A DNA stretch of 64,000 nt from Arachidicoccus soli (GTDB lineage Bacteria > Bacteroidota > Bacteroidia > Chitinophagales > Chitinophagaceae). Below the pieces are notes generated by a model that ran no database searches, was not told the origin of the DNA, and was given only the letters and a program-made list of their open reading frames with translations. Position 1 is the stretch's first letter. Every line of letters starts with the position of its first letter. The DNA lies in the NCBI RefSeq assembly GCF_003600625.1, contig NZ_CP032489.1, positions 3,906,001 through 3,970,000 on the forward strand, read 5' to 3'. A program made the translations under genes and the position numbers. This document shows, piece after piece, positions 1 to 64,000 of the stretch.

Positions 1-571
1 ATTTATAGTATTTCCCTTTAAACGGCTTTGTTACTTTTATATTATACACAATTCCAAAACTATCTTTAGCATTAATTTTTTTTAATTGAATAGAGGTTAA
101 ATATGTACAACTGTTTGGTTCATAAAACCGGTCGTTTCCATTCATTAATATCCTCGCTTGTTTTGTAATGGACTCTTTTAATGGAAAAGTTCCCTCATGT
201 GGGCTCATAGAAAAAAGAAAAATACCTATAAGATAATTTGAGTTTGATTTTTCAGCAAATGTCCTTACTATCTGGAAGCCATGAAAAGCTTCTTCTAAAG
301 GAGTTGGAGAATAAAAACCATAAATAGAATCAACAATACGGAAATGCTGCCCTTCATCAAAACCAACATCGATGTGACAAATATTTACTAAAGTCTTATA
401 AACATCCTCCTTTGGGCTAAGTTGTTTGTTTTTTTGCGATAAAGGGATACTGCTGGTGCCTAAAAAAATAGTGTCTCCTCGTTTTACAAAGCCGTCAGAA
501 TTTAATTGTCCAAATAGCTTTGGAAAAATTCCTAAAAAAAACAGAAATAAAAATACTTTTTCTATCTTCAT
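1..571 (-). CDS. Secreted hypothetical protein, C-terminal part beyond window edge
   Basis: An open frame on the minus strand runs from the ATG at 571 to the window edge without a stop, giving at least 190 residues. It begins MKIEKVFLFLFFLGIFPKLFGQ, a typical Sec signal peptide with a likely cleavage after the FGQ. An in-frame ATG 21 bp upstream (592) is possible, but it would put seven polar residues before the signal peptide. The mature part shows no motif I recognise. It lies about 100 bp downstream of the double-glycine-leader gene on the same strand, so it could be co-transcribed with it. An immunity or accessory role would be pure inference. Confidence 0.6.
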   Translation of the reverse strand, partial: MKIEKVFLFLFFLGIFPKLFGQLNSDGFVKRGDTIFLGTSSIPLSQKNKQLSPKEDVYKTLVNICHIDVGFDEGQHFRIVDSIYGFYSPTPLEEAFHGFQIVRTFAEKSNSNYLIGIFLFSMSPHEGTFPLKESITKQARILMNGNDRFYEPNSCTYLTSIQLKKINAKDSFGIVYNIKVTKPFKGKYYK

Positions 572-670
572 TTTACTATTCGAGTTAAACATTAATTGTC
601 AATTATTTAGTTTTGCTAATTTTGTCGTCATTGTGTAATATAATCAACTTACCCTTTGAAAAAATTTCTT

Positions 671-1285
671 TTAATACGGATTCATTATCATAATATTGGC
701 AATTGAGGCTCCAGGGTATAAAACTCCATTTGTATCAATGTTGAAAGCCTGGTTATTCTGTGGGTCGTAACACGTAAATACCAATTGGTTATCATAACTA
801 AGATCGACATGTTGAACAACAACGGCATGACCTCCAGTTCCTTGATAAGCAGAAAGTATCATATTTGAGCCTCCACTTAATAAATTGTTAAAATAATCTA
901 CAGTTGTTTGATTATATCCTCCCGTTAAAATGTCTGTAGAAGTACTAAAAAATTGGCTTGTAAACTGCGACTCATTAGATAAACTTACGCCATCATAATA
1001 TACAGGTATAAGATTTGAATTTCCATAAGCCGCTTCAGGACTATACCATACGTTAGGATTAGACGGGTCATAATATGAATTGCCACAAAACGCCTCATAT
1101 TGATTTTCATAATAAGAAACCGAATTACCAGATATATATGAGAGGCACTGAAAAAAACAATCGAAATTTGAGATGCCGGGGGTAGGAGGCGTGTATCCCC
1201 CAACTAAATTCTTTTCTTCTGTTTTTGTTGTGAGGAGCATCTCACTTGCCAATTGTGCTAAGGATAACTTGGGAAATTTTTTCAT
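671..1285 (-). CDS. Double-glycine leader protein with papain-like cysteine peptidase/deamidase fold
   Basis: This 204-aa protein starts with a leader (KLSLAQLASEML, then VGG at residues 28-30) of the kind cleaved by peptidase-containing ABC exporters. The remaining 174 residues look like a folded domain, not a short peptide core. DCFFQC (Cys43, Cys47) could hold a catalytic Cys. GGHAVVVQHV supplies His153, and CYDPQNN supplies Asp174 followed by Gln. This Cys...GHAVVV...YDPQ order is typical of papain-fold toxin or C39-like domains. It lies opposite a LanC-like gene and two glycosyltransferases. The exporter is not in the window. The leader is well supported, the papain fold is moderately supported, and the function (exported effector or bacteriocin-like product) is inferred. 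Confidence 0.65.
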   Translation of the reverse strand: MKKFPKLSLAQLASEMLLTTKTEEKNLVGGYTPPTPGISNFDCFFQCLSYISGNSVSYYENQYEAFCGNSYYDPSNPNVWYSPEAAYGNSNLIPVYYDGVSLSNESQFTSQFFSTSTDILTGGYNQTTVDYFNNLLSGGSNMILSAYQGTGGHAVVVQHVDLSYDNQLVFTCYDPQNNQAFNIDTNGVLYPGASIANIMIMNPY

Positions 1286-1490
1286 ACTCGTAAATGTGTT
1301 ACAAGGGACAGAATTAAATAATTCTTTGAAACTACTATTAATTAGTTTCTTTTCATCTTATTTTTCTATATTTAACATATACGTAACACTTCTAATTGTA
1401 AGAACAATAACAAATCCAAATTTCCTATAAAAGTGGAAGCATTTGAAAATAACTAAATTTTAATAGCAAGAAACGGAAAAAGGTACTCAA

Positions 1491-2290
1491 ATGCTTCAGG
1501 ATAAAGTTATCGGAATTTATTGTTTGGTGGGGGATATTTCAAAAGAAATATAACATTATTATCCGTCAAGGCGAAAGATAAGCGACAGCGAAGTAATCAC
1601 GACAGCATCGGTATCAGCTCTTTATTTCAAAGGTAGTCAGCAAAATGCGATGCATTATATGCGAAGTCATGGCATGTTACCGTCGATGATCGGGAAAAGC
1701 GGCTTCTGCAAACGACTACACAAAGTAGCATTCTTGCGACTGTGGATGTTTTTAGATATTGGCAAGCTGTTTAAGTATATCTATGTGGAACGGGAATATA
1801 TCATAGATTCTTTTCCCGTGAAAGTATGCTACAACATTCGCATCAGGCACTGCAAGATTTTACAAGGTAGAGTGTGGCACGGTCACAATGCAAGTAAACG
1901 GGAATATTTTTATGGCGTGAAAGTACAATTACTAATAACCAGCTTTTACTTTCCTCATGAAATGTGTATTGTGCCAGTCAGAGAACACGAAGTGGAAGTC
2001 TTGCGCAAAATGCGTCTTGATTTACTCGCCGAAAGCATCTTGTTGCCCCTGCTTACACGCATTACGAATTAGAAGATTTATAAAAAGAAACAGAAGTAAT
2101 GGAATTAAAAATAAGTAAAAGAAAGAACAGCAAAAAAGCAGATGGCCATGGCTTTCTCAAAACAACCATGCGAAAAAGAATTGAAACGAGCATTCGTGAA
2201 ATTATTGAACTGACGTTTCAATCCATTCTTGCAGTTACTCGAGAAGGCTTCTTATTGAAAATCCTTTTGTTTGTCATGGCTTATCACTAA
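1491..2290 (+). pseudogene. Decayed IS982-family transposase
   Basis: Reading from the ATG at 1491 gives KVIGIYCLVGDISKEI, the usual IS982 N-terminus. An in-frame TAA follows at 1551, after which the same frame continues with RKISDSEVITTASVSALYF and then DSFPVKVCYNIRI and YFYGVKVQLL, the IS982 DDE core. A frameshift near 2040 moves the C-terminal part into another frame (AYTHYELEDL), ending with RKRIETSIREI and LKILLFVMAYH before the stop at 2290. At least two stops and one frameshift make it inactive. It lies between the leader-peptide gene and the glycosyltransferase/LanC genes and may have split an older locus. I could not find terminal inverted repeats by eye. Confidence 0.8.
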
Positions 2291-2468
2291 AAAACTATTT
2301 TATAAAACAGGAAACTTGAGTTAAATACATTTCCTTTGAAAAATGTATGAGAGGATAAAATATATAGAAAATATTAATAACTTTGTTATTAGATAAAACG
2401 TCAAGCAGGAAATACTGATTTTTTAAATTATCAAGAATTAATATTTTTATAAAATAAATTCGGCTGTT

Positions 2469-3194
2469 ATGTTGACAAAAGAAATCCCCCATATAATTCA
2501 TCAAATATGGTCCGGTATAGATGAACCATTACCGAATCATTTCAAAATTTTAGGAGAAACCTGGAAATATCATTATCCGGATTGGCATTATGAATTTTGG
2601 GATAACAAACGTATAAACATATTTATAGAGGAAAATTTTCCTCAATACCGGAAAAAATATAACAGGTTTAAATATAATATCCAAAGATGGGACGTAATTC
2701 GATACCTTATTTTGAAAAAAATAGGAGGAATGTATATTGATTTTGATTATGAATCTATAAAACCTTTAACTGAATTAACACAAAATAAAACATGTTGTTT
2801 TTCTATGGAACCAGCATCTCACTACAAGAATAATGATAAATATCCATGTAAATTTAATAATGCTTTAATGCTATCCCAACCAGAAAACTTTTTTATTAAT
2901 AAAATTGTAGAACATGTTTTTTCTGATGAAAACATTAATAAAGTAGATATTAAGGACAAGACTTTAGCAGTTTTTGAAACTACCGGCCCATTAATGCTTA
3001 ATAGGTTATTTAACGATTTACCTCAAGAGGAAGCTAATCTAATATATCTTATTCCTGCTCGATTTGTAAGTCCCATTGATTATTTACAATCTCGGTTAAT
3101 ACGACATAATGTAGCTAATGACCAAATGGGAAATTGTTTAAAAGATGCTTTTGCAGTACATTATTTTTTGGGTGCATGGATTTATGAGAAATAA
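2469..3194 (+). CDS. GT32-type (OCH1-like) glycosyltransferase
   Basis: This 241-aa protein begins IPHIIHQIWSG, the hallmark of glycosyltransferase family 32 and capsular sugar transferases. PDWHYEFWDN and then RWDVIRYLILKKIGGMYIDF follow. The DFD triplet at about residues 95-97 is the DXD motif that binds the nucleotide sugar and metal. It has no signal peptide, so it probably acts in the cytoplasm. The gene is 32 bp upstream of the LanC-like gene on the same strand and likely shares a transcript with it. The context suggests that a peptide or protein, not cell-surface polysaccharide, may be the acceptor; that is inference. The family call is strong and the acceptor is unknown. Confidence 0.8.
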   Translation: MLTKEIPHIIHQIWSGIDEPLPNHFKILGETWKYHYPDWHYEFWDNKRINIFIEENFPQYRKKYNRFKYNIQRWDVIRYLILKKIGGMYIDFDYESIKPLTELTQNKTCCFSMEPASHYKNNDKYPCKFNNALMLSQPENFFINKIVEHVFSDENINKVDIKDKTLAVFETTGPLMLNRLFNDLPQEEANLIYLIPARFVSPIDYLQSRLIRHNVANDQMGNCLKDAFAVHYFLGAWIYEK

Positions 3195-3226
3195 AATAAG
3201 TTTTAAATGAAAAATTAAAATGGTAA

Positions 3227-4147
3227 ATGGAGAAATTGCGAAGAATAGCCAATATTATAACTTTAGATGCCTTCAACCTTCCTGATATTGGACTATTTAA
3301 GGGCAGAATGGGGGTCATTTTATTTTATTTCAATTATGGAAGATATACTGGAAATAAACTTTACTTTAATATAGCAAGTGAATTGCTTACCTCTGTTTAT
3401 AAAGAAGTACAATATTCTAATGATATCAGTTTTGAAGAAGGTGTCGCGGGAGTGGTTTGGGGAATGAGATATTTAATTAATAATAATTTTATTGATGGGA
3501 ATCCAACAGAAATGTTTGGAGAATTCGAAAGAATTCTTTCTAACGGAAACTTCAATGATTGTGATTATCGAAAGCCCATGTCAAAAATTGGCATGTATTT
3601 GCATTTAATTATTGAGAATGAGGATGACGGCTACTTACTCGTAAAAGATTTGATATACGTCGGATTGAAAAAATTTGAATTTTATTTTTTGTGCCTTTCT
3701 CTACCAAAACCAATTACATATATAAATTCTGTTCTTTTATTTTTATTGTCTCTTGAAAAAATACAAGATTTCAAAATTGAATGTGAGCGAATTCTGTTTA
3801 AAATATGTTTGAGTTTATCAAGGATTGGATCATGGGCCCAATTTGAAAAATACGATTTGAGAATTTTATACAAATTATTAATTGCAATTAAATTTTCATC
3901 CCAAGAGAAGGAAACTATACTAAAAGAAATAAATTCAATTATTATTTTTAACTACAATGGGTTTTCAAGTAAAGATTTGTGGCAAAATTTTTTCTTCTTG
4001 CCTCAAGAAGAGATAGTTTATAATTTTGAAGACATTAATAGATATATTGATCAAAATTATTCATATAGAAATATTGTTACGGGCAATATTTCTATATATA
4101 GAGGATTGGCGGGTATTGGCTTGGCGTTAATGAATAATGGTGGATAA
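3227..4147 (+). CDS. LanC-like protein lacking evident zinc ligands
   Basis: The 306-aa product carries the spaced glycine-rich helix starts typical of lanthionine cyclase (LanC) alpha-alpha toroids: GLFKGRMGVILFYF near residue 23, SFEEGVAGVVWG near 70 and YRGLAGIGLAL at the C-terminus. True LanC enzymes are about 400 aa and coordinate zinc through Cys and Cys-His motifs near the C-terminus. I see no such CxG or CHG motif here, and the protein stops just after the last toroid motif. It may be a non-catalytic binding or scaffold protein, or a C-terminally shortened cyclase. It sits between two glycosyltransferase genes. No LanB dehydratase is visible in the window. Confidence 0.65.
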   Translation: MEKLRRIANIITLDAFNLPDIGLFKGRMGVILFYFNYGRYTGNKLYFNIASELLTSVYKEVQYSNDISFEEGVAGVVWGMRYLINNNFIDGNPTEMFGEFERILSNGNFNDCDYRKPMSKIGMYLHLIIENEDDGYLLVKDLIYVGLKKFEFYFLCLSLPKPITYINSVLLFLLSLEKIQDFKIECERILFKICLSLSRIGSWAQFEKYDLRILYKLLIAIKFSSQEKETILKEINSIIIFNYNGFSSKDLWQNFFFLPQEEIVYNFEDINRYIDQNYSYRNIVTGNISIYRGLAGIGLALMNNGG

Positions 4148-4223
4148 GATAATAAGGTTATACAAAACATTATTAAATTTGTAATAATTAGGCTATATAT
4201 GTTCTTGTGAGGTAACGTCGTAT

Positions 4224-5378
4224 ATGACTATAATATTTTATTTTCAAAATCTAATGAGTAAATTTTTAGAATCTGGTTTTCGGGAGGTAGATTTTCGTCT
4301 TAACCCCAAATCAATACAATTATTTAGGAGCGAATGGAGAGAGTTCATAAAAACAATTCCGTCATTCCCAAAAAATAAATACAAGGGGAAAGGAATTGTT
4401 ATTTGTGGTGGTGGAGTTAAATATTTTACCTGTGCATGGATATCTATAAATCTTTTGCGCCTCAAGGGATGCTCTCTGCCGATAGAGTTATGGTATATTG
4501 GTAACGAGGTAAATAAAGATATTCTTGTTAATATTGAGAAGCTAAATGTAAGATGTAGAAATTTGCTAGATTTTGATGGCAATTATCAGTTTCATGGTTG
4601 GGCACTGAAACCTTTTGCAATATTGCATAGTGGTTTCAAAGAAATTATCTTTATTGATGCTGATAATGTCTGTATGACAAATCCGGAATTTTTATTTGAA
4701 CTAGAAGAATACAAACAAACAGGAGTCGTTTTTTGGCCAGATTACTGGAAAACGACAATAAAAAATCCAATTTGGGATATATTAGACATATCGTATGTGG
4801 ATATGAGAGAACAGGATAGTGGTCAAATGGTTGTTAATAAAGAAAAAAGCTGGCAAGCACTAAATCTAGCATTATTTTTAAATGAATCCAAAGATATTTA
4901 CTATAGACTTCTTTTGGGAGACAAAGATACATTCAGATATTCGTGGATGGCGTTAAAAAAAGACTTCTTCTTTATAGAACATGAACCTGATACGTGTGGG
5001 TACATAGATTCCGAAAAATATTTTGGAATGACTATGCTTCAAAAAGACGCAAATAATGCACCTCTCTTTTTACATAGAAATCTAGTTAAATGGGATGTTA
5101 CAAAAAACGACGAACTATTATGGCAGAAGATAAAATCTTTTAATCGAAATAGTAAAAGTCGAACATTTATAGCTGAGTATTCCAATCGTAAAAAACATCA
5201 TTATATAGATTTTCAGGGTGACTTTTTTGAAAAAAATTTTATCGAATTGTGTGGAGATATTGAATTAGAGTGTTTACACTTTTTGAGAGTATTAAGGTCG
5301 AAGAAATTTTTTAATAACTTAATGATTTTTGAATATATTAATAAGCAAAGAAATTTTATTAATTTTCCCTCCAGTTAA
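4224..5378 (+). CDS. DXD-type glycosyltransferase (GT8/GT71-like, alpha-mannosyltransferase-like)
   Basis: This 384-aa protein has KGIVICGGGVKYF near residue 56 (nucleotide-sugar-binding start of a GT-A fold), SLPIELWYIGNE, FHGWALKPFAIL, and IIFIDADNVC around residues 146-155. The DAD triplet is the metal-binding DXD motif. This order resembles MNN1-type mannosyltransferases and GT8 enzymes. It is the last gene of a three-gene run after the GT32 and LanC-like genes, 76 bp downstream of the latter. There is no transmembrane segment, so it is likely cytoplasmic. Sugar donor and acceptor cannot be read from sequence. The start at 4224 is uncertain, because the later ATG at 4254 would remove ten residues. 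Confidence 0.7.
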   Translation: MTIIFYFQNLMSKFLESGFREVDFRLNPKSIQLFRSEWREFIKTIPSFPKNKYKGKGIVICGGGVKYFTCAWISINLLRLKGCSLPIELWYIGNEVNKDILVNIEKLNVRCRNLLDFDGNYQFHGWALKPFAILHSGFKEIIFIDADNVCMTNPEFLFELEEYKQTGVVFWPDYWKTTIKNPIWDILDISYVDMREQDSGQMVVNKEKSWQALNLALFLNESKDIYYRLLLGDKDTFRYSWMALKKDFFFIEHEPDTCGYIDSEKYFGMTMLQKDANNAPLFLHRNLVKWDVTKNDELLWQKIKSFNRNSKSRTFIAEYSNRKKHHYIDFQGDFFEKNFIELCGDIELECLHFLRVLRSKKFFNNLMIFEYINKQRNFINFPSS

Positions 5379-5441
5379 CTGTGATCTTATCTTAGAAACC
5401 CCGCTGCATGAAACTATCAGCTTTTAAATGTGAAAGACTAG

Positions 5442-5478
5442 GTGGGTGAACTATTTTTTCATAAAAAATAAAACCCAC
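5442..5478 (+). terminator. Hairpin with AT-rich core downstream of the glycosyltransferase
   Basis: GTGGGT at 5442-5447 pairs with ACCCAC at 5473-5478, and an inner T6/A6 stretch extends the stem. It lies 64 bp after the stop of the last glycosyltransferase gene. It may end that operon, although no clean U-tract follows immediately. Confidence 0.35.
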
Positions 5479-5499
5479 AGGGCAAATCCCCATTATTTT

Positions 5500-5682
5500 T
5501 TATTTACACAGGGTCATCCTGTAAATTTGCATTTTCTTATCCGTATCCGCACTACGAACTCTATCTTTTTGAAGGTATAGCTTATGCAATTCTGAGATTT
5601 GGGTATTTAGGATATTCTCCAAGATGCGTATTCCACGTAAACTGATACACGATTCCGCAGGAAACTGGTACAAAAAATCCAT
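5500..5682 (-). pseudogene. 3' remnant of an IS66 TnpC transposase
   Basis: The minus-strand frame contains ILENILNTQISELHKLYLQ. This matches the C-terminus of the intact TnpC encoded at 6675-8291 (ENIMDTKTSQLHKLYPQ) with several changes. It is therefore the tail of a second, diverged IS66 element in the opposite orientation, with everything upstream lost. The frame has an apparent ATG, but it is not an independent gene. Confidence 0.6.
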
Positions 5683-5739
5683 GGCAAACTGATACAGAAA
5701 TGATTTTCCTTATAGACTATAAGAGCGAAAGACAAAGTC

Positions 5740-5747
5740 GTCCAAAA
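5740..5747. repeat. Target-site duplication, left copy (GTCCAAAA)
   Basis: GTCCAAAA lies directly outside the left terminal repeat of the IS66 element, and an identical copy lies outside the right end at 8308-8315. Eight base pairs is the normal IS66-family duplication length. Confidence 0.85.
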
Positions 5748-5912
5748 GTATCCGTCCCACGAAGTGCATATTGCCCCTTCTAATGCGTGTCTTTAGCTTT
5801 GCTTGAAAATATTAAACTATGAGCAGGCAAGAACAGATGTCGATGTTGGTGACAGAATACCAGAGTAGTGGTCTTACTTTAAAATCCTTTTGTGAACAAA
5901 AGCAGATCAAAA
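5748..5912 (+). repeat. Outer, truncated IS66 left end with tnpA fragment
   Basis: These 165 bases are a diverged direct copy of 5913-6077, with roughly ten differences clustered in the tnpA start. They include a second tnpA start codon at 5819 and about 31 codons. These are cut off exactly where the inner terminal repeat GTATCC begins at 5913. The divergence argues against a recent tandem duplication and for a nested insertion of a related element. Confidence 0.85.
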
Positions 5913-5983
5913 GTATCCGTCCCACGAAGTGCATATTGCCCCTTCTAATGCGTGTCTTTAGCTTTGCTTGAAAATATTAAACT

Positions 5984-6262
5984 ATGAGCAGGCAGGAACA
6001 AATGTCCCTTTTGATAACAGAATACCACAGTAGTGGTCTTACTTTAAAATCCTTTTGTGAACAAAAGCAGATCAAAATGCCAACCTTCCATTATTGGCGC
6101 AATAAGTTAAAAGAAAAAGAGCAAGGTGCTTTTGTTCCGATAAGAGCAGCGTTAACTTCTGCTGAACATAGTGGCGTAGAACTGATTTATCCCGGTGGTA
6201 TACGAATCCGGCTAGACCGCTTTGATTTAAACCGGATTCATCAACTAATTCATCTAGGGTAA
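5984..6262 (+). CDS. tnpA: IS66 accessory protein TnpA
   Basis: This 92-aa protein starts MSRQEQMSLLITEYHSSGLT and continues LKSFCEQKQIKMPTFHYWRN, the helix-turn-helix module that defines the IS66 first gene. It is followed by a basic linker and a short C-terminal segment. Its stop codon overlaps the tnpB start (TAATG), indicating translational coupling. It is believed to help TnpC act on the element ends. A truncated second copy of its first 31 codons lies at 5819-5912. Confidence 0.9.
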   Translation: MSRQEQMSLLITEYHSSGLTLKSFCEQKQIKMPTFHYWRNKLKEKEQGAFVPIRAALTSAEHSGVELIYPGGIRIRLDRFDLNRIHQLIHLG

Positions 6263-6621
6263 TGTTCAGTCTGGGATCTTCTGATCGCTATCTACTCTAC
6301 CTGCAGCCTTGTGATATGCGTAAAAGCTTCGATGCTTTAAGCGGTATAGTAAGTGGGGAGCTAAAGCGTAGTGCTATTGGCGGTGAAGTCTTTATCTTTC
6401 TCAATAAAAGAAGGACACATATTAAAATGCTCCATTGGGAAAATGGAGGTTTTGTATTGTATTACAAACGTTTGGAGAAAGGCACTTTTACACCACCTGT
6501 TTTGGAGCAAGATGGAACTATTAGTTGGTCAGATCTAGTCTTAATGATTGAAGGCATTCAGGTGCAGAAAAGTATCCGTAAACAACGGTTTTCATTGAAA
6601 GAAAATAACATATTTTCTTAA
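6262..6621 (+). CDS. tnpB: IS66 accessory protein TnpB
   Basis: The 119-aa product contains YLLYLQPCDMRKSFDALSGI and VFIFLNKRRTHIKMLHWENG, the conserved signatures of the IS66 Orf2/TnpB family. Length and position between tnpA and tnpC are normal. The start ATG overlaps the tnpA stop. The family is required for IS66 transposition, though its biochemical role is unsettled. No frameshift is visible. Confidence 0.92.
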   Translation: MFSLGSSDRYLLYLQPCDMRKSFDALSGIVSGELKRSAIGGEVFIFLNKRRTHIKMLHWENGGFVLYYKRLEKGTFTPPVLEQDGTISWSDLVLMIEGIQVQKSIRKQRFSLKENNIFS

Positions 6622-6674
6622 AAAAAGATACCTTATTATTTGTCTGAAACCATTGTTTTCAGTACCTTTGAAGG

Positions 6675-8291
6675 GTGGAAGCAACACTTCAAAATTACTC
6701 AAAAGAAGAACTAATCGCTCTTATCCAAGAGCAAAAAAATAAAGCTCCCCTCTTTGAAAAAGAAAAGGCCACGCTTGAAAAAAAGAACGCTTTTCTTGAG
6801 AAACAAAACTCTTTCCTGGAAAATAAAAGGATCGCTCTTGAAGTTGAAAAAGCTACTCTTGAAAGTGAAGCAGTCTACCTCAAATATCAAATCGAACAAT
6901 TAAAGCGTTTGGCTTTTGGACAAAAAAGAGAAAGGTTTGAAAATCCGGATAACGGGCAGTTGAGTCTCCCTTTTGAGATGGAACCGGAAATCAAACAAGA
7001 AATCGAAGCAGTCACCACCGAAAAGATTACTTACGTACGCCAAAAGGCAAAAAGCAACCATAGCGGCCGCCAGCCACTCCCCGAACATCTTGCTGTAGAA
7101 GAAATTGAAATCTATCCCGAAGGGGATCTTTCTGCTATGACTTGTATCGGTAAAGAAGTTACGGATGAGCTGGAGTGTCAACCGGCTCGTTATTATATCA
7201 AACGCTATATCCGTTATAAATACGCTCCCAAAAACAAAGAAGGGGTGCTGATTGGTCAGCTGCCTTCCCGCATTATTGAAAAGGGTATTGCAGGACCCGG
7301 ATTGTTAGCTTCTATTTTGGTAGATAAATATGTGGACCACCTACCGCTTTACAGGCAAATACAGCGTTTTAAAAGAGAGAAAATACCCATTGCTTCTTCT
7401 ACCATAGAAGGATGGACAAGACAATCTTTAGATGTAGTTAATATCCTCTATCAACACCTGCTACGGGAAACCAAATCAAAAGGCTATCTCCAAGCAGATG
7501 AAACACCCATCAAGGTGTTGGATAAAAATAAAAAAGACAGTTGTCATCAGGGATACTATTGGGTTTATCATAATCCGATAGACAAGACTGTATTGTTTGA
7601 CTATCAACCGGGGCGTAGCACCCAGGCTGCCACACAGGTATTGGAGGGCTTCAAGGGTTATTTACAAACGGATGGCTATGCAGCTTACGATACCATCGGC
7701 AAAAGTGAAGACATCACACATCTCAATTGCTGGGCGCACGCGAGAAGAGAGTTTGAGAAAGCCTTGTCCAATGATAAAGCACGAGCGGAGATAGCCCTAT
7801 TGTTTATCCAGTCGCTTTACAGCGTAGAGCGGGAAGCGCGAGAAAAAACTATGGATGTCACGCAAAGAAAAAAACTTCGTTTAGATAAATCCCTTCCTAC
7901 CCTTAATGCTTTTGCTAAGTGGATGACTACAGAAGTCAAAACTGGTAACATATTACCCAAGAGCCCTATCGGCAAGGCCTTTTTTTACAGCATCAACCGT
8001 TGGGATAAACTCAGTGCTTATCTCTATGATGGGATGTTGGAAATTGATAATAATTTGGTCGAAAATGCTCTCAGACCTATTGCCCTAGGAAGAAAAAATT
8101 ACCTCTTTGCCGGTTCACACGATGCAGCACAGCGGGCAGCCTGTATTTATTCCTTCTTTGCTATTTGTAAGAAGCACGAGGTAAACCCCTACCAATGGCT
8201 CAAATATGTCTTCGAAAATATTATGGATACTAAAACCTCACAGTTACATAAACTATACCCACAAAATTTTATCGAATTAAACAAGATGTAG
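6675..8291 (+). CDS. tnpC: IS66 transposase TnpC
   Basis: This is a 538-aa DDE transposase with a GTG start. Residues 15-75 form a strongly charged coiled coil (repeated EKEKATLEKKNAFLEKQ-like units). It is followed by the IS66 zinc-finger/HTH region, GYLQADETPIKVLD (first catalytic Asp), GYLQTDGYAAYDT (second) and DNNLVENALRPIALGRKNYL (the Glu). The C-terminal tail ENIMDTKTSQLHKLYPQ is typical of IS66. The stop codon abuts the right terminal repeat. The enzyme appears full length, so the element could be active. Confidence 0.95.
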   Translation: MEATLQNYSKEELIALIQEQKNKAPLFEKEKATLEKKNAFLEKQNSFLENKRIALEVEKATLESEAVYLKYQIEQLKRLAFGQKRERFENPDNGQLSLPFEMEPEIKQEIEAVTTEKITYVRQKAKSNHSGRQPLPEHLAVEEIEIYPEGDLSAMTCIGKEVTDELECQPARYYIKRYIRYKYAPKNKEGVLIGQLPSRIIEKGIAGPGLLASILVDKYVDHLPLYRQIQRFKREKIPIASSTIEGWTRQSLDVVNILYQHLLRETKSKGYLQADETPIKVLDKNKKDSCHQGYYWVYHNPIDKTVLFDYQPGRSTQAATQVLEGFKGYLQTDGYAAYDTIGKSEDITHLNCWAHARREFEKALSNDKARAEIALLFIQSLYSVEREAREKTMDVTQRKKLRLDKSLPTLNAFAKWMTTEVKTGNILPKSPIGKAFFYSINRWDKLSAYLYDGMLEIDNNLVENALRPIALGRKNYLFAGSHDAAQRAACIYSFFAICKKHEVNPYQWLKYVFENIMDTKTSQLHKLYPQNFIELNKM

Positions 8292-8307
8292 TTCGTGGGG
8301 TGGATAC
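8292..8307 (+). repeat. IS66 right terminal inverted repeat
   Basis: TTCGTGGGGTGGATAC is the inverse of the left terminus GTATCCGTCCCACGAA at 5748-5763 and of its inner copy at 5913-5928, with a single mismatch. It begins one base after the tnpC stop. Confidence 0.85.
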
Positions 8308-8315
8308 GTCCAAAA
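8308..8315. repeat. Target-site duplication, right copy (GTCCAAAA)
   Basis: This copy is identical to 5740-5747 and lies immediately outside the right terminal repeat. The sequence on to about 8390 (KRLIQDLLEQGKCSKISLR in frame) may be the interrupted part of an older gene, which I cannot identify. Confidence 0.85.
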
Positions 8316-8652
8316 GGCTAATTCAAGATCTCCTTGAGCAAGGAAAATGCAGTAAAATCTCTCTACGAACAAAAGCACAAATCAATGGATAAATTCGGAA
8401 AAAAATAGAATTAATCCGAGCAATTGTTATACAATAGATATTTGGCGGTTGCTAATGGATAGAAAAAACCTCAAGCCAAATAAACTCTTATTTTATTCCT
8501 ATGTCATACACCAATGCCGCAAATATAGCAAATCTGCTCCACGCTCCCCGGCTAGTTCCCCATCCCAAAGGTACTACAGCACTTATTCCTCTCTCTCTTT
8601 GAATGTGTAGATTTGGAATTTTACTTTTAGCCGCTTATTGAGGTAAAACATT
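8316..8652. other. Intergenic stretch with no recognisable gene
   Basis: This stretch lies between the IS66 right end and the relaxase stop codon. Apart from a short frame directly after the insertion (to about 8390), I see no coding potential, clear promoter or strong hairpin. It probably holds degraded sequence at the junction of mobile elements. Confidence 0.4.
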
Positions 8653-9810
8653 CTATCTTTTTCTTCTCCGTTTTAAATAGAATTCTTCTTCCTCATCAAG
8701 GTGTTTATTTTTGTGTGTTGTACCTTCAGATATCGGCCTCAAGTCAAAAAGGTTGAGGTTAATTGGCAGATCGGCTACACTTACTGTATGTAATTCTTCC
8801 ATAGAGGGTATTTCTATAAGGGATTCAAAACCCTCCGTTTTTTTTATGGAAGATTTATTTGCCAAATCTTCTTCTTTAATAAGATAGTCCATCTTCATCA
8901 CATCACTACCTTTGTATACCTCTTTATGTTGATGGTCTATAAGTGAATAACCGTAAGGATTTTCTTTGTCTTTGCCGACAAAAAAACAGAACTCCAATCC
9001 AAAGTTTTCTTTCAGGAAATCTGTTAATTCACTATGAAACTTTAAAGGCGAAGTTGAATAACTTACTGTTTGGTTACTGTTTAATCTGGAATTACAATTT
9101 CTTTTATACTTGTAAATAAGTGCTTGCAACTGCCTGATATGAAATGCATGATTATTATCCGAAAGAATTTTATCAGACAGCTTCCGGATCTGAATACTAC
9201 CCTGCTTTTTTCCGTATTTATAAAATACAAAAAACTCTCCGTCCTTTTTGACGCTATATCCTTCTCTTTCCATTAACAAGGAAAACTGTGCTGCGGTTGT
9301 TATCTTGTATGCAAGAGCTGTGTGCAAATGCAGATTAAACTCCTCGGTTGTATTTCTACCTAACAAGGTATTCAGATAATGATTGGCTCTTTTTTTCTCA
9401 TAACTATCTTTTATTTTTTTGCCATTAAGACCAACCCTGCTTGTAACCACGTGGACATGATTATTCTCTGTGTCGCTGTGGGCAAATATCAACATCGGGT
9501 TATCACTATACCCCAGATGGTCCATAATTTTTAAAGCAATATCCTTCAATGCTTCATGAGAGAGATTTTTTCCTTTTGCACTGCAAACACCGTGAAATAC
9601 CGGTTTCTTGATATGCTTATTTCTTGATGAATATTTTTGCAAATACACCTCAAACTCTTCCTTAGAAACATGCTCTTTGTGTTGCAATGCGCCGAAGTTT
9701 TCAAAATAAATAAGCTTTGCATTGCCAGCAATTACCTTTTTAGCATTGTAGTTCACTGCACGAAATTTGCCGCCGGCGGCATCCATGATGATAAATGTTG
9801 CACTATCCAT
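8653..9810 (-). CDS. Relaxase / mobilization nuclease (MobB-like)
   Basis: This 385-aa protein is related to Bacteroidota relaxases. The N-terminus has GGKFRAVNYNAKKV; residues 70-80 (PVFHGVCSAKGK) and LIFAHSDTENNHVHVVTSRV near 108-127 supply the histidine cluster that binds the metal at the nicking site. A catalytic Tyr in the N-terminal third (Tyr21 or Tyr35) is plausible. The relaxase nicks the origin of transfer and leads the strand into a recipient. Its start codon overlaps the stop of the upstream mobilization protein gene by one base, so the two form one operon. It is shorter at the C-terminus than conjugative relaxases, fitting a mobilizable rather than self-transmissible element. Confidence 0.82.
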   Translation of the reverse strand: MDSATFIIMDAAGGKFRAVNYNAKKVIAGNAKLIYFENFGALQHKEHVSKEEFEVYLQKYSSRNKHIKKPVFHGVCSAKGKNLSHEALKDIALKIMDHLGYSDNPMLIFAHSDTENNHVHVVTSRVGLNGKKIKDSYEKKRANHYLNTLLGRNTTEEFNLHLHTALAYKITTAAQFSLLMEREGYSVKKDGEFFVFYKYGKKQGSIQIRKLSDKILSDNNHAFHIRQLQALIYKYKRNCNSRLNSNQTVSYSTSPLKFHSELTDFLKENFGLEFCFFVGKDKENPYGYSLIDHQHKEVYKGSDVMKMDYLIKEEDLANKSSIKKTEGFESLIEIPSMEELHTVSVADLPINLNLFDLRPISEGTTHKNKHLDEEEEFYLKRRRKR

Positions 9811-10205
9811 CAGAACAAATGATTGTTTAAAATTTCAGCAATACTGTCGCGTTTCACGTTATACTCTTTCAATACTTGCAGCAATGCAAGAAACTCCCCT
9901 TCTTTCATTTTTTTATCTGCATTGATTTGGCGAATGGCGACCGTAAGCTGGTTAATATTTTTTCCGATATAATTAATCTCTTTGGCAAGTGCATACACAG
10001 CCTCAAATTTTTGCTGCTGCATCTCGTGCTCTTTATATCCAACCGGCAATCTCCTAATCAGGTTGAGAATACACAACGACATACTTGTGTTGTTGGCCTC
10101 TGCAAGGCTTTTCAGTCTTTGTTTATCGGCATTGCTTATCCGGAAAATAAATGATCTGCCAGACGGCGGCTTTATCTGTTTATTTGCTTTTATTTCACTA
10201 TTCAT
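9810..10205 (-). CDS. Relaxosome accessory protein (MobC/MobA-like)
   Basis: This 131-aa basic protein has a ribbon-helix-helix-like start (RSFIFRISNADKQRLKSLAE) followed by MSLCILNLIRRLP and a long helical tail (AKEINYIGKNINQLTVAIRQ). The NYIGKNINQL motif is the MobC-family signature in mobilization operons. It would bind near the origin of transfer and recruit the relaxase encoded directly downstream. Stop and start codons of the pair overlap. The 348-bp region upstream, between it and the divergent partition operon, is the natural place for the origin of transfer. Confidence 0.82.
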   Translation of the reverse strand: MNSEIKANKQIKPPSGRSFIFRISNADKQRLKSLAEANNTSMSLCILNLIRRLPVGYKEHEMQQQKFEAVYALAKEINYIGKNINQLTVAIRQINADKKMKEGEFLALLQVLKEYNVKRDSIAEILNNHLF

Positions 10206-10278
10206 TTAAAGTCTATATTAAGCAAGTTATACAATTTTGAAGTTGCGCCAATTTCCCGCTCTCTAAGCGAGCAGGATG

Positions 10279-10303
10279 GTCTTTTGTTGTATATACAAAA
10301 GAC
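10279..10303. repeat. Inverted repeat next to mob genes
   Basis: The arms GTCTTTTGT and ACAAAAGAC are perfect 9-mers around TGTATAT. The symmetry suits a relaxosome-protein site or the hairpin beside a nick site. Confidence 0.5.
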
Positions 10304-10495
10304 ACATCTTGTCGGGTTGCCCGGGACATAAATCAATATTTTACTCCTGCCTGTAAAATGCTACAATACTCTACAAAAAAGGACATTAAGTAACATAGAT
10401 GATTCATATAATTCCATCAAAAAGAACATAGCGAAACAAAAGGGAACAAGAAATGACAAAATATTATGGTTTAGGAACGAGAGGGAATTTTTTAT

Positions 10496-10525
10496 TTTGA
10501 AATATAAATTATAATTCTACATTTG
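10496..10525 (+). promoter_or_regulatory. Bacteroidota-type promoter for the partition operon
   Basis: TTTG at 10496-10499 and TACATTTG at 10518-10525 are separated by 18 nt, close to the Bacteroidota consensus (TTTG, 19-21 nt, TAnnTTTG). The surrounding sequence (TTATAATT ... ATAATTATAA) forms an imperfect palindrome over the -7 box and could be an operator. The first gene starts 28 bp downstream. Confidence 0.5.
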
Positions 10526-10553
10526 TATAATTATAACAATTATTTATAATCAC

Positions 10554-10916
10554 ATGGAGCCTTTTGATAAAGAATTTGGTAGAGAGAAATTGCTACAGAG
10601 CCAGTACGGCCAATTTGATTTAATCGAATATTTCTTTCCTTCCGAACAAATCCTGATAAGTAAACCACGTGTACTCATGCAGCAAATCAACAAGTATTTT
10701 GACCTGCCGGAAGGCACTATTAATCCTACGGTTTTTCGTGCATGGCTGCGCCGTTATAAAATAAGATATAATTCAGCAAAAACGAAAGAGACTCTTCTTG
10801 AAGCGGAAGAAGAGACTGTGTCGGAGAATAATGAATGGAAAAATTTTAGGCTCTCCGATTCTTCCGATATACAGCTTAAAGAAACCATCATTAAGGTCAT
10901 TAAAGATAACAAGTAG
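10554..10916 (+). CDS. Hypothetical protein preceding ParA-like ATPase
   Basis: This is a 120-aa acidic-tailed protein with no family I recognise. Residues 45-80 (QINKYFDLPEGTINPTVFRA, then WLRRYKIRYN) look like a small DNA-binding helix-turn-helix with basic residues, and the C-terminal 40 residues are charged and helical. It is the first gene of a four-gene run before a ParA-like ATPase. In partition cassettes this position often holds a DNA-binding partner, so a ParB-like or regulatory function is possible; that is inference from context only. Confidence 0.6.
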   Translation: MEPFDKEFGREKLLQSQYGQFDLIEYFFPSEQILISKPRVLMQQINKYFDLPEGTINPTVFRAWLRRYKIRYNSAKTKETLLEAEEETVSENNEWKNFRLSDSSDIQLKETIIKVIKDNK

Positions 10917-10952
10917 CAACAATCCTTTTCCTCAATATCTAAATTCAACAAC

Positions 10953-11669
10953 ATGAAAACATTTTATTTCAACATTCAGAGCAAAGGCGGTGTAGGCAAG
11001 TCTATGCTGACCTACTTGCAGGCGTTAAAACATGAATTCAATGAACGGATCGCTTTTGTCGACTTGGATGGCAGAAACCAAAGCACAACTAGACAATTAC
11101 ATTTTTTAACAAAGCAGGATTTACCAAGGCTCTTTTCTGTTGATATATTTAATAGTCAGGATAAGATAGACCGGGAAAAGATATTTGATGTATTACAGGC
11201 ATTTAAAGAAAAAGCCTATGATGAAATATACATTGACTTTGGCGGACATGAAAGCACACAGCTGTTATCACTTTTATCCCTTGACTTTACAGCTGATGAT
11301 TTTAAAGAGTTCGAAAAGATGCTGAATGCAAAGTTTGTTTTTAATGTTATTATTTCAGGAGCCACTTATTATACGACAACGCTTCAATATTTAAAAAGCC
11401 TTATGGATATAGTTTCAAGCAAATTCGAAATTATTGTCTGCCTGAATGAATGGTCGTTTCAAAACTTTGAATACAGGATTGACGAAATACAAGAGTTCGC
11501 CAAGAAGTCCAAAGGTGTTGTCCGCAAGGTGGTCACCTTTGGCAATATACATTTGGACACTAATTCCGGATTAGTTATAACGGAAAATATACTCAATGGC
11601 AGAGGCATAGATGGTTACACGACCTATGTCTCAAAAAAAATCATCGACAAAGAAACCAAAAAGGTATAA
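10953..11669 (+). CDS. ParA-like P-loop ATPase of a mobile element
   Basis: The 238-aa protein has a deviant Walker A motif at its start (SKGGVGKSMLTY), RIAFVDLDGRNQSTTRQL and DEIYIDFGGHES as Walker B, matching the ParA/MinD/Soj class. Unlike the classical KGGxGKT, this Walker A ends in Ser. Such ATPases segregate plasmids and integrative elements or place conjugation machinery. It sits between a small putative DNA-binding protein and a membrane protein. In Bacteroidota mobilizable elements this ATPase often accompanies a Toprim protein, as here. Confidence 0.8.
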   Translation: MKTFYFNIQSKGGVGKSMLTYLQALKHEFNERIAFVDLDGRNQSTTRQLHFLTKQDLPRLFSVDIFNSQDKIDREKIFDVLQAFKEKAYDEIYIDFGGHESTQLLSLLSLDFTADDFKEFEKMLNAKFVFNVIISGATYYTTTLQYLKSLMDIVSSKFEIIVCLNEWSFQNFEYRIDEIQEFAKKSKGVVRKVVTFGNIHLDTNSGLVITENILNGRGIDGYTTYVSKKIIDKETKKV

Positions 11670-11673
11670 TCCA

Positions 11674-12045
11674 ATGAATGACTATAAAAGAACACTGGAA
11701 GAGTTTAGAACATTTTACAAAACGAGGTATGATGTAACCCTCGATGACGAAATTCTGTATTTTATTGTCCGTGTAAATGAAATGCAAGTGTCATTGAAAA
11801 AAGAGATAACATCCATACCAAAGCTCACATTCAAATCCGGTAAAGATTATTTTATGTTCGGATTGGGCAAAACCATTTTGCCGGCTGCAATCTTTCTTAT
11901 TGTGTGTATCGTGATTATTTGGTTAGTATCAAACAGCATTTCGGGTGAACACCTGCATTCAAGCGTTGTAATGAAGTCTCACATACCATTTCTGAAAATC
12001 GTTTCAGACAGTTCCGAATATTTAATGCCCCTGCAAAAAAAATGA
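11674..12045 (+). CDS. Single-pass membrane protein of the mobilization module
   Basis: The best start is the ATG at 11674, giving 123 aa (MNDYKRTLEEFRTFYKTRYD); the longer frame from 11611 would overlap the ParA-like gene by 59 bp. Residues 1-55 are charged and helical. Residues 65-92 (LGKTILPAAIFLIVCIVIIW) form one membrane helix. A short polar tail follows, predicted outside or periplasmic. I do not recognise a family. Its place between a ParA-like ATPase and a Toprim protein suggests a membrane anchor for the transfer or partition complex, which is inference. Confidence 0.6.
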   Translation: MNDYKRTLEEFRTFYKTRYDVTLDDEILYFIVRVNEMQVSLKKEITSIPKLTFKSGKDYFMFGLGKTILPAAIFLIVCIVIIWLVSNSISGEHLHSSVVMKSHIPFLKIVSDSSEYLMPLQKK

Positions 12046-12067
12046 TGGCTAATTTAAAACTTCGATA

Positions 12068-13012
12068 ATGAACAAAGAATTAAAAACATTTCAGGAATTT
12101 AGAAATGAAATTTCTATTATAGAGTTGGCGGTTGCCAACGGATATCACATTGTAAGAAACGCAGGATTAAAATATCCTGTTTTAAAAAATAATACTACGG
12201 GTGATAAAATCATTATTGTAAACGCTCAATCTACTTCCAATCAAGGATATTTCAATCCACGTGATGACAAAGACAAAGGGACGCTGATAAACTTTGTCCA
12301 CTACAGGCTGGGCACATTATTCCCCATGATGAGCGGGCAGACAGATGCCAAAAGTATCAATGCCATATTGTACGATTATTTAAGGCTTCCCATATCCAAA
12401 AGAAATAGGTTACTTGAAAAGACAACCAGCATTATTAAACACTATCAAGAAAGGAAATTTATTCTTCCTGGTTGGATAACGCCTTTGAACGATACTTCTT
12501 ACCTTCAGTCCAGAAGAATTAACGATAAAACCATTTTTGACGAAATTTTTAATGGAAGGATTTTCAACGCATCGGTCGGCGGTTTCTGTAACATAGGGTT
12601 TCCGTACTATGACAAAAACGATCATATCATTGGTTGTGAATTACGAAATACCGATTTCAAGAAAATGCTATCCGGTTCCGACAGATCCAATAGTGTCTGG
12701 CATTCAAACCTTCCGGAAAATTTAGAATCAGTAATACTCACAGAAAGCCCGATTGATGCGCTTTCTTATCACCAGTTAAAGGGAAAGAAAGATTCTATGT
12801 ATGTGTCTTTTGGGGGCTCTGTTTCGGACAAACAACTTGATTTACTCAATGAGGTTTTTTCTTCAATCAAAGAGAATCCAAATTTCAAATATTATTCTGC
12901 TGTGGATAATGACGCAATGGGCCGTATTTATACAGAGAAATTTGGGAATTCTCTTCATAAGCTAGTAGTGGAAGATTTTCCCAGAAATAAGGATTATAAT
13001 GAAGAATTATAA
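12068..13012 (+). CDS. Toprim-domain protein of a mobile element (DUF3991/primase-like)
   Basis: The 314-aa protein begins with a CHC2-like region lacking cysteines (GYHIVRNAGLKYPVLKNNTT). It contains NQGYFNPRDDKDKGTLINFV, as in Bacteroidota mobile-element primase-like proteins. The C-terminal half is a Toprim domain: SVILTESPIDALSYHQLKGK supplies the catalytic Glu, and YYSAVDNDAMGRIYTEKF supplies the DxD-type acidic pair. It probably assists replication or priming of the transferred strand. It is the last gene of the partition-like run. A relative with the same architecture is encoded at 54809-55732 in the second accessory islet. Confidence 0.75.
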   Translation: MNKELKTFQEFRNEISIIELAVANGYHIVRNAGLKYPVLKNNTTGDKIIIVNAQSTSNQGYFNPRDDKDKGTLINFVHYRLGTLFPMMSGQTDAKSINAILYDYLRLPISKRNRLLEKTTSIIKHYQERKFILPGWITPLNDTSYLQSRRINDKTIFDEIFNGRIFNASVGGFCNIGFPYYDKNDHIIGCELRNTDFKKMLSGSDRSNSVWHSNLPENLESVILTESPIDALSYHQLKGKKDSMYVSFGGSVSDKQLDLLNEVFSSIKENPNFKYYSAVDNDAMGRIYTEKFGNSLHKLVVEDFPRNKDYNEEL

Positions 13013-13341
13013 AAGAAAAAACTTCTTTAATCCATAAGAAATTTATAAAAGCACTTACCCATTTTATGACATAGAACAGAAGAAAGTTTATAAATATTAT
13101 GGTTTAATTTAGAATATGAAAAACTTCTTTTAATACTGCCGGCGATAATTGCAATTAGCATAACTGCCAATGGGCAGTAAGTTGCATGAGTACTTCTGCA
13201 AAACGTAATTAAAGCAATAGACAGTCACCACATTCTAAGTTATAGTATAAAAATTATCAAATAATGGCACTAAATAGTCTCATTTTAATACCAAAGTATT
13301 TACTCCTAAAACTATATCTTTGTCTAGCATTTTAGAATGAT
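13013..13341. other. Intergenic stretch with one promoter-like box
   Basis: There is no coding sequence here. TATCTTTG at 13315-13322 fits the Bacteroidota -7 element and lies 20 bp before the ThiF-like start; the matching upstream TTTG is not evident. The rest is AT-rich with no strong repeat. Confidence 0.4.
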
Positions 13342-14094
13342 ATGGATATTTACAAAAGAAATCGAATATACATCAACGAACCAGATCAAGCTAAGCTTAG
13401 AAATTATAAAGTTTTGATTGCAGGGTCCGGTATTGGAAGTGTAATTGCCGAATGTGCATTAAGACTGGGTTTTGAAAATATAACCGTTGTAGACGGAGAC
13501 AAGGTTGAGCTAACAAATTTAAACCGTCAGAATTATATTTACAAGGATATAGGTAAGACCAAAGCTGAAAGCATTGCAATGCGATTAAGAAGTATTAATC
13601 CAAATGCAAATATTAAAGTGTATGACCAATTTATAACTAGCGAGAATATCACTTCTTTTATTGAGCAATACGATGTTGCAATTAACGCGCTCGATTTCAC
13701 GTCTGATGTACCATTTAAATTCGACGAAGCCTGTCAATCGAAAAATATTCCTGTGCTGCACCCATACAATATTGGTTGGGCGGGGTTGGTGTTTGTGGTT
13801 ATGCCTAACGGGAAAAATCTTGGTTATCTTTCAAACGATTATCATCAATTCGAAAAAGAAGTAATTCATTATGTTTTGGAAAATATAGATAAAGTTCCTA
13901 AAACAAAAGAGTGGTTGGAACATGTTCTTTCTGAATATCTAAAAGAAAAGGAAATTCAATCGCCTCCTCAACTTTCTATTAGTTCTTTTTTATTAGCTGG
14001 CGGCTGCACACATCTACTTTATAAGTTAGCATTAAATAAGCCTGTCAAAGCATTCCCTGAATTTTATATTTTTGGATTAGAAGATTCCTTCTGA
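13342..14094 (+). CDS. ThiF/MoeB-family adenylyltransferase (E1-like)
   Basis: The 250-aa protein has the ThiF/MoeB/UBA E1 adenylation core: VLIAGSGIGSVIAECALRLG for ATP binding, DGDKVELTNLNRQNYIYKDI with the conserved Asn, Arg and Gln, GKTKAE, and INALDFTSD. These enzymes adenylate the C-terminus of a ubiquitin-like protein or peptide. The usual zinc CxxC pairs and a clear catalytic Cys loop are not visible, so it may only adenylate, as in the MccB subset, rather than form a thioester. No ubiquitin-like partner gene is seen nearby. It lies tail-to-tail with the LuxR-type regulator and may belong to the same signalling locus. Confidence 0.75.
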   Translation: MDIYKRNRIYINEPDQAKLRNYKVLIAGSGIGSVIAECALRLGFENITVVDGDKVELTNLNRQNYIYKDIGKTKAESIAMRLRSINPNANIKVYDQFITSENITSFIEQYDVAINALDFTSDVPFKFDEACQSKNIPVLHPYNIGWAGLVFVVMPNGKNLGYLSNDYHQFEKEVIHYVLENIDKVPKTKEWLEHVLSEYLKEKEIQSPPQLSISSFLLAGGCTHLLYKLALNKPVKAFPEFYIFGLEDSF

Positions 14095-14172
14095 TTAAAT
14101 TCGGAAGAAAACTAAAATTCATTTTCGTGAATAATCATTATTCGATTGATGAACTTACCCAGCTATGAATAT

Positions 14173-14934
14173 TTATATAAAATTATAATTTGCGGCATAG
14201 GAAATTGCCTCTGTTATATTTCTAACATTAAGTATTTGAAAAATTTTCTTCCTGTGAAATTTAATTGTATTTACAGTGAGAAATAATTGATTAGCAATTT
14301 CAGACATTGTTAATCCTTGGCAACTTAATATTAATATCTCCTTTTCAATTGCTGTTAGTTTTAAATCTGACCGTAATTTCCATAACTTTTCTTTGAGATC
14401 ATATTGATATACCTTCTCACTTTTATGTTTTCTGATGAGTATATTTCCTGATTTATTGTCTGATGAAGTAGAAACATAGCACAGCGCCAACCAAATATTG
14501 CCGGATTTATCCAATACTAAAGGTGCAAGTTTATGATTAATCAGAAGCGGATGTGAATTGGGTTGGACAATATGGAAGTTATAGGATATACTATATTTCT
14601 TACGGTCTTCCATTTTGATATTACTGTAAAAAGCAAATCCCGCTTGATTTATTTCCAATAAAAGTTCAAGATCCTCTTCCGGAACATACTTTAAATAGAA
14701 ATTATATCCCATTTTCATTACTACTTCTGGTGTATTCCCGCATAAAAGGAGAGGGTTATCAGATACATATATGAACCCCCTACGATAATAATCTATAATA
14801 TAGACGCTTTGATAAGTTAAATGAGAAGCCAATTCTATTGCTCTTACATACGGCTTTATTCTTTCATAATCCTGATCTGAAGGATAATCTTCCAATTTGA
14901 TTGGTCTGAAAAAATCATTAACAGTCGATTGCAT
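14173..14934 (-). CDS. PAS-like/LuxR-type transcriptional regulator
   Basis: This 253-aa protein has an N-terminal sensory region of PAS type (SVYIIDYYRRGFIYVSDNPL, then KYVPEEDLELLLEINQAGFA) and a C-terminal LuxR HTH (LTAIEKEILILSCQGLTMSE, then IANQLFLTVNTIKFHRKKIF). No receiver domain or classical autoinducer-binding domain is present. It is transcribed away from the acyltransferase gene at 15077. The 142-bp space between them holds a perfect palindrome with 16-bp arms. The likely role is to sense a small molecule or redox cue and to bind that palindrome. The link to an acyl signal is inferred from gene order only. Confidence 0.85.
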   Translation of the reverse strand: MQSTVNDFFRPIKLEDYPSDQDYERIKPYVRAIELASHLTYQSVYIIDYYRRGFIYVSDNPLLLCGNTPEVVMKMGYNFYLKYVPEEDLELLLEINQAGFAFYSNIKMEDRKKYSISYNFHIVQPNSHPLLINHKLAPLVLDKSGNIWLALCYVSTSSDNKSGNILIRKHKSEKVYQYDLKEKLWKLRSDLKLTAIEKEILILSCQGLTMSEIANQLFLTVNTIKFHRKKIFQILNVRNITEAISYAANYNFI

Positions 14935-14973
14935 ATTGTAAAGTTAAAAAATTAATTCTTAGAAGTAAAAACC

Positions 14974-15009
14974 CTTACAAAAACTACCCAAATGGGTAGT
15001 TTTTGTAAG
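14974..15009. promoter_or_regulatory. Perfect palindrome, candidate LuxR operator
   Basis: CTTACAAAAACTACCC (14974-14989) and GGGTAGTTTTTGTAAG (14994-15009) are perfect inverted 16-mers around AAAT. The site lies 39 bp before the LuxR-type start codon on one side and 67 bp before the acyltransferase start on the other, so it can control both. Degenerate copies of its core (ACTACCC, N4, GGGTAGT) occur at 34141-34158 and 38527-38560. A terminator role is unlikely in a divergent promoter region. Confidence 0.7.
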
Positions 15010-15076
15010 AAAAAGCTAAACTAAACGATGTTAAAGTATTAGCAAAACTAATTTAAAGACTTAAAAATTAATTAAA

Positions 15077-15692
15077 ATGATAAAGATTACAAAGCTAAAA
15101 AAAACAGCTCTATGAATTAGCAAAATTCATCGTTAGGGAAAACCACATTCATCATCTTTCTATTCCCTATAGAGAAACAGATTTCTTAGACGAGATAGTC
15201 TCCCTTTACAAAGAAGATTTATCTGTCTATGACAATTCTGTATTTTATGTCGCCCGAGACAATTTTGACATTGTAGGATCCGTAAAAATCACATTATGGG
15301 ACAGGCACACAATCTTACCCATTGAAAAACTATTTGACTTAAAAATCAATAATATTTTTCAAAGTGGTGAATTGAATAATATTTGGCATGTCGGGCGTTT
15401 CGCTATTTGCAGAAGCAATGGAATATTGTTACTAAAGAAATTGCTTGTTATGGCTATTTCAACGATATGCAGCGAAACAAATAGTTTAATGGTAGCCGAA
15501 TGTGATAAAAAATTTGTCAAAGTGCTCAACCTGATAGGAATAAAAACAGAGATATTAGCTCCTTCTGTTTTTTATCTGGGGTCTGAAACACTTCCCATTT
15601 TTTCAACTTATGAGTGGCTATATAGTTTTTTATGTCAAGCTATTCCAACATTACCATTGGCGGATACGATAAGCTTACTGCAAGCAGTTTAA
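15077..15692 (+). pseudogene. LuxI/FeeM-like acyltransferase, frame interrupted at an A8 tract
   Basis: Starting at ATG 15077 (MIKITKLK), the frame shifts at a run of eight A (15097-15104). With seven A it would read through to 15692 as 204 aa, the usual length of acyl-homoserine-lactone or N-acyl-amino-acid synthases. The uninterrupted downstream frame is open from 15099 but has no start codon before TTG 15372, which argues the 5' part is real. Visible features are VFYVARDNFDIVGSVKITLW, then LPIEKLF and IWHVGRFAIC, resembling the E-x-S/G-R-F segment of LuxI/FeeM-type GNAT folds. It may be phase-variable, a recent pseudogene or a sequencing error. It is divergent from a LuxR-type regulator. 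Confidence 0.6.
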
Positions 15693-15850
15693 TATTTTTT
15701 CAATCCGACATATAGTGTTCACATAAACGAGGATGCCCATAAAATAAGGCAGAAGAAGAACAGATTACTACTCTTTTGGATAGTTTTTTTCATTTTGGAG
15801 TTCCTTTTTGAAGAAAATGTTTTACCAAATTCTATTTTTGAATTTGAATT

Positions 15851-16294
15851 ATGAAAAAGACTTTAAACATAATACATTATTTATTCATCATTTTATGGGT
15901 GTATGCAGCCATCATTAAATTGGTCGATTACAGAGCATTTTTAGACCAGTTGAGAATGCAACCATTGCCGGATTGGTCTATTTCATTTTTAAGCATTGCT
16001 TTACCGGTTGGGGAATTAATATTGGCTGTTGCTCTCCTTTTCAAAAAAACCTTTTATTTAGGACTAATCGTTTCATTCGCATTAATGCTTTCATTCAGTA
16101 TATATGTGCTGCTTGCTCTCGGAGGAACTTTTGGTGAAATTCCATGTGCTTGTGCAGGAATTATCGGTAGACTTCCTTGGAAAGCGCATTTAATTTTCAA
16201 TACTTTCTTTACTGTACTCGCACTTATTGGTCTGCTTATCATTAAAAAATTAAAGGGAGAATATTTAATAAAGCATAAGCCTTTAACTGCCTGA
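15851..16294 (+). CDS. MauE/DoxX-like redox-associated membrane protein
   Basis: The 147-aa protein has four predicted membrane helices (starting near residues 8, 45, 72 and 117). The motif IPCACAGIIGRLPWKAHLIF carries the Cys pair typical of the MauE/DoxX redox subset in Bacteroidota. Related proteins support disulfide chemistry of exported proteins. It is 158 bp downstream of the acyltransferase and is followed by a small secreted protein with two cysteines, a plausible substrate. A thioredoxin-like gene lies a few kilobases away (21661-22254), strengthening the redox theme. Confidence 0.75.
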   Translation: MKKTLNIIHYLFIILWVYAAIIKLVDYRAFLDQLRMQPLPDWSISFLSIALPVGELILAVALLFKKTFYLGLIVSFALMLSFSIYVLLALGGTFGEIPCACAGIIGRLPWKAHLIFNTFFTVLALIGLLIIKKLKGEYLIKHKPLTA

Positions 16295-16433
16295 ACTTCT
16301 TTGGTTCCAAACAGGAATGCCACCGAAAACCTGTATAAAAGAGTAGGGTTTATTTCTCTTGCCGTCGCGACGTTTAAAATCGAACGCATGGCCTTTTTGA
16401 AAATTTTCTCTAAACAATTTAAAAATCAATTGT

Positions 16434-16829
16434 ATGAAACACATGCAAAAAATCGCACCGTTTGCTGCAATGGCAGTGGGCGTAGTGCTGGCACTTGCAA
16501 CAAGTGCATTTAATAAAGTTCCAAAAAACAAAAGCGGAGACACGTTATATACTTTCCAATACAACGCCCCTGTCACTAACCCATATTCCCAAACGAATGT
16601 GGAGAATAAAGCAAATTGGTCATACACTGCTGGCACACCCAGTTGTGACGATAATGATCAACAAGCCTGTTCTTTTGAAGTCAGCAGTAACTCTGTAGAT
16701 ATCCCTACAATGGGCGATCCTACTTTAAAAAGCAGTTTTTCCATTACTGCACAAGAGTATGATCCCAGCGATTATTATGTTGGCTCTACTTCAGATAATG
16801 ATGCAACCATTGTGAATAAATCACTTTAA
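16434..16829 (+). CDS. Small secreted protein, DUF6520-like
   Basis: The 131-aa protein has a signal peptide (IAPFAAMAVGVVLALATSAF) and a mature part with exactly two cysteines (PSCDDNDQQACSF). This pattern matches the Bacteroidota DUF6520 family of short exported proteins of unknown role. Two nearby cysteines downstream of a MauE-like membrane protein suggest a disulfide. A strong hairpin terminator follows 19 bp after the stop. The ATG at 16434 is preferred; a second ATG three codons later is also possible. Confidence 0.7.
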   Translation: MKHMQKIAPFAAMAVGVVLALATSAFNKVPKNKSGDTLYTFQYNAPVTNPYSQTNVENKANWSYTAGTPSCDDNDQQACSFEVSSNSVDIPTMGDPTLKSSFSITAQEYDPSDYYVGSTSDNDATIVNKSL

Positions 16830-16848
16830 AGCATTATTGTTTTTTGAG

Positions 16849-16883
16849 GGGGCTGCTACATTTTAAGGAAACAGCCCCTTTTT
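16849..16883 (+). terminator. Rho-independent terminator after the DUF6520-like gene
   Basis: GGGGCTG (16849-16855) pairs with CAGCCCC (16872-16878) and is followed by TTTTT. It ends the acyltransferase/MauE/DUF6520 run before the convergent SusD gene. Confidence 0.85.
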
Positions 16884-16952
16884 AGTTATATTTTATTTTG
16901 TCGTTAGGTTATATAATTTAAAACTCGGAACAGAATTTAAAACCCTAATGCG

Positions 16953-18350
16953 TTATTCGGGGTTTTGTGGCATTCCTGTAATTTGAATAATATTACTAGG
17001 AATGGGCAATGCATAAAAATTAGCATTGGGGAAAAGCGTAAAATTATTGCTTAGTGTAGTCCTTTTAATAGTGATAGAGGCGCCTTCTTTATTAAGGCGT
17101 TTGAGATCCGTCCACCTTAAACCACGCATGACCAGTTCTTTTCTTCGTTCTAATAGGATGGTATCTAAAGCACTCTTTTGAGAACTGATTGTATAGGGAA
17201 TAAAACTACCTGTCTTATAACGCATCATAAGTAAATTGTTCAAATCCGTCACCCCTTTTTGTATTTGCCCAACCCGAACAAAACATTCAGCTCTTGTAAG
17301 CAACATTTCATCTGTCGCAATGCCAGAAAATAAGGTGCTGAGGCTGGTGGAATAAGACCCTTTGAAATAAGGATAGCCATCTGCATTGATGCTAAAAAAG
17401 GCAGCCTTTCTTAAATCATTAGTTGCGTATGACCTGTATAGAACCGTATCAATTCTACTCTTTAAATCTGTGCGTTGAAGACCTCCGTTTTTATTCATTT
17501 CTGTATAGAATATGGTTTCTTTATTAAATTGTTTAAATGGAAGTTTGGCGGTGATGGATGTCTTAATGTCCTCGTCTCCATTAAAATTGATAAGATGGTG
17601 ATTCAACTGCAAACATGAGTCTGCATATAACAAAGCCTCATCGTAAATACCCGTGCGTAGATAGGTTCTTGCCAATAGCCCATAAGCGGTCATTTTAGAA
17701 GGTCTTAACTCGTTAGCCCCATAAGGGGGTAATAATGCGGCAGCTTGTTTAGTATCTTGAATAACTTCCTGATAACACCGCACAACACTTGCTCTTACGG
17801 ATGGAATATTAAAATCAGAGCTCAGCCTTAAAGCAATTCCCAAATCCCGGGAAGCAGTGGCGCTGTCATAAGCCTTGGCATAATCACCTAAGAGTTCCAA
17901 AAAATAATAAGACCGGAAAAACAATGCGGAACCCTTTACATTATCCCACATTGACAAGTTTTGTGCGTTGACAGAAATATTTTTCAATTGATCCAGGCAA
18001 TAGTTACTGTTATATACTTTCTCATAGCAAACACCCCAGTCGTTGCCACTGCCTAACTGCTCTACAGGCTGCCAGCTATAGTATTGCTGGTCTTGCATTG
18101 AGAGGTTAGTAAAGGTCGTCGGAGTTACGAAATAATCATCTGCACTCACTTCACCATAAGAGGGGGTGGCAGCGCTGTTCATTTTAACGCCATCATCCAA
18201 GAGTTCTTGCAAATCATTGAGTGTGGTGGGTTCTACCAGCGAAGTATTTGATTTCTTATCCAAAAACTTTTTGCAAGAGCCGCTAATTGCCATTACAGCA
18301 ATTAGCAATAATGCTCCCATCGGGGCATTATTTATTTTTATCTTCATCAT
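16953..18350 (-). CDS. SusD/RagB-family outer-membrane lipoprotein
   Basis: This 465-aa protein has a lipoprotein signal (MGALLLIAVMAISGSCKKFL; the Cys is the lipidation site) and typical SusD features. These include TTLNDLQELLDDGVKMN near the N-terminus, TPR-like helices (AYGLLARTYLRTGIYDEALL) and the terminal block AILLERRKEL-like TILLERRKELVMRGLRWTDL. It would sit on the cell surface as the lid of the TonB-dependent transporter encoded 57 bp upstream on the same strand. No CAZyme lies next to it, so the substrate may not be a glycan. Confidence 0.92.
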   Translation of the reverse strand: MMKIKINNAPMGALLLIAVMAISGSCKKFLDKKSNTSLVEPTTLNDLQELLDDGVKMNSAATPSYGEVSADDYFVTPTTFTNLSMQDQQYYSWQPVEQLGSGNDWGVCYEKVYNSNYCLDQLKNISVNAQNLSMWDNVKGSALFFRSYYFLELLGDYAKAYDSATASRDLGIALRLSSDFNIPSVRASVVRCYQEVIQDTKQAAALLPPYGANELRPSKMTAYGLLARTYLRTGIYDEALLYADSCLQLNHHLINFNGDEDIKTSITAKLPFKQFNKETIFYTEMNKNGGLQRTDLKSRIDTVLYRSYATNDLRKAAFFSINADGYPYFKGSYSTSLSTLFSGIATDEMLLTRAECFVRVGQIQKGVTDLNNLLMMRYKTGSFIPYTISSQKSALDTILLERRKELVMRGLRWTDLKRLNKEGASITIKRTTLSNNFTLFPNANFYALPIPSNIIQITGMPQNPE

Positions 18351-18407
18351 TTTAGTTTTTTAATGTTGTATGAAAACAGCGAGTTTATAAAACTGACTGA
18401 TGCTTCT

Positions 18408-21400
18408 TTAAAAGTTAGCCCTAAACCCGATGGTATAAGCTTTAGGAACAGGCGGCGTATTTGGATAATCCGGATCCACGCCGTCTTTATTTGCCCGCCA
18501 AAGTATCCCTAGATTTGCTGCATTCAGATAGACCTCCAATCCTTTTAAGGCCGCATTGTCTTTATCCTTAAAAATGGAATAAGATAGGTTGATAAATTGC
18601 AAGCGTATATGGTCACCCTTTACTACGTTTATGTCTGCACCATTATAAAAAGCATCCCTATATTCGTTTATGGGGTAGCTAAAGCCGGGAACATTTGTTT
18701 TGTTCTCATCACCCGGCTGCTGCCAACGTTTTGCATAGTCTGCACCATCTGTTCCGGTATTTATCAGATTTAAATAGCTTAAAGAAGGTTTTAGTAAATA
18801 ATACCCGAATTTGTATGTGATATTAAAGCTGAGTGAAATTCTTTTATAAGCGAACTCATTTAAGATAGACCCATAAAAAGTAGGATTGGCTGGGCCTATA
18901 TATTCAAAACTATTGCCCTTGATACCATCTGTGGTATTGCTTTGCAGAATAGAAATGTAATCCTCACTTAGCGTATCGTTCAGATACCCCCGCGGATTAC
19001 CCTGATTATCCAGGCCCCCCCACTTATAAGCGCCAATGGCATACAGGGGCTTGCCTACAATAGGTGTGATAGTCGTTCCGCTGCCCAGAGAGGCTAGTTG
19101 GGAAACGGCATCTGTAGCATACGAAGTTGTCTTATCTGTATTGTAACTCATCCAGAAATCTGTCGTCCATTTAAAGCTGCGGTTAATATTATTGCTATGC
19201 AGATTTATATCTACTCCATTACCGACCATGGCGGCCACATTTTTTACGATGGTGCTTTGTTCGCCCCAAGTTGTATAATCATAGGGCGTTTCACCATACA
19301 AGTCCGTTCCTTTCTTATGATAATATTCTAAAGAACCCGATAAAATATTATGGATTGTTGTAAAGTCAATTCTTAGGTTAGACTGATAAGCCTGTTCCCA
19401 TTTTAAGTCAGGATTATTAATGGAATTAATTCTGATATAAGGAAGCTGTGTAGAGTTGTTGGTGCCACTACCACCTACGGGAAGAGCAGTTTTGCTTAAA
19501 TCTACATTACCACTATATCCCATGGTAGCCGAAAGTTTTAAGTGGTTAAGCCAATGCACATGAAAGAAGCTTTCTTTAGAAAGCTCCCAGCCCAACCCCG
19601 CAGACCATAAAGGCTTCCATTTATCATTGGTGTTAGCACCAAAAATATTAGAACCGTCTTTCCTAAAGCTACCGGATAGTACGTACTTATGTTTATAAAT
19701 ATAAGAAGCATTGCCGAACAAGGAGACAAACCGATAATAAAATTGAGAGGGATCACCTGCGCCAGTTAACTGACTATAATTGCCCGTAACATACGTAGGA
19801 TAAGAATTGACAACATCAACATTGGCAATAGAGAGTGGGTCTTGGACATACCCGTAATAATAATTATTCTTGTCATCATTACTTGTTGACCGAAATTCAA
19901 AACCGGCAATAGCCGAGAGCTGATTGTTATCATTGAAAGACCTGTCAAAATTCAATTGACCACGTAAATCTTGTGCATATTCATTGCTATTTGTCTCGGA
20001 GAGTATAGCGCCTATAGGAACGATATATTTTACAGTTCCGGTTTGCGTATTTATCTGGCTGAAACTATTTATTAAATCCCTTGCAAAATAACTAGCTGTA
20101 TCAAAAATAATTTTGTTGTGGGTCTGCTGGCGTTGATACTGGTAAATTATATTTAAGTTTAAGCCTCTAACAATTTGGTATTGCAGCTTCACATGCGCAA
20201 TCACATCTTCAATATTGTTTTTAGCACTCGCATGTGTCCAGTCCGTTAGTGGATAATAATTCCAATCCATGAGCCTACCTGCTCCTACAGTATCAATATA
20301 ACCCAACCTGTAATAGTGTGGTGTTGCTATGGCGTCTCCCGTGGAACCTACCAATTGTAAATAAGGGATATGAACATTGCCATTAATTTGTGATACGGTA
20401 TTGTAATCCGGTTCCCCCGAAGTATTTGTGCTGTTGGTATAATAAAGCCCAATATTTAAACTAAGGTTTTTTATGGGTTTGTAGGTATTCTCCAAATGGA
20501 GGTTGGCTTTCTGATAAGCCGCTTTTAAATTATTGGCATCTTTGCCAAAGTTACCAGAGATTAGCCATGACAGATTCGAACTTCCACCACGCAGGTTAAG
20601 GGCATATTGCTGTGTCAACCCTTTGCGATAAAAATATTTGGTAAAGGCATCACGGTTATCAATACTTTTGAGCGTATTTATTTGTGTAGCTGAATCAGCG
20701 GCAGAGATAGCACCGTTCTGCCTTGCTAAAAAGACTTCCACAGCGGGGCTTAAAGCAGGCCTGTAATAACTATTGATAGAACTGTTGTAATAACCTTTAT
20801 TAAAAAGGAATTGTTCCAAATCGATATAGTCAGCAGAAGAAATCTGTGGCTGGAAATAAAGATTAGGTTTGTCCGTCGTTATCAAATCACTATTAAAATC
20901 CACTTGTAACTTTTGATTGAATTTTGCCTGTTTGGTGGTAATTACAATGACTCCATTGCCGGCGCGTGCACCCCAAATAGAAGTAGCAGCAGCATCTTTT
21001 AAAACGGTGATGCTCTGTACATCGTTGGGATTGATATTATTAATATCCCCGTCATAGATAAAATTATCTACGACAATTAATGGGTCTAATGGGCCATTAA
21101 TTGTACTCAGCCCGCGTATTGTGATGCCCGTTGTATTCTGCGGATTATTGTTTGCTTTCCCAAGATTAAAGAGTACACCACTAGCTACACCATTGAGCCG
21201 TTGCAGTATATTTACACCTGTTTGTTGGTTCAATTTTTTATTATCTATGACTACGTAAGAACCATTGACTTCATTGGTCTTTAATTGTTGAAACCCCGTA
21301 TTAATAGTGACATCTTCCAGCGCCACATTATCCGTTAAAAGAGTTATGGTAAGAGGTGCTGAGGAATTCCTTACTATGATTTTTTTTAATTGATAACCTA

Positions 21401-21626
21401 TACGGGAAACAAGAAGCGTATCTGGAAACCGCTGAACTTTAATTTGAAAAATACCCTTTTCTCGGCTAATGGCAGACCTGCCATTATTGCTTTCGTGAAT
21501 GGTAACAGCAGGCAGGAGTTCGTTGTTTTCGTTTGTTATTTTCCCCGAGACAATAAAATTCTCTTGTGCAGATATGTATTGTACGCCAATAAAAAGTATA
21601 GATAGAAGGATGATAAAATGCTTCAT
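18408..21626 (-). CDS. SusC/RagA-family TonB-dependent receptor
   Basis: This outer-membrane transporter of about 1072 aa starts at ATG 21626 (a TTG two codons earlier is weaker) with a signal peptide (FIILLSILFIGVQYISAQ). A carboxypeptidase-D-like domain follows (GKITNENNELLPAVTIHESN). The plug contains DVTINTGFQ, RLNGVASGV, TIRGLSTINGPLDPLIVVDN and SITVLKDAAATSIWGARAGN, which are SusC signatures. The remainder is a beta barrel ending in ...IGFRANF. It imports a bound substrate together with the SusD partner downstream. The thioredoxin-like gene upstream in the same direction probably heads the operon. Confidence 0.94.
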   Translation of the reverse strand: MKHFIILLSILFIGVQYISAQENFIVSGKITNENNELLPAVTIHESNNGRSAISREKGIFQIKVQRFPDTLLVSRIGYQLKKIIVRNSSAPLTITLLTDNVALEDVTINTGFQQLKTNEVNGSYVVIDNKKLNQQTGVNILQRLNGVASGVLFNLGKANNNPQNTTGITIRGLSTINGPLDPLIVVDNFIYDGDINNINPNDVQSITVLKDAAATSIWGARAGNGVIVITTKQAKFNQKLQVDFNSDLITTDKPNLYFQPQISSADYIDLEQFLFNKGYYNSSINSYYRPALSPAVEVFLARQNGAISAADSATQINTLKSIDNRDAFTKYFYRKGLTQQYALNLRGGSSNLSWLISGNFGKDANNLKAAYQKANLHLENTYKPIKNLSLNIGLYYTNSTNTSGEPDYNTVSQINGNVHIPYLQLVGSTGDAIATPHYYRLGYIDTVGAGRLMDWNYYPLTDWTHASAKNNIEDVIAHVKLQYQIVRGLNLNIIYQYQRQQTHNKIIFDTASYFARDLINSFSQINTQTGTVKYIVPIGAILSETNSNEYAQDLRGQLNFDRSFNDNNQLSAIAGFEFRSTSNDDKNNYYYGYVQDPLSIANVDVVNSYPTYVTGNYSQLTGAGDPSQFYYRFVSLFGNASYIYKHKYVLSGSFRKDGSNIFGANTNDKWKPLWSAGLGWELSKESFFHVHWLNHLKLSATMGYSGNVDLSKTALPVGGSGTNNSTQLPYIRINSINNPDLKWEQAYQSNLRIDFTTIHNILSGSLEYYHKKGTDLYGETPYDYTTWGEQSTIVKNVAAMVGNGVDINLHSNNINRSFKWTTDFWMSYNTDKTTSYATDAVSQLASLGSGTTITPIVGKPLYAIGAYKWGGLDNQGNPRGYLNDTLSEDYISILQSNTTDGIKGNSFEYIGPANPTFYGSILNEFAYKRISLSFNITYKFGYYLLKPSLSYLNLINTGTDGADYAKRWQQPGDENKTNVPGFSYPINEYRDAFYNGADINVVKGDHIRLQFINLSYSIFKDKDNAALKGLEVYLNAANLGILWRANKDGVDPDYPNTPPVPKAYTIGFRANF

Positions 21627-21660
21627 AAGCAAAATTTTAATTGTTATAGAATTAGGCCAA

Positions 21661-22254
21661 TTACTTACTACCTGTTGCCGGACTGTTTTCTACTCGTTGT
21701 CGTGCCATCTCATCTTTTGCTTTTACGGCAGCTAATTTTTGAAGTATTCCATCTATAATACTGCTGTTTAAGAAATAATCCGAAGTTTGGGCAATCAATC
21801 GGTTTTGATAGTCAAAGAAAGCGTACTGTGGCTGATAGAATACGCGGATGTATTTTTGTGTAAGCGTGGTATCTTCTACAATTACCGGCAAGCTGAAACG
21901 TTGGTGATGCGCCTTTTTCCAGCGGTCAAAAAAAGCAATTACTTGTTCTTTTGGTTCTGTAGTTACCAACACGAACTGTAATTGGTCGTCATATTTTTTT
22001 TGGAAGTCTTCTTCTTTGGGAAATTGCGCAATGCATACGGTACAGTGCGTATTCCAGAAGTCGAAGATGAGCATCTTTTTTTGTGCCCCTTGAAAGTCCG
22101 AAACAGTTGCTGCACTGTCTTTGTAATTAATTATTTTGGGGAAGTGTAGATTGGGCAACCGGCCGTCAATATATAAAGGCAATAGCGATTTTTTTTGCCC
22201 AAAACCACTTGTGGCAAAGCATAGCACGATCCCTACGAGAAATATCCTTTTCAT
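21661..22254 (-). CDS. TlpA-like thioredoxin-fold exported protein
   Basis: The 197-aa protein has a signal peptide (MKRIFLVGIVLCFATSGFGQ) and a thioredoxin/redoxin core with MLIFDFWNTHCTVCIAQFPK. The CTVC pair (near residues 92-95) is the active-site dithiol. A cis-Pro-type segment (FYQPQYAFFD) follows. It acts in the periplasm in disulfide reduction or protection. It lies 29-35 bp upstream of the SusC gene on the same strand. A redoxin heading a SusC/SusD pair is a recurring Bacteroidota arrangement of unclear purpose. Confidence 0.82.
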   Translation of the reverse strand: MKRIFLVGIVLCFATSGFGQKKSLLPLYIDGRLPNLHFPKIINYKDSAATVSDFQGAQKKMLIFDFWNTHCTVCIAQFPKEEDFQKKYDDQLQFVLVTTEPKEQVIAFFDRWKKAHHQRFSLPVIVEDTTLTQKYIRVFYQPQYAFFDYQNRLIAQTSDYFLNSSIIDGILQKLAAVKAKDEMARQRVENSPATGSK

Positions 22255-22594
22255 TTATTTTCATAATAAAGAGGTGGGTATTTTGATTTAAATTAGGTTC
22301 CGGCGGCCTTTGCAGGCAATGCGTGTACATGAGAAAAACGCTTGCCTGCGCCACCCCCAAAAGCTAAATCGGAACTTTTGGCTTGCAAGCGTAAAGGATT
22401 TGAATGGAAACGTATTTGGCCAAACATTCGCATACACGGTACAGCGACCGCTGCTCGTGGTGTTTGGCAATTAGGAAATATGTTTTATATGTCGAAAAAA
22501 GAAACATGCAAGTCTCGGGGCGAGCCTTTTATAAGCAAAGTTTCCCAATCGATTCGGCACAGGCATAAAAAAACAGCGTGGGACATTACCTACC

Positions 22595-22697
22595 GTACTG
22601 AGGTCGTCGGAGACCCTGCCACAATAAGTAAGCCCACGCCTTGACGTGGGCATTCTACTTATTATCTTGTGGCTCGAAATTTCCGACGTTTCAGTAC
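22595..22697. repeat. Long imperfect inverted repeat (structured RNA or REP/MITE-like)
   Basis: GTACTGAGGTCGTCGGAG and downstream CCACAATAAGTA pair with TACTTATTATCTTGTGG and CCGACGTTTCAGTAC across about 100 nt. They enclose a perfect 7-bp tip (GCCCACG at 22632-22638, CGTGGGC at 22645-22651). Mismatches are mostly small bulges. The two-segment stem with a short GC-rich apex is unlike a simple terminator and has no U-tract. It may be a mobile palindromic repeat or a structured RNA. Confidence 0.6.
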
Positions 22698-22844
22698 AAG
22701 ACTCAAAGCGAATGCAGTCAATATTTTTATTGAATGAATCGCAAATGTAAAGTTTATATCAATTCAACTTCACAATATATGTTTTAAACAAATTCTATTT
22801 TTATTATCTTTACAAAGATATTTAATCGGTTGAAATATTTTTGA

Positions 22845-22879
22845 TGTTTAAAACCACAAACTAGTTGTTTAAAACCACA
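22845..22879 (+). promoter_or_regulatory. Two 14-bp direct repeats upstream of the XRE gene
   Basis: TGTTTAAAACCACA occurs exactly at 22845-22858 and 22866-22879, starting 21 bp apart, two helical turns. A TATCTTTA -7-like box lies at 22805-22812, so the repeats lie in the leader just before the start codon at 22891. They suit autoregulation by the XRE protein. Confidence 0.6.
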
Positions 22880-22890
22880 GATAAATTTTT

Positions 22891-23325
22891 ATGAAAACAA
22901 TGTTTAAAGAAGAAGAACCAATACACCTTGGACACAACGTACAAAGATTGCGCGAGATAATTGGCATAAAACAGATTGATTTAGGGCTGCGTTGTAATGG
23001 CTGGAGTCAGCAACAAATTTCCAAATTGGAGCAGACAGAAAATATTGATGATGACACTTTGGAAATATTAGCTGTTGGTTTGGGAGTAACCCCTGAATTG
23101 ATAAAGAATTTTAAAGAAGAAAAAGCTATTTACAATATTCAAAATAACCATGATAGTACTACTTATCCAAGTCAAAATTATCATCAAACAATAAATAACA
23201 ATGATAAATTACTTGAGTTGTTTGAAAAATTTGTAAATGAAGATAAAAAGAAGACCGACTTAATTGAAACGCTTGCAAAAACTGTTTCCAGTTTGGCAGA
23301 AAAAGTAGAGAAATTAAAGAAGTAA
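22891..23325 (+). CDS. XRE-family HTH protein with coiled-coil tail
   Basis: Residues 13-70 of this 144-aa protein form a Cro/C1-type helix-turn-helix (LGHNVQRLREIIGIKQIDLG, then WSQQQISKLEQTENI). They are followed by a polar linker and a C-terminal helical segment rich in Leu and Lys (TLAKTVSSLAEKVEKLKK) that probably dimerises. Two direct repeats just upstream are candidate binding sites. The gene is 18 bp before the DUF6934-like gene, so the two are co-transcribed. The pair could be a regulator with its effector or an antitoxin with a toxin; the sequence alone does not decide. Confidence 0.75.
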   Translation: MKTMFKEEEPIHLGHNVQRLREIIGIKQIDLGLRCNGWSQQQISKLEQTENIDDDTLEILAVGLGVTPELIKNFKEEKAIYNIQNNHDSTTYPSQNYHQTINNNDKLLELFEKFVNEDKKKTDLIETLAKTVSSLAEKVEKLKK

Positions 23326-23343
23326 ATCTTGTAACAAAATTTC

Positions 23344-23790
23344 ATGAATTTAGTCCATTATTCATTCAATACTAACAGCAGTTGCCTTGATTTTGAGTTT
23401 GATAGTGAAGGTCTCAAAGGTAAGATTAAGAAAGTAGTCCGTTTCAGTCCGCAGAACGCGAACGGCATAACCTACTTTAATCTTGGCTTCGGTGATATAA
23501 ATCCGGAAACAGGAAATATTGATGATTTGTCCAAATCCAACAATGGGGACAGAGATAAAATATTAGCAACTATCGCTCATATTGTACTTGTTTTCACAGA
23601 ACACTTTCCTGATGTGATGGTATATGCACAAGGTAGTACCGCAACTCGTACAAGATTATATCAAATTGGAATAACCAATCACTTTAGCGAAATAGAGCAG
23701 ATTTTAAACGTTTATGGATTCGTAGATGGCAAATGGCAAAGATTTAACAAAGGTGTGAATTATGATGCTTTTTTGGTCGCACGTAAATAA
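23344..23790 (+). CDS. DUF6934-like protein
   Basis: The 148-aa protein contains YFNLGFGDINPETGNIDDLS, NNGDRDKILATIAHIV and YAQGSTATRTRLYQIGITNH, which together I associate with the Bacteroidota DUF6934 family. The function is unknown. The family is commonly found with an XRE gene and a very small downstream gene in accessory DNA, as seen here. The GSTxxRTRLYQ motif, with charged residues in a compact fold, would be the place to look for an active site. A toxin or nucleic-acid-related role is possible but unproven. Confidence 0.65.
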   Translation: MNLVHYSFNTNSSCLDFEFDSEGLKGKIKKVVRFSPQNANGITYFNLGFGDINPETGNIDDLSKSNNGDRDKILATIAHIVLVFTEHFPDVMVYAQGSTATRTRLYQIGITNHFSEIEQILNVYGFVDGKWQRFNKGVNYDAFLVARK

Positions 23791-23802
23791 TTACTACCTT
23801 TG
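23772..23802 (+). promoter_or_regulatory. Promoter inside the DUF6934 gene end, driving the 58-aa gene
   Basis: TTTG at 23772-23775 and TACCTTTG at 23795-23802, 19 nt apart, match the Bacteroidota consensus precisely. The start codon of the small gene follows 20 bp later, so it can be expressed separately. Confidence 0.6.
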
Positions 23803-23822
23803 TAAAAGATAAAATAATAGAT

Positions 23823-23999
23823 ATGAGAAATATCGAAAATAAAAAAATTGTAGGCAATAAGGCTAGTCATGTACGTGATTATGGCAATGAGCCTTATTTC
23901 GTTAAAAAAGCAAATAAATCTAAAGCTTTTTTGGAAAAGAACGGTTTCCCACAAGAATTGCTAAAAAAAATAAATAATAATTCCCGACTATCGAGGTAA
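23823..23999 (+). CDS. Small basic protein downstream of DUF6934-like gene
   Basis: ATG 23823 opens a 58-aa frame: MRNIENKKIVGNKASHVRDY, then GNEPYFVKKANKSKAFLEKN and GFPQELLKKINNNSRLSR. It is lysine-rich and has normal protein composition. It has its own well-formed promoter overlapping the end of the preceding gene. I do not recognise a family. Conserved position behind XRE and DUF6934 genes would suggest an antitoxin-like or accessory partner, but that is inference. Confidence 0.55.
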   Translation: MRNIENKKIVGNKASHVRDYGNEPYFVKKANKSKAFLEKNGFPQELLKKINNNSRLSR

Positions 24000-24057
24000 T
24001 GCAGAGTGAATAAAATAATTAGAAGATGAAATTTAAATTACACTCCCTTTCACAAAA

Positions 24058-24507
24058 CTACCGCTTCATTATTTTCATCGAAATAGATTGTTGTCCTTCC
24101 GTAATATTTAATGTGTACACACCGGCAGGTTCCTGCGCAAAGTTGTAATGCAGGAGGTTGCCATTTTCTTTTCGTTGTAGTATTACTCTCCCTGAAACAT
24201 CCGTGATGGTAACCAAGTCGTTTTGCAATTGCTTCACCAGCCGGACAGCAAAATAACCAGTGGTCGGATTGGGATACAAAACATCTACTTTTAAAACATT
24301 TACACTCTCATTCAGCCGGGCTATTTTTTGGCTATCCACAATATTCGCGAAAGCGGAGTTATTAATTACATATTCCTGTTTTGTACGGTTACCGGCAGCA
24401 TCATAGGTATATACAATACCACAAGTACCAGGGGGTAAAGATTGTCCGGAAGCATACATCCCAAATAAAGAAGTTAATACAAAAATTAAAATAAATATCT
24501 TTTTCAT
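24058..24507 (-). CDS. Small secreted protein with YD repeat and type IX secretion sorting domain
   Basis: The start at 24507 gives 149 aa beginning with a signal peptide (MKKIFILIFVLTSLFGMYAS). Residues 35-48 (YTYDAAGNRTKQEY) are a single RHS/YD-type repeat. The C-terminal 75 residues (LYPNPTTGYFAVRL through SISMKIMKR) are a type A sorting domain, which directs export through the type IX secretion system. A lone YD repeat joined to a sorting domain, near a 2131-aa RHS toxin gene, looks like the relic of a larger surface RHS protein or a specialised small partner. The longer frame to 24558 would place 17 residues before the signal peptide. Confidence 0.75.
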   Translation of the reverse strand: MKKIFILIFVLTSLFGMYASGQSLPPGTCGIVYTYDAAGNRTKQEYVINNSAFANIVDSQKIARLNESVNVLKVDVLYPNPTTGYFAVRLVKQLQNDLVTITDVSGRVILQRKENGNLLHYNFAQEPAGVYTLNITEGQQSISMKIMKR

Positions 24508-24613
24508 CCGTATATTTTTTATTGTTTTCAATGATCGGATGGAACACCTTATATGCATTCCCCTGTATGTGAATTTTTGTGTGGACGTTTCATTTACTGA
24601 TTTTTTAATTAAT

Positions 24614-25729
24614 TTAAAATCCCAAATTTCCGGAACTCATATCAACTCTTATAACTTGTACTTTTGCCGGTGAATTCTTAAAAACCGGTATTCTATAAAT
24701 ATGGGCATCATCATAAGGATTATCATCTCCCTGACGATTACCGACATAGCGCCTCCAGAATATTGCCTGATTTTTCCGGGTCATATAATTTAAGTATTTA
24801 GACAACACAAATCCATTACCGCTTTTCTCAATCGCATAAAGATGACCATTTGAATATTTGTACAATTCATTATTTATAGATAATCCCCACGCACTGTCAA
24901 CTTTATTCGCACTACTATCCGTAACCGAGAATTGATATAAACTAACTTGTTTTGTTGTAGTATCAACTTTTAAATAAAAATTCTGTATGGAAGGGGCATT
25001 ATTCTTAAACTCCTGAAAACTTCTATAAATACCCTTTGGGCGAACACTGTCCGATAAAATCCGCCAATTTCTTTGTTTTTGAATATCTTCGATTAATTGT
25101 TCTTTTGTAAAAGAGTTCTTCGCAGCCATATTATCGGGCAACTTGGATGAACTAGTTAAAAAGCCTACTTTTGAATGTTTTGCAACCAGTTGTTCAGAAT
25201 AATCGTATAAAGAATTTATGGCAGCAACTGTTAATGCGGCCAGATCAACTTCCTTATCATTATTAATCAAGACAGTATCAAAATTGCCTAATGGATGATA
25301 TGTATCTAAACTATCTGCATTTGAGACAGCTGCTCCAATTTTTACATACGCAGTCCTACTGTTTTGCGAAGAATCTATACCCATAGCAAAATGGTTTATT
25401 GTCCATAATAGCTTAACCCCCGAAGGAGAAAAAGCAGAGGCATATTCTTCATTTACAAAATGACTTAACATTTGCCCTACCCCTCCTTCCGCAACAATTC
25501 GGTCATTGGTATTTGAAATATCAGAAGGCACTACACCCAAAAAAACCGAATCGGGAAGGTTAATCACAATATCTATAGATGACAGACCGCTTTGCCTAAA
25601 ACTATGGTTAGCAACGCTTAGCTTAAGTGGCCTGGATTTTTGCGCTTTTAACCCTGTAATTGATCCCAGCCAGACACAGGCTATAAAAAATAATATTCTC
25701 ATTAAATGTTTCATTTTTTCAATTTTCAT
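24614..25729 (-). CDS. Secreted hypothetical protein of the RHS locus
   Basis: This 371-aa protein has a signal peptide (HLMRILFFIACVWLGSITGL). The mature part is rich in Asn, Ser and Asp with no motif I recognise. There is no lipobox and no type IX sorting domain. It lies 107 bp upstream of the sorting-domain gene on the same strand, so these may form one transcript. Proteins of this sort often accompany Bacteroidota RHS surface proteins. The start may be at codon 6 (25714) instead, because the signal peptide begins there. Confidence 0.55.
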   Translation of the reverse strand: MKIEKMKHLMRILFFIACVWLGSITGLKAQKSRPLKLSVANHSFRQSGLSSIDIVINLPDSVFLGVVPSDISNTNDRIVAEGGVGQMLSHFVNEEYASAFSPSGVKLLWTINHFAMGIDSSQNSRTAYVKIGAAVSNADSLDTYHPLGNFDTVLINNDKEVDLAALTVAAINSLYDYSEQLVAKHSKVGFLTSSSKLPDNMAAKNSFTKEQLIEDIQKQRNWRILSDSVRPKGIYRSFQEFKNNAPSIQNFYLKVDTTTKQVSLYQFSVTDSSANKVDSAWGLSINNELYKYSNGHLYAIEKSGNGFVLSKYLNYMTRKNQAIFWRRYVGNRQGDDNPYDDAHIYRIPVFKNSPAKVQVIRVDMSSGNLGF

Positions 25730-26034
25730 ATTTGTACAAATTCCTAGTTACTTAGTTTGTAATTTTTTATAGCCGCCGCTAAATAAGCTATATCCTTTTT
25801 TATTTCAGTTACATTTATTACTTCATTATACTTGAAATTAGGATGATAAAATTTTACGAAATAATGAGGCCGTTGCTATCGATATATAATCAAAAAAAAT
25901 CATTGTATAATTTCCCTTTTGTTTTAAAATAAGCAGATATAATTAGTTGCACCTTTTACACCAATCTTTATTATATGAAAACAAAAAACCCATGTATAAC
26001 CTGGTAAAATCCCATTTGAATATTGATGAGATCT
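25730..26034. other. Intergenic stretch without recognisable gene
   Basis: These 305 AT-rich bases lie between the secreted hypothetical gene and the Imm26-like gene. I see no coding frame, clear promoter or strong hairpin. Confidence 0.4.
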
Positions 26035-26544
26035 TTAGATATATTTACTGTAACTTGGATAAACAAAATGATAATTGCCGTCAATCATTTTTTTTATAAT
26101 CCAAGCAAATGGAATAATTCCACCTCGATCATATTCTTCGTATCTGCCATCTTCGTCAACTACATTCATAAATGGATGATTTACTTTCCATATACGCCAA
26201 TTTTTTGCTATCCTCAATTCGTCACTAATTACTTCTATAGGATTTAAATAATCACGAAACCATACATCTAAGGAACCAATTTCTTTAATATTTCCAGTCT
26301 TTATTAATTTCCCATTCTTTATTTCATTCTTAAGGCTTGTATGAGCATAAAAATCAATTGGCAAATTGATAATTCTCTCAATTGAAATAGCTTGCGATAT
26401 TTCAAAACTCTTTTTAAATACCCTAATAACAATACTATTCATATAAGAAAAATCATCAGCTATGTATTGAATAAATTTTTTATTCTCATCACTAATATTT
26501 ACCTGGAAGACATCTCCAATTCTGATTATCACTCTTTTATTCAT
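26035..26544 (-). CDS. Imm26-like immunity protein
   Basis: The 169-aa protein starts MNKRVIIRIGDVFQVNISDE, resembling immunity protein family 26, and has a conserved acidic/aromatic middle (WFRDYLNPIEVISDELRIAK, then WRIWKVN). It is cytoplasmic. Its ATG overlaps the stop of the upstream orphan toxin tail (ATGA at 26544-26541), so the pair was translated together. It should neutralise the toxin whose tail precedes it. As that toxin piece has lost its head, the gene may now protect against neighbouring cells or act as a spare cassette. Confidence 0.6.
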   Translation of the reverse strand: MNKRVIIRIGDVFQVNISDENKKFIQYIADDFSYMNSIVIRVFKKSFEISQAISIERIINLPIDFYAHTSLKNEIKNGKLIKTGNIKEIGSLDVWFRDYLNPIEVISDELRIAKNWRIWKVNHPFMNVVDEDGRYEEYDRGGIIPFAWIIKKMIDGNYHFVYPSYSKYI

Positions 26545-26741
26545 TTATCTAATATAATCGGTTTAGTACCATAATAAGCATTTATATTATAATTTGACCA
26601 ATATTTGAGTGCAATGGAATTTATTTTATTTAATAAACCTCCGCCATTTTTTCTCAAACCACAAAAATTGATCAATTTTTGTTCAAACGTCCTTGCCTTC
26701 TCTAAAGTTTCTATACTGATATATTCATTAACAGAATAAGT
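26541..26741 (-). pseudogene. Orphan polymorphic-toxin C-terminal tail
   Basis: An open minus-strand frame of 66 codons without a start codon (EYISIETLEKARTFEQKLIN, then LRKNGGGLLNKINSIALKYW) runs into the Imm26-like start with an ATGA overlap. It is bounded upstream by an in-frame TAA at 26744-26742. The translation has normal protein composition and resembles RHS/polymorphic-toxin tips. It lies just after the RHS gene and its first immunity gene, where displaced toxin cassettes are stored. It can be expressed only after recombination with a complete toxin gene, or is a relic. Confidence 0.6.
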
Positions 26742-26800
26742 TTACACATAAGGCCGATTCTAACTACACCAACATAGCTTTTATTCATTAAGATGGAAAA

Positions 26801-27505
26801 TCATGTAATCATACTTGGCAAATAGTTAACCATTCTTGAGTAATGCATTTCACGAGCAGTTGGATTTTCAGTTGGCGTCATTAGTCTGATAAGCTTTTTG
26901 TTGTCTTCTGTAAATTCCATAAAATAAGATCTTATTTGTTTTTCAATTGAAGGAGAAAATCCAATCATATATAAATCATAATCAATATTCGCAGCATATT
27001 TGCCCCAAGATGCACTTTCTCCAAAAACAAAATAATCCTTCGGGTAACGACCCTTTAATAGTATATTAGAAATTGTTCCGCCGGAAGCTAATTCCTGATA
27101 GGTTATTGAAGCAGGAAATTTGAATCGAAGCAAAACGTCCCTTTTCTCTTTCATGACACTTGTGCAATTATTCTCAATAATAAAAAAATATTCTTCATTA
27201 AGATTTAATAAAAAATCATGAAAAAATCCATACTCTTCTTTAAAAAAAGTTCCGCCGGCCAAATCAATTCCAAATATTTTAAAATGATCCTTAAAAACAT
27301 TTTGAGGAAGAAAACTATCTTGATTGAAGATAGTCGTTTGAAGGAGAGAGAATTTACTTTCATATTCCTCTTTCCCTATCCAATATTTTTCTAAAAAAAC
27401 TTTAGACTTCTCAATTTCTTGAATATTTTCATCAACAAAGAAGAAATCATCTTTCATCGAATATAACCACTCCATTACTTCTAATATTTCTTCATTTCTT
27501 TTCAT
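26801..27505 (-). CDS. Candidate immunity protein for the RHS toxin
   Basis: This 234-aa acidic cytoplasmic protein starts 8 bp after the stop of the 2131-aa RHS gene on the same strand. Toxin-immunity pairs are nearly always arranged this way. Visible pieces include KDHFKIFGIDLAGGTFFKEE and ASGGTISNILLKGRYPKDYF; the middle is rich in Phe and Lys. I do not recognise a family and found no catalytic motif. The assignment as immunity protein is by position. Confidence 0.6.
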   Translation of the reverse strand: MKRNEEILEVMEWLYSMKDDFFFVDENIQEIEKSKVFLEKYWIGKEEYESKFSLLQTTIFNQDSFLPQNVFKDHFKIFGIDLAGGTFFKEEYGFFHDFLLNLNEEYFFIIENNCTSVMKEKRDVLLRFKFPASITYQELASGGTISNILLKGRYPKDYFVFGESASWGKYAANIDYDLYMIGFSPSIEKQIRSYFMEFTEDNKKLIRLMTPTENPTAREMHYSRMVNYLPSMIT

Positions 27506-27513
27506 AGGTTGTA

Positions 27514-30500
27514 TTATCTTGTTGGATTTCCAAATCTAATTTTAAACATTTGAGAACTTAAAGCATCTTTTACCGTAATATAAATAGTAGGAATATTACC
27601 ATTTGAAAATGTGTTTCTAAAGAATACTTGTGACCCGTATTTGCCTAGCTTAAGCTTAAATAAATTTTCACCTGTTTGTATAAGTGTAGCATCACTTCCG
27701 TAATCACCATTAGTAGTAATATTTTTAAATATCAGATCAATATCATTTTCGCTTGGGTCTAAAAATGCCTGTAAATCTCCCGCTCTAGTCGAAGACAAAT
27801 AGCCATTTTTTTCTAGCCAACCTAGTAATTTTTGATAATCATTTATTTCATTAGCTTCGCTTAGAAAATTTCCTTTCAGTTCTCCTATAGAAGTACTCCC
27901 AAACGTCAAAGGTTTTCCCGTTAAGACATGTTCATCATTAGCCCAAGATGACAAACCACCATTTACTGCGCCCAAGCCACCACCTAAAGCCGCGCCTACC
28001 AACGCAGAATTCAATCCCTCATTTAAACTTTGACCTAAACCTTCACCATTTACCATTCCACCTAAAGCTCCGCCTGTGAATCCTGCAGCTGCTCCCCCCA
28101 CCAATGCTTGTGTACCTATTCCAATTGCTCCGCCTGTAATACCTGTAGCGTTAGCTAACACTGATCCTGCATAACTTCCTACAGCTTGCCCAACTCCACC
28201 AGAAACTCCTCCTATAATTGCCCCAGCAGCAATTTGACTTATGCTCCCTCCAGCAACCCAAGCGTTTCCTGCTCCTGCGATAGCTCCCGCAGCAATTGGC
28301 CCTCCATATTCAAAAGCAACCCCACTTACAAAACCGGTTCCAATGTAACCAAGCGCTTGCCCAAAATTATGTACATTTCCTGAAATCAACTGTGTACCAA
28401 AGTTAATTAAAGCTCCAACAGTTCCGAAAATTAAGTCATCAATTCCAAATATTTCACCCGACGGATCAGTATATATTAGGGGGTTATTAATGCAATATCC
28501 GTATCGGTTATAAGATTGAGAATTCCAAGGCTGCTGAATATAATTATCCGGGCTAAGCATTCTACCTGTTACTGGGTCATACATACGCCCATTCATATTA
28601 ATCAACGCGAACTGCGCCAGATGCTCATGCCCAGTATAGCCTCTGTATAACCAATCTGGCACGGAGGGTATGCCTGTGTAAGTCCAGTTATCTGGATTTC
28701 TGTTCCTACCCCAAGCATCAAAATTCTGTTGCGCTACAATATCGCCTAACGTATCGGTTACTTTTAAAATACTTCCTAAATGGTCGCTATATACAAAATA
28801 GGGAGTTATAGCACTTCCTTCTTTTACAATAATTGCACAAAGTCCATTGCCCGCATTGATATAATGAATATCTCTTGTAATACCTCCTTTTATCTGCCTT
28901 TCAAACGCACCCAAGTAGTATTTGGTTTCTACTACAGTACTGCCTTGTTTCAATAAGCTTTTGATCCTTTGATAGTCTTGTCCATACGTATAACTAAGCT
29001 TATACCCGTTCTGAGAAATAGTATCAGCCTTTAAAAAAGGTGTGTAAGAGATATCCTGTTGATTTTGTGATATTACGCCAGGAGGTGTCTGTCCCCCGGT
29101 AGTGGAGGTAATATATTTTACAGCATTGATTTTATTATTATCATAGACATAATTCCCCACATCAGATCTTGTGGCTATATTACCCAAGGAAGTGCCGCCC
29201 GTATTATCATAGCTCATCGAAAACTGGGCAACATTATTGACACTTGCACCCGTCAGCCTATTCAGGTTGTCATAAGTAAAAGTTTCTGTCAGATTTTTGA
29301 TGGAGTCTTTCCGTGATAACAAATTACCTGTCTGCGCGTCAAAATTAAAGTTTAAATCCTGAATCCCGGGCGTATAATAACGGCTGGGTGCACTCTTTAC
29401 CAAATCATAAGTAACCGTAGAAGATTTACCGTTTCCATAAGAATAGCCGGTATAAATCCCTCTGCTATTCATGGCTGTTGCTGTAAACAAGGTCTTTTCA
29501 GCACCACTGCCCATGGTCGTTTTGGTAAGGATGCCGTTTTTATTATAAGTATCATTGATAATAACGCCTGACGGGTAAGTTGTTTTTATCAAATTACCAT
29601 AGCTGTCATAAGCCATTGTTTTAGTAAAAGTAGTCCCATCAAAAACCACCGATTCCGATGTTGGTCTAAATAAATTATCGTATAAATAATTAGTCACATC
29701 TCCTGAGAAACCAGTTATCTGAGTAATATTGTCATTGCAATTACCAGAAGAGGTATTGTTATAATAAGTGTAAACAATGCTACCTTCAGGCCCAGAGTGT
29801 GTTGTCATCCTTCCAAAAGCGTCATAAGCAACGGTATAAACATGACCTAAAGCATCTGTCTGTTTGGTTACTTTACCCAAAGCATTGTATTCGTAGGCTA
29901 TAGTACCGGCATTCTTATCTGTCATAGAAGTTTGCCTTCCATAGGCATCATATACAGAAGAAACAACCGTATTACTACCTATGATTACAGATTTTTGGTT
30001 GCCCCAACTATCATAAGTAAAGTTAATCTGCCCGCCATTGTCATTGGAGGTAACAACTTTACCAGCTGCATCCTGCGTTTTACTAGTTGACTGCCCAGCC
30101 CCGTTGGTGGTTGTAACTTTATATTGCCCCCCAGGTAGTTTGCTATAACCAATTGTTACCGAGCTGGCGCCATTTGAAGAACCTGTCAGCCTCCCGTAAT
30201 TATCATAAGTATTGATAGTAGTTATTAATGTTTCATTGGCATAATAAGGCTCGGTTTGCGAAGAAAGATTACCCTTATAATCATAATTATTAATCTGTGT
30301 TAACAATTGATTATTAAAACCACCATTTTCTTTCTTTATTTCCCTATTTAATACATCATAATATTGTTTTGAATACATTCCTCCATCTTCTGCCCTCTGC
30401 ATCGTGGTAGAATATCTTGCATTTCCTGATGTTTCCCAATTAAGTGCTTTGGTAATCTCATTTCCATCGGGTAAGATCGTTTTAATCAACCTTCCAAAGC

Positions 30501-33500
30501 TATTATCATAAGTATAACTTGTTGTTAGTCCATCGGAAGAAGTGGAGGTCGCCGGCAAGCCCCATTCCGGCTCGTAAGTATACGTTTCCGTTTTAGTTAT
30601 ACCACTACCAACTGCCTGCTTTTTGGTCAAAAAACGTCCTGTATTGTCATAAGTATTGACAACTGTAGGTGTAAGCGTATTGGGCGCATTGACAGCGATT
30701 GTTTTAACATTTCCAAAATTATCGTAAGTCTTTGTTGTTGTTGTTGCCAAAGCTGTACCATTCCAATCTGTTGATGTCAGTACATTCCCTTTAGCATCAT
30801 AAGTATAAGCCATTTGTTTATTTGCCGCGCTTTGCCCACTACGGGTGTTGCTTATAGTTACCAACTCCGGGGCAGCTGGCACCGGTGTGCCATGAATACC
30901 ATAAACCGTTGTAGAAGTATCTGTTTCGACAGGAATAATAGATACTCCTGACATATACCCGTTCTTAGTTGTATTAGAGGTAATATTTCCATAATTGTCA
31001 TAGACATTTGAATTCTCTGTAGCGGAACCGGTCAAATTATCAATACTTAATGTTTTGAGGATTTGATGGACATATCTTTTATCAAGATAATTTGAAGACA
31101 CCTTCAATAGTGTGTCAGAAATTTTAGTATCACTTAAAGTATCAATACTGTAAAGTGTCAATTGTCGAACCGTATGTGGTAGTAACAAAGAAGCATCAAT
31201 CTCCGCGATATTATGATTGGAAATTCCGCTGGCATAATCATAAGTATCCAATTCCTTAAAGCCAAGAAAGCCTCTTTTCGGACTATAAACAGCATCCCGA
31301 TAATTATACGCTACTGTATTGGAACCACCGATGCCGTTAGGTTCATTTACATCCGTCAAGAGATACATGGGTGATTTCAAAACGTTATAAATAACTCCAT
31401 TTTGACCCAGAGTTGGCGAAGTGCCCGGGTCATCATATTCGTAAATATATGATCGTTGGTAATTACTTGACCTGTTCATTAAATCATAGTCATAAGTTGT
31501 CGTATTACCAAAGCCATCAGTAGAAGAAGTCATTAAATGATCTTCTTTAAATGGCTTAGGGAAAATAATCTTACTGGTCGTACCCAAGAGAGACATTACG
31601 TCGGGCTTTCCATCTCCATTTATATCTCCAGAAATAGTTCCAGTGGAAGCCGATTTGTTGACGGTCTCTGATTTGTTATACTCTTCTTCGGTAAAAGCTG
31701 CTAATGAATTTTGTCCGTCTGGTGGTATACCCTCACTATAATTGATACAATGTATAGAATGCAATCCACCACTCGCATTATCCAAAGAATGCCAGATATC
31801 TGACCTGCCGTCTCCATTTAAATCACCAACCATTAATAGATGAGCATTAGAGACACCATTATCCCCATCAAGATATACTCTGTAATGCCAAATAAAAGGA
31901 TAAGATTTAAAAGCCTTACCTGTACTATATAGGATATTCCAACTTGCAGTTGGATCATCTTTAGATGACCTTACTAATAAATCGGCCTTTCCATCCCCAT
32001 TAAAATCGCCTGGGAAAACCCGATAACCCGATTTAATATCAGTGGTTGTATAAAGGATTGTAGAGGAGATGAGGCCGCCGGTACCGGCAAAATTGAGCGA
32101 TAGGATGTAACTTTGATTGGCTTTTTCAACAAGGATTTCCGTTTTCCCGTCACCGTCAAAATCTATCGGGATTACATCTGACGCACTTGCAACTGATGTT
32201 GCGTAAAATGGATCGGTAGAAGTACCTTCTACCCCAAATCCACTTATTTCCTGATTAAATATCCCTTTTTTGGGACATGAGTAAAAAGCTTTAAAAGAAT
32301 TGGACGGGTTTATGCCAAGAATTAAAATATAGTCCTGTGTGCCGTCCCCGTCAAAATCTCCGGAAATAAAATTTGTACCAAAATAAGTACCCGTACTTGA
32401 AGAATAGGTTGTATAAGCATACTTAAAAGCATTACTATAACCGGTAGAATGTGGGATGTCACTATAAACCTGACTTTGATAAGTATTTCCCACAATTGCC
32501 CCATAATATTTTGAATAATTAATAGTAATATTATTAAACGCCATAGTTGCACCCGAAATAGTCCAATTTGATAATAAAACATCCGCTTTACTATCCCCAT
32601 TAAAGTCTTCAGTAGAAAAGGAATTTGTTTTACCATAGGGTTCTATATGCCTTTGATAGGATAATTGACCAGATTTAGTGGGATCCGTTGTATCCGGAAA
32701 ATAATAGGAATAGGCAATTCCTATAGCAGCCCCACCATTATAAGTAGAAAAATCATCAAAAACTGCATAGGATTTGTAATGAGGTACGCCATTATTATCT
32801 ATGCTATAATACCCTCCAATAACATCATCCTTTCCATCACCAGTAATATCTCCTGTGAATGTATTATTATAGTTGAACTGTCCATAGGAAGGAGAAATGT
32901 CCACATCTGAAGCTGAGGTATCAGATCCATAAGTAAATTTTAAAGGATTCAGACTTGTTCCATCTGCACCTATTTCGGTGACTGATTGAAGAAATTCTTG
33001 ATTGTGCAAGGAGTGGTATGCACATTTATATGATTCAACAATGCTACCGGTTGAATTTTCTACAGATATTTGGTCAAGATTCCAGGGACTAACTAATGAC
33101 GCCCCTCCTTGAAATACTTTATGTTTTTGCCAGTCAGGGTCAGAAAAATAGCTAAATAATATTTTATTGTAAGGTGCAGTGGCCGTCACTGTATTACCCG
33201 TATAATCTATTTCCATCAAATTAAAATATCTATCCTGACTCTGAATATTATATTTGTAATCTATATAGTTGCCATTTTTATCTGTGATTTTATTTAGCAA
33301 CCAGATCATAGTACTTTGATTATCATCTGTCCACATTTTGCTGTTACTTGCATTTCCATATTCCATTTGAGTACCATCTTTAAGAGTTACCTTAAACCAT
33401 TCTGGACCAGATGTCTCAGTACCGCCGAAAGACTCTATTTTGGCAAAGCTTTCGTTCTCAGTACCATAAACTGTTCCGTCATTTCCATTGTCTCCAGAAA

Positions 33501-33909
33501 TAGGAAATAATCTTTGGCCATTTAAAACAAATGCATCATTTGTATTTGTATACGATACAGGTGCGGCTTTGCTATTATAATAATTACTCTTACCTGCACG
33601 GGAAATGGCGGAATAGGCAGATAAGCTCCACCCCCAACCTGCAATTCCATCTCCACCTTGTGATGAATAATTAAGGCTTATGCCTGGCTGTAATCCATTT
33701 ACGCCAGGTAGCACTTCTATGGGTATTGAATAGCTAACACCCCCTGTTCCATTTTCGCCGCCACCACCTTTTGGTGTACCGACTGGTTTTGATAAATCGA
33801 TTGTCGCCTGCGAGAATAGAAGATTTGGCACTAAAAAGCAAACGAAGAAGAAAATGTTATATCGGTTCTTTACGGCAATAAAAAATCGGTAAAATTTATT
33901 CATAAACAT
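27514..33909 (-). CDS. Giant SpvB/FG-GAP/RHS polymorphic toxin protein
   Basis: This 2131-aa protein has a signal peptide ending LLFSQA near residue 35, then an SpvB/TcaC-type N-terminus (GLQPGISLNYSSQGGDGIAG, then WGWSLSAYSAI). Next come multiple FG-GAP/VCBS calcium-binding repeats (DGDGTQDYI, DFNGDGKADLLV and others, about residues 340-790). Many YD repeats follow. The RHS core ends near residue 1820 (YDPVTGRMLSPDNYIQ, then YTDPSGE). After this boundary comes a glycine-rich hydrophobic stretch to about 1990 and a distinct C-terminal tip of about 140 residues, the probable toxic domain. The start may be the ATG at 33903. The candidate immunity gene follows immediately. No export apparatus is in the window. 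Confidence 0.92.
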   Translation of the reverse strand: MFMNKFYRFFIAVKNRYNIFFFVCFLVPNLLFSQATIDLSKPVGTPKGGGGENGTGGVSYSIPIEVLPGVNGLQPGISLNYSSQGGDGIAGWGWSLSAYSAISRAGKSNYYNSKAAPVSYTNTNDAFVLNGQRLFPISGDNGNDGTVYGTENESFAKIESFGGTETSGPEWFKVTLKDGTQMEYGNASNSKMWTDDNQSTMIWLLNKITDKNGNYIDYKYNIQSQDRYFNLMEIDYTGNTVTATAPYNKILFSYFSDPDWQKHKVFQGGASLVSPWNLDQISVENSTGSIVESYKCAYHSLHNQEFLQSVTEIGADGTSLNPLKFTYGSDTSASDVDISPSYGQFNYNNTFTGDITGDGKDDVIGGYYSIDNNGVPHYKSYAVFDDFSTYNGGAAIGIAYSYYFPDTTDPTKSGQLSYQRHIEPYGKTNSFSTEDFNGDSKADVLLSNWTISGATMAFNNITINYSKYYGAIVGNTYQSQVYSDIPHSTGYSNAFKYAYTTYSSSTGTYFGTNFISGDFDGDGTQDYILILGINPSNSFKAFYSCPKKGIFNQEISGFGVEGTSTDPFYATSVASASDVIPIDFDGDGKTEILVEKANQSYILSLNFAGTGGLISSTILYTTTDIKSGYRVFPGDFNGDGKADLLVRSSKDDPTASWNILYSTGKAFKSYPFIWHYRVYLDGDNGVSNAHLLMVGDLNGDGRSDIWHSLDNASGGLHSIHCINYSEGIPPDGQNSLAAFTEEEYNKSETVNKSASTGTISGDINGDGKPDVMSLLGTTSKIIFPKPFKEDHLMTSSTDGFGNTTTYDYDLMNRSSNYQRSYIYEYDDPGTSPTLGQNGVIYNVLKSPMYLLTDVNEPNGIGGSNTVAYNYRDAVYSPKRGFLGFKELDTYDYASGISNHNIAEIDASLLLPHTVRQLTLYSIDTLSDTKISDTLLKVSSNYLDKRYVHQILKTLSIDNLTGSATENSNVYDNYGNITSNTTKNGYMSGVSIIPVETDTSTTVYGIHGTPVPAAPELVTISNTRSGQSAANKQMAYTYDAKGNVLTSTDWNGTALATTTTKTYDNFGNVKTIAVNAPNTLTPTVVNTYDNTGRFLTKKQAVGSGITKTETYTYEPEWGLPATSTSSDGLTTSYTYDNSFGRLIKTILPDGNEITKALNWETSGNARYSTTMQRAEDGGMYSKQYYDVLNREIKKENGGFNNQLLTQINNYDYKGNLSSQTEPYYANETLITTINTYDNYGRLTGSSNGASSVTIGYSKLPGGQYKVTTTNGAGQSTSKTQDAAGKVVTSNDNGGQINFTYDSWGNQKSVIIGSNTVVSSVYDAYGRQTSMTDKNAGTIAYEYNALGKVTKQTDALGHVYTVAYDAFGRMTTHSGPEGSIVYTYYNNTSSGNCNDNITQITGFSGDVTNYLYDNLFRPTSESVVFDGTTFTKTMAYDSYGNLIKTTYPSGVIINDTYNKNGILTKTTMGSGAEKTLFTATAMNSRGIYTGYSYGNGKSSTVTYDLVKSAPSRYYTPGIQDLNFNFDAQTGNLLSRKDSIKNLTETFTYDNLNRLTGASVNNVAQFSMSYDNTGGTSLGNIATRSDVGNYVYDNNKINAVKYITSTTGGQTPPGVISQNQQDISYTPFLKADTISQNGYKLSYTYGQDYQRIKSLLKQGSTVVETKYYLGAFERQIKGGITRDIHYINAGNGLCAIIVKEGSAITPYFVYSDHLGSILKVTDTLGDIVAQQNFDAWGRNRNPDNWTYTGIPSVPDWLYRGYTGHEHLAQFALINMNGRMYDPVTGRMLSPDNYIQQPWNSQSYNRYGYCINNPLIYTDPSGEIFGIDDLIFGTVGALINFGTQLISGNVHNFGQALGYIGTGFVSGVAFEYGGPIAAGAIAGAGNAWVAGGSISQIAAGAIIGGVSGGVGQAVGSYAGSVLANATGITGGAIGIGTQALVGGAAAGFTGGALGGMVNGEGLGQSLNEGLNSALVGAALGGGLGAVNGGLSSWANDEHVLTGKPLTFGSTSIGELKGNFLSEANEINDYQKLLGWLEKNGYLSSTRAGDLQAFLDPSENDIDLIFKNITTNGDYGSDATLIQTGENLFKLKLGKYGSQVFFRNTFSNGNIPTIYITVKDALSSQMFKIRFGNPTR

Positions 33910-34261
33910 GTTATTAAATTAGATTAGCAGAAACAGAGCAATATTATTGAACAGCCATTCAAAGCTTAAACAGTTTATAGACGAATGAGTAATTATTTAA
34001 AGCACAAAAGATTAGCTTAACGAGGCAAATTCCTTACTGGTCATTTCATATTTTAGACAACCCAATTAAAAACCTTATCAGAAACAAAAATATATTCTTG
34101 AAATATCAGGTGTTCATTTTTATCCGATATTCTTTAAAAAACTACCCGAATGAGTAGTGCTCTTTATAATTTTCTATCTGAAAATGTTTCCAAATAGAGA
34201 AACAATAAACGTCAGCAGGAAACAAACCGGGTTGCCTATTTCACTATCCCTCAATAAGAAT
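33910..34261. promoter_or_regulatory. Upstream region of the RHS gene
   Basis: These 350 AT-rich bases lie between the RHS start and a transposase relic, and no gene is visible. A degenerate ACTACCC palindrome lies at 34141-34158. I cannot mark a -7 box with confidence on the minus strand. Confidence 0.4.
34141..34158. promoter_or_regulatory. Second ACTACCC palindrome, upstream of RHS toxin
   Basis: ACTACCC (34141-34147), GAAT, GAGTAGT (34152-34158) is an inverted repeat with one mismatch, preceded by an A-run as in the perfect site at 14974-15009. It lies 232 bp before the RHS start codon and may bind the same LuxR-type regulator. Confidence 0.45.
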
Positions 34262-34700
34262 TAAGCCGCTCTGTCTTTAGCAGTGGTTGCCAGTTGGATT
34301 CTTGGAAGCATTGGCTATAAATATGCCAAAGAAGATTCAGCAGGTTTCCGTAGTTTGATTGCTGGCTTTGAGTCTGTTGAGGTGGTAGTGATTTTTCTCA
34401 TTGCCAAAACTGCTTTCCAGCACCGTTGCTCCTAGGCGGTTGAGGATACCCTCGCATCGCTTTGAATTGTTCGGTATATACAGACTTCTGGCTTCCTTTA
34501 GGGACGAAGTTGATGATGATTGCGTTTTGACGGCAGTATTTTCAATTAGCATTGGTGGCATAAATAGCATCTGCACTATGATGAGTACACTTGCAAAAAG
34601 CTTACGGTGAATAAAGATGGTTTTGCTGAACCGAGTTCGTTCATTAAAGGCGTCGTATCTTAAACATTGTATAAAACTGATTCCGTCCACCTGTAGCTTA
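34262..34700 (-). pseudogene. Decayed DDE transposase (IS5/IS1182-like)
   Basis: The minus strand encodes FSKTIFIHRKLFASV, SSFGNEKNHYHLNRLKAS and, in another frame, RIQLATTAKDRAA near the end at 34262. This is the order of the C-terminal part of IS1182/IS5-type transposases. Frames change several times and internal stops are present, so it is a relic. Confidence 0.6.
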
Positions 34701-35017
34701 TTGACCTTCGCTCCAAATTCTACAGCTTTTACTTCCTTGCCTCTTAACTATAAGGGCAGATATATGGTTTGCAGAGCGATATGATGCGGACTTTTATCTG
34801 TGGATTCTTGTCACCAAAGTTTTGTTATACTGTTGGTCATATACTGCACGAATCGTAGCTAAGCATTGTTTTTTCACTTGTGGTCTTTCTTATATTCATC
34901 AGAAATTCCTAATTGTATAGCATGTCTAAAGAATAAGAAATCAGAATCAAATTTTCTGAAAGATACTACACTATGCAACAGATAAAAATTGGTTGGATAA
35001 ACAATATTAGACTTTGA
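34701..35017. other. Intergenic remainder of transposase relic
   Basis: This stretch has no complete gene. Short frames on the minus strand may belong to the same decayed transposase, but I cannot align them reliably. Confidence 0.35.
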
Positions 35018-35323
35018 TTATTTCCGGCGAAAAGACCGCCGTTTTAATAAACGGAAAATGGATTTTCTAAAGAAAAATATTGTGATGACCAATACAATTA
35101 CCGCAAGTATCATTCCATTAACCGCAAAGAGAGCAAGTTTTGGAAGGCCATAAATAACCAAAGCAACCAATCCTAATTTAGCTAAAAAACCGGAACCGAA
35201 GGTTGTATGTTTGTTACTTTCTTCATCGTCTTCACAATAGCCTAACGGTGAGCCGTCTTCGCTAAGATGACTCATACCTCGTCCATCTTTTTTGCGCCCG
35301 TATTTATCATAACCGCTTATCAT
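35018..35323 (-). CDS. Small membrane protein of the plasmid-like region
   Basis: This 101-aa protein has a polar N-terminus with charged repeats (MISGYDKYGRKKDGRGMSHL). Two adjacent hydrophobic helices follow (LGLVALVIYGLPKLALF and MILAVIVLVITIFFF), then a very basic tail (KRRSFRRK). I do not recognise a family. It lies 118 bp left of the first iteron of the replicon, so it may belong to the same plasmid-derived segment. Its function is unknown. Confidence 0.55.
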   Translation of the reverse strand: MISGYDKYGRKKDGRGMSHLSEDGSPLGYCEDDEESNKHTTFGSGFLAKLGLVALVIYGLPKLALFAVNGMILAVIVLVITIFFFRKSIFRLLKRRSFRRK

Positions 35324-35440
35324 AATTGTAATGATTAAATCGTTGAAATACTGCTTTAAAATTACAATATTTAGTGAACCCGGTAAAATTTATTCCTTGT
35401 AATGCAACTGAATGACTATTATACAAATACTTTTCCGCTA

Positions 35441-35833
35441 GTAAGCTTTATACGCTTTTACCGATTGATATTTCTTGATAAATTTTTGAACGATAAGTTT
35501 TATACGCACCACGGGACGCGAAAAATTGGAACATCTAATTCAGTTTGTGGATAACCAGGCGTTTTCTTTCCCTTTTATTCATAAAATTTATCTTTTTTAA
35601 TTTTATCCAGCTTAAAATTCCAGTTGATAAATATTTGTAGAATCATGAATTGATACTTGTAGGGCAGAAAAATTAGGTTTAAAAAATTGATTTTCAATGA
35701 GTCAGACAAAAAGGCTGTAAGCGTTGTACGCATTTTTGTAAGGTTTATACGCATAAAAGCAAAAGCATGTAAGCGTTATACGCAATAGTGGTAAGTTTCA
35801 TACGCGTTATTTTTTCAGGTAAGTTTTATACGC
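35441..35833 (+). repeat. Seven iterons of a plasmid-type replication origin
   Basis: Seven 15-bp direct copies of about GTAAGnTTTATACGC start at 35441, 35493, 35717, 35738, 35769, 35791 and 35819. Differences are confined to the middle bases. The last five are tightly clustered (21-31 bp apart) and the seventh overlaps the 3' end of the Rep gene, encoding its RIKLT tail. Together with a DnaA box and an AT-rich patch this fits an iteron-regulated origin recognised by the neighbouring Rep protein. Confidence 0.85.
35546..35554 (-). promoter_or_regulatory. DnaA box within the iteron origin
   Basis: TGTGGATAA is the exact complement of the DnaA box TTATCCACA. It sits between iterons 2 and 3, next to the AT-rich region around 35570-35640, as in Rep_3-type plasmid origins. 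Confidence 0.7.
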
Positions 35834-36987
35834 ACGGCCTGCTTCTTTCTGTTAATAACCCATTTACGGATAGATGCAAAAATGTAGCTATCTATATCGT
35901 GTATTTCATGTTCTGTTCCTTTAACCTTAAAATAATATTCAATACAACCGGTTGTAATTTCCCTTATTTTTCTCTCGTTCCGCGCATCAGAAATAACGCT
36001 GTATAAATCTTTGATATGCTTTTCAGAAAGATGGCAACTTTTAAGAAATGCAATTAAATCATTTCTTCTATCTGATGCTTCGGAAATACTTTTTGGGGTG
36101 ATGATTTTAAAATTAATAAAATCGTTTTCGATGGCAGCTTCGAACCAAAAATCCAGTCCAATGTTTTTTAATTCTTCAATAGACGGATTAATAACGTATT
36201 TCATAAATGCAGCATCGCGGATATATTCGGTAGTTAGCCCAAGCATCGTTCTAAGCTTTTCTTTGGAAACCCGCCAACCACCCTGCCTGCGCCAGGTACA
36301 CAGATAAAAATAGAGTAATCCACTATAACGCCTGTTGCATCTTAAAATAATTTCATACACCAATTGGTTATAATAATCGCTGTCCCATTCAATTTCTCCT
36401 TTATTGGCAACACTTATGAAGCACAAATGTTCCAAGACAATTTTTGTAATTTCTATCGTAATAAAATTGGTTTTGTTTTTTTTATTCGTTGCAGATAAGT
36501 CTTCATAAACCGAGAAGAGGCCGGTTGTATAGATGGCTATTTTTTTTGTAAGAGGGTTTCTTCTTTTAAAGCGAATTTTTAAGAGGGAAAGGCTTTCCAC
36601 TTCTTGCCGGAAAAACTTGTAGTTTCTTCCTTTTACAAATATTTTTTTGGGTAGGGGGCAATAAAACGAATTCTCTATATGGGCAAACAAGCTCTGTTGA
36701 AATACGTTCAAATTCACCATATGCTGGTTTATCTGCTCTTGGGAGAAACTCCGAATATAAGGCAATTGCGGCTTAATATAAAGCTGCAATTCTTTGATGA
36801 TATAAATAATCACTCTTAACTGGACAGGGGAAAATGGGGTAACAAGAAACGCAGTGCCGCCATCCTCCCTTGCTTCCATAAAGGTAGTCCTGTTCGGTAA
36901 AGTCAGCGTGCTGTATTCTTTGTTTAATGTGGCTCCATCCTTCTTTGGTGTTTTATCAGTGCTATTGTTGATGGCTTCATTATTCAC
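35815..36987 (-). CDS. Plasmid replication initiator (Rep_3/RepB-like)
   Basis: This 390-aa protein has two winged-helix regions typical of iteron-binding Rep proteins: FSPVQLRVIIYIIKELQLYI near residue 52 and YSGLLYFYLCTWRRQGGWRV near 240, followed by SKEKLRTMLGLT. Bacteroidota plasmids and integrative elements carry relatives. It would bind the seven iterons located just beyond its 3' end and open the origin with DnaA. The protein looks full length, so the replicon could function if excised. Confidence 0.8.
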   Translation of the reverse strand: MNNEAINNSTDKTPKKDGATLNKEYSTLTLPNRTTFMEAREDGGTAFLVTPFSPVQLRVIIYIIKELQLYIKPQLPYIRSFSQEQINQHMVNLNVFQQSLFAHIENSFYCPLPKKIFVKGRNYKFFRQEVESLSLLKIRFKRRNPLTKKIAIYTTGLFSVYEDLSATNKKNKTNFITIEITKIVLEHLCFISVANKGEIEWDSDYYNQLVYEIILRCNRRYSGLLYFYLCTWRRQGGWRVSKEKLRTMLGLTTEYIRDAAFMKYVINPSIEELKNIGLDFWFEAAIENDFINFKIITPKSISEASDRRNDLIAFLKSCHLSEKHIKDLYSVISDARNERKIREITTGCIEYYFKVKGTEHEIHDIDSYIFASIRKWVINRKKQAVRIKLT

Positions 36988-37067
36988 ATTAAAGACGTTG
37001 TATTCTCAATTAATTATGCATAATACAGATAAGTTTTTAGGTAGTTATATGCATGTGTCTGATAAGA

Positions 37068-37409
37068 TTAGGACAATGCATTTATTACATTTTGGAGTTG
37101 ATGTACATAACTAATTTTATACCCCTCAAATAAATACCATCCCTTTAGTTTTGCTTTCTCTTTATCACAAAATCGAATGGGCACTTTTATCTTTCCTGAA
37201 TAACGCCAATAATTTGATTTGATCTTTTTAAACCCCAATTTCTCTAACCAATAATCATTAATAGGAATACCAATTATATCTCGTTCGTCGTCTGTATGCT
37301 CTTTGTTATCTAATTGAATAACGCCGGATTCAATAATGATAACTTTGCCATGCTTTAATGCATCGATTGCTTTTACAAAATTCCCTATGGATAATAGATG
37401 AGATTTCAT
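37068..37409 (-). CDS. Mobile-element hypothetical protein
   Basis: This 113-aa protein contains IGIPINDYWLEKLGFKKIKS and ends KISYVHQLQNVINAL. The Ip-Ltx-WLxxxGF and YVHxLQN pattern recurs in Bacteroidota phage and plasmid proteins of unknown function. It is cytoplasmic with no signal. It lies 5 bp after the HTH gene at 37415 and upstream of the Rep gene on the same strand, so these three probably form one transcript. Confidence 0.6.
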   Translation of the reverse strand: MKSHLLSIGNFVKAIDALKHGKVIIIESGVIQLDNKEHTDDERDIIGIPINDYWLEKLGFKKIKSNYWRYSGKIKVPIRFCDKEKAKLKGWYLFEGYKISYVHQLQNVINALS

Positions 37410-37414
37410 GAATT

Positions 37415-37756
37415 TTATTTTTGGATGTTTTTAAATCTTCTTGTAATCAGCATCTCTTTTTCTGGGTCGATTTCACCTTTCATGGGACGTCTGCCTTGCC
37501 TGACCCATTGGTCAAGTTCTTCTTTCAAAAAGTATAAAGCTTTCCCTTTTTTGTAGTGAGGTATTTCTTTCTTGTGTGTTTTTTGATAAATTGAAGAACG
37601 TTTCATTGAAAGATATTTTTGGACTCCGTCGATGTCTAAAATGCTCTCTGTTTCCCTTTGTTTTGATACACCTGCTTTGTCGAATGCCGCAACGATTGCA
37701 TGAGAAATTAAATTTTCCAGCTCGGCTTTATCTACTGAAATAATTATTCCACTCAT
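37415..37756 (-). CDS. Excisionase-type helix-turn-helix protein
   Basis: Residues 40-95 of this 113-aa protein form a MerR/excisionase-like HTH (ILDIDGVQKYLSMKRSSIYQ, then KTHKKEIPHYKKGKALYFLK). It would bind DNA as a control factor or excisionase of the plasmid-like element. It is the first gene of the rep transcript and is divergent from the XRE gene at 37860. The two share a 103-bp promoter region that carries two copies of a 15-bp palindrome. Confidence 0.75.
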   Translation of the reverse strand: MSGIIISVDKAELENLISHAIVAAFDKAGVSKQRETESILDIDGVQKYLSMKRSSIYQKTHKKEIPHYKKGKALYFLKEELDQWVRQGRRPMKGEIDPEKEMLITRRFKNIQK

Positions 37757-37816
37757 TTTTACTTTTTTTTAGTTATTTTTGTTTAGTTCAATTTAAGAAT
37801 TTCTTAATCAAACATA

Positions 37817-37849
37817 TCCAAATATTTTGGATATTCCAAATATTTTGGA
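37817..37849. promoter_or_regulatory. Tandem 15-bp palindromes, XRE operators
   Basis: TCCAAATATTTTGGA occurs exactly at 37817-37831 and 37835-37849, starting 18 bp apart and ending 10 bp before the XRE start codon. Each is a TCCAAA/TTTGGA inverted repeat. They lie between two divergent genes and should control both. Confidence 0.75.
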
Positions 37850-37859
37850 CTTATAAGCA

Positions 37860-38276
37860 ATGGCAAATAATTATTTTTCAATTAATGTAAAATTTCTGCG
37901 CAAGGGGGCAAAACTCACGCAGGCAGAGCTTTTTAAAAAAATTGGTTTTAAGGATAGGACATGGAGTAATTATGAAACAGGCGTTTCTATTCCTAATCTT
38001 AACGATTTAATTAAAATATCCAAATATTTTGGAGTATCATTAGATGATTTAATTTTTTGTGATTTGTCAAAAAAAGAGGGGAGGAATTTGGAAAGAGAAG
38101 AGGAATCGAAAGACTTACTAAAGGCTGAAAAAATGATAAAAGTACAGGAAGACAATATCAAGCTCTTAAAAGATAACATAACCTTGAAGAATGATAAAAT
38201 AAAAAGATTGGAGAAAGATTTAAGAGATATGGAAACTTATATTAAACGCCCGGCCTTAACTAAAGCAAAACCTTAA
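37860..38276 (+). CDS. XRE-family repressor with coiled-coil tail
   Basis: This 138-aa protein has an N-terminal Cro/C1 helix-turn-helix (FLRKGAKLTQAELFKKIGFK, then DRTWSNYETGVSIPNL) and a long charged helix (residues 80-125, KDNIKLLKDNITLKNDKIKR and similar) that should dimerise or oligomerise. Tandem palindromes sit just before its start. A third exact copy of the palindrome lies inside its own coding region at 38019-38033, typical of looping autoregulation. It is probably the master repressor of the plasmid-like segment. Confidence 0.78.
   Translation: MANNYFSINVKFLRKGAKLTQAELFKKIGFKDRTWSNYETGVSIPNLNDLIKISKYFGVSLDDLIFCDLSKKEGRNLEREEESKDLLKAEKMIKVQEDNIKLLKDNITLKNDKIKRLEKDLRDMETYIKRPALTKAKP
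38019..38033. promoter_or_regulatory. Third copy of the XRE operator, inside the coding region
   Basis: TCCAAATATTTTGGA here is identical to the two upstream copies. It lies about 180 bp from them, within codons of the HTH domain, and could mediate DNA looping or roadblock repression. Confidence 0.6.
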
Positions 38277-38799
38277 GACATTGAAGAAGTTAGTCAATAG
38301 ATCTGTCGCCCAATCAAACCATATCACACAATATCTTCTTGCATTCAATACGGTTTCAAATCTTAAAGACGCTTATTCCTAATAAGTCGGACAGGTAATT
38401 TCTATTTTCAAAACCAAAACAATATCTCTATAATCACAGACAGACTTACAGTCATTCTTAATTATATGGTATGTCTTGATAAAAGTAATGTCCTTAGAAT
38501 ATTTTAAAAGATTTGAATAATCTTTTTGAAAAAAACTACCCAAAAGGATAGTTTTTTTCAATTGCAGAGAAAAAAGGAAGAATCATAAAAAAATTTCTTA
38601 CGACGCATATAAACCAACTTACAGATGAACGGATTAATGCATGCAACCATTTCTTAGGTGGTAAAATTTGGTCAGTATAGAGAAGACACAATAAGGAAAC
38701 TGAGAGGTGACAAAAGTTTGTTTGGTAAATTGTTTGGTAAATTCCAAAAAAAATAAAAAAGCAGCTATGAATTATTGTCATAACTGCTTGATTACCAAG
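38277..38799. other. Gene-poor stretch between repressor and tRNA
   Basis: These 523 bases have only short frames without protein character. They include the third ACTACCC palindrome (38527-38560). There is no integrase gene between the mobile region and the tRNA, although tRNA-adjacent elements usually have one. The content may be the eroded end of an island. Confidence 0.4.
38527..38560. promoter_or_regulatory. Third ACTACCC palindrome
   Basis: TGAAAAAAACTACCC (38527-38541), AAAA, GGATAGTTTTTTTCA (38546-38560) is an inverted repeat with 14 of 15 pairs. Layout and core match the perfect site in the LuxR/acyltransferase promoter. No intact gene starts nearby, so the site may be orphaned or serve an unannotated transcript. 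Confidence 0.5.
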
Positions 38800-38873
38800 T
38801 GGGCCCACTCGGGCTTGAACCAAGGACCCCCTGATTATGAGTCAGGTGCTCTAACCAGCTGAGCTATAGGCCC
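38800..38873 (-). tRNA. tRNA with CAU anticodon (Met elongator or Ile2)
   Basis: The minus-strand 74-nt sequence starts GGGCCTATAGCTCAGCTGGT and ends with the complementary TGGGCCCA arm. It has a normal D arm, the anticodon loop CTCATAA (CAT) and a TTCAAGC T loop. CCA is not encoded. A CAU anticodon in a non-initiator tRNA may be Met elongator or lysidine-modified Ile2; sequence inspection cannot decide. Its 3' end faces the accessory region. Confidence 0.9.
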
Positions 38874-38998
38874 GGAATTTTCCGCTTTCGCTAAAAATTC
38901 GAGGTTGCAAAAATAAAGATTTATTTGAAAATCCAATATTTATTCTTCTTTCTTTTTTGATTAAACACTTGGGAGGTAGTTTTTATACAATTAAGACA

Positions 38999-40042
38999 TT
39001 ATTTTGCCGTTTCACAATTGGGTGCGCCCTCAGCGAAAGTCCACAAGTTTTTTTCTGCCACAAACCCATCGTAAGTCCTTAGAACTTCTTCTAGAACCTC
39101 ATCAATTTCTTCATAAGTATTTAACTGCACTAAGCGGCTGCGAAACTCTTTTATATTGGGAAATCCTTTTAAATAATTTGTGTAATGACGGCGCATTTCA
39201 AAAATACCCACTTTTGGTCCTTTCCAATTGAGAGAATGCTTCAAGTGTTGACGAATAACAGCTACTCTTTGTTGGACCGTAGGCAGTGGTAAATGCTCCC
39301 CAGTTTGTAAGAAATGCTTTATCTCATTAAAAATCCAAGGATAGCCTATTGCGGCTCGGCCAATCATAACCCCATCAACTCCATAACGATTTTTATACTC
39401 CAAGGCTTTCTCCGGGGAATCAATATCGCCATTTCCAAAAATGGGAATATGTATACGGGGGTTATTTTTTATCTTACCTATTAATTCCCAATCAGCAAGA
39501 CCTTTATACATCTGGCAGCGCGTGCGACCATGAATGGACAATGCTGCGATACCTATGTCTTGTAACCTCTCAGCGACCTCTTCAATATTCTTGGTGTCAT
39601 CATCCCAACCCAACCGCGTTTTCACTGTCACAGGCAATTGTGTATGTTTGATTACCGATTGTGTAAGTCTTACCATTAAATCAACATCTCTCAGAACACC
39701 TGCGCCGGCGCCTTTCGTAACTACTTTTTTTACCGGACAACCAAAATTTATATCCACCAAATCAGGGTTTACTGTTTCTACAATTGCAGCACTCATGCCC
39801 ATCGCTTCTTCATCTCCCCCAAAAATCTGGATGCCTACCGGACGTTCTTCTTCAAAAATATCCAGTTTACGGCGGCTTTTAATTGCATCCCGAATAAGTC
39901 CTTCACTACTTATAAACTCTGTGTACATCATATCAGCCCCGTTGCTTTTGCACACAGAACGAAATGGTGGGTCACTCACATCTTCCATAGGTGCCAGTAG
40001 CAAAGGAAATTCCGGTAAGCTTATATTTCCAATCTTAATCAA
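38999..40042 (-). CDS. dusB: tRNA-dihydrouridine synthase B
   Basis: This 347-aa FMN enzyme reduces uridines in the D loop of tRNA. It has LLLAPMEDVSDPPFRSVCKS at the start (FMN site), VDINFGCPVKKVVTKGAGAG with the catalytic Cys, and GRAAIGYPWIFNEI. Length and motif order match DusB of Bacteroidota. It follows the tRNA gene on the same strand and marks the return to core genome after the accessory block. Confidence 0.93.
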   Translation of the reverse strand: MIKIGNISLPEFPLLLAPMEDVSDPPFRSVCKSNGADMMYTEFISSEGLIRDAIKSRRKLDIFEEERPVGIQIFGGDEEAMGMSAAIVETVNPDLVDINFGCPVKKVVTKGAGAGVLRDVDLMVRLTQSVIKHTQLPVTVKTRLGWDDDTKNIEEVAERLQDIGIAALSIHGRTRCQMYKGLADWELIGKIKNNPRIHIPIFGNGDIDSPEKALEYKNRYGVDGVMIGRAAIGYPWIFNEIKHFLQTGEHLPLPTVQQRVAVIRQHLKHSLNWKGPKVGIFEMRRHYTNYLKGFPNIKEFRSRLVQLNTYEEIDEVLEEVLRTYDGFVAEKNLWTFAEGAPNCETAK

Positions 40043-40112
40043 TGAAAATTCTTTTATTAATTATCTTCAATACAAATCATACATCACAAATCTCAATTCG
40101 TAGATTAGAATG

Positions 40113-40120
40113 TATCTTCG
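40113..40120 (+). promoter_or_regulatory. -7 box upstream of the CPBP gene
   Basis: TATCTTCG resembles the Bacteroidota TAnnTTTG element and lies 25 bp before ATG 40146. It argues for that start over the upstream in-frame ATG at 40110. Confidence 0.4.
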
Positions 40121-40145
40121 CTGCAAAATTACTTTATTATTTTTT

Positions 40146-41075
40146 ATGGCAATGGCAGAAGAGAATATTACACAAAATAGCTGGTTTAAAAGGGTAGAAA
40201 TGCCCGCATACAGACAGTTTCTTATTTTAATTGGGATGGTTTGTGTTGGGTTTTTATTAGCAAGTGTTCTATCTTTTATTATTATAACCTCAACATCACA
40301 GGTTAATTTAAGCAATATAGCCGCCGGCAAAAACCTTTCTCGCCCTCTTATGATTTGGCTACTCATTATTCAAGATATTTTTCTCTTTGCATTACCGGCA
40401 TTTCTCTTTGCTAAAATCGTAAGCATTCGAAATGATTATTTTTATTTTAAAAAAACAAGTTCAATTAATCTGTGGTTAATAGCACTATTAATTGCATTTG
40501 CAGCCATGCCGGCAAGCGATTTTTTTTCACAGATAAATGAATGGATTCCCATATCCAAACATTTGCAAAGCATTTTCAAGGCAGCCGAGCAGCAATACAA
40601 TAGCCAGGCAATTGCGATAATTGACGTTAAAAGCTTGGGTGGGTTTATCATTTCTATATTGATTATTGCCTTACTACCTGCAATAGTGGAAGAGCTCGTA
40701 TTTCGTGGCTCCTTACAACAGGTATTGCTCAAATGGACAGAAAAAGCTTTTCCGGCCATTTTGATTACTGCAATTATTTTCAGCGCGGTACATTTATCAT
40801 ATTACGGCTTCTTACCCAGGGTACTATTGGGCGTTGTATTGGGTTATGTATATTATTACGGGAAAAATATTTGGCTGAATATGTTTGTCCATTTTATCAA
40901 CAATGCCTCTGTCGTAACCTTTTTATATATTAGCAGCCGCAGCAAACCAATTGACCCCAAAATGATGGACAGTGCTAGCGCTCCTTTCTATATGCAGATC
41001 ATAGGTATCCTTGTTTTAATAGCGGCACTTTACTCATTTTCCAAAAACGCTAAACATCAAACTAATAAACTCTAA
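40146..41075 (+). CDS. CPBP-family intramembrane protease
   Basis: This protein of about 309 aa has roughly eight membrane helices and the Abi/CPBP signature IVEELVFRGSLQQVL (Glu-Glu...Arg) near residue 185. FSAVHLSYYGFLPRVLLGVV follows with the second metal-binding His. Such proteases cleave within membranes; bacterial roles include peptide maturation and immunity to self-made bacteriocins. ATG 40146 gives MAMAEENITQ; the longer form from 40110 would begin inside the promoter. It is 6 bp from cdsA and likely co-transcribed with it. Confidence 0.85.
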   Translation: MAMAEENITQNSWFKRVEMPAYRQFLILIGMVCVGFLLASVLSFIIITSTSQVNLSNIAAGKNLSRPLMIWLLIIQDIFLFALPAFLFAKIVSIRNDYFYFKKTSSINLWLIALLIAFAAMPASDFFSQINEWIPISKHLQSIFKAAEQQYNSQAIAIIDVKSLGGFIISILIIALLPAIVEELVFRGSLQQVLLKWTEKAFPAILITAIIFSAVHLSYYGFLPRVLLGVVLGYVYYYGKNIWLNMFVHFINNASVVTFLYISSRSKPIDPKMMDSASAPFYMQIIGILVLIAALYSFSKNAKHQTNKL

Positions 41076-41080
41076 ATAAA

Positions 41081-41947
41081 TTGGCCTTAAATAAAAAAAC
41101 ATTTCAAACCCGCACGCTCACGGCTATTATTTTTGTAGTGGTAATGCTTTGTGGATTGCTGATAAATTCATGGACCTTTTATACTTTATTTTTTATTATC
41201 CATTGGGGCTGCTGGATTGAATATGAAAAAATGATAAAACTCATTTCACCCGAATATGCTAGAGCGGACTTACGCGTTACTAGCATTCCGAAGCTCATTG
41301 GTTGCGGCTTTCTACTATTTTGTTTACCTCATGATATTAAAATATTAAATTTAAATATTTACTTTCTTGGTGAAATGATTATGTTAATCGGGGCAATAAA
41401 ATTCCTTTTGGGCCTATTCAAAGAGCGGGAAAATAAAGTAATTATTATCAGATATGCAATATTAGGATTATTGTATATTTCTTTAAGTTGGGGATTGATG
41501 ATAAATTTACGCAATATTAATTTTATAGTTTTCCCTATTGGTTTTGTAGCCGCTCTTACACTAGTTGCGTCTGTCTGGATTAATGATACAATGCAATACA
41601 TTGTGGGATCGGTTATTGGCAAAACACCTTTCTCTACCATATCGCCCAACAAAACTTTAGAAGGCACTATCGGCGGATCCATTTTATGTGTTCTCGCTGT
41701 AAGCATAATCGGCTATCTATTTGTTAATAAAAATTTACTGCATTTATTTATTATAGTCTCTCTGATTGCAGCGATAATAGGTACTTTAGGCGATCTACTC
41801 GAAAGTAAAATAAAACGTTTGGCAGGCGTAAAAGATAGCGGCAATTTTATGCCCGGACATGGTGGTTTTCTAGATCGTTTTGACAGTTTAATTCTAGCTA
41901 CTCCTTTTGTGTGGGCAGTAGCGGTGATTTGGTTTAGTTTTTCATAA
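41081..41947 (+). CDS. cdsA: Phosphatidate cytidylyltransferase
   Basis: This 288-aa membrane enzyme makes CDP-diacylglycerol from phosphatidate and CTP, the branch point of phospholipid synthesis. Its C-terminus has the family signature (SKIKRLAGVKDSGNFMPGHG, then GFLDRFDS) and there are about eight membrane helices. The apparent start is TTG at 41081, 6 bp after the preceding stop; no ATG lies near. Phosphatidylserine decarboxylase follows about 85 bp later, linking the two steps of phosphatidylethanolamine synthesis. Confidence 0.92.
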   Translation: MALNKKTFQTRTLTAIIFVVVMLCGLLINSWTFYTLFFIIHWGCWIEYEKMIKLISPEYARADLRVTSIPKLIGCGFLLFCLPHDIKILNLNIYFLGEMIMLIGAIKFLLGLFKERENKVIIIRYAILGLLYISLSWGLMINLRNINFIVFPIGFVAALTLVASVWINDTMQYIVGSVIGKTPFSTISPNKTLEGTIGGSILCVLAVSIIGYLFVNKNLLHLFIIVSLIAAIIGTLGDLLESKIKRLAGVKDSGNFMPGHGGFLDRFDSLILATPFVWAVAVIWFSFS

Positions 41948-42005
41948 AAGGTCGATTTTTCATTTTAGATTACTAACTAAAACTTTCTAATTCTCTATTG
42001 ATACG

Positions 42006-42013
42006 TATCTTTG
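42006..42013 (+). promoter_or_regulatory. -7 box of the psd promoter
   Basis: TATCTTTG fits the Bacteroidota -7 element exactly and lies 19 bp before ATG 42032. The longer frame from TTG 42011 would start inside this box, so the ATG is preferred. Confidence 0.5.
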
Positions 42014-42031
42014 CGCTTCAATAATCTATTT

Positions 42032-42691
42032 ATGACTATTCACAAAGAAGGTACAGCCTCTATTGTTATTGCTGCTATCATTGTAGCGGTAGCTAGTTTA
42101 TTCGCGAATTATTTCCTGATGCCTAAATTTGGTTGGATTTATTTGATGATATTGTTTGTATTAATCGTTTGTTTTTTATTTATAGTTTCTTTTTTCCGTA
42201 TTCCTGAAAGAAATATAACCACAGGAGAAAACAAGATTATCGCTCCTGCAGATGGAAAATTAGTGGTAATTGAGGAGGTCACTGATAGTGAATACTTTAA
42301 AGATAAAAGATTGCAATTGAGTATTTTTATGAGCCCTGCAAATGTACATGTTAATCGTTATCCGATTAGTGGAAAAGTCATTTACAATCAATATCATAAG
42401 GGGAAGTACTTGGTGGCCTGGCATCCAAAATCTTCAACAGATAATGAAAGACAAAGTGTTGTGTTGAGTAAAAAAGGAAAAGGAGAGATTTTAGTAAAAC
42501 AAATTGCCGGCGCCGTCGCCAGGCGTATCTGCAATTACGCCGAGGTCGGAACTGAGGTAAAGCAAAATAATGAATTAGGTTTTATTAAATTTGGTAGCCG
42601 CGTAGATATACTTTTACCCATTGGAACGAAAATAAATGTAGAACTTAATCAGATAATTAAAGGTGGTGTTACAGTTTTAGCCACCTGGTAA
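42032..42691 (+). CDS. psd: Phosphatidylserine decarboxylase (short, PSD-A type)
   Basis: This is a 219-aa pro-enzyme. It has two N-terminal membrane segments, then KIIAPADGKLVVIEEV, MSPANVHVNRYPISG and GFIKFGSRVDILLP. In this family the Gly-Ser of FGSR is self-cleaved to create the pyruvoyl group. It converts phosphatidylserine to phosphatidylethanolamine. The GSR form is the usual variant of short, soluble-like PSD-A enzymes. The phosphatidylserine synthase gene is not in the window. Confidence 0.92.
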   Translation: MTIHKEGTASIVIAAIIVAVASLFANYFLMPKFGWIYLMILFVLIVCFLFIVSFFRIPERNITTGENKIIAPADGKLVVIEEVTDSEYFKDKRLQLSIFMSPANVHVNRYPISGKVIYNQYHKGKYLVAWHPKSSTDNERQSVVLSKKGKGEILVKQIAGAVARRICNYAEVGTEVKQNNELGFIKFGSRVDILLPIGTKINVELNQIIKGGVTVLATW

Positions 42692-42704
42692 ATATTTTTC
42701 AGGT

Positions 42705-43385
42705 ATGAATAACCCAAAAAAAATAGCGGGTGAAAAGGCTGCATCTTTTATAAAAGACGGAATGACTGTTGGACTTGGAACAGGCTCAACAGCTTTTTTT
42801 GCCATTCACAAAATTGGAGCGCGCGTAAAAGAAGAAGGGCTGAAGCTTAAGTGTATTGCCACTTCTATTGAATCGGAAAATCTTGCAAAAGAATTAAATA
42901 TTCCCATTTTCGGATTTGAAGAAATAAAAGAAATAGATATTACAATTGATGGGGCAGACGAAGTAGATAAGAATTTTAATCTTATCAAAGGTGGCGGCGG
43001 CGCCCTTTTACGAGAAAAAATAATTGCATATATTACGAAACATTACATCATTATTGTCGACGAAACCAAACATGTTGAATCTTTGGGGAAGTTTCATTTA
43101 CCTGTGGAGGTCGTACAGTTTGGCTGGCAAAGAACTTTTGATCATTTGCAAAATCTGGGCTGTGAAATAAAACTTCGTGAAAAAAATAAGGAAGTCTTTA
43201 TTACCGATAACGGAAATTATATTCTGGATTGTAATTTTAAAAAAATTGAAAATCCGGAATCGCTACAAACTACTATTCACAATATTCCTGGCGTAGTTGA
43301 ATGTGGATTATTTATCAATAGAACCAATACTTTGATTATTGGAAAACCTTCCGGAGAAATCGAAGTTTTAGAAAATAAAGGATAG
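42705..43385 (+). CDS. rpiA: Ribose-5-phosphate isomerase A
   Basis: The 226-aa protein has GMTVGLGTGSTAFFAIHKIG, DITIDGADEVDKNFNLIKGG and GGALLREKI, the substrate-binding and catalytic regions of RpiA (the Asp and Glu of DGADEVD, Lys of GGGALLREK). It interconverts ribulose-5-phosphate and ribose-5-phosphate in the pentose phosphate pathway. It lies 13 bp after psd and 5 bp before the HAD hydrolase, so it is part of the same transcript. Confidence 0.95.
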   Translation: MNNPKKIAGEKAASFIKDGMTVGLGTGSTAFFAIHKIGARVKEEGLKLKCIATSIESENLAKELNIPIFGFEEIKEIDITIDGADEVDKNFNLIKGGGGALLREKIIAYITKHYIIIVDETKHVESLGKFHLPVEVVQFGWQRTFDHLQNLGCEIKLREKNKEVFITDNGNYILDCNFKKIENPESLQTTIHNIPGVVECGLFINRTNTLIIGKPSGEIEVLENKG

Positions 43386-43390
43386 AAATT

Positions 43391-44044
43391 ATGATGACGA
43401 AGGCTTTCATTTTTGACATGAATGGAACAATGATTGACGACATGCAATACCATACAATTGCTTGGCACAAAATATTATCAGACCTAAATGCAGGCATTTC
43501 TTTAGAAGACACAAAACTACAAATGTATGGCAAGGCTGAAGAGATGTTTGACCGTGTTTTTGGCGCTAATAAATTTGAAGAAAACACTTTACAAGAAATA
43601 ATTCTACAAAAAGAATTAGCCTATCAAGAAGCCTTTAAACCGCATTTAAAATTAATAAATGGCCTTGATGTTTTTTTAGAAAAAGCCAAAGCCCAAAGTA
43701 TAAAACTAGCCATTGGTACCGCCGCTCCCAAAACAAATGTGGATTATGTTTTGGATGGATTAAACCTTCGTAATTTATTCCCGGTTGTTGTTGGTGCGGA
43801 AGACGTAATTACGAGTAAACCCGACCCAGAAGTATTTTTAAAATGTGCTGAAGAATTGAGTGTACCCCCCGAAAATTGCATTGTTTTTGAAGATTCTCCC
43901 AAAGGTATTGAAGCCGCCAAAAATGGAGGCATGAAAGCAATCGCTATTACATCTTTTCATCCCGCAGAAGATTTTAAGGACTTTGATAATGTACTTTTTT
44001 GTATCGAAAATTATGAAGATGTTAAGCTGAAAGGTCTGTTTTAG
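43391..44044 (+). CDS. HAD-family hydrolase (beta-phosphoglucomutase-like)
   Basis: The 217-aa protein has HAD motif I as FIFDMNGTMIDD, motif II around AIGTAAPKTN and motif III/IV CIVFEDSPKGIEAAKNGG, with a helical cap between. This is the PGMB-like subfamily. Unusually, the second acidic residue of motif I (DxD) is Asn (DMN), which removes the general acid/base of typical phosphatases. Activity may differ from a standard phosphatase or mutase. It overlaps none of its neighbours and follows rpiA closely, suggesting a sugar-phosphate substrate. Confidence 0.82.
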   Translation: MMTKAFIFDMNGTMIDDMQYHTIAWHKILSDLNAGISLEDTKLQMYGKAEEMFDRVFGANKFEENTLQEIILQKELAYQEAFKPHLKLINGLDVFLEKAKAQSIKLAIGTAAPKTNVDYVLDGLNLRNLFPVVVGAEDVITSKPDPEVFLKCAEELSVPPENCIVFEDSPKGIEAAKNGGMKAIAITSFHPAEDFKDFDNVLFCIENYEDVKLKGLF

Positions 44045-44045
44045 A

Positions 44046-45206
44046 TTATTCTATTCTTTTTATTGTCTTCAAATTTTCATCCAACAAAACCGTTCCAGGC
44101 TTTTTTCCTTTCTCAAAACTACCCAATGAATCACTAAAACCTAATGCCTCCGATCCATTGAGGGTAGCCCATTGCAATAACTCATCTTGAGGGATTTCAG
44201 GAAAATATTTTTGGATGGTTTGTACTTCAGACAAAATACTTAGCTGATGATTACTTGCTAAACTATCTGTGCCCAAAGCAATTTTGCAATGATGCTTTCT
44301 TAATAAATTGATTTGTGGTAAGCTATTTTCGATGTATAAATTGGCATTGGGGCAAAGCACCCAAAAAATTTCTTGCCCATTTGTTTTTGCAACTTTCTCT
44401 GCGAATAAAATATCATCTTCGGATGTTGCAGTATTATGTACCAATAATATTTTTGCGGGCAAATCTAAGTTAGGTAAATAGGTGGGTAAACTATTTTTCC
44501 CGGAAGGTTGATAAAAAGAAATATCAGTTTTGAGAAACTGATATAATTTTTGGAATTCACTTTCTCCAGCCTGAAAAAATTTATTTTCTTGCTCCGTTTC
44601 TTGGTTATGAATTGTTATAATTTTCCCTTTAGAATGTTCATTAATTAATCCCAGCAAATCTTTAGAAACAGAATAAGGAGCATGTGGGACAATTGATGTG
44701 GTCAAGTTTTCAGCAGAAAACACTTTACAAACATTTTGCAAAGTATACTCAAAACGCGATTCTGCGGCGTTTGGCAAAAAGCCCATTGTTTCCAAAAAAT
44801 TTCTATAAAGGATATTGCCCTTTCTTTTTTGTAAAAGGGTATCAGTCGTATTACAAATATCGCCTACTGCCACAATCCCGTTGCTATACATTTCTCTTTC
44901 TGCTCGTTCAATTGATTGTAAAATTTGCTGTTTATCAAAGGCACGTAGCTGCATTACTTCTATAAGAAAATCAACCAATCCGGTTTTTTCTTTTATTGCA
45001 CTTTTTAAATGACTAAGCTCTAAATGGCAATGGCAATTGATCAATCCCGGGGCCAAAATACCCTGAAATATCTCTAGGTCTCTTTCATTATTATCAGCTA
45101 TAATGTCTACCACAGTAGCAGTTTCATCTATGCACAAAATTTTATCATACAGGAATTTTCTTCCATCAAAAATTTTAGTCGCTTTTAATTTTCTCACCTT
45201 ATTCAT
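44046..45206 (-). CDS. Amidohydrolase-family deaminase
   Basis: This 386-aa zinc amidohydrolase contains GLINCHCHLELSHLK (first metal His pair), SIVPHAPYSVSKDLL, a central His (IHNQETEQE), LVHNTA, and KIALGTDSLASNHQL with the catalytic Asp. The order matches the SAH/aminofutalosine deaminase-like branch (ATZ/TRZ family). In Bacteroidota that use the futalosine route, such an enzyme can deaminate aminofutalosine in menaquinone synthesis; no other pathway gene is nearby, so this is only a possibility. It is convergent with the HAD gene, one base apart. Confidence 0.75.
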   Translation of the reverse strand: MNKVRKLKATKIFDGRKFLYDKILCIDETATVVDIIADNNERDLEIFQGILAPGLINCHCHLELSHLKSAIKEKTGLVDFLIEVMQLRAFDKQQILQSIERAEREMYSNGIVAVGDICNTTDTLLQKRKGNILYRNFLETMGFLPNAAESRFEYTLQNVCKVFSAENLTTSIVPHAPYSVSKDLLGLINEHSKGKIITIHNQETEQENKFFQAGESEFQKLYQFLKTDISFYQPSGKNSLPTYLPNLDLPAKILLVHNTATSEDDILFAEKVAKTNGQEIFWVLCPNANLYIENSLPQINLLRKHHCKIALGTDSLASNHQLSILSEVQTIQKYFPEIPQDELLQWATLNGSEALGFSDSLGSFEKGKKPGTVLLDENLKTIKRIE

Positions 45207-45423
45207 TTATTAAAAGTGCAAGGTACTTCAATTCAATAATTATATATTAACTCCTATAAAACCGGTGCACTATTCTCATTTTCCTAAATAAACGCAACTG
45301 CTTCCGGCAACGATTGCGAACATTTTAATTTCCAAATGAGTTCCTTCAGAGAAGATATAAACTAAATTGCCTCCAATATATTTGAGTTTATTTACTTTTA
45401 ATCGTATAAGAAACTAAAAAATC

Positions 45424-46434
45424 ATGAAAATATTAGTTTGCAGTACTCCCGGCGATTTACAATATCAAGATAAAGATATTCCTTCTTTAAAGAAGGGCCA
45501 TTCTCTCATTAAAATAAGAAGGGTGGGGCTTTGTGGAACAGATCTGCATGCATTTGAAGGGACACAACCTTATTTTACTTATCCGAGAATATTAGGCCAC
45601 GAGTTAGCTGCAGAATATATTATGGGCGATGCAGATGGATTTATTGAGGGGGAGCTGGTAACCATTATACCCTATTTTAATTGTGGTGAATGCATTGCCT
45701 GCAGAACAAATAAACCTAATTGTTGCGCGAGCATTCAGGTTTGTGGCGTACATACAGATGGCGCAATGGCAGAATATTTACTGGTACCATCTTACAGTCT
45801 TATTCATGGAAATGATTTAAGTATTGATGAATTAGCGCTGGTTGAACCTTTGGCCATTGGTGCACATGGAATTGAGCGTGCCTGTGTTAAGAAAGGGGAA
45901 CATGTTTTGGTAATTGGCGCAGGGCCGATTGGCATGGGCATTATGGAGTTTGGAAGAATCGCAGGAGGCAATGTAATTGCACTTGATATTAATGATAAAC
46001 GATTGCAGTTTTGCAAAGAAAAATTGGGTGTTGAGCACATCATAAATGGCACAAAAGATAATATACTCAACCGACTACAAGAAATCACCAAAGGAGAGAT
46101 GCCTACAGTTGTGGTAGATGCTACAGGCAGCAAAAACGCAATTAATAATGCCTTTCAATATTTGGGGCATACCGGTCGTTATGTATTGGTGGGATTACAA
46201 AAAGAAGAAATTTGTTTTTCACATCCTGAATTTCATAAACGCGAAGCTACATTGATGAGTAGCAGAAACGCAACAAGAAAAAATTTCGAATTTGTAATGA
46301 ATGCGATGCGAAATGGTTTAATTAATCCGGAAAATTATATCACACATAGGGTTTCTTTTTATAATTTAGCCGAAAATTTTGCACAATATATAAAACCGGA
46401 AACCGGAGCAATAAAGGTGATGACTGAATTTTAA
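45424..46434 (+). CDS. Zinc-dependent alcohol/polyol dehydrogenase
   Basis: This 336-aa medium-chain dehydrogenase has the catalytic zinc site GLCGTDLHAFEG and ILGHELAAEY and the structural zinc site NCGECIACRTNKPNCC (four Cys). The Rossmann motif is VIGAGPIGMGIMEFGR, followed by an acidic residue (ALDIND) that indicates NAD. The family includes sorbitol, L-idonate and galactitol dehydrogenases; the exact polyol cannot be told. It is followed 44 bp later by fbp. Confidence 0.85.
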   Translation: MKILVCSTPGDLQYQDKDIPSLKKGHSLIKIRRVGLCGTDLHAFEGTQPYFTYPRILGHELAAEYIMGDADGFIEGELVTIIPYFNCGECIACRTNKPNCCASIQVCGVHTDGAMAEYLLVPSYSLIHGNDLSIDELALVEPLAIGAHGIERACVKKGEHVLVIGAGPIGMGIMEFGRIAGGNVIALDINDKRLQFCKEKLGVEHIINGTKDNILNRLQEITKGEMPTVVVDATGSKNAINNAFQYLGHTGRYVLVGLQKEEICFSHPEFHKREATLMSSRNATRKNFEFVMNAMRNGLINPENYITHRVSFYNLAENFAQYIKPETGAIKVMTEF

Positions 46435-46478
46435 TATTAAAATACATTTAAACTCAAAAAATTACTTAAATAAAGCAT

Positions 46479-47465
46479 ATGATAACATTAGACGAATTTA
46501 CTATTGAACAATTGCGTTTATATCCACAAGCTACCGGAGAACTATCTGGCTTGTTGCGTGGTATTGGATTGGCTGCAAAAATGGTAAACGTTCAAGTAAA
46601 TAAAGCCGCAATTGCCGATATTTTAGGCGAAGATGGCGGTGCGATAAATGTTCAAGGAGAAACAGTGCAAAAGTTAGACTCCTTAGCCAACAACACGTTT
46701 ATAAATGTATTGCGTCATGGCATTCATTGTGCTGGGATGGTTTCTGAAGAAAATGACGATATGATTGTTTTTGATGACCCCAAAAATAATCAATCGAAAT
46801 ATGTGGTGTTAATGGATCCTTTAGATGGATCATCCAATACAGATGTGAACATGCCTATTGGAACTATTTTCAGTATTTATAGACGCGTTTCTGAATTAGG
46901 TAAACCCTGCACCAAGGAAGATTTTTTGCAAAAAGGAGATAATCAATTTGCTGCAGGATATGTATTATATGGTTCTTCTACGATGTTCGTTTATGGTACA
47001 CGCAGGCATAGTGTAAACGGGTTTACATTAGATAATAGTGTTGGTGAATTTTATTTAAGTAATCCCAATATGAAGATGCCGGAAGATGGCACGACCTATT
47101 CATTTGATTATAGATATTATCATTGCGTCAATGATAAAGTACGTAAGTTTCTTGACTTTTGTAATGAATCTAAAAATGGAGAGGATGGTCGCTATGGCAA
47201 TAGACATGCGAGTTGCATGGTTGCCGACTTACATCGGATATTTTTAAAAGGAGGTATTTTCATGTACCCCTCCAGAAAGCAAAAACCTAATGGTAAACTA
47301 CGTTTGATGTACGAATGCAACCCAATGGCTTTTCTCACTGAACTTTCTGGCGGCAGTGCCACTGACGGGGGAAAACGTATAATGGAGATTGAACCAAAAG
47401 ATATTCACGAACGTTGCCCTATATTTATCGGGAGTAAAAAAATGGTAGAGAAATTGGAAGAATAA
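46479..47465 (+). CDS. fbp: Class I fructose-1,6-bisphosphatase
   Basis: This 328-aa enzyme of gluconeogenesis contains VVLMDPLDGSSNTDVNMPIG (metal-binding Asp-Pro-Leu-Asp-Gly-Ser-Ser), YGSSTMFVYGTRRHSVNGFT and a C-terminal Gly-rich segment (ELSGGSATDGGKRIMEIEPK). Length matches the class I family. It lies behind the polyol dehydrogenase gene and may share its transcript. Confidence 0.95.
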   Translation: MITLDEFTIEQLRLYPQATGELSGLLRGIGLAAKMVNVQVNKAAIADILGEDGGAINVQGETVQKLDSLANNTFINVLRHGIHCAGMVSEENDDMIVFDDPKNNQSKYVVLMDPLDGSSNTDVNMPIGTIFSIYRRVSELGKPCTKEDFLQKGDNQFAAGYVLYGSSTMFVYGTRRHSVNGFTLDNSVGEFYLSNPNMKMPEDGTTYSFDYRYYHCVNDKVRKFLDFCNESKNGEDGRYGNRHASCMVADLHRIFLKGGIFMYPSRKQKPNGKLRLMYECNPMAFLTELSGGSATDGGKRIMEIEPKDIHERCPIFIGSKKMVEKLEE

Positions 47466-47475
47466 TATCCAATAA

Positions 47476-47985
47476 TTATCTTCTCCTTTTAAACACTGGT
47501 ACTGTACTGCAAGGTTCACCGTACATAATGCTTTGTGCATAAGGTAGAAGTCTTTTAGTTATTTCTAAATAAGCAAAGGCTGAAACTTCTAAATCTCCGC
47601 ATCCCTTTATCACAATACGTTTTTCTCGGAACACAGCAAAATCTATGGTTTCAATATTTTTCAGAAATAAATTATTAAGCAAGTCATCTTTTGTCCCTGC
47701 TATTATTTCAAGGGCAATTGGCTGCAAATAAGTCACAACCAACATATATGCCCATCGTGGAATAATGGCATCTGTAGAGCAATATACCGCTACAGCTTTC
47801 CCTGTATATTGCTGCCAATCCTGCTCTTTCAACTGCTGTCTAAAATCTTTCTCTTTCAATATCATCTCCATAAAAAGAAAAGGTTTTAAATCAAATTCTA
47901 CTAAAGTTTCCTTTGGATAATAATCTTCCAAGTCTATAGAAACAATGCCGCTTGTTGCAATTTTATTGATAATTTCTTCCGCCAT
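47476..47985 (-). CDS. DUF2480-family protein
   Basis: ATG 47985 gives 169 aa (MAEEIINKIATSGIVSIDLE). The motif DLEDYYPKETLVEFDLKPFL and the aromatic block IPRWAYMLVVTYLQPIA are typical of the Bacteroidota DUF2480 family. Two conserved Cys (VYCSTDAI and KGCGDLEV) are present. The function is unknown and it is predicted cytoplasmic. The longer frame up to 48111 has a hydrophobic, atypical start and is less likely. It is convergent with fbp. Confidence 0.82.
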   Translation of the reverse strand: MAEEIINKIATSGIVSIDLEDYYPKETLVEFDLKPFLFMEMILKEKDFRQQLKEQDWQQYTGKAVAVYCSTDAIIPRWAYMLVVTYLQPIALEIIAGTKDDLLNNLFLKNIETIDFAVFREKRIVIKGCGDLEVSAFAYLEITKRLLPYAQSIMYGEPCSTVPVFKRRR

Positions 47986-48197
47986 TTTTTTTATATTTCC
48001 TTTTGCAAAATTGCAAAATTTAAAGTTAACAAGATGGTACAATTTTACATTTGAAAAATCCAACCGATTAAAAAAACGAATAAATGTTAGCAGACTAATT
48101 TTTTTATACATATTTTTATAGCTTATGAAATGTGGTCAAATGTTTAACTAACCCTTATTTTAAGTACAATTGATAATTAAAACAACTCTATCGCACT

Positions 48198-49952
48198 ATG
48201 AATTCTATTGTAGCAGCACCTAAAGAAGATTTCTTTAAAACCAAAGTACTAGGTCATCCGGCTGGGCTCTTTGTTTTGTTTTTTACGGAAATGTGGGAGC
48301 GTTTCTCTTATTATGGCATGCGTGCCCTGCTTGTTTTGTTTTTAACATCTGAATTAATGAATGGGGGATGGGCTTGGCCAAAAATAAATGCATTAGCATT
48401 ATATGGCACATATACTTCACTTGCCTATCTGACTACAATTTTGGGAGGATATATTGCTGATAAATTCTTGGGATATAGATGGTCTGTAGTCATAGGGGCA
48501 TTTTTAATGACTTTAGGACATGCAAGCATGGCGGGAGAAACACCTACTTTTCTTTATATTGGCATTACGCTTTTAATTATTGGCAGTGGTTTTTTCAAAC
48601 CAAACATGACAGCCATTATTTCGTATATGTACAAAGATCATCCGGATAAAAAAGATGGCGCATATACCATTTATTACATGGGCGTAAATGCCGGAGCATT
48701 TTTGGGTGTAATGCTTTGTGGATATGTTGGCGAAAAAATAAGTTGGAGCTGGGGCTTTGGTCTAGCAGGAGTTTTTATGTTCTTTGGTATGTTGCAATTT
48801 TATTTTACACAAGGCATTTTTGGCTCCATTGGTAAAAAGCCGGTTAAAAAAACGGCGGAACAAAATATAGCTATTGATGATGGAGACAAGCGTGTACCTT
48901 TTACAAAGTTTGACATTGTATTAATCGCAATTTCCTCTTTATTAGGCTTAATATGGATTATCAATGACCCATATTCAAAAATAAGCGGTAACGATTTACT
49001 ACATTTTAGTGTAGGAAAATTGAGTGGGGATAATTTCACAGTTCTTTTAGCGCTAAGCCTATTTATTCTTTTACTAATTATTAGATTGATTCGTTATTCT
49101 CGAGTGACGAGAGATCGGCTGATAGCCGTTACCATTTTCGCTTTTTTTACAATTTTCTTTTGGGCAGCATTTGAACAAGCAGGAGGATCCATGACAATTT
49201 TCGCCAGGGATTATACCCAACGAACACTTACAGGCGATTGGTCGATTACATTTAAAATTGTGAATACACTCTTAACCCTGGTACCCATGTGCTTGCTCAC
49301 TTATGTTTTGTACAAACTTTTTAGTCAAACCATAAGAAAATTTACAATAGGCAATATCTGTTTAGCAATAAGCTTTATCACTATCTGGTGCATCATCATT
49401 TGGATGCTCAAAAGAGAAATTTTTGCATCCACGACAGAAGTAGCAGCAACTTGGTTCGGTATCTTAAATTCGTTTTTCATTATTGCTTTAGCTCCCATGA
49501 TTTCAAAAATCTGGGAAAGTAAATTTAATCCGCCTGCAGCCGTGAAATACGGTATGGGCTTGGTTTTTCTAGGTATAGGTTTTGGTTGTCTGGCTTATGG
49601 CGCAGTTGGTATTACTATGGTTGATGGCATTAAAGCAAGCATGATCTGGTTAATCCTGGCTTACTTTTTTCATACTGTAGGCGAATTGTTTTTATCCCCG
49701 GTTGGGCTTTCTTATGTAAGTAAATTAGTGCCTGCCAGAATGATTGGAATAATGTATGGTATCTGGTATTTGGTAAATGCTATCGGCAATAAAGCTGCGG
49801 GTTCGATGGGCGGAATGATTGATAAAATTACCAAGGCCCATTCGCTATCTTATTTCTTTTTAATTTTTACATTATTCCCAATTGCAGCAGGAGTAATCGT
49901 AATGCTCTTACACAAACCATTGTTGAAACGATTGATGCATGGTGTGAAATAG
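48198..49952 (+). CDS. Proton-coupled oligopeptide transporter (POT/PTR family)
   Basis: The 584-aa protein has 12-14 membrane helices and the POT signatures EMWERFSYYGMRALLVLF (the ExxERFxYY proton-coupling motif), LGGYIADKFLGYRWSVVIGA and FFKPNMTAIISYMY. It imports di- and tripeptides with protons in the inner membrane. It appears monocistronic, with its own upstream region. Confidence 0.93.
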   Translation: MNSIVAAPKEDFFKTKVLGHPAGLFVLFFTEMWERFSYYGMRALLVLFLTSELMNGGWAWPKINALALYGTYTSLAYLTTILGGYIADKFLGYRWSVVIGAFLMTLGHASMAGETPTFLYIGITLLIIGSGFFKPNMTAIISYMYKDHPDKKDGAYTIYYMGVNAGAFLGVMLCGYVGEKISWSWGFGLAGVFMFFGMLQFYFTQGIFGSIGKKPVKKTAEQNIAIDDGDKRVPFTKFDIVLIAISSLLGLIWIINDPYSKISGNDLLHFSVGKLSGDNFTVLLALSLFILLLIIRLIRYSRVTRDRLIAVTIFAFFTIFFWAAFEQAGGSMTIFARDYTQRTLTGDWSITFKIVNTLLTLVPMCLLTYVLYKLFSQTIRKFTIGNICLAISFITIWCIIIWMLKREIFASTTEVAATWFGILNSFFIIALAPMISKIWESKFNPPAAVKYGMGLVFLGIGFGCLAYGAVGITMVDGIKASMIWLILAYFFHTVGELFLSPVGLSYVSKLVPARMIGIMYGIWYLVNAIGNKAAGSMGGMIDKITKAHSLSYFFLIFTLFPIAAGVIVMLLHKPLLKRLMHGVK

Positions 49953-50077
49953 TTGATTTTAAGTAAAAAATCGGACGTAAAATTTGAACTTGTTTGTTTA
50001 ATCCTTTTAAAGGATTAATACAGAATATTTTCTATTCAATTGTCTTTAGTACTCTTTCAATAGTTTCAAGAACATAA

Positions 50078-50314
50078 AGAAAAGGAAAAAAGTATCCGGC
50101 TTTTGCCATACAAAATGAACAAGTCGGCCATATTGTACATCAATTTACACCCGCTTTAATTGAAAAATATGGCAATATTCACAACGATGACTCTATTCAT
50201 GTTTTTATTAAAAAGTATGTCCCCTCTTATGCAACTCTTGTAAATATGAATGAATTAGATTTAGGCATGTATATTATTAACAGTGCTAAAGAATTCGAAA
50301 GAGAAGACTATTAA
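50078..50314 (+). pseudogene. Truncated gene fragment of unknown family
   Basis: An open frame of 78 codons without a start (KYPAFAIQNEQVGHIVHQFT, then ALIEKYGNIHNDDSIHVFIK) ends at TAA 50312-50314, bounded upstream by an in-frame TAA at 50075. The composition is protein-like. I do not recognise it. It is the 3' part of a gene whose 5' end was lost; it lies between the transporter and the GH89 gene. Confidence 0.45.
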
Positions 50315-50321
50315 TATGATT

Positions 50322-52544
50322 TTATTTGTCATTAAAAAAATTGATACTCTTTTTATTATCAGTTTCTAAGGGTTGCGAAACGAGCTTTATTAATTGCGGC
50401 AGCATTGTTTCTGTGTCGCCTTCAGGTGCTGAGTTGTAGGTGTTTCGTTGTTCACTCCATTCTTTTTCTATGGCAAAAAAATCTGGATAAGCAATAGGCT
50501 TTCCATCTATTTCTGCTTCCTCGAAAGCAAAGAGTTTTTCCCATTGTTGTAAGTACAAGTCTTTCAAAATGCCTTGCCATTCTTTATTGGCATATTCGTG
50601 CAAGGATGTCTTGGCGTCGTCGGGTCCCCAATAAGTAATCTGTGTACGGGCGTTTAATTCACATAATTTTTTATCGGCTTCATTGAGTAATAATGATTTG
50701 GCTTCATTCACCCATTTACCTACTCTAAAATTTTCATTTGTTCCCAGCCATTTGTTTTGCAATAATAATAATTGAATAAAGATTTCTTTATTTTTCTCAA
50801 AAGCTAATTTATTTCTTTGTTTGAAGGCTTGCATTAACAAAGTATACACGTCACGTGCTTGTAAATTAATTACTTGACGCCAAGTATCAACCAAGTCATA
50901 TTGAAAAGCTGGTACTTTTTTAAATAGCGGAGCAGCTTTAGATAAATACAATGCGGCTTGCGTCAACAATTCGGGATCGAACCATAATTTTGTAGGCCCC
51001 CAAGAGGATGCTGAGCCGATGGAACTGGTATCCGGTCTTGCACAAAAAATTGATTCATAACCTCCTTGCCCACCTTGAATGCCGGGTTCACGGCCATCAT
51101 AAATGGTTTGTAATAAATACTGCCAAGCCTCATTTAAGTCCTTATTATTTTCGCCATAGCGTGCGGTTATAAAATCGGCTAATTTATGCTCAATTGAAGG
51201 TACCGTTTTATGCCAGGCACCATCCAAAGCCCACTGATAAATAATAGCATTGTTTTCAATCCCTTCGGGAATAATACCCGTTCCTTTTAGGGTGCATTTC
51301 TTTCCAAAAATTCTTTCTGCTTTTTTGGGTTCTGTAAGTACACGCATCAAAGTACCTCCCGTAGTAGTCCTTCCACCAAAGTTGCTTATAGTACTCCATA
51401 TCCATGGAAAGTTTCCATACTGATTTCTTTGGAGCCATGTTTCTGTGCGGTCGCCTAATAAGTCGATGATTAATGTATGTTCCGGATTTAACCCTGCCAT
51501 CATTTTTACTTTCGGATTATCTTGCCAGCCTTGCAAGACCCATGTAGCGTTAGGAAAATTCTGTTGCATATTTTGCTGCACCAATTTGGCTTCTTCGACT
51601 AAATCAATACTGTTGGTTCTACCCCCCTCGTGAAATAAATCACCTCCTAAATATTTAAACCCATTTCCATAAAGGGCTTTGAAATTACTATAATAAAGTT
51701 TGGCTATTTTCTTAAACAAAGGATCAGTTGCAACCAAAACAGCCGGTCGCTGAAAACCACACCAGGTACCTTGATCAATAATGTTGGATTTAGGATAATG
51801 ATCTTTTAAGGTAGACGGGACAATGCCTTCAAATCCTTGAATGACCGGATTTATTCCAAGTTCACTCATTCTTATCAGAATCCTTTTCTGCAATGATGCC
51901 CAATGATTAATCATCGCATCTGAAACCGGGCCTCCCCAACCTTCTAAATTACCCATTAACCACCAAGCATTAAAGGCAGGGCCAGGTATAAAATCGCGAA
52001 TTTCTTTATCGCTAACGCCTAATTGCTGCAAGGTTTTTTGCCATACTGCTTCCGTACCAATAGGTGCAAGCATTAGGTTGACACCATTGAGTGACATCCA
52101 GTCCAATTCTTTTTCCCATTGCTGCCAGGTCCAAAAACTCATCGTATAATTATAGGTACAATAATTAAGCGCATAACGCAATGGATATACTGCATGCACA
52201 CCAATGCTAATATTTGTTTCAGGTAATACCTTTGGGATTTGAACATTATCTCCTGTATGTGACAAGCTCGAATGGCAATATTTTTTCACATAATCATACA
52301 AAGCATAAGACGCAGCATTGATCGTGTTTGCAGCAATATTCAATTGATTATTTTTCACAAAATAATTAGCCGTATCTTCTCCGAAAATGCTTATTTTTTC
52401 AAAATAAACCTTCCCCTTCATGGCAGGAAACCTTCTATCAATAAGTTTTTGCAGGGGTGAAAATGTTTGTGAGATTGATGATGTAATCATTACACTTACA
52501 AAGATTATACTTAAAAAACCTCTATGGAAAAATTGATTTTGCAT
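50322..52544 (-). CDS. GH89 alpha-N-acetylglucosaminidase
   Basis: This 740-aa exported glycosidase has a signal peptide (GFLSIIFVSVMITSSISQ), the NAGLU N-terminal domain, and the GH89 catalytic region with NYCTYNYTMSFWTWQQWEKE, EGWGGPVSDAMINHWASLQ, YLGGDLFHEGG and DLLGDRTETWLQRNQYGNFP. The Glu of DLFHEGG corresponds by alignment memory to the acid/base Glu of human NAGLU (inference). It removes terminal alpha-linked GlcNAc from glycans, in the periplasm or outside. No SusC/SusD pair flanks it. Confidence 0.92.
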   Translation of the reverse strand: MQNQFFHRGFLSIIFVSVMITSSISQTFSPLQKLIDRRFPAMKGKVYFEKISIFGEDTANYFVKNNQLNIAANTINAASYALYDYVKKYCHSSLSHTGDNVQIPKVLPETNISIGVHAVYPLRYALNYCTYNYTMSFWTWQQWEKELDWMSLNGVNLMLAPIGTEAVWQKTLQQLGVSDKEIRDFIPGPAFNAWWLMGNLEGWGGPVSDAMINHWASLQKRILIRMSELGINPVIQGFEGIVPSTLKDHYPKSNIIDQGTWCGFQRPAVLVATDPLFKKIAKLYYSNFKALYGNGFKYLGGDLFHEGGRTNSIDLVEEAKLVQQNMQQNFPNATWVLQGWQDNPKVKMMAGLNPEHTLIIDLLGDRTETWLQRNQYGNFPWIWSTISNFGGRTTTGGTLMRVLTEPKKAERIFGKKCTLKGTGIIPEGIENNAIIYQWALDGAWHKTVPSIEHKLADFITARYGENNKDLNEAWQYLLQTIYDGREPGIQGGQGGYESIFCARPDTSSIGSASSWGPTKLWFDPELLTQAALYLSKAAPLFKKVPAFQYDLVDTWRQVINLQARDVYTLLMQAFKQRNKLAFEKNKEIFIQLLLLQNKWLGTNENFRVGKWVNEAKSLLLNEADKKLCELNARTQITYWGPDDAKTSLHEYANKEWQGILKDLYLQQWEKLFAFEEAEIDGKPIAYPDFFAIEKEWSEQRNTYNSAPEGDTETMLPQLIKLVSQPLETDNKKSINFFNDK

Positions 52545-52794
52545 AGTGCATTTATTATTTTAAGTTTTGAATATACCCTCTTTTTTTTAATTATTGTCAA
52601 TGCAAGCAATGTATGCAGGGAGGTTCTAAGTGATGATGAGATGATAAATTCTCCTTTTTTTAGGCAGCAGCCCTTACAAATTGGGCTATTCCCACATGTA
52701 GGATTTAAATTTTTTCTTTCAAATAGAATGATAAAATAATCTCTATTTCTCCTATAATACTCGAATAAGTTTTTTAACTCTAAACTTTGCATAG

Positions 52795-52802
52795 TAAATT
52801 TG
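52795..52802 (+). promoter_or_regulatory. -7 box of the mqo promoter
   Basis: TAAATTTG fits TAnnTTTG and lies 32 bp before ATG 52835. It supports that start over the frame opening at 52787. Confidence 0.4.
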
Positions 52803-52834
52803 CACACACCTACTTCTCGGAAAATATAGAAACA

Positions 52835-54325
52835 ATGAATGTTATGGATAGTACTAAGCCGGATATTGTATTAATAGGCGCGGGAATTATGAGCGCAACT
52901 TTAGGTATTATGTTAAAAGAGTTGATGCCCAAAGCGACCATTCATATTTATGAAAGATTAAATCAAATTGCGATAGAAAGTTCCGATGCCTGGAATAATG
53001 CAGGAACCGGTCATTCAGCACTTTGTGAATTAAACTATACACCTCAATTGCCAGATGGGAGTATTGATGCTTCTAAAGCGTTAAAAATTGCAGAACAATT
53101 TGAGAAGTCAAAACAGTTTTGGTCTTATTTAGTTGAACACGACCTAATAGACGATCCAAAAAGTTTCATCTCCCCGATCCCACATATGAGTTTTGTTTGG
53201 GGAGAAAATAACGTAGCATTTCTAAAAAAACGACACGCAAAATTATTACAATATCCATTGTTTGAAGACATGAAATTTTCAGACAACCATGAACAATTGA
53301 AAGAATGGATTCCTTTGATTATGAAAGACAGGAATCCTTCTGAAAAATTGGCTGCAACTAAGATGAACATTGGCACAGATGTAGATTTTGGTTCTTTATC
53401 GCGCAACATCATTAATCATCTGAAGAAAATAGAGGGGGTAGAGCTGCACACCTTACATGAAGTGTGTAGGTTGAAAAAACAAGCCGATGCAAGTTGGCGA
53501 CTGAAAATAAAAGATCTATCGAATGGAAATAAAAAAGAGGTTGTAGCGAAATTTGTATTTATCGGTGCAGGTGGGGGGAGTTTACCTTTATTAGAAAAAT
53601 CACATATTCCTGAAGGAAAGGGATTTGGTGGATTTCCGGTAAGTGGGCAATGGTTGCGCTGCACCAACCCCGAAGTTATTGCAAAACATAGCGCAAAAGT
53701 ATATGGTAAACCTGCAGTAGGTGCACCACCAATGAGCGACCCTCACTTAGACACAAGAATGATTAACGGCGAACGTGCTTTACTGTTTGGTCCATTTGCA
53801 GGATTCTCTTCTAAATTTTTAAAAAACGGTTCTTATTGGGATTTACCAGCTTCCATTACACTTTCTAATATTTGGCCAATGATTAAAGTTGGGCTGACTA
53901 ACTTTGATTTGCTTAAATATTTAATTCAACAAATAAAACAAACAAATAATGACAGGCTAAATGCACTGCGCAAATTTGTGTTAGATGCAAAACCTGAAGA
54001 CTGGAAACTGGAAATTGCCGGTCAACGAGTGCAAGTAATTAAAAAGGATAAAAAAAAGGGCGGCGTATTGCAATTTGGAACGGAGTTGGTAACTTCTGCG
54101 GATGGCAGTTTAGCAGCGCTTTTAGGTGCGTCCCCAGGGGCTTCTACCTCTGTGGCAGTCATTCTCAATATTTTAGAAAGATGCTTTGCTGCACAAACAA
54201 ATACTACCGAATGGCAACAGAAATTAAAGACAATGATTCCCACCTATGGGCAGTCGCCACAGCAAAATCCGGAGTTATATAAAGAAATGCGTGAATGGAC
54301 TTCTCGTGTATTAGGGTTAAATTAG
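52835..54325 (+). CDS. mqo: Malate:quinone oxidoreductase
   Basis: This FAD enzyme of about 496 aa oxidises malate to oxaloacetate and passes electrons to menaquinone at the inner membrane. The FAD site is DIVLIGAGIMSATLGIMLKE near the N-terminus; NNAGTGHSALCELNYTP and LRCTNPEVIAKHSAKVYGKP are Mqo signatures. Start 52835 (MNVMDSTKPD) is preferred because the frame from 52787 would start inside the -7 box. It is the last core gene before the second accessory islet. Confidence 0.93.
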   Translation: MNVMDSTKPDIVLIGAGIMSATLGIMLKELMPKATIHIYERLNQIAIESSDAWNNAGTGHSALCELNYTPQLPDGSIDASKALKIAEQFEKSKQFWSYLVEHDLIDDPKSFISPIPHMSFVWGENNVAFLKKRHAKLLQYPLFEDMKFSDNHEQLKEWIPLIMKDRNPSEKLAATKMNIGTDVDFGSLSRNIINHLKKIEGVELHTLHEVCRLKKQADASWRLKIKDLSNGNKKEVVAKFVFIGAGGGSLPLLEKSHIPEGKGFGGFPVSGQWLRCTNPEVIAKHSAKVYGKPAVGAPPMSDPHLDTRMINGERALLFGPFAGFSSKFLKNGSYWDLPASITLSNIWPMIKVGLTNFDLLKYLIQQIKQTNNDRLNALRKFVLDAKPEDWKLEIAGQRVQVIKKDKKKGGVLQFGTELVTSADGSLAALLGASPGASTSVAVILNILERCFAAQTNTTEWQQKLKTMIPTYGQSPQQNPELYKEMREWTSRVLGLN

Positions 54326-54808
54326 AGCTGCAAATTTTCCAGAACTAAAACAAATTGAAGATGAATATAAGAATCCAGACTACAAAAGTAGCCGGGATTT
54401 TTATTAAAAATGGATATTCTCCTTTCAATAAGATTCGTTAAACTCGACTATTTATTGCATTGTAATATTGGTTAAGCGAGCTATCCATTTGCTAAAGACA
54501 AATAGGTTTCGAACTTCATCGGCTTGCACTACTTTTTCTATTTAAGATTCGGCAATTTGAACTCCTGCATTCATCACTTACCCATCTGCTTGCTAATTCC
54601 CAGAAACGTTTATCAATTGTATCATTTTTAGAAAGCAATTTTGCAATCCAAAAGCCAGTTTTTTCACCAATTGAATAAGCTTTGGGTCCTACACCACCAA
54701 AAGATGATTCTAGAGCCTTCAGCCTAGTAGGCCATCTATTCACTTCCGCAATATTTTCATTTCTTTCAATCAGGGACGCACCATGATACCCCTGTTGCTA
54801 TTACAATA
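54326..54808. other. Intergenic stretch after mqo
   Basis: These 483 bp contain a 75-codon minus-strand frame (54516-54743: RWPTRLKALESSFGGVGPKA, then GFWIAKLL...) that I cannot connect to a family. It may be a small gene or a repeat remnant. The rest shows no gene. It marks the left edge of the second accessory islet. Confidence 0.35.
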
Positions 54809-55732
54809 CTAAGAAGGTGAAACAGAATCATTATTAGGAAAATCACCGTAAGGTTTTTTTTCTTGAAGCTTTCTCCCCTTTATAAGCCACTCATTGATGT
54901 CTTTGCACTTAGGGTATGTGGGTGCCAAGTTCTCTACATTGATCTTGTTTTCCACACAATAATTTTGCAAAGCTTCTGTGTGTTTTTTACCTGCTTTATC
55001 GTTATCCAACAAGAGGTAAACCTTTTTATGTTGCCGGATAATGGGTTTTGCTTTTTCAATCATAGAAACAGAATTAAGAACCAGCCAATTTGTTTTTTGC
55101 GGAAAATCTTCTTTAAGTTGTTTTGCAGAAAGAAAATCGAAAAAGCCTTCTACAATTGTCAGTGTATTTCTCTGCTCATTAAAAAGGCTTATTGACTTTG
55201 GTTTTATACAGGATTTAAAGTGCGGCGCATTTAATTCCCAGCCTCCGTTATTATTGGGGAAACCTATAACTTTAAAGCTGTTCAAAGACTTTGTACTTTG
55301 GAGAAAAATTTCTTTGCAAAATGATTGCGCAATATCAATTTTTATGCCTCTGGTTTGAATATATTCCAGCAACTGAGGGCTTTTAATCGTCCCTATTTCT
55401 AAAATCTTAAAAGCGGCCTGATTATGCTTAATCGGCTTTTGTCTTCGATTGTTTTGCGGATGAATAGAAAAAACCCTTGCCTCCAAAATTTCCAATAAGT
55501 CCGCAACATTGCACTTATAATAACGGATACCGAAATCTATAATATTACCCCCTTCTCCAGTCCCAAAATCATACCATAGGTTCTTACGGTTATCCACTTT
55601 AAAGGAAGCTGTCCTTTCTTCTCTTAGTGGAGATTTATACCAATAGTCGTTGCCCCTTATTTTTGCTGTTGGGATATTTAATTGATGTAGCAAGTTCACC
55701 AGATTGATTTGTTTTGCAGTGTCTATATTCAT
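54809..55732 (-). CDS. CHC2/Toprim mobile-element primase-like protein
   Basis: ATG 55732 gives 307 aa. The N-terminal half (YWYKSPLREERTASFKVDNR, then LWYDFGTGEGGNIIDF) is the CHC2-like primase zinc-finger region without cysteines, as in Bacteroidota mobile elements. The C-terminal half is a Toprim domain (LTIVEGFFDFLSAKQL with the catalytic Glu, and VYLLLDNDKAGKKHTEAL with the acidic pair). It resembles the Toprim protein at 12068-13012 in architecture. It suggests the islet was once part of an integrative or conjugative element. Confidence 0.78.
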   Translation of the reverse strand: MNIDTAKQINLVNLLHQLNIPTAKIRGNDYWYKSPLREERTASFKVDNRKNLWYDFGTGEGGNIIDFGIRYYKCNVADLLEILEARVFSIHPQNNRRQKPIKHNQAAFKILEIGTIKSPQLLEYIQTRGIKIDIAQSFCKEIFLQSTKSLNSFKVIGFPNNNGGWELNAPHFKSCIKPKSISLFNEQRNTLTIVEGFFDFLSAKQLKEDFPQKTNWLVLNSVSMIEKAKPIIRQHKKVYLLLDNDKAGKKHTEALQNYCVENKINVENLAPTYPKCKDINEWLIKGRKLQEKKPYGDFPNNDSVSPS

Positions 55733-55768
55733 TTTATAAATTTTAAAATGATGAAAAATTAATGACAT

Positions 55769-56067
55769 TACGACTTAAACGTAACGGGTTTCTCTATTTC
55801 ATTGCTAATTTCTGATGATTTGTTAAATGCGCTTCTATAAGTATTGCAGTGCTTATCTTTAAGTACTCATCGAATTTTACCAAATATTCATCAATTTCAC
55901 CAATACTTTTTTAATGACACTTTCAAGATTTTTCTGATAAAAATATAACACCTTGCTTACAGTACATTATGCAATTACTCTTCAATTTAATTAAAATAAT
56001 TCAGTTCAAGTATCCTGTTTTTATTACACATCCTAAATCTCCAGACTTTTTCTCTCAATTAACCAAA
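55769..56067. other. Intergenic region, divergent
   Basis: This AT-rich stretch lies between divergent genes. A longer in-frame opening (from 55969) precedes the next gene but lacks a good start. I see no clear promoter, repeat or RNA gene. Confidence 0.35.
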
Positions 56068-56235
56068 ATGGATATTACCAAATTGTTGAAATCCAATTTC
56101 AAATATTACAACACCAAAGCCTTTAAAACGACAGAGAAAGATGTAAACAAATTTGACGAAGAATTTAAAAAGATCGACCTGTCCAAGATTCACAGGGATT
56201 TGAAAAAACTATTGAACGTTTTTAATGAGAGATAA
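56068..56235 (+). CDS. Small charged hypothetical protein
   Basis: ATG 56068 gives 55 aa (MDITKLLKSNFKYYNTKAFK, then TTEKDVNKFDEEFKKIDLSK). It is helical and lysine-rich. I do not recognise a family. It lies 72 bp upstream of the GNAT gene on the same strand and may belong to that transcript. The upstream frame back to 55969 is hydrophobic and likely non-coding. Confidence 0.4.
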   Translation: MDITKLLKSNFKYYNTKAFKTTEKDVNKFDEEFKKIDLSKIHRDLKKLLNVFNER

Positions 56236-56307
56236 AAAATTATTCAATAAAAAGTTTACATATTTTGTAAATTTTCGTATTTTTGTTTTAAATGAAAAAT
56301 CCGGTAA

Positions 56308-56811
56308 ATGTTATTAAAGGATACGGCAACAGGGAATAAATTAGAAGCGGTCGTTGAACCGGTAACAAGTAAGGATTTTAAAATCATCAAAAAAGACAAT
56401 GCGCGGTTTGATAAATTTGACTGGAACAGGTACGAGCGGCAGGAAGTGTACAAGCTGCGACTTAAAAACGATGAAACTATTTTGGGACTTACGTGCCTGA
56501 CAGAACATACCGATGAAGCTACGAATGCCATAGAAATTGAATTACTGGAAGTAAGCACAGAGAATATAGGCGAAAAGAAAAAACTGGATAATATCGGTGG
56601 GTGCCTTATTGCTTTCGCTTGCAGGGAAGCATTTAAACGTGGACATGACGGATGTGTATTTTTGACGCCTAAAACTTCGTTGATAGCGCATTATTCGGCA
56701 AAGTATGGCTTTCATCACATAGCCCTAAAAACCACACAACGCCCTGAAGGGTTAATGGTTTTATATGGAAATGGTTCAAGAAAATTAATTAAAAAATATC
56801 TGGAGCAATAA
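56308..56811 (+). CDS. GNAT-type acetyltransferase (candidate toxin)
   Basis: This 167-aa protein contains the GNAT core pattern IEIELLEVSTENIG, KKLDNIGGCLIAFACREAFK and SLIAHYSAKYGFHHI. The acetyl-CoA loop (Q/RxxGxG/A) is imperfect here. Paired with an XRE gene 33 bp downstream, it resembles GNAT/HTH toxin-antitoxin pairs, in which the acetyltransferase blocks translation by acetylating aminoacyl-tRNA. That function is inferred, because family size and context fit but the target cannot be read. Confidence 0.6.
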   Translation: MLLKDTATGNKLEAVVEPVTSKDFKIIKKDNARFDKFDWNRYERQEVYKLRLKNDETILGLTCLTEHTDEATNAIEIELLEVSTENIGEKKKLDNIGGCLIAFACREAFKRGHDGCVFLTPKTSLIAHYSAKYGFHHIALKTTQRPEGLMVLYGNGSRKLIKKYLEQ

Positions 56812-56844
56812 TTCAAATTATTGTATTTTAAAATCGCATAGTAT

Positions 56845-57372
56845 ATGAAATCGCTTAAAGACATAGAAAAAAAATACACACCGGAAGAAATGGCGGAAGG
56901 GTTGGTCTTCCCCGGAACTCAAAATCCGAAAGAACGTGAAACGGCGCTTGCTGAATTCAGGAAATTTAGAAAAAAAATTGCATCGGTGCAAAGCGAAAAA
57001 AGTAAAACCATTTCACAATTGCTCCAACTAAAATTCTTAATGGAAGATTATTTGAACGCCGACACATTCAATGAGGATTTCCATTTCGGATATTTTCTGA
57101 AAGAATATATCCGCCGGTTAGAAAAAAAGAACAAAGAATTTGCGCATGAAATAGACATCGACCCAACGGAATTAAGCCAGGTTATCAATAAGCACAGGAA
57201 ACCTGCGGAAAAACTTGTTTTCCGGCTGGAGATACATTCCAACAAAAACTTCCCGGCAATTATGTGGTTCAGGTTATTGGAAAAAGAGAGAATGTACGAG
57301 GTTTTGCACGATAGGGATTTAATCAACAGCGAAAGGAAATACGTAACGCAAAAATTAGAGTTCTCTTTTTAG
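56845..57372 (+). CDS. XRE/HigA-like HTH protein (candidate antitoxin)
   Basis: This 175-aa protein has a charged N-terminal helical region (residues 1-90) and a C-terminal Cro/C1 helix-turn-helix around residues 95-150 (FAHEIDIDPTELSQVINKHR, then KPAEKLVFRLEIHSNKNFPA). An HTH at the C-terminal half behind a toxin-binding N-terminal part is common in antitoxins. It directly follows the GNAT gene. I expect it to bind the shared promoter and neutralise the acetyltransferase, though no experiment or database hit supports this here. Confidence 0.6.
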   Translation: MKSLKDIEKKYTPEEMAEGLVFPGTQNPKERETALAEFRKFRKKIASVQSEKSKTISQLLQLKFLMEDYLNADTFNEDFHFGYFLKEYIRRLEKKNKEFAHEIDIDPTELSQVINKHRKPAEKLVFRLEIHSNKNFPAIMWFRLLEKERMYEVLHDRDLINSERKYVTQKLEFSF

Positions 57373-57415
57373 AGGTCACTGTTTCGTTATAAATGCTACA
57401 GAAATACTTTAAGCA

Positions 57416-57955
57416 TTAATTTTTGATATAAAAAGTATTTGGAATCATCATAAGGTTTGTCGTAAGCTCCTGAAACAAGTTTGCATTTAAGACGTCAGTA
57501 AACACAGCATTGCAAAAATCTTTTATATATTTTGGAACTGCCTTGTCGCGGTTAATTTCTTTACCGTCCAAAGAATACAAATTTAGTTCCGTATGCCAAT
57601 AATTTAAATTGGTGGGCTTATGTGAAATTCTTAATTCTCCTTGTACAGGCACGTGCGACATATTCTCGCTTTGAGAATACTCTTTACCATATAATATTTC
57701 TATAATTTTTTTATTATTCTTAGCAGGTACTTTGTATGGTACAGTTGTTCCTTCTATTCCACTTGCATTTAAATAGATGATACAGTATATTTTTTCTATT
57801 TCAATATCATTGACATAATCAGATAAATAAATCTTTGTTTTCCCATCCCAAAGGTTGCTTGCCTTATTTTTAGGTACAAATTTTATATGGTCATTATTAA
57901 ATTTTCCTCCCATAATATTTAAGGACATATTTATTATGGCGAAACAGCTCAGCAC
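57416..57955 (-). CDS. Hypothetical protein of the accessory islet
   Basis: This 179-aa soluble protein has a mixed alpha/beta composition. Pieces include KFVPKNKASNLWDGKTKIYL and VQGELRISHKPTNLNYWHTE. Several ATGs are possible (57955, 57928, 57913); the first 15 residues look hydrophobic and may be extra. I do not recognise a family. It is convergent with the XRE gene and flanked by a truncated gene, fitting an accessory module. Confidence 0.5.
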   Translation of the reverse strand: MLSCFAIINMSLNIMGGKFNNDHIKFVPKNKASNLWDGKTKIYLSDYVNDIEIEKIYCIIYLNASGIEGTTVPYKVPAKNNKKIIEILYGKEYSQSENMSHVPVQGELRISHKPTNLNYWHTELNLYSLDGKEINRDKAVPKYIKDFCNAVFTDVLNANLFQELTTNLMMIPNTFYIKN

Positions 57956-58302
57956 ATTCAGTCTTATTTAATTATGATATTAGTTGGTTACAAAATTTAA
58001 AGAATGAGATTATTGGAATCGCAGCCTCAGTAGACATTGCCCTACACGCCAAATGTAGACAAGCTAAAAAAAATCCTTCTCAAAAACTTGAGCTATCCAA
58101 CATAGACGAAGAATTAAATGTAAGATTTTTAGAACGAGATAAATTTGTATATAAAGACAAAGCGACCTTAACATCTAAGTCTAGAAAAAATTGGGCATCT
58201 GTACCAGATGCTCTTGCATTTTACACAGAAGCCTATCGATTTAATAAAAAGATTTTTTTAATAATAATTGACCAACGAAGAAGAATAACAGATTGGTATT
58301 AA
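57916..58302 (+). pseudogene. 5'-truncated gene fragment
   Basis: A plus-strand frame of about 128 codons without any start codon ends at TAA 58300-58302 (SKSRKNWASVPDALAFYTEA, then YRFNKKIFLIIIDQRRRITD). The protein character is good through the last 100 codons. Its 5' end has been lost and overlaps the start of the opposite gene at 57955. The family is unknown. Confidence 0.4.
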
Positions 58303-58457
58303 TAAGTGTGTAAGACTGTGTAGCAAATAAACAAGCAGTAAACGAGACTTAACCCAACCTTATTTATCTTAACTAAAGTGAAAAATAAACACTCTAAAAA
58401 CAAAAAACTGTCCGAAATGTGTCCGAACAGTTTGTAAGTTATTGATTTTCAATACAA

Positions 58458-58535
<78 letters not shown>

Positions 58536-58647
58536 TAATATTCCGGTAAGGGTTGCAAATGTAAAAAAGATTTGACAATAATAAGAGTCTTGTCAAATCT
58601 TTTCTGTTGTATTCCTCTATGTTATAAAAGAACAATAAAATGAGTTA

Positions 58648-59121
58648 TTAAATAGAAATATTTTCTATTTTAAACTTCATCAATCCATTAGGGACAGATA
58701 CCTCTGCCACATCACCTATGGCCTTACCCAGAAGTCCTTGCCCTATAGGAGAAGAAACAGAAATTTTACCTTCTTTAAGATTGGCTTCTTTTTCACCAAC
58801 TAACTGATAAGTAACCGTTTTTTTAGTGGCCGTATTTGTAAAGGTAACTTTTGTGAGAACAGATACTTTACTCGTATCAATTTCACTTTCATCAACAATT
58901 CGCGCACTATGAACTTGTATTTCTAGTTTGGCGATTTTCGCCTCTAAAATGCCCTGAGCCTCTTTCGCTGCATCATATTCTGCATTTTCCCTCAAATCGC
59001 CCTTTTCTCTTGCTTCAGCAATAGCGCGCGAAGCTTCAGGTCGTTGAATGGTTAACATTTCGTGCAACTCTTTTTTCATTTTTTCAAAACTTTCTTTCGA
59101 AACATACATTACGTCACTCAT
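58648..59121 (-). CDS. greA: Transcription elongation factor GreA
   Basis: ATG 59121 gives 157 aa: an N-terminal coiled coil (LHEMLTIQRPEASRAIAEAR, then EKGDLRENAEYDAAKEAQGI with the conserved acidic tip) and a C-terminal FKBP-like domain (KISVSSPIGQGLLGKAIGDV). It rescues backtracked RNA polymerase by stimulating transcript cleavage. The size matches GreA. The nine extra residues of the frame up to 59148 are less likely. Confidence 0.93.
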   Translation of the reverse strand: MSDVMYVSKESFEKMKKELHEMLTIQRPEASRAIAEAREKGDLRENAEYDAAKEAQGILEAKIAKLEIQVHSARIVDESEIDTSKVSVLTKVTFTNTATKKTVTYQLVGEKEANLKEGKISVSSPIGQGLLGKAIGDVAEVSVPNGLMKFKIENISI

Positions 59122-59146
59122 GAGATTACATTTTGTTGTTATGTAC

Positions 59147-59184
59147 AAAAAAAATACAACGCCACAACTTAGCTGCGGCGCTGT
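59147..59184 (-). terminator. Rho-independent terminator after the 2-hydroxyacid dehydrogenase gene
   Basis: Read on the minus strand, an 11-bp stem (59174-59184 with 59156-59166, including two G-U pairs) and a 7-nt loop are followed by eight T (A8 at 59147-59154 on the plus strand). It ends the dehydrogenase transcript just before greA. Confidence 0.75.
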
Positions 59185-59255
59185 AATACAAATTATATTT
59201 CTACGAAGATAAATGAAATATTGTTAAAAAAGAAGCAAAACGCGGTTTCTTTTCC

Positions 59256-60185
59256 TTACATTAATCCCAGTTTCTGTAATACCACTTCTGACATTTTATA
59301 AAATGCCTCATGCGTATATCCGGCTATATGTGGTGTTAAAATCACATTTGGCTGAGCAGCTAAAAAATCTAACTGTTCCATCTCCAAAGATGTAAATGTG
59401 TCCAGCTTTTCATTTTCCAGAACATCTAATCCTGCAGCCGTAACAGTCTTATTTTTTAAGGCGTTGATTAAAGCAGCAACCGATGTAACCTTACCCCTAC
59501 AGGCTGTTAAGAATATAGGCTTCTTTTTTAAGGAATTAAAGAACTCATCGTTTGCATAGTGAAAGGTTTCCTCTGTTAACGGTAAATGTAAACTAACTAC
59601 GTCTGCCTCTTCTTCTATTTGCGATAAAGCAGCTTCATAAATATTCTCTTTGGCAAACCCCGACTTATATTTGTCGTGCGCCAAAATTTTTACATTGAAT
59701 GGTGATAACAATCTTGCAAATGCTTGCCCAGTGTTACCAAATCCAATAATACCCACCGTTTTATTGGTAAGTTCCGTGCCACGGTTTGCTTCCCGAATCC
59801 ATAGATGTTTTTTTACTTCTTCAAAACTGCTAGAGGTTTTGTTGAGTAAATTAAGTAAAACACCCAAGTTCTGCTCAGCTACTGCATTACGATTTCCTTC
59901 AGGGCTACTTACACATTTTATATCTTTTGCTTCCGCGTAGGGCACATCAATCAATTCCATACCACTTCCCAAACGACCAATCCATTGTAGTTGGGGCGCA
60001 TTGTCGATAATGTTTCTGTCTATTTTTAAGCGTGTTGTTACAATCAACCCTTCAATATCAGCAACAGCTTTTATTAGTTCTTCTGCCGTAATTGCAGGCT
60101 GATAACTTACTTCAAATCCTTTATTTTCCAATGTTTGCTTTAGCAGATCGTGTGCTTTAGCTGTAATTAAAACTTTTTTGGCCAC
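59256..60185 (-). CDS. D-isomer-specific 2-hydroxyacid dehydrogenase
   Basis: This 309-aa NAD enzyme has [20 protein letters not shown] (Rossmann loop), an Arg in ACRGKVTS, the conserved Glu in [11 protein letters not shown] and the catalytic His in [11 protein letters not shown]. Family members include phosphoglycerate, glycerate and lactate dehydrogenases; at 309 aa and without an ACT domain it resembles short SerA-like or hydroxypyruvate reductases. The substrate is not determined. It lies 5 bp downstream of rsmA on the same strand. Confidence 0.85.
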
Positions 60186-60190
60186 AATAA

Positions 60191-60949
60191 TTATATCATT
60201 TTAAAGGTGAGTTTTGCAAAATCTTCTACGGTGAGTTGCTCGGCTCTTTTATTAAATATTTCGTCTTGTAAAAGAGATTCGTCAAACAAACTTTTTACCG
60301 CATTCCGCAACATTTTTCTGCGCTGGTTAAAAGCCGTTTTTACCAGAACAAAGAATTTCCTTTCACTTTGTAAAGCAAAAGTATTTTCTTTTTTTATTAA
60401 TTGAATAACCCCGCTCATAACCTTAGGGGGAGGATTGAAACTTTCTGGAGGAACATCAAAAAGATATGTTACATCGTAAAATTCCTGTATCAATACACTT
60501 AATATACCATAGGCCTTACTCCCACTTTTAGCAGCAATACGCTGTGCCACTTCTTTTTGAAACATACCAATGGAGAGTGGTACCCTTTCTTTCCAATCTA
60601 AAATTTTAAATAAGATTTGGGAAGAAATATTGTAAGGAAAATTACCAATGACCGTAAAATCCTTCTCAAATGGCGCATCAATATCTAAGACACTTTTATG
60701 AATGATTCTCTCTTTAATTGCCGGAAACTGCTTTTCTAAGAAAATTACTTTTTCCTCATCAAGCTCTACAGCTTTAAAGTCGATATCTTTTATGTCTAAT
60801 AAATATTTAGTGAGGGCCCCCGCACCTGGGCCTACTTCCAATAATTGCTTAAAGGAATGGCTTTGTAATGCATCGACTATTTTTTTACAAATATTTTCGT
60901 CTTTTAAAAAATGCTGGCCTAATGATTTCTTAAGCGTATATTCTTGCAT
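60191..60949 (-). CDS. rsmA: 16S rRNA dimethyladenosine transferase
   Basis: The 252-aa protein begins [20 protein letters not shown] (KsgA signature). It has the SAM site [17 protein letters not shown] and the catalytic [13 protein letters not shown] motif. It dimethylates two adjacent adenosines near the 3' end of 16S rRNA during ribosome maturation. It is preceded by a terminator for glnN and followed by the dehydrogenase gene. Confidence 0.94.
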
Positions 60950-60965
60950 AGGCTACAAAGGTAAC

Positions 60966-60998
60966 AGAAAAGCCGGCTATTAACTAACCGGCTTTTCT
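60966..60998 (-). terminator. Rho-independent terminator after glnN
   Basis: AGAAAAGCCGG (60966-60976) and CCGGCTTTTCT (60988-60998) form a perfect 11-bp stem around an 11-nt loop. It lies 19 bp beyond the glnN stop and before rsmA, both on the minus strand. The symmetric stem could end transcription in either direction. Confidence 0.85.
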
Positions 60999-61016
60999 AG
61001 AAAATAGTATATCGAA

Positions 61017-63209
61017 TTAACGCAACAAAAGCATTTCACGATATTTAGGTAAGGTCCAAGTTTCATTATCTACCAATTGTTCCAATTTATCAACGTGGTA
61101 ACGTATATCATCAAAATACTTGGCTTTCACTTGACTATCATAAGCAATAGCGCGCGTGCGTGTATTTTCAATATTGTTGGCCACTTTACGAGCTTCAACC
61201 ATTTCGTGTACTTTGTTGTAAATTACCTGAATATGTTCAGATACCTTTTTCAACAAATCAAGTTGAGCAGCGTATGTAGTTTCAGGTAAACCAAGCTCTT
61301 TCAAACTTTTTACATTTGAGACCAATTTATTTTGATAATTGATAGCAACCGGTAAAATATGATTAATAGCCAAGTCGCCCATAATACGACCTTCTATTTG
61401 CACTTTTTTCAAATAATTTTCCAACTCTATTTCGTGGCGCGCTTCCAATTCGCGATGAGAATATACATTGAAATCTTCAAATAATTTTTTAGCTTTATCC
61501 GTGCTTAAAGCATCTAATGCAAGAGGCGTAGTTTTTACATTAGGTAAACCACGTTTTTCCGCTTCTTTTTCCCATTCAAAGCTATAACCATCTCCTTCAA
61601 ACAATACTGTTTTGCTTTCAACAATATATTTTTGAATGGTTTGCATTACCGCAATTTCTTTTTTGCTTCCTTTAGATATCAACTCATCTACTTCAGCTTT
61701 AAACTTCGTTAAAGAGTCTGCAACAATTGTGTTTAAGGTAATCATTGCGTTTGCACAGTTAGCAGAGGAGCCTACCGCACGGAATTCAAATTTATTTCCT
61801 GTGAATGCAAATGGAGAGGTTCTGTTTCTATCAGTATTGTCCAACAACAATTCAGGAATAGATTTATGTAAATCTAATTTCAGGATTGCTTCATCTTGTT
61901 CATCGAATTTATCTCCGACACGTTTTTCAATATCACCCAACACCTTGGTTAAATAATCTCCAATAAATACAGAGATAATTGCAGGAGGAGCTTCATTTGC
62001 GCCTAAGCGGTGATCATTGCTTGCTGAAGCGATAGATGCACGCAAAATATCTGCATGCTCGTGAACAGCTTTAATGATATTTACAAAGAAAGTAAGGAAT
62101 AATAAATTGGTTTTTGGTGTTTTGCCAGGTGCCAATAAATTAATGCCGGTATCTGTAGCCAAACTCCAGTTATTATGTTTTCCACTTCCATTAATACCTG
62201 CAAATGGTTTTTCATGAAGCAGAACCTTTAGTTTATGACGTTTTGCTACACGTGACATTACATCCATCAACAAAATATTGTGATCAACTGCAATGTTTAC
62301 TTCTTCAAATATTGGAGCTGCTTCAAATTGAGAAGGAGCAACTTCATTGTGACGCGTACGTAAAGGAATGCCTAATTTGTAAGATTCATTCTCGAAATCG
62401 CGCATGAAAGCATATACTCTTTCCGGAATAGCACCAAAATAATGATCTTCTAATTGTTGTCCCTTTGCAGGAGCTGCGCCAAAAACTGTGCGGCCAGCTT
62501 GTACAAGATCCGGGCGGGCATTTGCCAAGGCTTCATCAATAACAAAGTACTCTTGTTCCCAACCTAAAGTAGGTGTTACTTTTGAAATATTTTTATCGAA
62601 TAAATTAGCGACATCTACTGCAGCTTTCCCAATTGCTTCCAAAGCCTTGATTAAAGGCGCTTTATAATCTAAAGATTCGCCGGTATAAGAAACGAAAACT
62701 GTAGGTATGCATAAAGTTCTACCTGCATCTGCTTCAAAAATAAAAGCAGGAGAAGAAGGATCCCAGGCAGTATAGCCTCTTGCTTCAAAAGTAGCACGAA
62801 TACCACCATTTGGGAAAGAAGAAGCATCTGGCTCTTGTTGAATTAAAGTAGCACCATCAAACTCTTCGATAGGTGTGCCATCGCTTTTTAACGTAAAAAA
62901 CGAATCATGTTTTTCGGCAGTCGTACCTGTTAATGGTTGAAACCAGTGCGTATAGTGTGTAACACCTTTGCTCTCTGCCCAGGCACGTAAACCAATAGCT
63001 ATTTGATTAGCTAGCGTTCTTTCAATTTTTTTTCCAGATTTTGTACTTGATAAGAGGCTTTTATAAGCCTCATCACTTAGAAAAGAGCGAGCTTTGTCTA
63101 AAGTAAATACATTTTCTCCGAAAATAGCACTAATCTTAGTAGCACTTCCACCCATTTTAGCATGAGACTCATCTGTAAGCGCTTTGATTGCATCAAATCT
63201 TAATGACAT
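61017..63209 (-). CDS. glnN: Glutamine synthetase type III
   Basis: The 730-aa protein is the length typical of GSIII (about 700-730), well above GSI and GSII. Motifs include VTPTLGWEQEYFVIDEA (metal-binding Glu), GINGSGKHNNWSLATDTG and NRTSPFAFTGNKFEFRAVGS. It condenses ammonia and glutamate using ATP and is the main assimilation enzyme in many Bacteroidota. It is monocistronic with a strong terminator behind it and 117 AT-rich bases in front. Confidence 0.95.
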   Translation of the reverse strand: MSLRFDAIKALTDESHAKMGGSATKISAIFGENVFTLDKARSFLSDEAYKSLLSSTKSGKKIERTLANQIAIGLRAWAESKGVTHYTHWFQPLTGTTAEKHDSFFTLKSDGTPIEEFDGATLIQQEPDASSFPNGGIRATFEARGYTAWDPSSPAFIFEADAGRTLCIPTVFVSYTGESLDYKAPLIKALEAIGKAAVDVANLFDKNISKVTPTLGWEQEYFVIDEALANARPDLVQAGRTVFGAAPAKGQQLEDHYFGAIPERVYAFMRDFENESYKLGIPLRTRHNEVAPSQFEAAPIFEEVNIAVDHNILLMDVMSRVAKRHKLKVLLHEKPFAGINGSGKHNNWSLATDTGINLLAPGKTPKTNLLFLTFFVNIIKAVHEHADILRASIASASNDHRLGANEAPPAIISVFIGDYLTKVLGDIEKRVGDKFDEQDEAILKLDLHKSIPELLLDNTDRNRTSPFAFTGNKFEFRAVGSSANCANAMITLNTIVADSLTKFKAEVDELISKGSKKEIAVMQTIQKYIVESKTVLFEGDGYSFEWEKEAEKRGLPNVKTTPLALDALSTDKAKKLFEDFNVYSHRELEARHEIELENYLKKVQIEGRIMGDLAINHILPVAINYQNKLVSNVKSLKELGLPETTYAAQLDLLKKVSEHIQVIYNKVHEMVEARKVANNIENTRTRAIAYDSQVKAKYFDDIRYHVDKLEQLVDNETWTLPKYREMLLLR

Positions 63210-63326
63210 AGTTTTTATTTCGTTATTAGATTATAATAATTAATTATGTTGCAAAATTAAAAATAAAATCATTAAAGAAATTATTTTTTAGAAAAATTTA
63301 TTTATATTTATTTTAATATAATATAA

Positions 63327-64000
63327 TTAATTCAAAATGACAGGCAAATCAACGACAAACACTGAGCCCTTACCATAATTGCTATCTACCTTTATTTTTC
63401 CATTATGTGCATCTACAATATCCTTAACGTAAGTCATTCCCAAACCAAAACCTTTTACATTATGTAGATTTCCTGTATGCGCCCGGTAAAATTTCTCAAA
63501 AATTCTCTTTACAGATTCCTTGGACATACCAATTCCATTGTCTTCTATTTGAATAATTAAATGTTTCGCTGAATTGGTTGTGGTTATCACAATACGCGGA
63601 GGGACATCTGGTTTAGAATATTTTACCGCATTATCAATAAGGTTGTTGAGTAAATTAGTAATATGCACTTCGTCGCCCTCTATTAAATCATTAGACGCAT
63701 TCAAATGCAGAACAACTTCGCCTTCCTTATCGAAGAGCTGGAGAGAGAAATTATCTACTAAATGTTCAATAATACTATGAATATGTAATTTGGATTTGTT
63801 TAAATTAAATTCTTGCTTTTCCATCAAAGCTGCTTGCAGAATGGTTTCTACGTGTTTGTTCATTCTACGGTTTTCTTCTTTTATAATACTGCTGAAGTAA
63901 ATTGATTTTTCTTTATTACCCTGTACCTTTTCATTGTGAAGGGCATCAACAGCCAATGATATGGTCGCTAAAGGTGTTTTAAATTCATGCGTCATATTAT
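63327..64000 (-). CDS. Sensor histidine kinase, C-terminal part
   Basis: The frame is open to the right edge of the window, so the N-terminal sensor part is missing. At least 224 residues are visible: the H-box MTHEFKTPLATISLAVDALH (phosphorylated His), the N-box LLNNLIDNAVKYSKPD, G1 IEDNGIGMSKE, F-box RIFEKFYR and G2 FGLGMTYVKDIV. This is a HisKA/HATPase_c kinase. The partner response regulator is not in the window. The apparent Met at 63995 is internal. Confidence 0.92.
   Translation of the reverse strand, partial: NMTHEFKTPLATISLAVDALHNEKVQGNKEKSIYFSSIIKEENRRMNKHVETILQAALMEKQEFNLNKSKLHIHSIIEHLVDNFSLQLFDKEGEVVLHLNASNDLIEGDEVHITNLLNNLIDNAVKYSKPDVPPRIVITTTNSAKHLIIQIEDNGIGMSKESVKRIFEKFYRAHTGNLHNVKGFGLGMTYVKDIVDAHNGKIKVDSNYGKGSVFVVDLPVILN

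Follow-up and report, generated by a model that had tools for sequence, protein, structure and literature searches.

We propose that a three-gene module of Arachidicoccus soli is a self-regulating acyl-signal circuit, which would be of the LuxI/LuxR type in function while being built of other parts; on the grounds of sequence comparison and predicted structures we give this reading a probability of about 0.6. The module lies in the window, that is, the whole stretch of 64,000 nucleotides that was analysed (positions 3906001-3970000 of the single 4.10-Mb contig of a genome that is 100% complete). It consists of a gene for a ThiF/E1-like adenylating enzyme of 250 amino acids (13342-14094, + strand), the proposed signal cyclase; a gene for a 253-amino-acid regulator with a PAS-like sensor and a LuxR/GerE helix-turn-helix (HTH) domain (14173-14934, - strand), the proposed receptor; and a divergently oriented gene for a FeeM/AHL-synthase-like acyltransferase, the putative synthase, whose reading frame is broken near its start (ATG at 15077, + strand). 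A preliminary description of this DNA had reported the LuxR-HTH gene, a palindrome and the frame-broken acyltransferase, all of which are confirmed here, and had taken them for a Bacteroidota acyl-signal circuit. Its divergent pair of genes stands, although the third gene, that of the ThiF/E1-like enzyme, had been overlooked; the circuit itself is supported by fold, neighbourhood and boxes, and its chemistry is what we infer. The signal would most likely be an oxazolone.

Gene content of the locus

Downstream of the acyltransferase gene the window encodes a MauE-family membrane protein (15851-16294, + strand; PF07291, 101 bits) and a small protein that looks exported, its N-terminus being signal-like (16434-16829, + strand; a weak DUF6520 match, E 0.003, below cut-off), both being putative targets of the circuit, followed by SusC/SusD-type genes on the opposite strand. 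A relaxase gene is found at 8653-9810, with a weak NikA-like match and a DUF3991/Toprim gene within 8653-13012, and a Rep3_C match (35815-36987) and an HTH_17 gene (region 35815-37756) lie on the module's other side; because of these neighbours, an integrated mobilisable element may carry the module. A search of the window for a repeated tRNA-Met end, such as would mark an integration site, found no direct copy of at least 14 bases, a plasmid search with the acyltransferase gave zero matches, and none of the 12 pattern matches on viral contigs was a relative.

Folds of the three proteins

The body of the acyltransferase (15099-15692, + strand) comprises 197 amino acids, and the 204 codons given by the preliminary description after a one-base skip were reproduced. 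A structure search with the AF2 model of the frame-corrected protein (pLDDT 87) returned FeeM and AHL synthases as the best fold matches, the predicted structure showing both the FeeM and the AHL-synthase fold. The LuxI/FeeM-like interpretation made earlier from the letters is supported by this comparison, in which no unrelated enzyme took the lead, and the R-F segment on which it leaned is present at its place as IWHVGRFAIC. FeeM (PF21926) is the sole Pfam family listed for the window acyltransferase at E up to 1 (E 6e-4; 20 bits, under the 27-bit curated cut-off), the LuxI profile giving no match, and 9 of 10 aligned family members match PF21926 at E up to 0.1 (best 1.1e-7).

The ThiF-like protein scores 136 bits with PF00899 (cut-off 28.1) and is 44-74% identical to nine aligned relatives. 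Residues D53, N59, R62, Q63, K74, and D118, which we take to have catalytic or nucleotide-site roles, are invariant in the 10 aligned sequences; the profile and the conserved nucleotide-site residues place the protein in the ThiF/E1 superfamily. Its close homologues of solved structure are two sequences (9egb and 9egc/9egd, E 5e-83), the molecule names of which give no function, and no open paper naming these PDB entries was found.

The regulator matches the GerE HTH profile with 48.4 bits (cut-off 23.5), as do 9 of 9 members of its family. Its AF2 model (pLDDT 89) has a PAS-like domain N-terminal to the LuxR HTH, the architecture of VqmA. The best structural match is 3clo, a Bacteroides regulator with a LuxR DNA-binding domain; ranks 3-10 of the fold listing are occupied by the quorum-sensing receptor VqmA or phage VqmA, PAS domains come next, and the AHL receptors RhlR and SdiA enter from rank 21 (E 3e-4). 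Taken over both domains, the rmsd is large, owing to a different placement of the domains relative to each other. No autoinducer-binding domain was found in the window regulator at E up to 1, and the list of 19 families matched by the nine members at E up to 0.1 contains none either; this agrees with what had been read from the sequence at first, a PAS-like sensor in place of a classical AHL-binding domain.

Distribution of the module

The acyltransferase (own genome counted) is present in 3 of 196 relatives, 3 of 396 genomes of the order, 10 of 394 genomes of a family draw (two weak matches and one fragment included), 3 of 12 genomes of the genus of G358 (G and L numbers being our handles for genomes and loci) and 12 of 395 of the phylum, and a search of genome contigs gave 10 loci; a second family draw (7 of 393 at E 1e-10) brought no new system. 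These search sets overlap, and 24 systems were taken from them. Left uncounted were an identical truncated 1529-bp fragment in G355 and G673; L023, a near copy of L020; the weak hits G073 and G276, distant or non-homologous; and the duplicates L015-L018 and L024 (of G005, G287, G044, G219, and G892). The two truncated copies (L033, 1831-3359, and L037), being identical over 1529 bp in two genera, point to recent transfer or shared contamination.

The co-occurrence of regulator and acyltransferase, for which the preliminary description had proposed a neighbourhood survey, is borne out: in 22 of the 24 systems the two genes are no more than 3 kb apart, the exceptions being G287 and the second copy of G757. 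For ThiF the distance is no more than 3 kb in 17 of 24 systems and 8.6-11.9 kb in G1001, G693, G966, and G763, and in G907 the gene is on another contig; it was not found in G287, and none was seen in the 8.9-kb Proteiniphilum locus. G287 has the acyltransferase and the box (see below), a regulator of this family was not found there at E 1e-15, and the gene adjoining the acyltransferase shows only weak likeness to the regulator (E 3e-4). The second copy of G757 has ThiF without regulator or box. L056 (6938-8423) holds a divergent acyltransferase and ThiF pair that is free of regulator and box, possibly a second branch, with L063 (of G073) being similar.

Lux-like boxes

Between the divergent genes the preliminary description had seen a perfect palindrome with 16-bp arms. 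The palindrome (14974-15009, strandless) is indeed perfect, its arms being 100% complementary, but these are 17 nt long (14974-14990 and 14993-15009), with 2 nt between them. It recurs at the same place in G005, of the same genus, where both arms carry matched changes (ACTATCC..GGATAGT vs ACTACCC..GGGTAGT in the window), and this conservation is more than chance. Inside the palindrome, 5' of the acyltransferase gene, is the core box CTACCCAAATGGGTAG (14984-14999), which keeps its position in relatives. The core reads CTAYMC-N4-GKRTAG, with CT and AG 12 bases apart; this is the spacing of the lux box, a palindromic 16-bp CT-N12-AG element.

Of the 24 systems, 20 have the box, scored as YTAYMCNNNNGKRTAR with one mismatch allowed, 5' of the acyltransferase, and 8 have it 3' of that gene, at its end and ahead of the next one; of the 17 nearby thiF genes, 10 have it on their 5' side. 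Among 1025 background tiles, each of 310 bases and taken from these loci, 24 match; because the pattern was chosen after part of the loci had been viewed, the p-values are too good, and the background uses the same pattern. Palindrome core and gene pair, on whose joint conservation the earlier proposal was made to depend, recur together in most of the systems. The systems without a match 5' of the acyltransferase are G044, G219, Crp329, and the second copy of G757; G219 has CTGTCCATTTGTACAG at this place and CTGTACATTAGTATAG at thiF. In the Bacteroidales loci of B. pyogenes, P. macacae, and Proteiniphilum, TTACCC..GGGTA forms prevail. Box pairs 37-38 bp apart occur in 12 of 24 systems, the window having none. 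The GC-containing stem of the palindrome with A/T runs on both sides would also suit a bidirectional terminator or hairpin instead of a protein site. We deem this quite improbable, given that the palindrome lies between divergent starts, that arm mismatches in several relatives weaken the stem while CT-N12-AG is kept, and that the copies come in pairs of such regular distance.

A second box of the window, CTACTCTTTTGGATAG (15768-15783), lies between the acyltransferase and mauE, and boxes are likewise placed in 7 relatives. The candidate 5' of thiF, CTATATCTTTGTCTAG (13312-13327), is weak and uncertain: it keeps CT-N12-AG only and misses the one-mismatch threshold, and that the window's own thiF carries just this weak box speaks against the circuit. 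Two further sites are distal. CTACCCGAATGAGTAG (34142-34157; one mismatch), 233 bp 5' of a gene (27514-33909, - strand) that encodes a 2131-aa RHS-repeat/SpvB-like protein, could be a chance match; CTACCCAAAAGGATAG (38536-38551), inside AAAAAACTACCCAAAAGGATAGTTTTTT, is near-perfect with A/T flanks and lies between an XRE-like gene and tRNA-Met (38799-38873), with no evident target gene. The window contains 4 core sites at no more than 2 mismatches, 0.43 being expected, a number reached in 0 of 100 shuffles. Genome-wide, the exact degenerate core is matched at 14984 and at 38536, 2 sites that fall within the window (reversed control, 3), and the strict box at one mismatch has 4 (reversed control, also 4). 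A genome-wide regulon was rejected, the totals being no higher than in the reversed control; only the clustering in the window counts as evidence.

The putative signal

The pairing of an acyltransferase with a ThiF homologue has a precedent in oxazolone synthesis. According to the sections of PMC10404671 used here, TyzA of M. tuberculosis acylates amino acids, with tyrosine and phenylalanine as its best substrates, the ThiF homologue TyzB carries out an ATP-dependent cyclisation, and an oxidase then desaturates; OxzA and OxzB of P. rubra act likewise to the Tyz enzymes. For TrzS, the part of PMC12856293 drawn on has cyclisation before desaturation, a cyclised, saturated intermediate being formed when the oxidase step is blocked, and likens acyl-oxazolones to AHLs. 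Because a FeeM-type acyltransferase with ThiF is the known acyl-oxazolone pair, our best guess, by analogy, is that the signal would be an acyl-oxazolone autoinducer. The characterised oxazolone clusters include a flavin-dependent oxidase (PF00881), fused or adjacent. In all 13 genomes searched, its gene was missing at distances of up to 19 kb from the module on the contigs examined, the range being shortened by nearer contig ends in at least G044, G219, G358, and G949. PF00881 genes occur elsewhere in 12 of the 13 genomes, and the oxidase was rejected as a hidden partner, its genes being far from the module. As the oxidase is lacking within 19 kb, a saturated oxazolone is the simplest guess.

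There is a real, though lesser, chance that the signal is no oxazolone but a plain N-acyl amino acid, a lactone or an acyl-AMP-derived conjugate. The missing oxidase would fit such a product, as would the absence of ThiF from G287 and its distance (9-12 kb) in four other systems, and the ThiF superfamily also covers peptide- and protein-modifying E1 enzymes. Opposed to this are the acyl-oxazolones shown to come from the acyltransferase and ThiF pairing and the ring closure that takes place even with a blocked oxidase step, as far as the cited parts of PMC10404671 and PMC12856293 (pairing) and of PMC12856293 (ring closure) go.

Genes downstream in relatives

Of 18 loci examined, 9 have natural-product genes of the RiPP, SdpB or NRPS type 3' of the acyltransferase, and none of these 9 belongs to the Chitinophagaceae clade of the window; such genes are absent downstream in the clade relatives G005, G044, G358, and G219 (4 of 4 examined). 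Profile scans detected a class I lanthipeptide precursor in G753, an NHLP-leader peptide above cut-off in G1001, an SdpB-family match well below cut-off in G757, a C39-peptidase ABC transporter in G844, and NRPS in G907, and judged by eye only, G693 and G966 have NHLP-like and G970 and G580 SdpB-like genes. At the one-mismatch threshold the 3' box is absent in G1001, G693, and G966. L058 (10717-11500) has a series of three near-identical small precursors behind the module, of which the first matches class I lanthipeptide.

The RiPP and NRPS genes adjoining the module in some relatives may also be taken to mean that enzyme and regulator form a local pair whose product is an internal lipid or a building block of an antibiotic, and not a cell-cell signal. 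The PAS domain could sense something else, and in the cited part of PMC12856293 the acyl-oxazolones of M. tuberculosis have no proven signal role and tryptazolones are intracellular. We hold this to be rather unlikely: the box is found on the synthase, on thiF and ahead of the downstream genes, and the trio of synthase, cyclase and receptor is kept together in front of widely differing downstream genes. A self-regulating signal circuit is the reading that we retain.

A frame break at an A tract

From its ATG (15077) the acyltransferase gene encodes MIKITKLKKTAL and then stops (15077-15115, + strand; stop at 15113-15115), having run through a tract of eight As (A8, 15097-15104), where the frame must change and which is the proposed site of slippage or phase variation. 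The other frame is open from 15099 to 15692, with its first ATG, GTG or TTG not before 15372. The five intact relatives have a similar peptide here, which ends in LKK or VKK. In the window and in G005 the A8 tract joins the ATG peptide and the body in the wrong phase, the body frame having a stop just before, and the join is likewise out of frame in G287 and G044 (A8) and in G358 (A7). G219 also has A8, but needs the opposite phase: five loci require +1/-2 and G219 requires -1/+2. An identical +1 shift across all relatives was rejected on account of the -1 of G219. The truncated copy of G355 and G673 has A6. The break is thus at the same site, an A7-A8 tract, in 6 of 6 intact members of one Chitinophagaceae clade. 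In a tree of 23 rows, from which the truncated B. pyogenes gene was left out, a single branch (support 89/82) separates these six from the 17 rows that are in frame, a clustering reached in 0 of 500 shuffles.

The acyltransferase body has a dN/dS of 0.05 at a dS of 1.8 in the comparison of the window with G005 and is thus under strong selection, although it is out of frame in both; other pairs are more distant, their dS being mostly saturated, and the two computable ones gave 0.24 and 0.29. A break at the same site in relatives and a selected protein are both features of a conserved frameshift, the uniform change of frame being absent. Early termination of the zero frame after 12 codons and the existence of truncated copies (the fragment of G355 and G673, and B. 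pyogenes) would suit a decaying gene or a sequencing error, which we nevertheless regard as very improbable in view of this low dN/dS and of a break common to six separate assemblies; in particular, the break is hardly a sequencing error, because all six intact clade members share it and dN/dS is 0.05.

Two ways of restoring the frame are about equally likely: a slip of polymerase or ribosome, or a change of tract length in replication. All 17 in-frame homologues carry a hydrophobic residue five positions ahead of the first Leu/Ile of helix 1, and this spacing is restored by re-reading two bases (five loci) or one (G219), a forward skip shortening it. For this reason, if slippage occurs, it fits best that the transcript gains As or that the ribosome slips backward. 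RNA polymerase slippage that adds bases is described for runs of 9 As or Ts (PMC5009743, in its cited part). Against slippage, an internal TTG within the first 7 body codons of G287, G044, G358, and G219 could serve as a start without any frame change; it is absent in the window and G005.

Tract length may otherwise switch the synthase on and off among cells, the sequenced clade genomes being off. The odds that we would give such phase variation are not far short of even. The homopolymer is in the 5' part of the gene, and with random phase all six loci would be off with a probability of (2/3)^6 = 0.09. L020 (near 8080) and L023 (near 5152), Bacteroidales copies of the acyltransferase, are 98.8% identical over 1924 bp and differ in an A tract elsewhere in this gene, which is A9 and in frame in L020 but A8 and out of frame in L023; the difference speaks for phase variation, barring an assembly error, which is conceivable with two metagenome assemblies. 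Tracts of A7-A8 are short for a contingency tract, the break of G358 is kept with A7 only, and no in-frame clade member was found in the family searches, all of which speak against phase variation.

The proposed circuit and its relation to known systems

We propose that the acyltransferase joins an acyl group, from an acyl-CoA or acyl-ACP donor, to an amino acid, and that the ThiF-like enzyme would activate the carboxylate with ATP and close a ring, the likeliest outcome being an acyl-oxazolone. This product would enter the PAS domain of the LuxR-HTH protein, a dimer of which may bind the CT-N12-AG box 5' of the acyltransferase/luxR pair, of thiF and of downstream target genes. Binding is presumed to activate rather than repress, and so to bring about positive feedback and turn on the neighbouring cluster, which in some relatives is a peptide or NRPS antibiotic cluster. 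In the Chitinophagaceae clade the synthase would be gated further at the A7-A8 tract near codon 9, full-length enzyme being made only upon a slip or a change of tract length. Against the circuit stand the missing oxidase, the FeeM profile score under the cut-off, the regulator's lack of a match to an AHL-binding domain, the incomplete systems of G287 and of the second G757 copy, and the four clade relatives with no natural-product genes downstream. The reading in which all these parts hold at once, Bacteroidota quorum sensing by a FeeM-like synthase and ThiF making an acyl-oxazolone, a PAS-LuxR receptor and lux-like boxes that control antibiotic-peptide and NRPS clusters, with an A-tract-gated synthase in Chitinophagaceae (by slippage or phase switching), is tentative, and we think it unlikely to be right in every part.

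If true, this would be a compact Bacteroidota circuit that consists of two enzymes, one receptor and a defined box and recurs from family to family. Such a circuit would offer a handle on silent antibiotic clusters in Bacteroidota, and the common frame break would add a case of a signal synthase possibly set by slippage or phase switching. We know of no established LuxI/LuxR-like circuit of Bacteroidota, and among the matches listed in open PubMed Central papers (subscription papers being outside the scope) there was no published account of the module. It would also suggest a role for acyl-oxazolones, the function of which is still open in the cited part of PMC12856293.

Similar to the LuxI/LuxR systems, the module has an adjacent synthase and HTH regulator, an AHL-synthase fold and a CT-N12-AG box; it differs in having no AHL-binding domain and no LuxI profile match, and in its third gene, ThiF. 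The window acyltransferase is 9% identical to the N-acyl amino acid synthase FeeM, with a profile score below cut-off. The regulator shares with VqmA, the DPO receptor of Vibrio cholerae, the PAS domain, the LuxR-type HTH and the fold of a small-molecule receptor, at 16-18% identity; to our knowledge VqmA is not paired with an acyltransferase. The closest counterparts in gene content, OxzA/OxzB of Pseudoalteromonas rubra and TyzABC and TrzAS of M. tuberculosis, likewise have a FeeM-type acyltransferase adjoining a ThiF-like enzyme (cited parts of PMC10404671 and PMC12856293), the arrangement seen within 3 kb in 17 of our 24 systems, whereas the Bacteroidota module has in addition a LuxR-HTH regulator and a common box and is without a flavin-dependent oxidase nearby. 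Finally, a frame change also gates a quorum-sensing-linked circuit on the mobile element ICEMlSymR7A, where, in the cited part of PMC5009743, +1 ribosomal frameshifting makes the excision activator FseA, whereas here the frame change hits the putative signal synthase.
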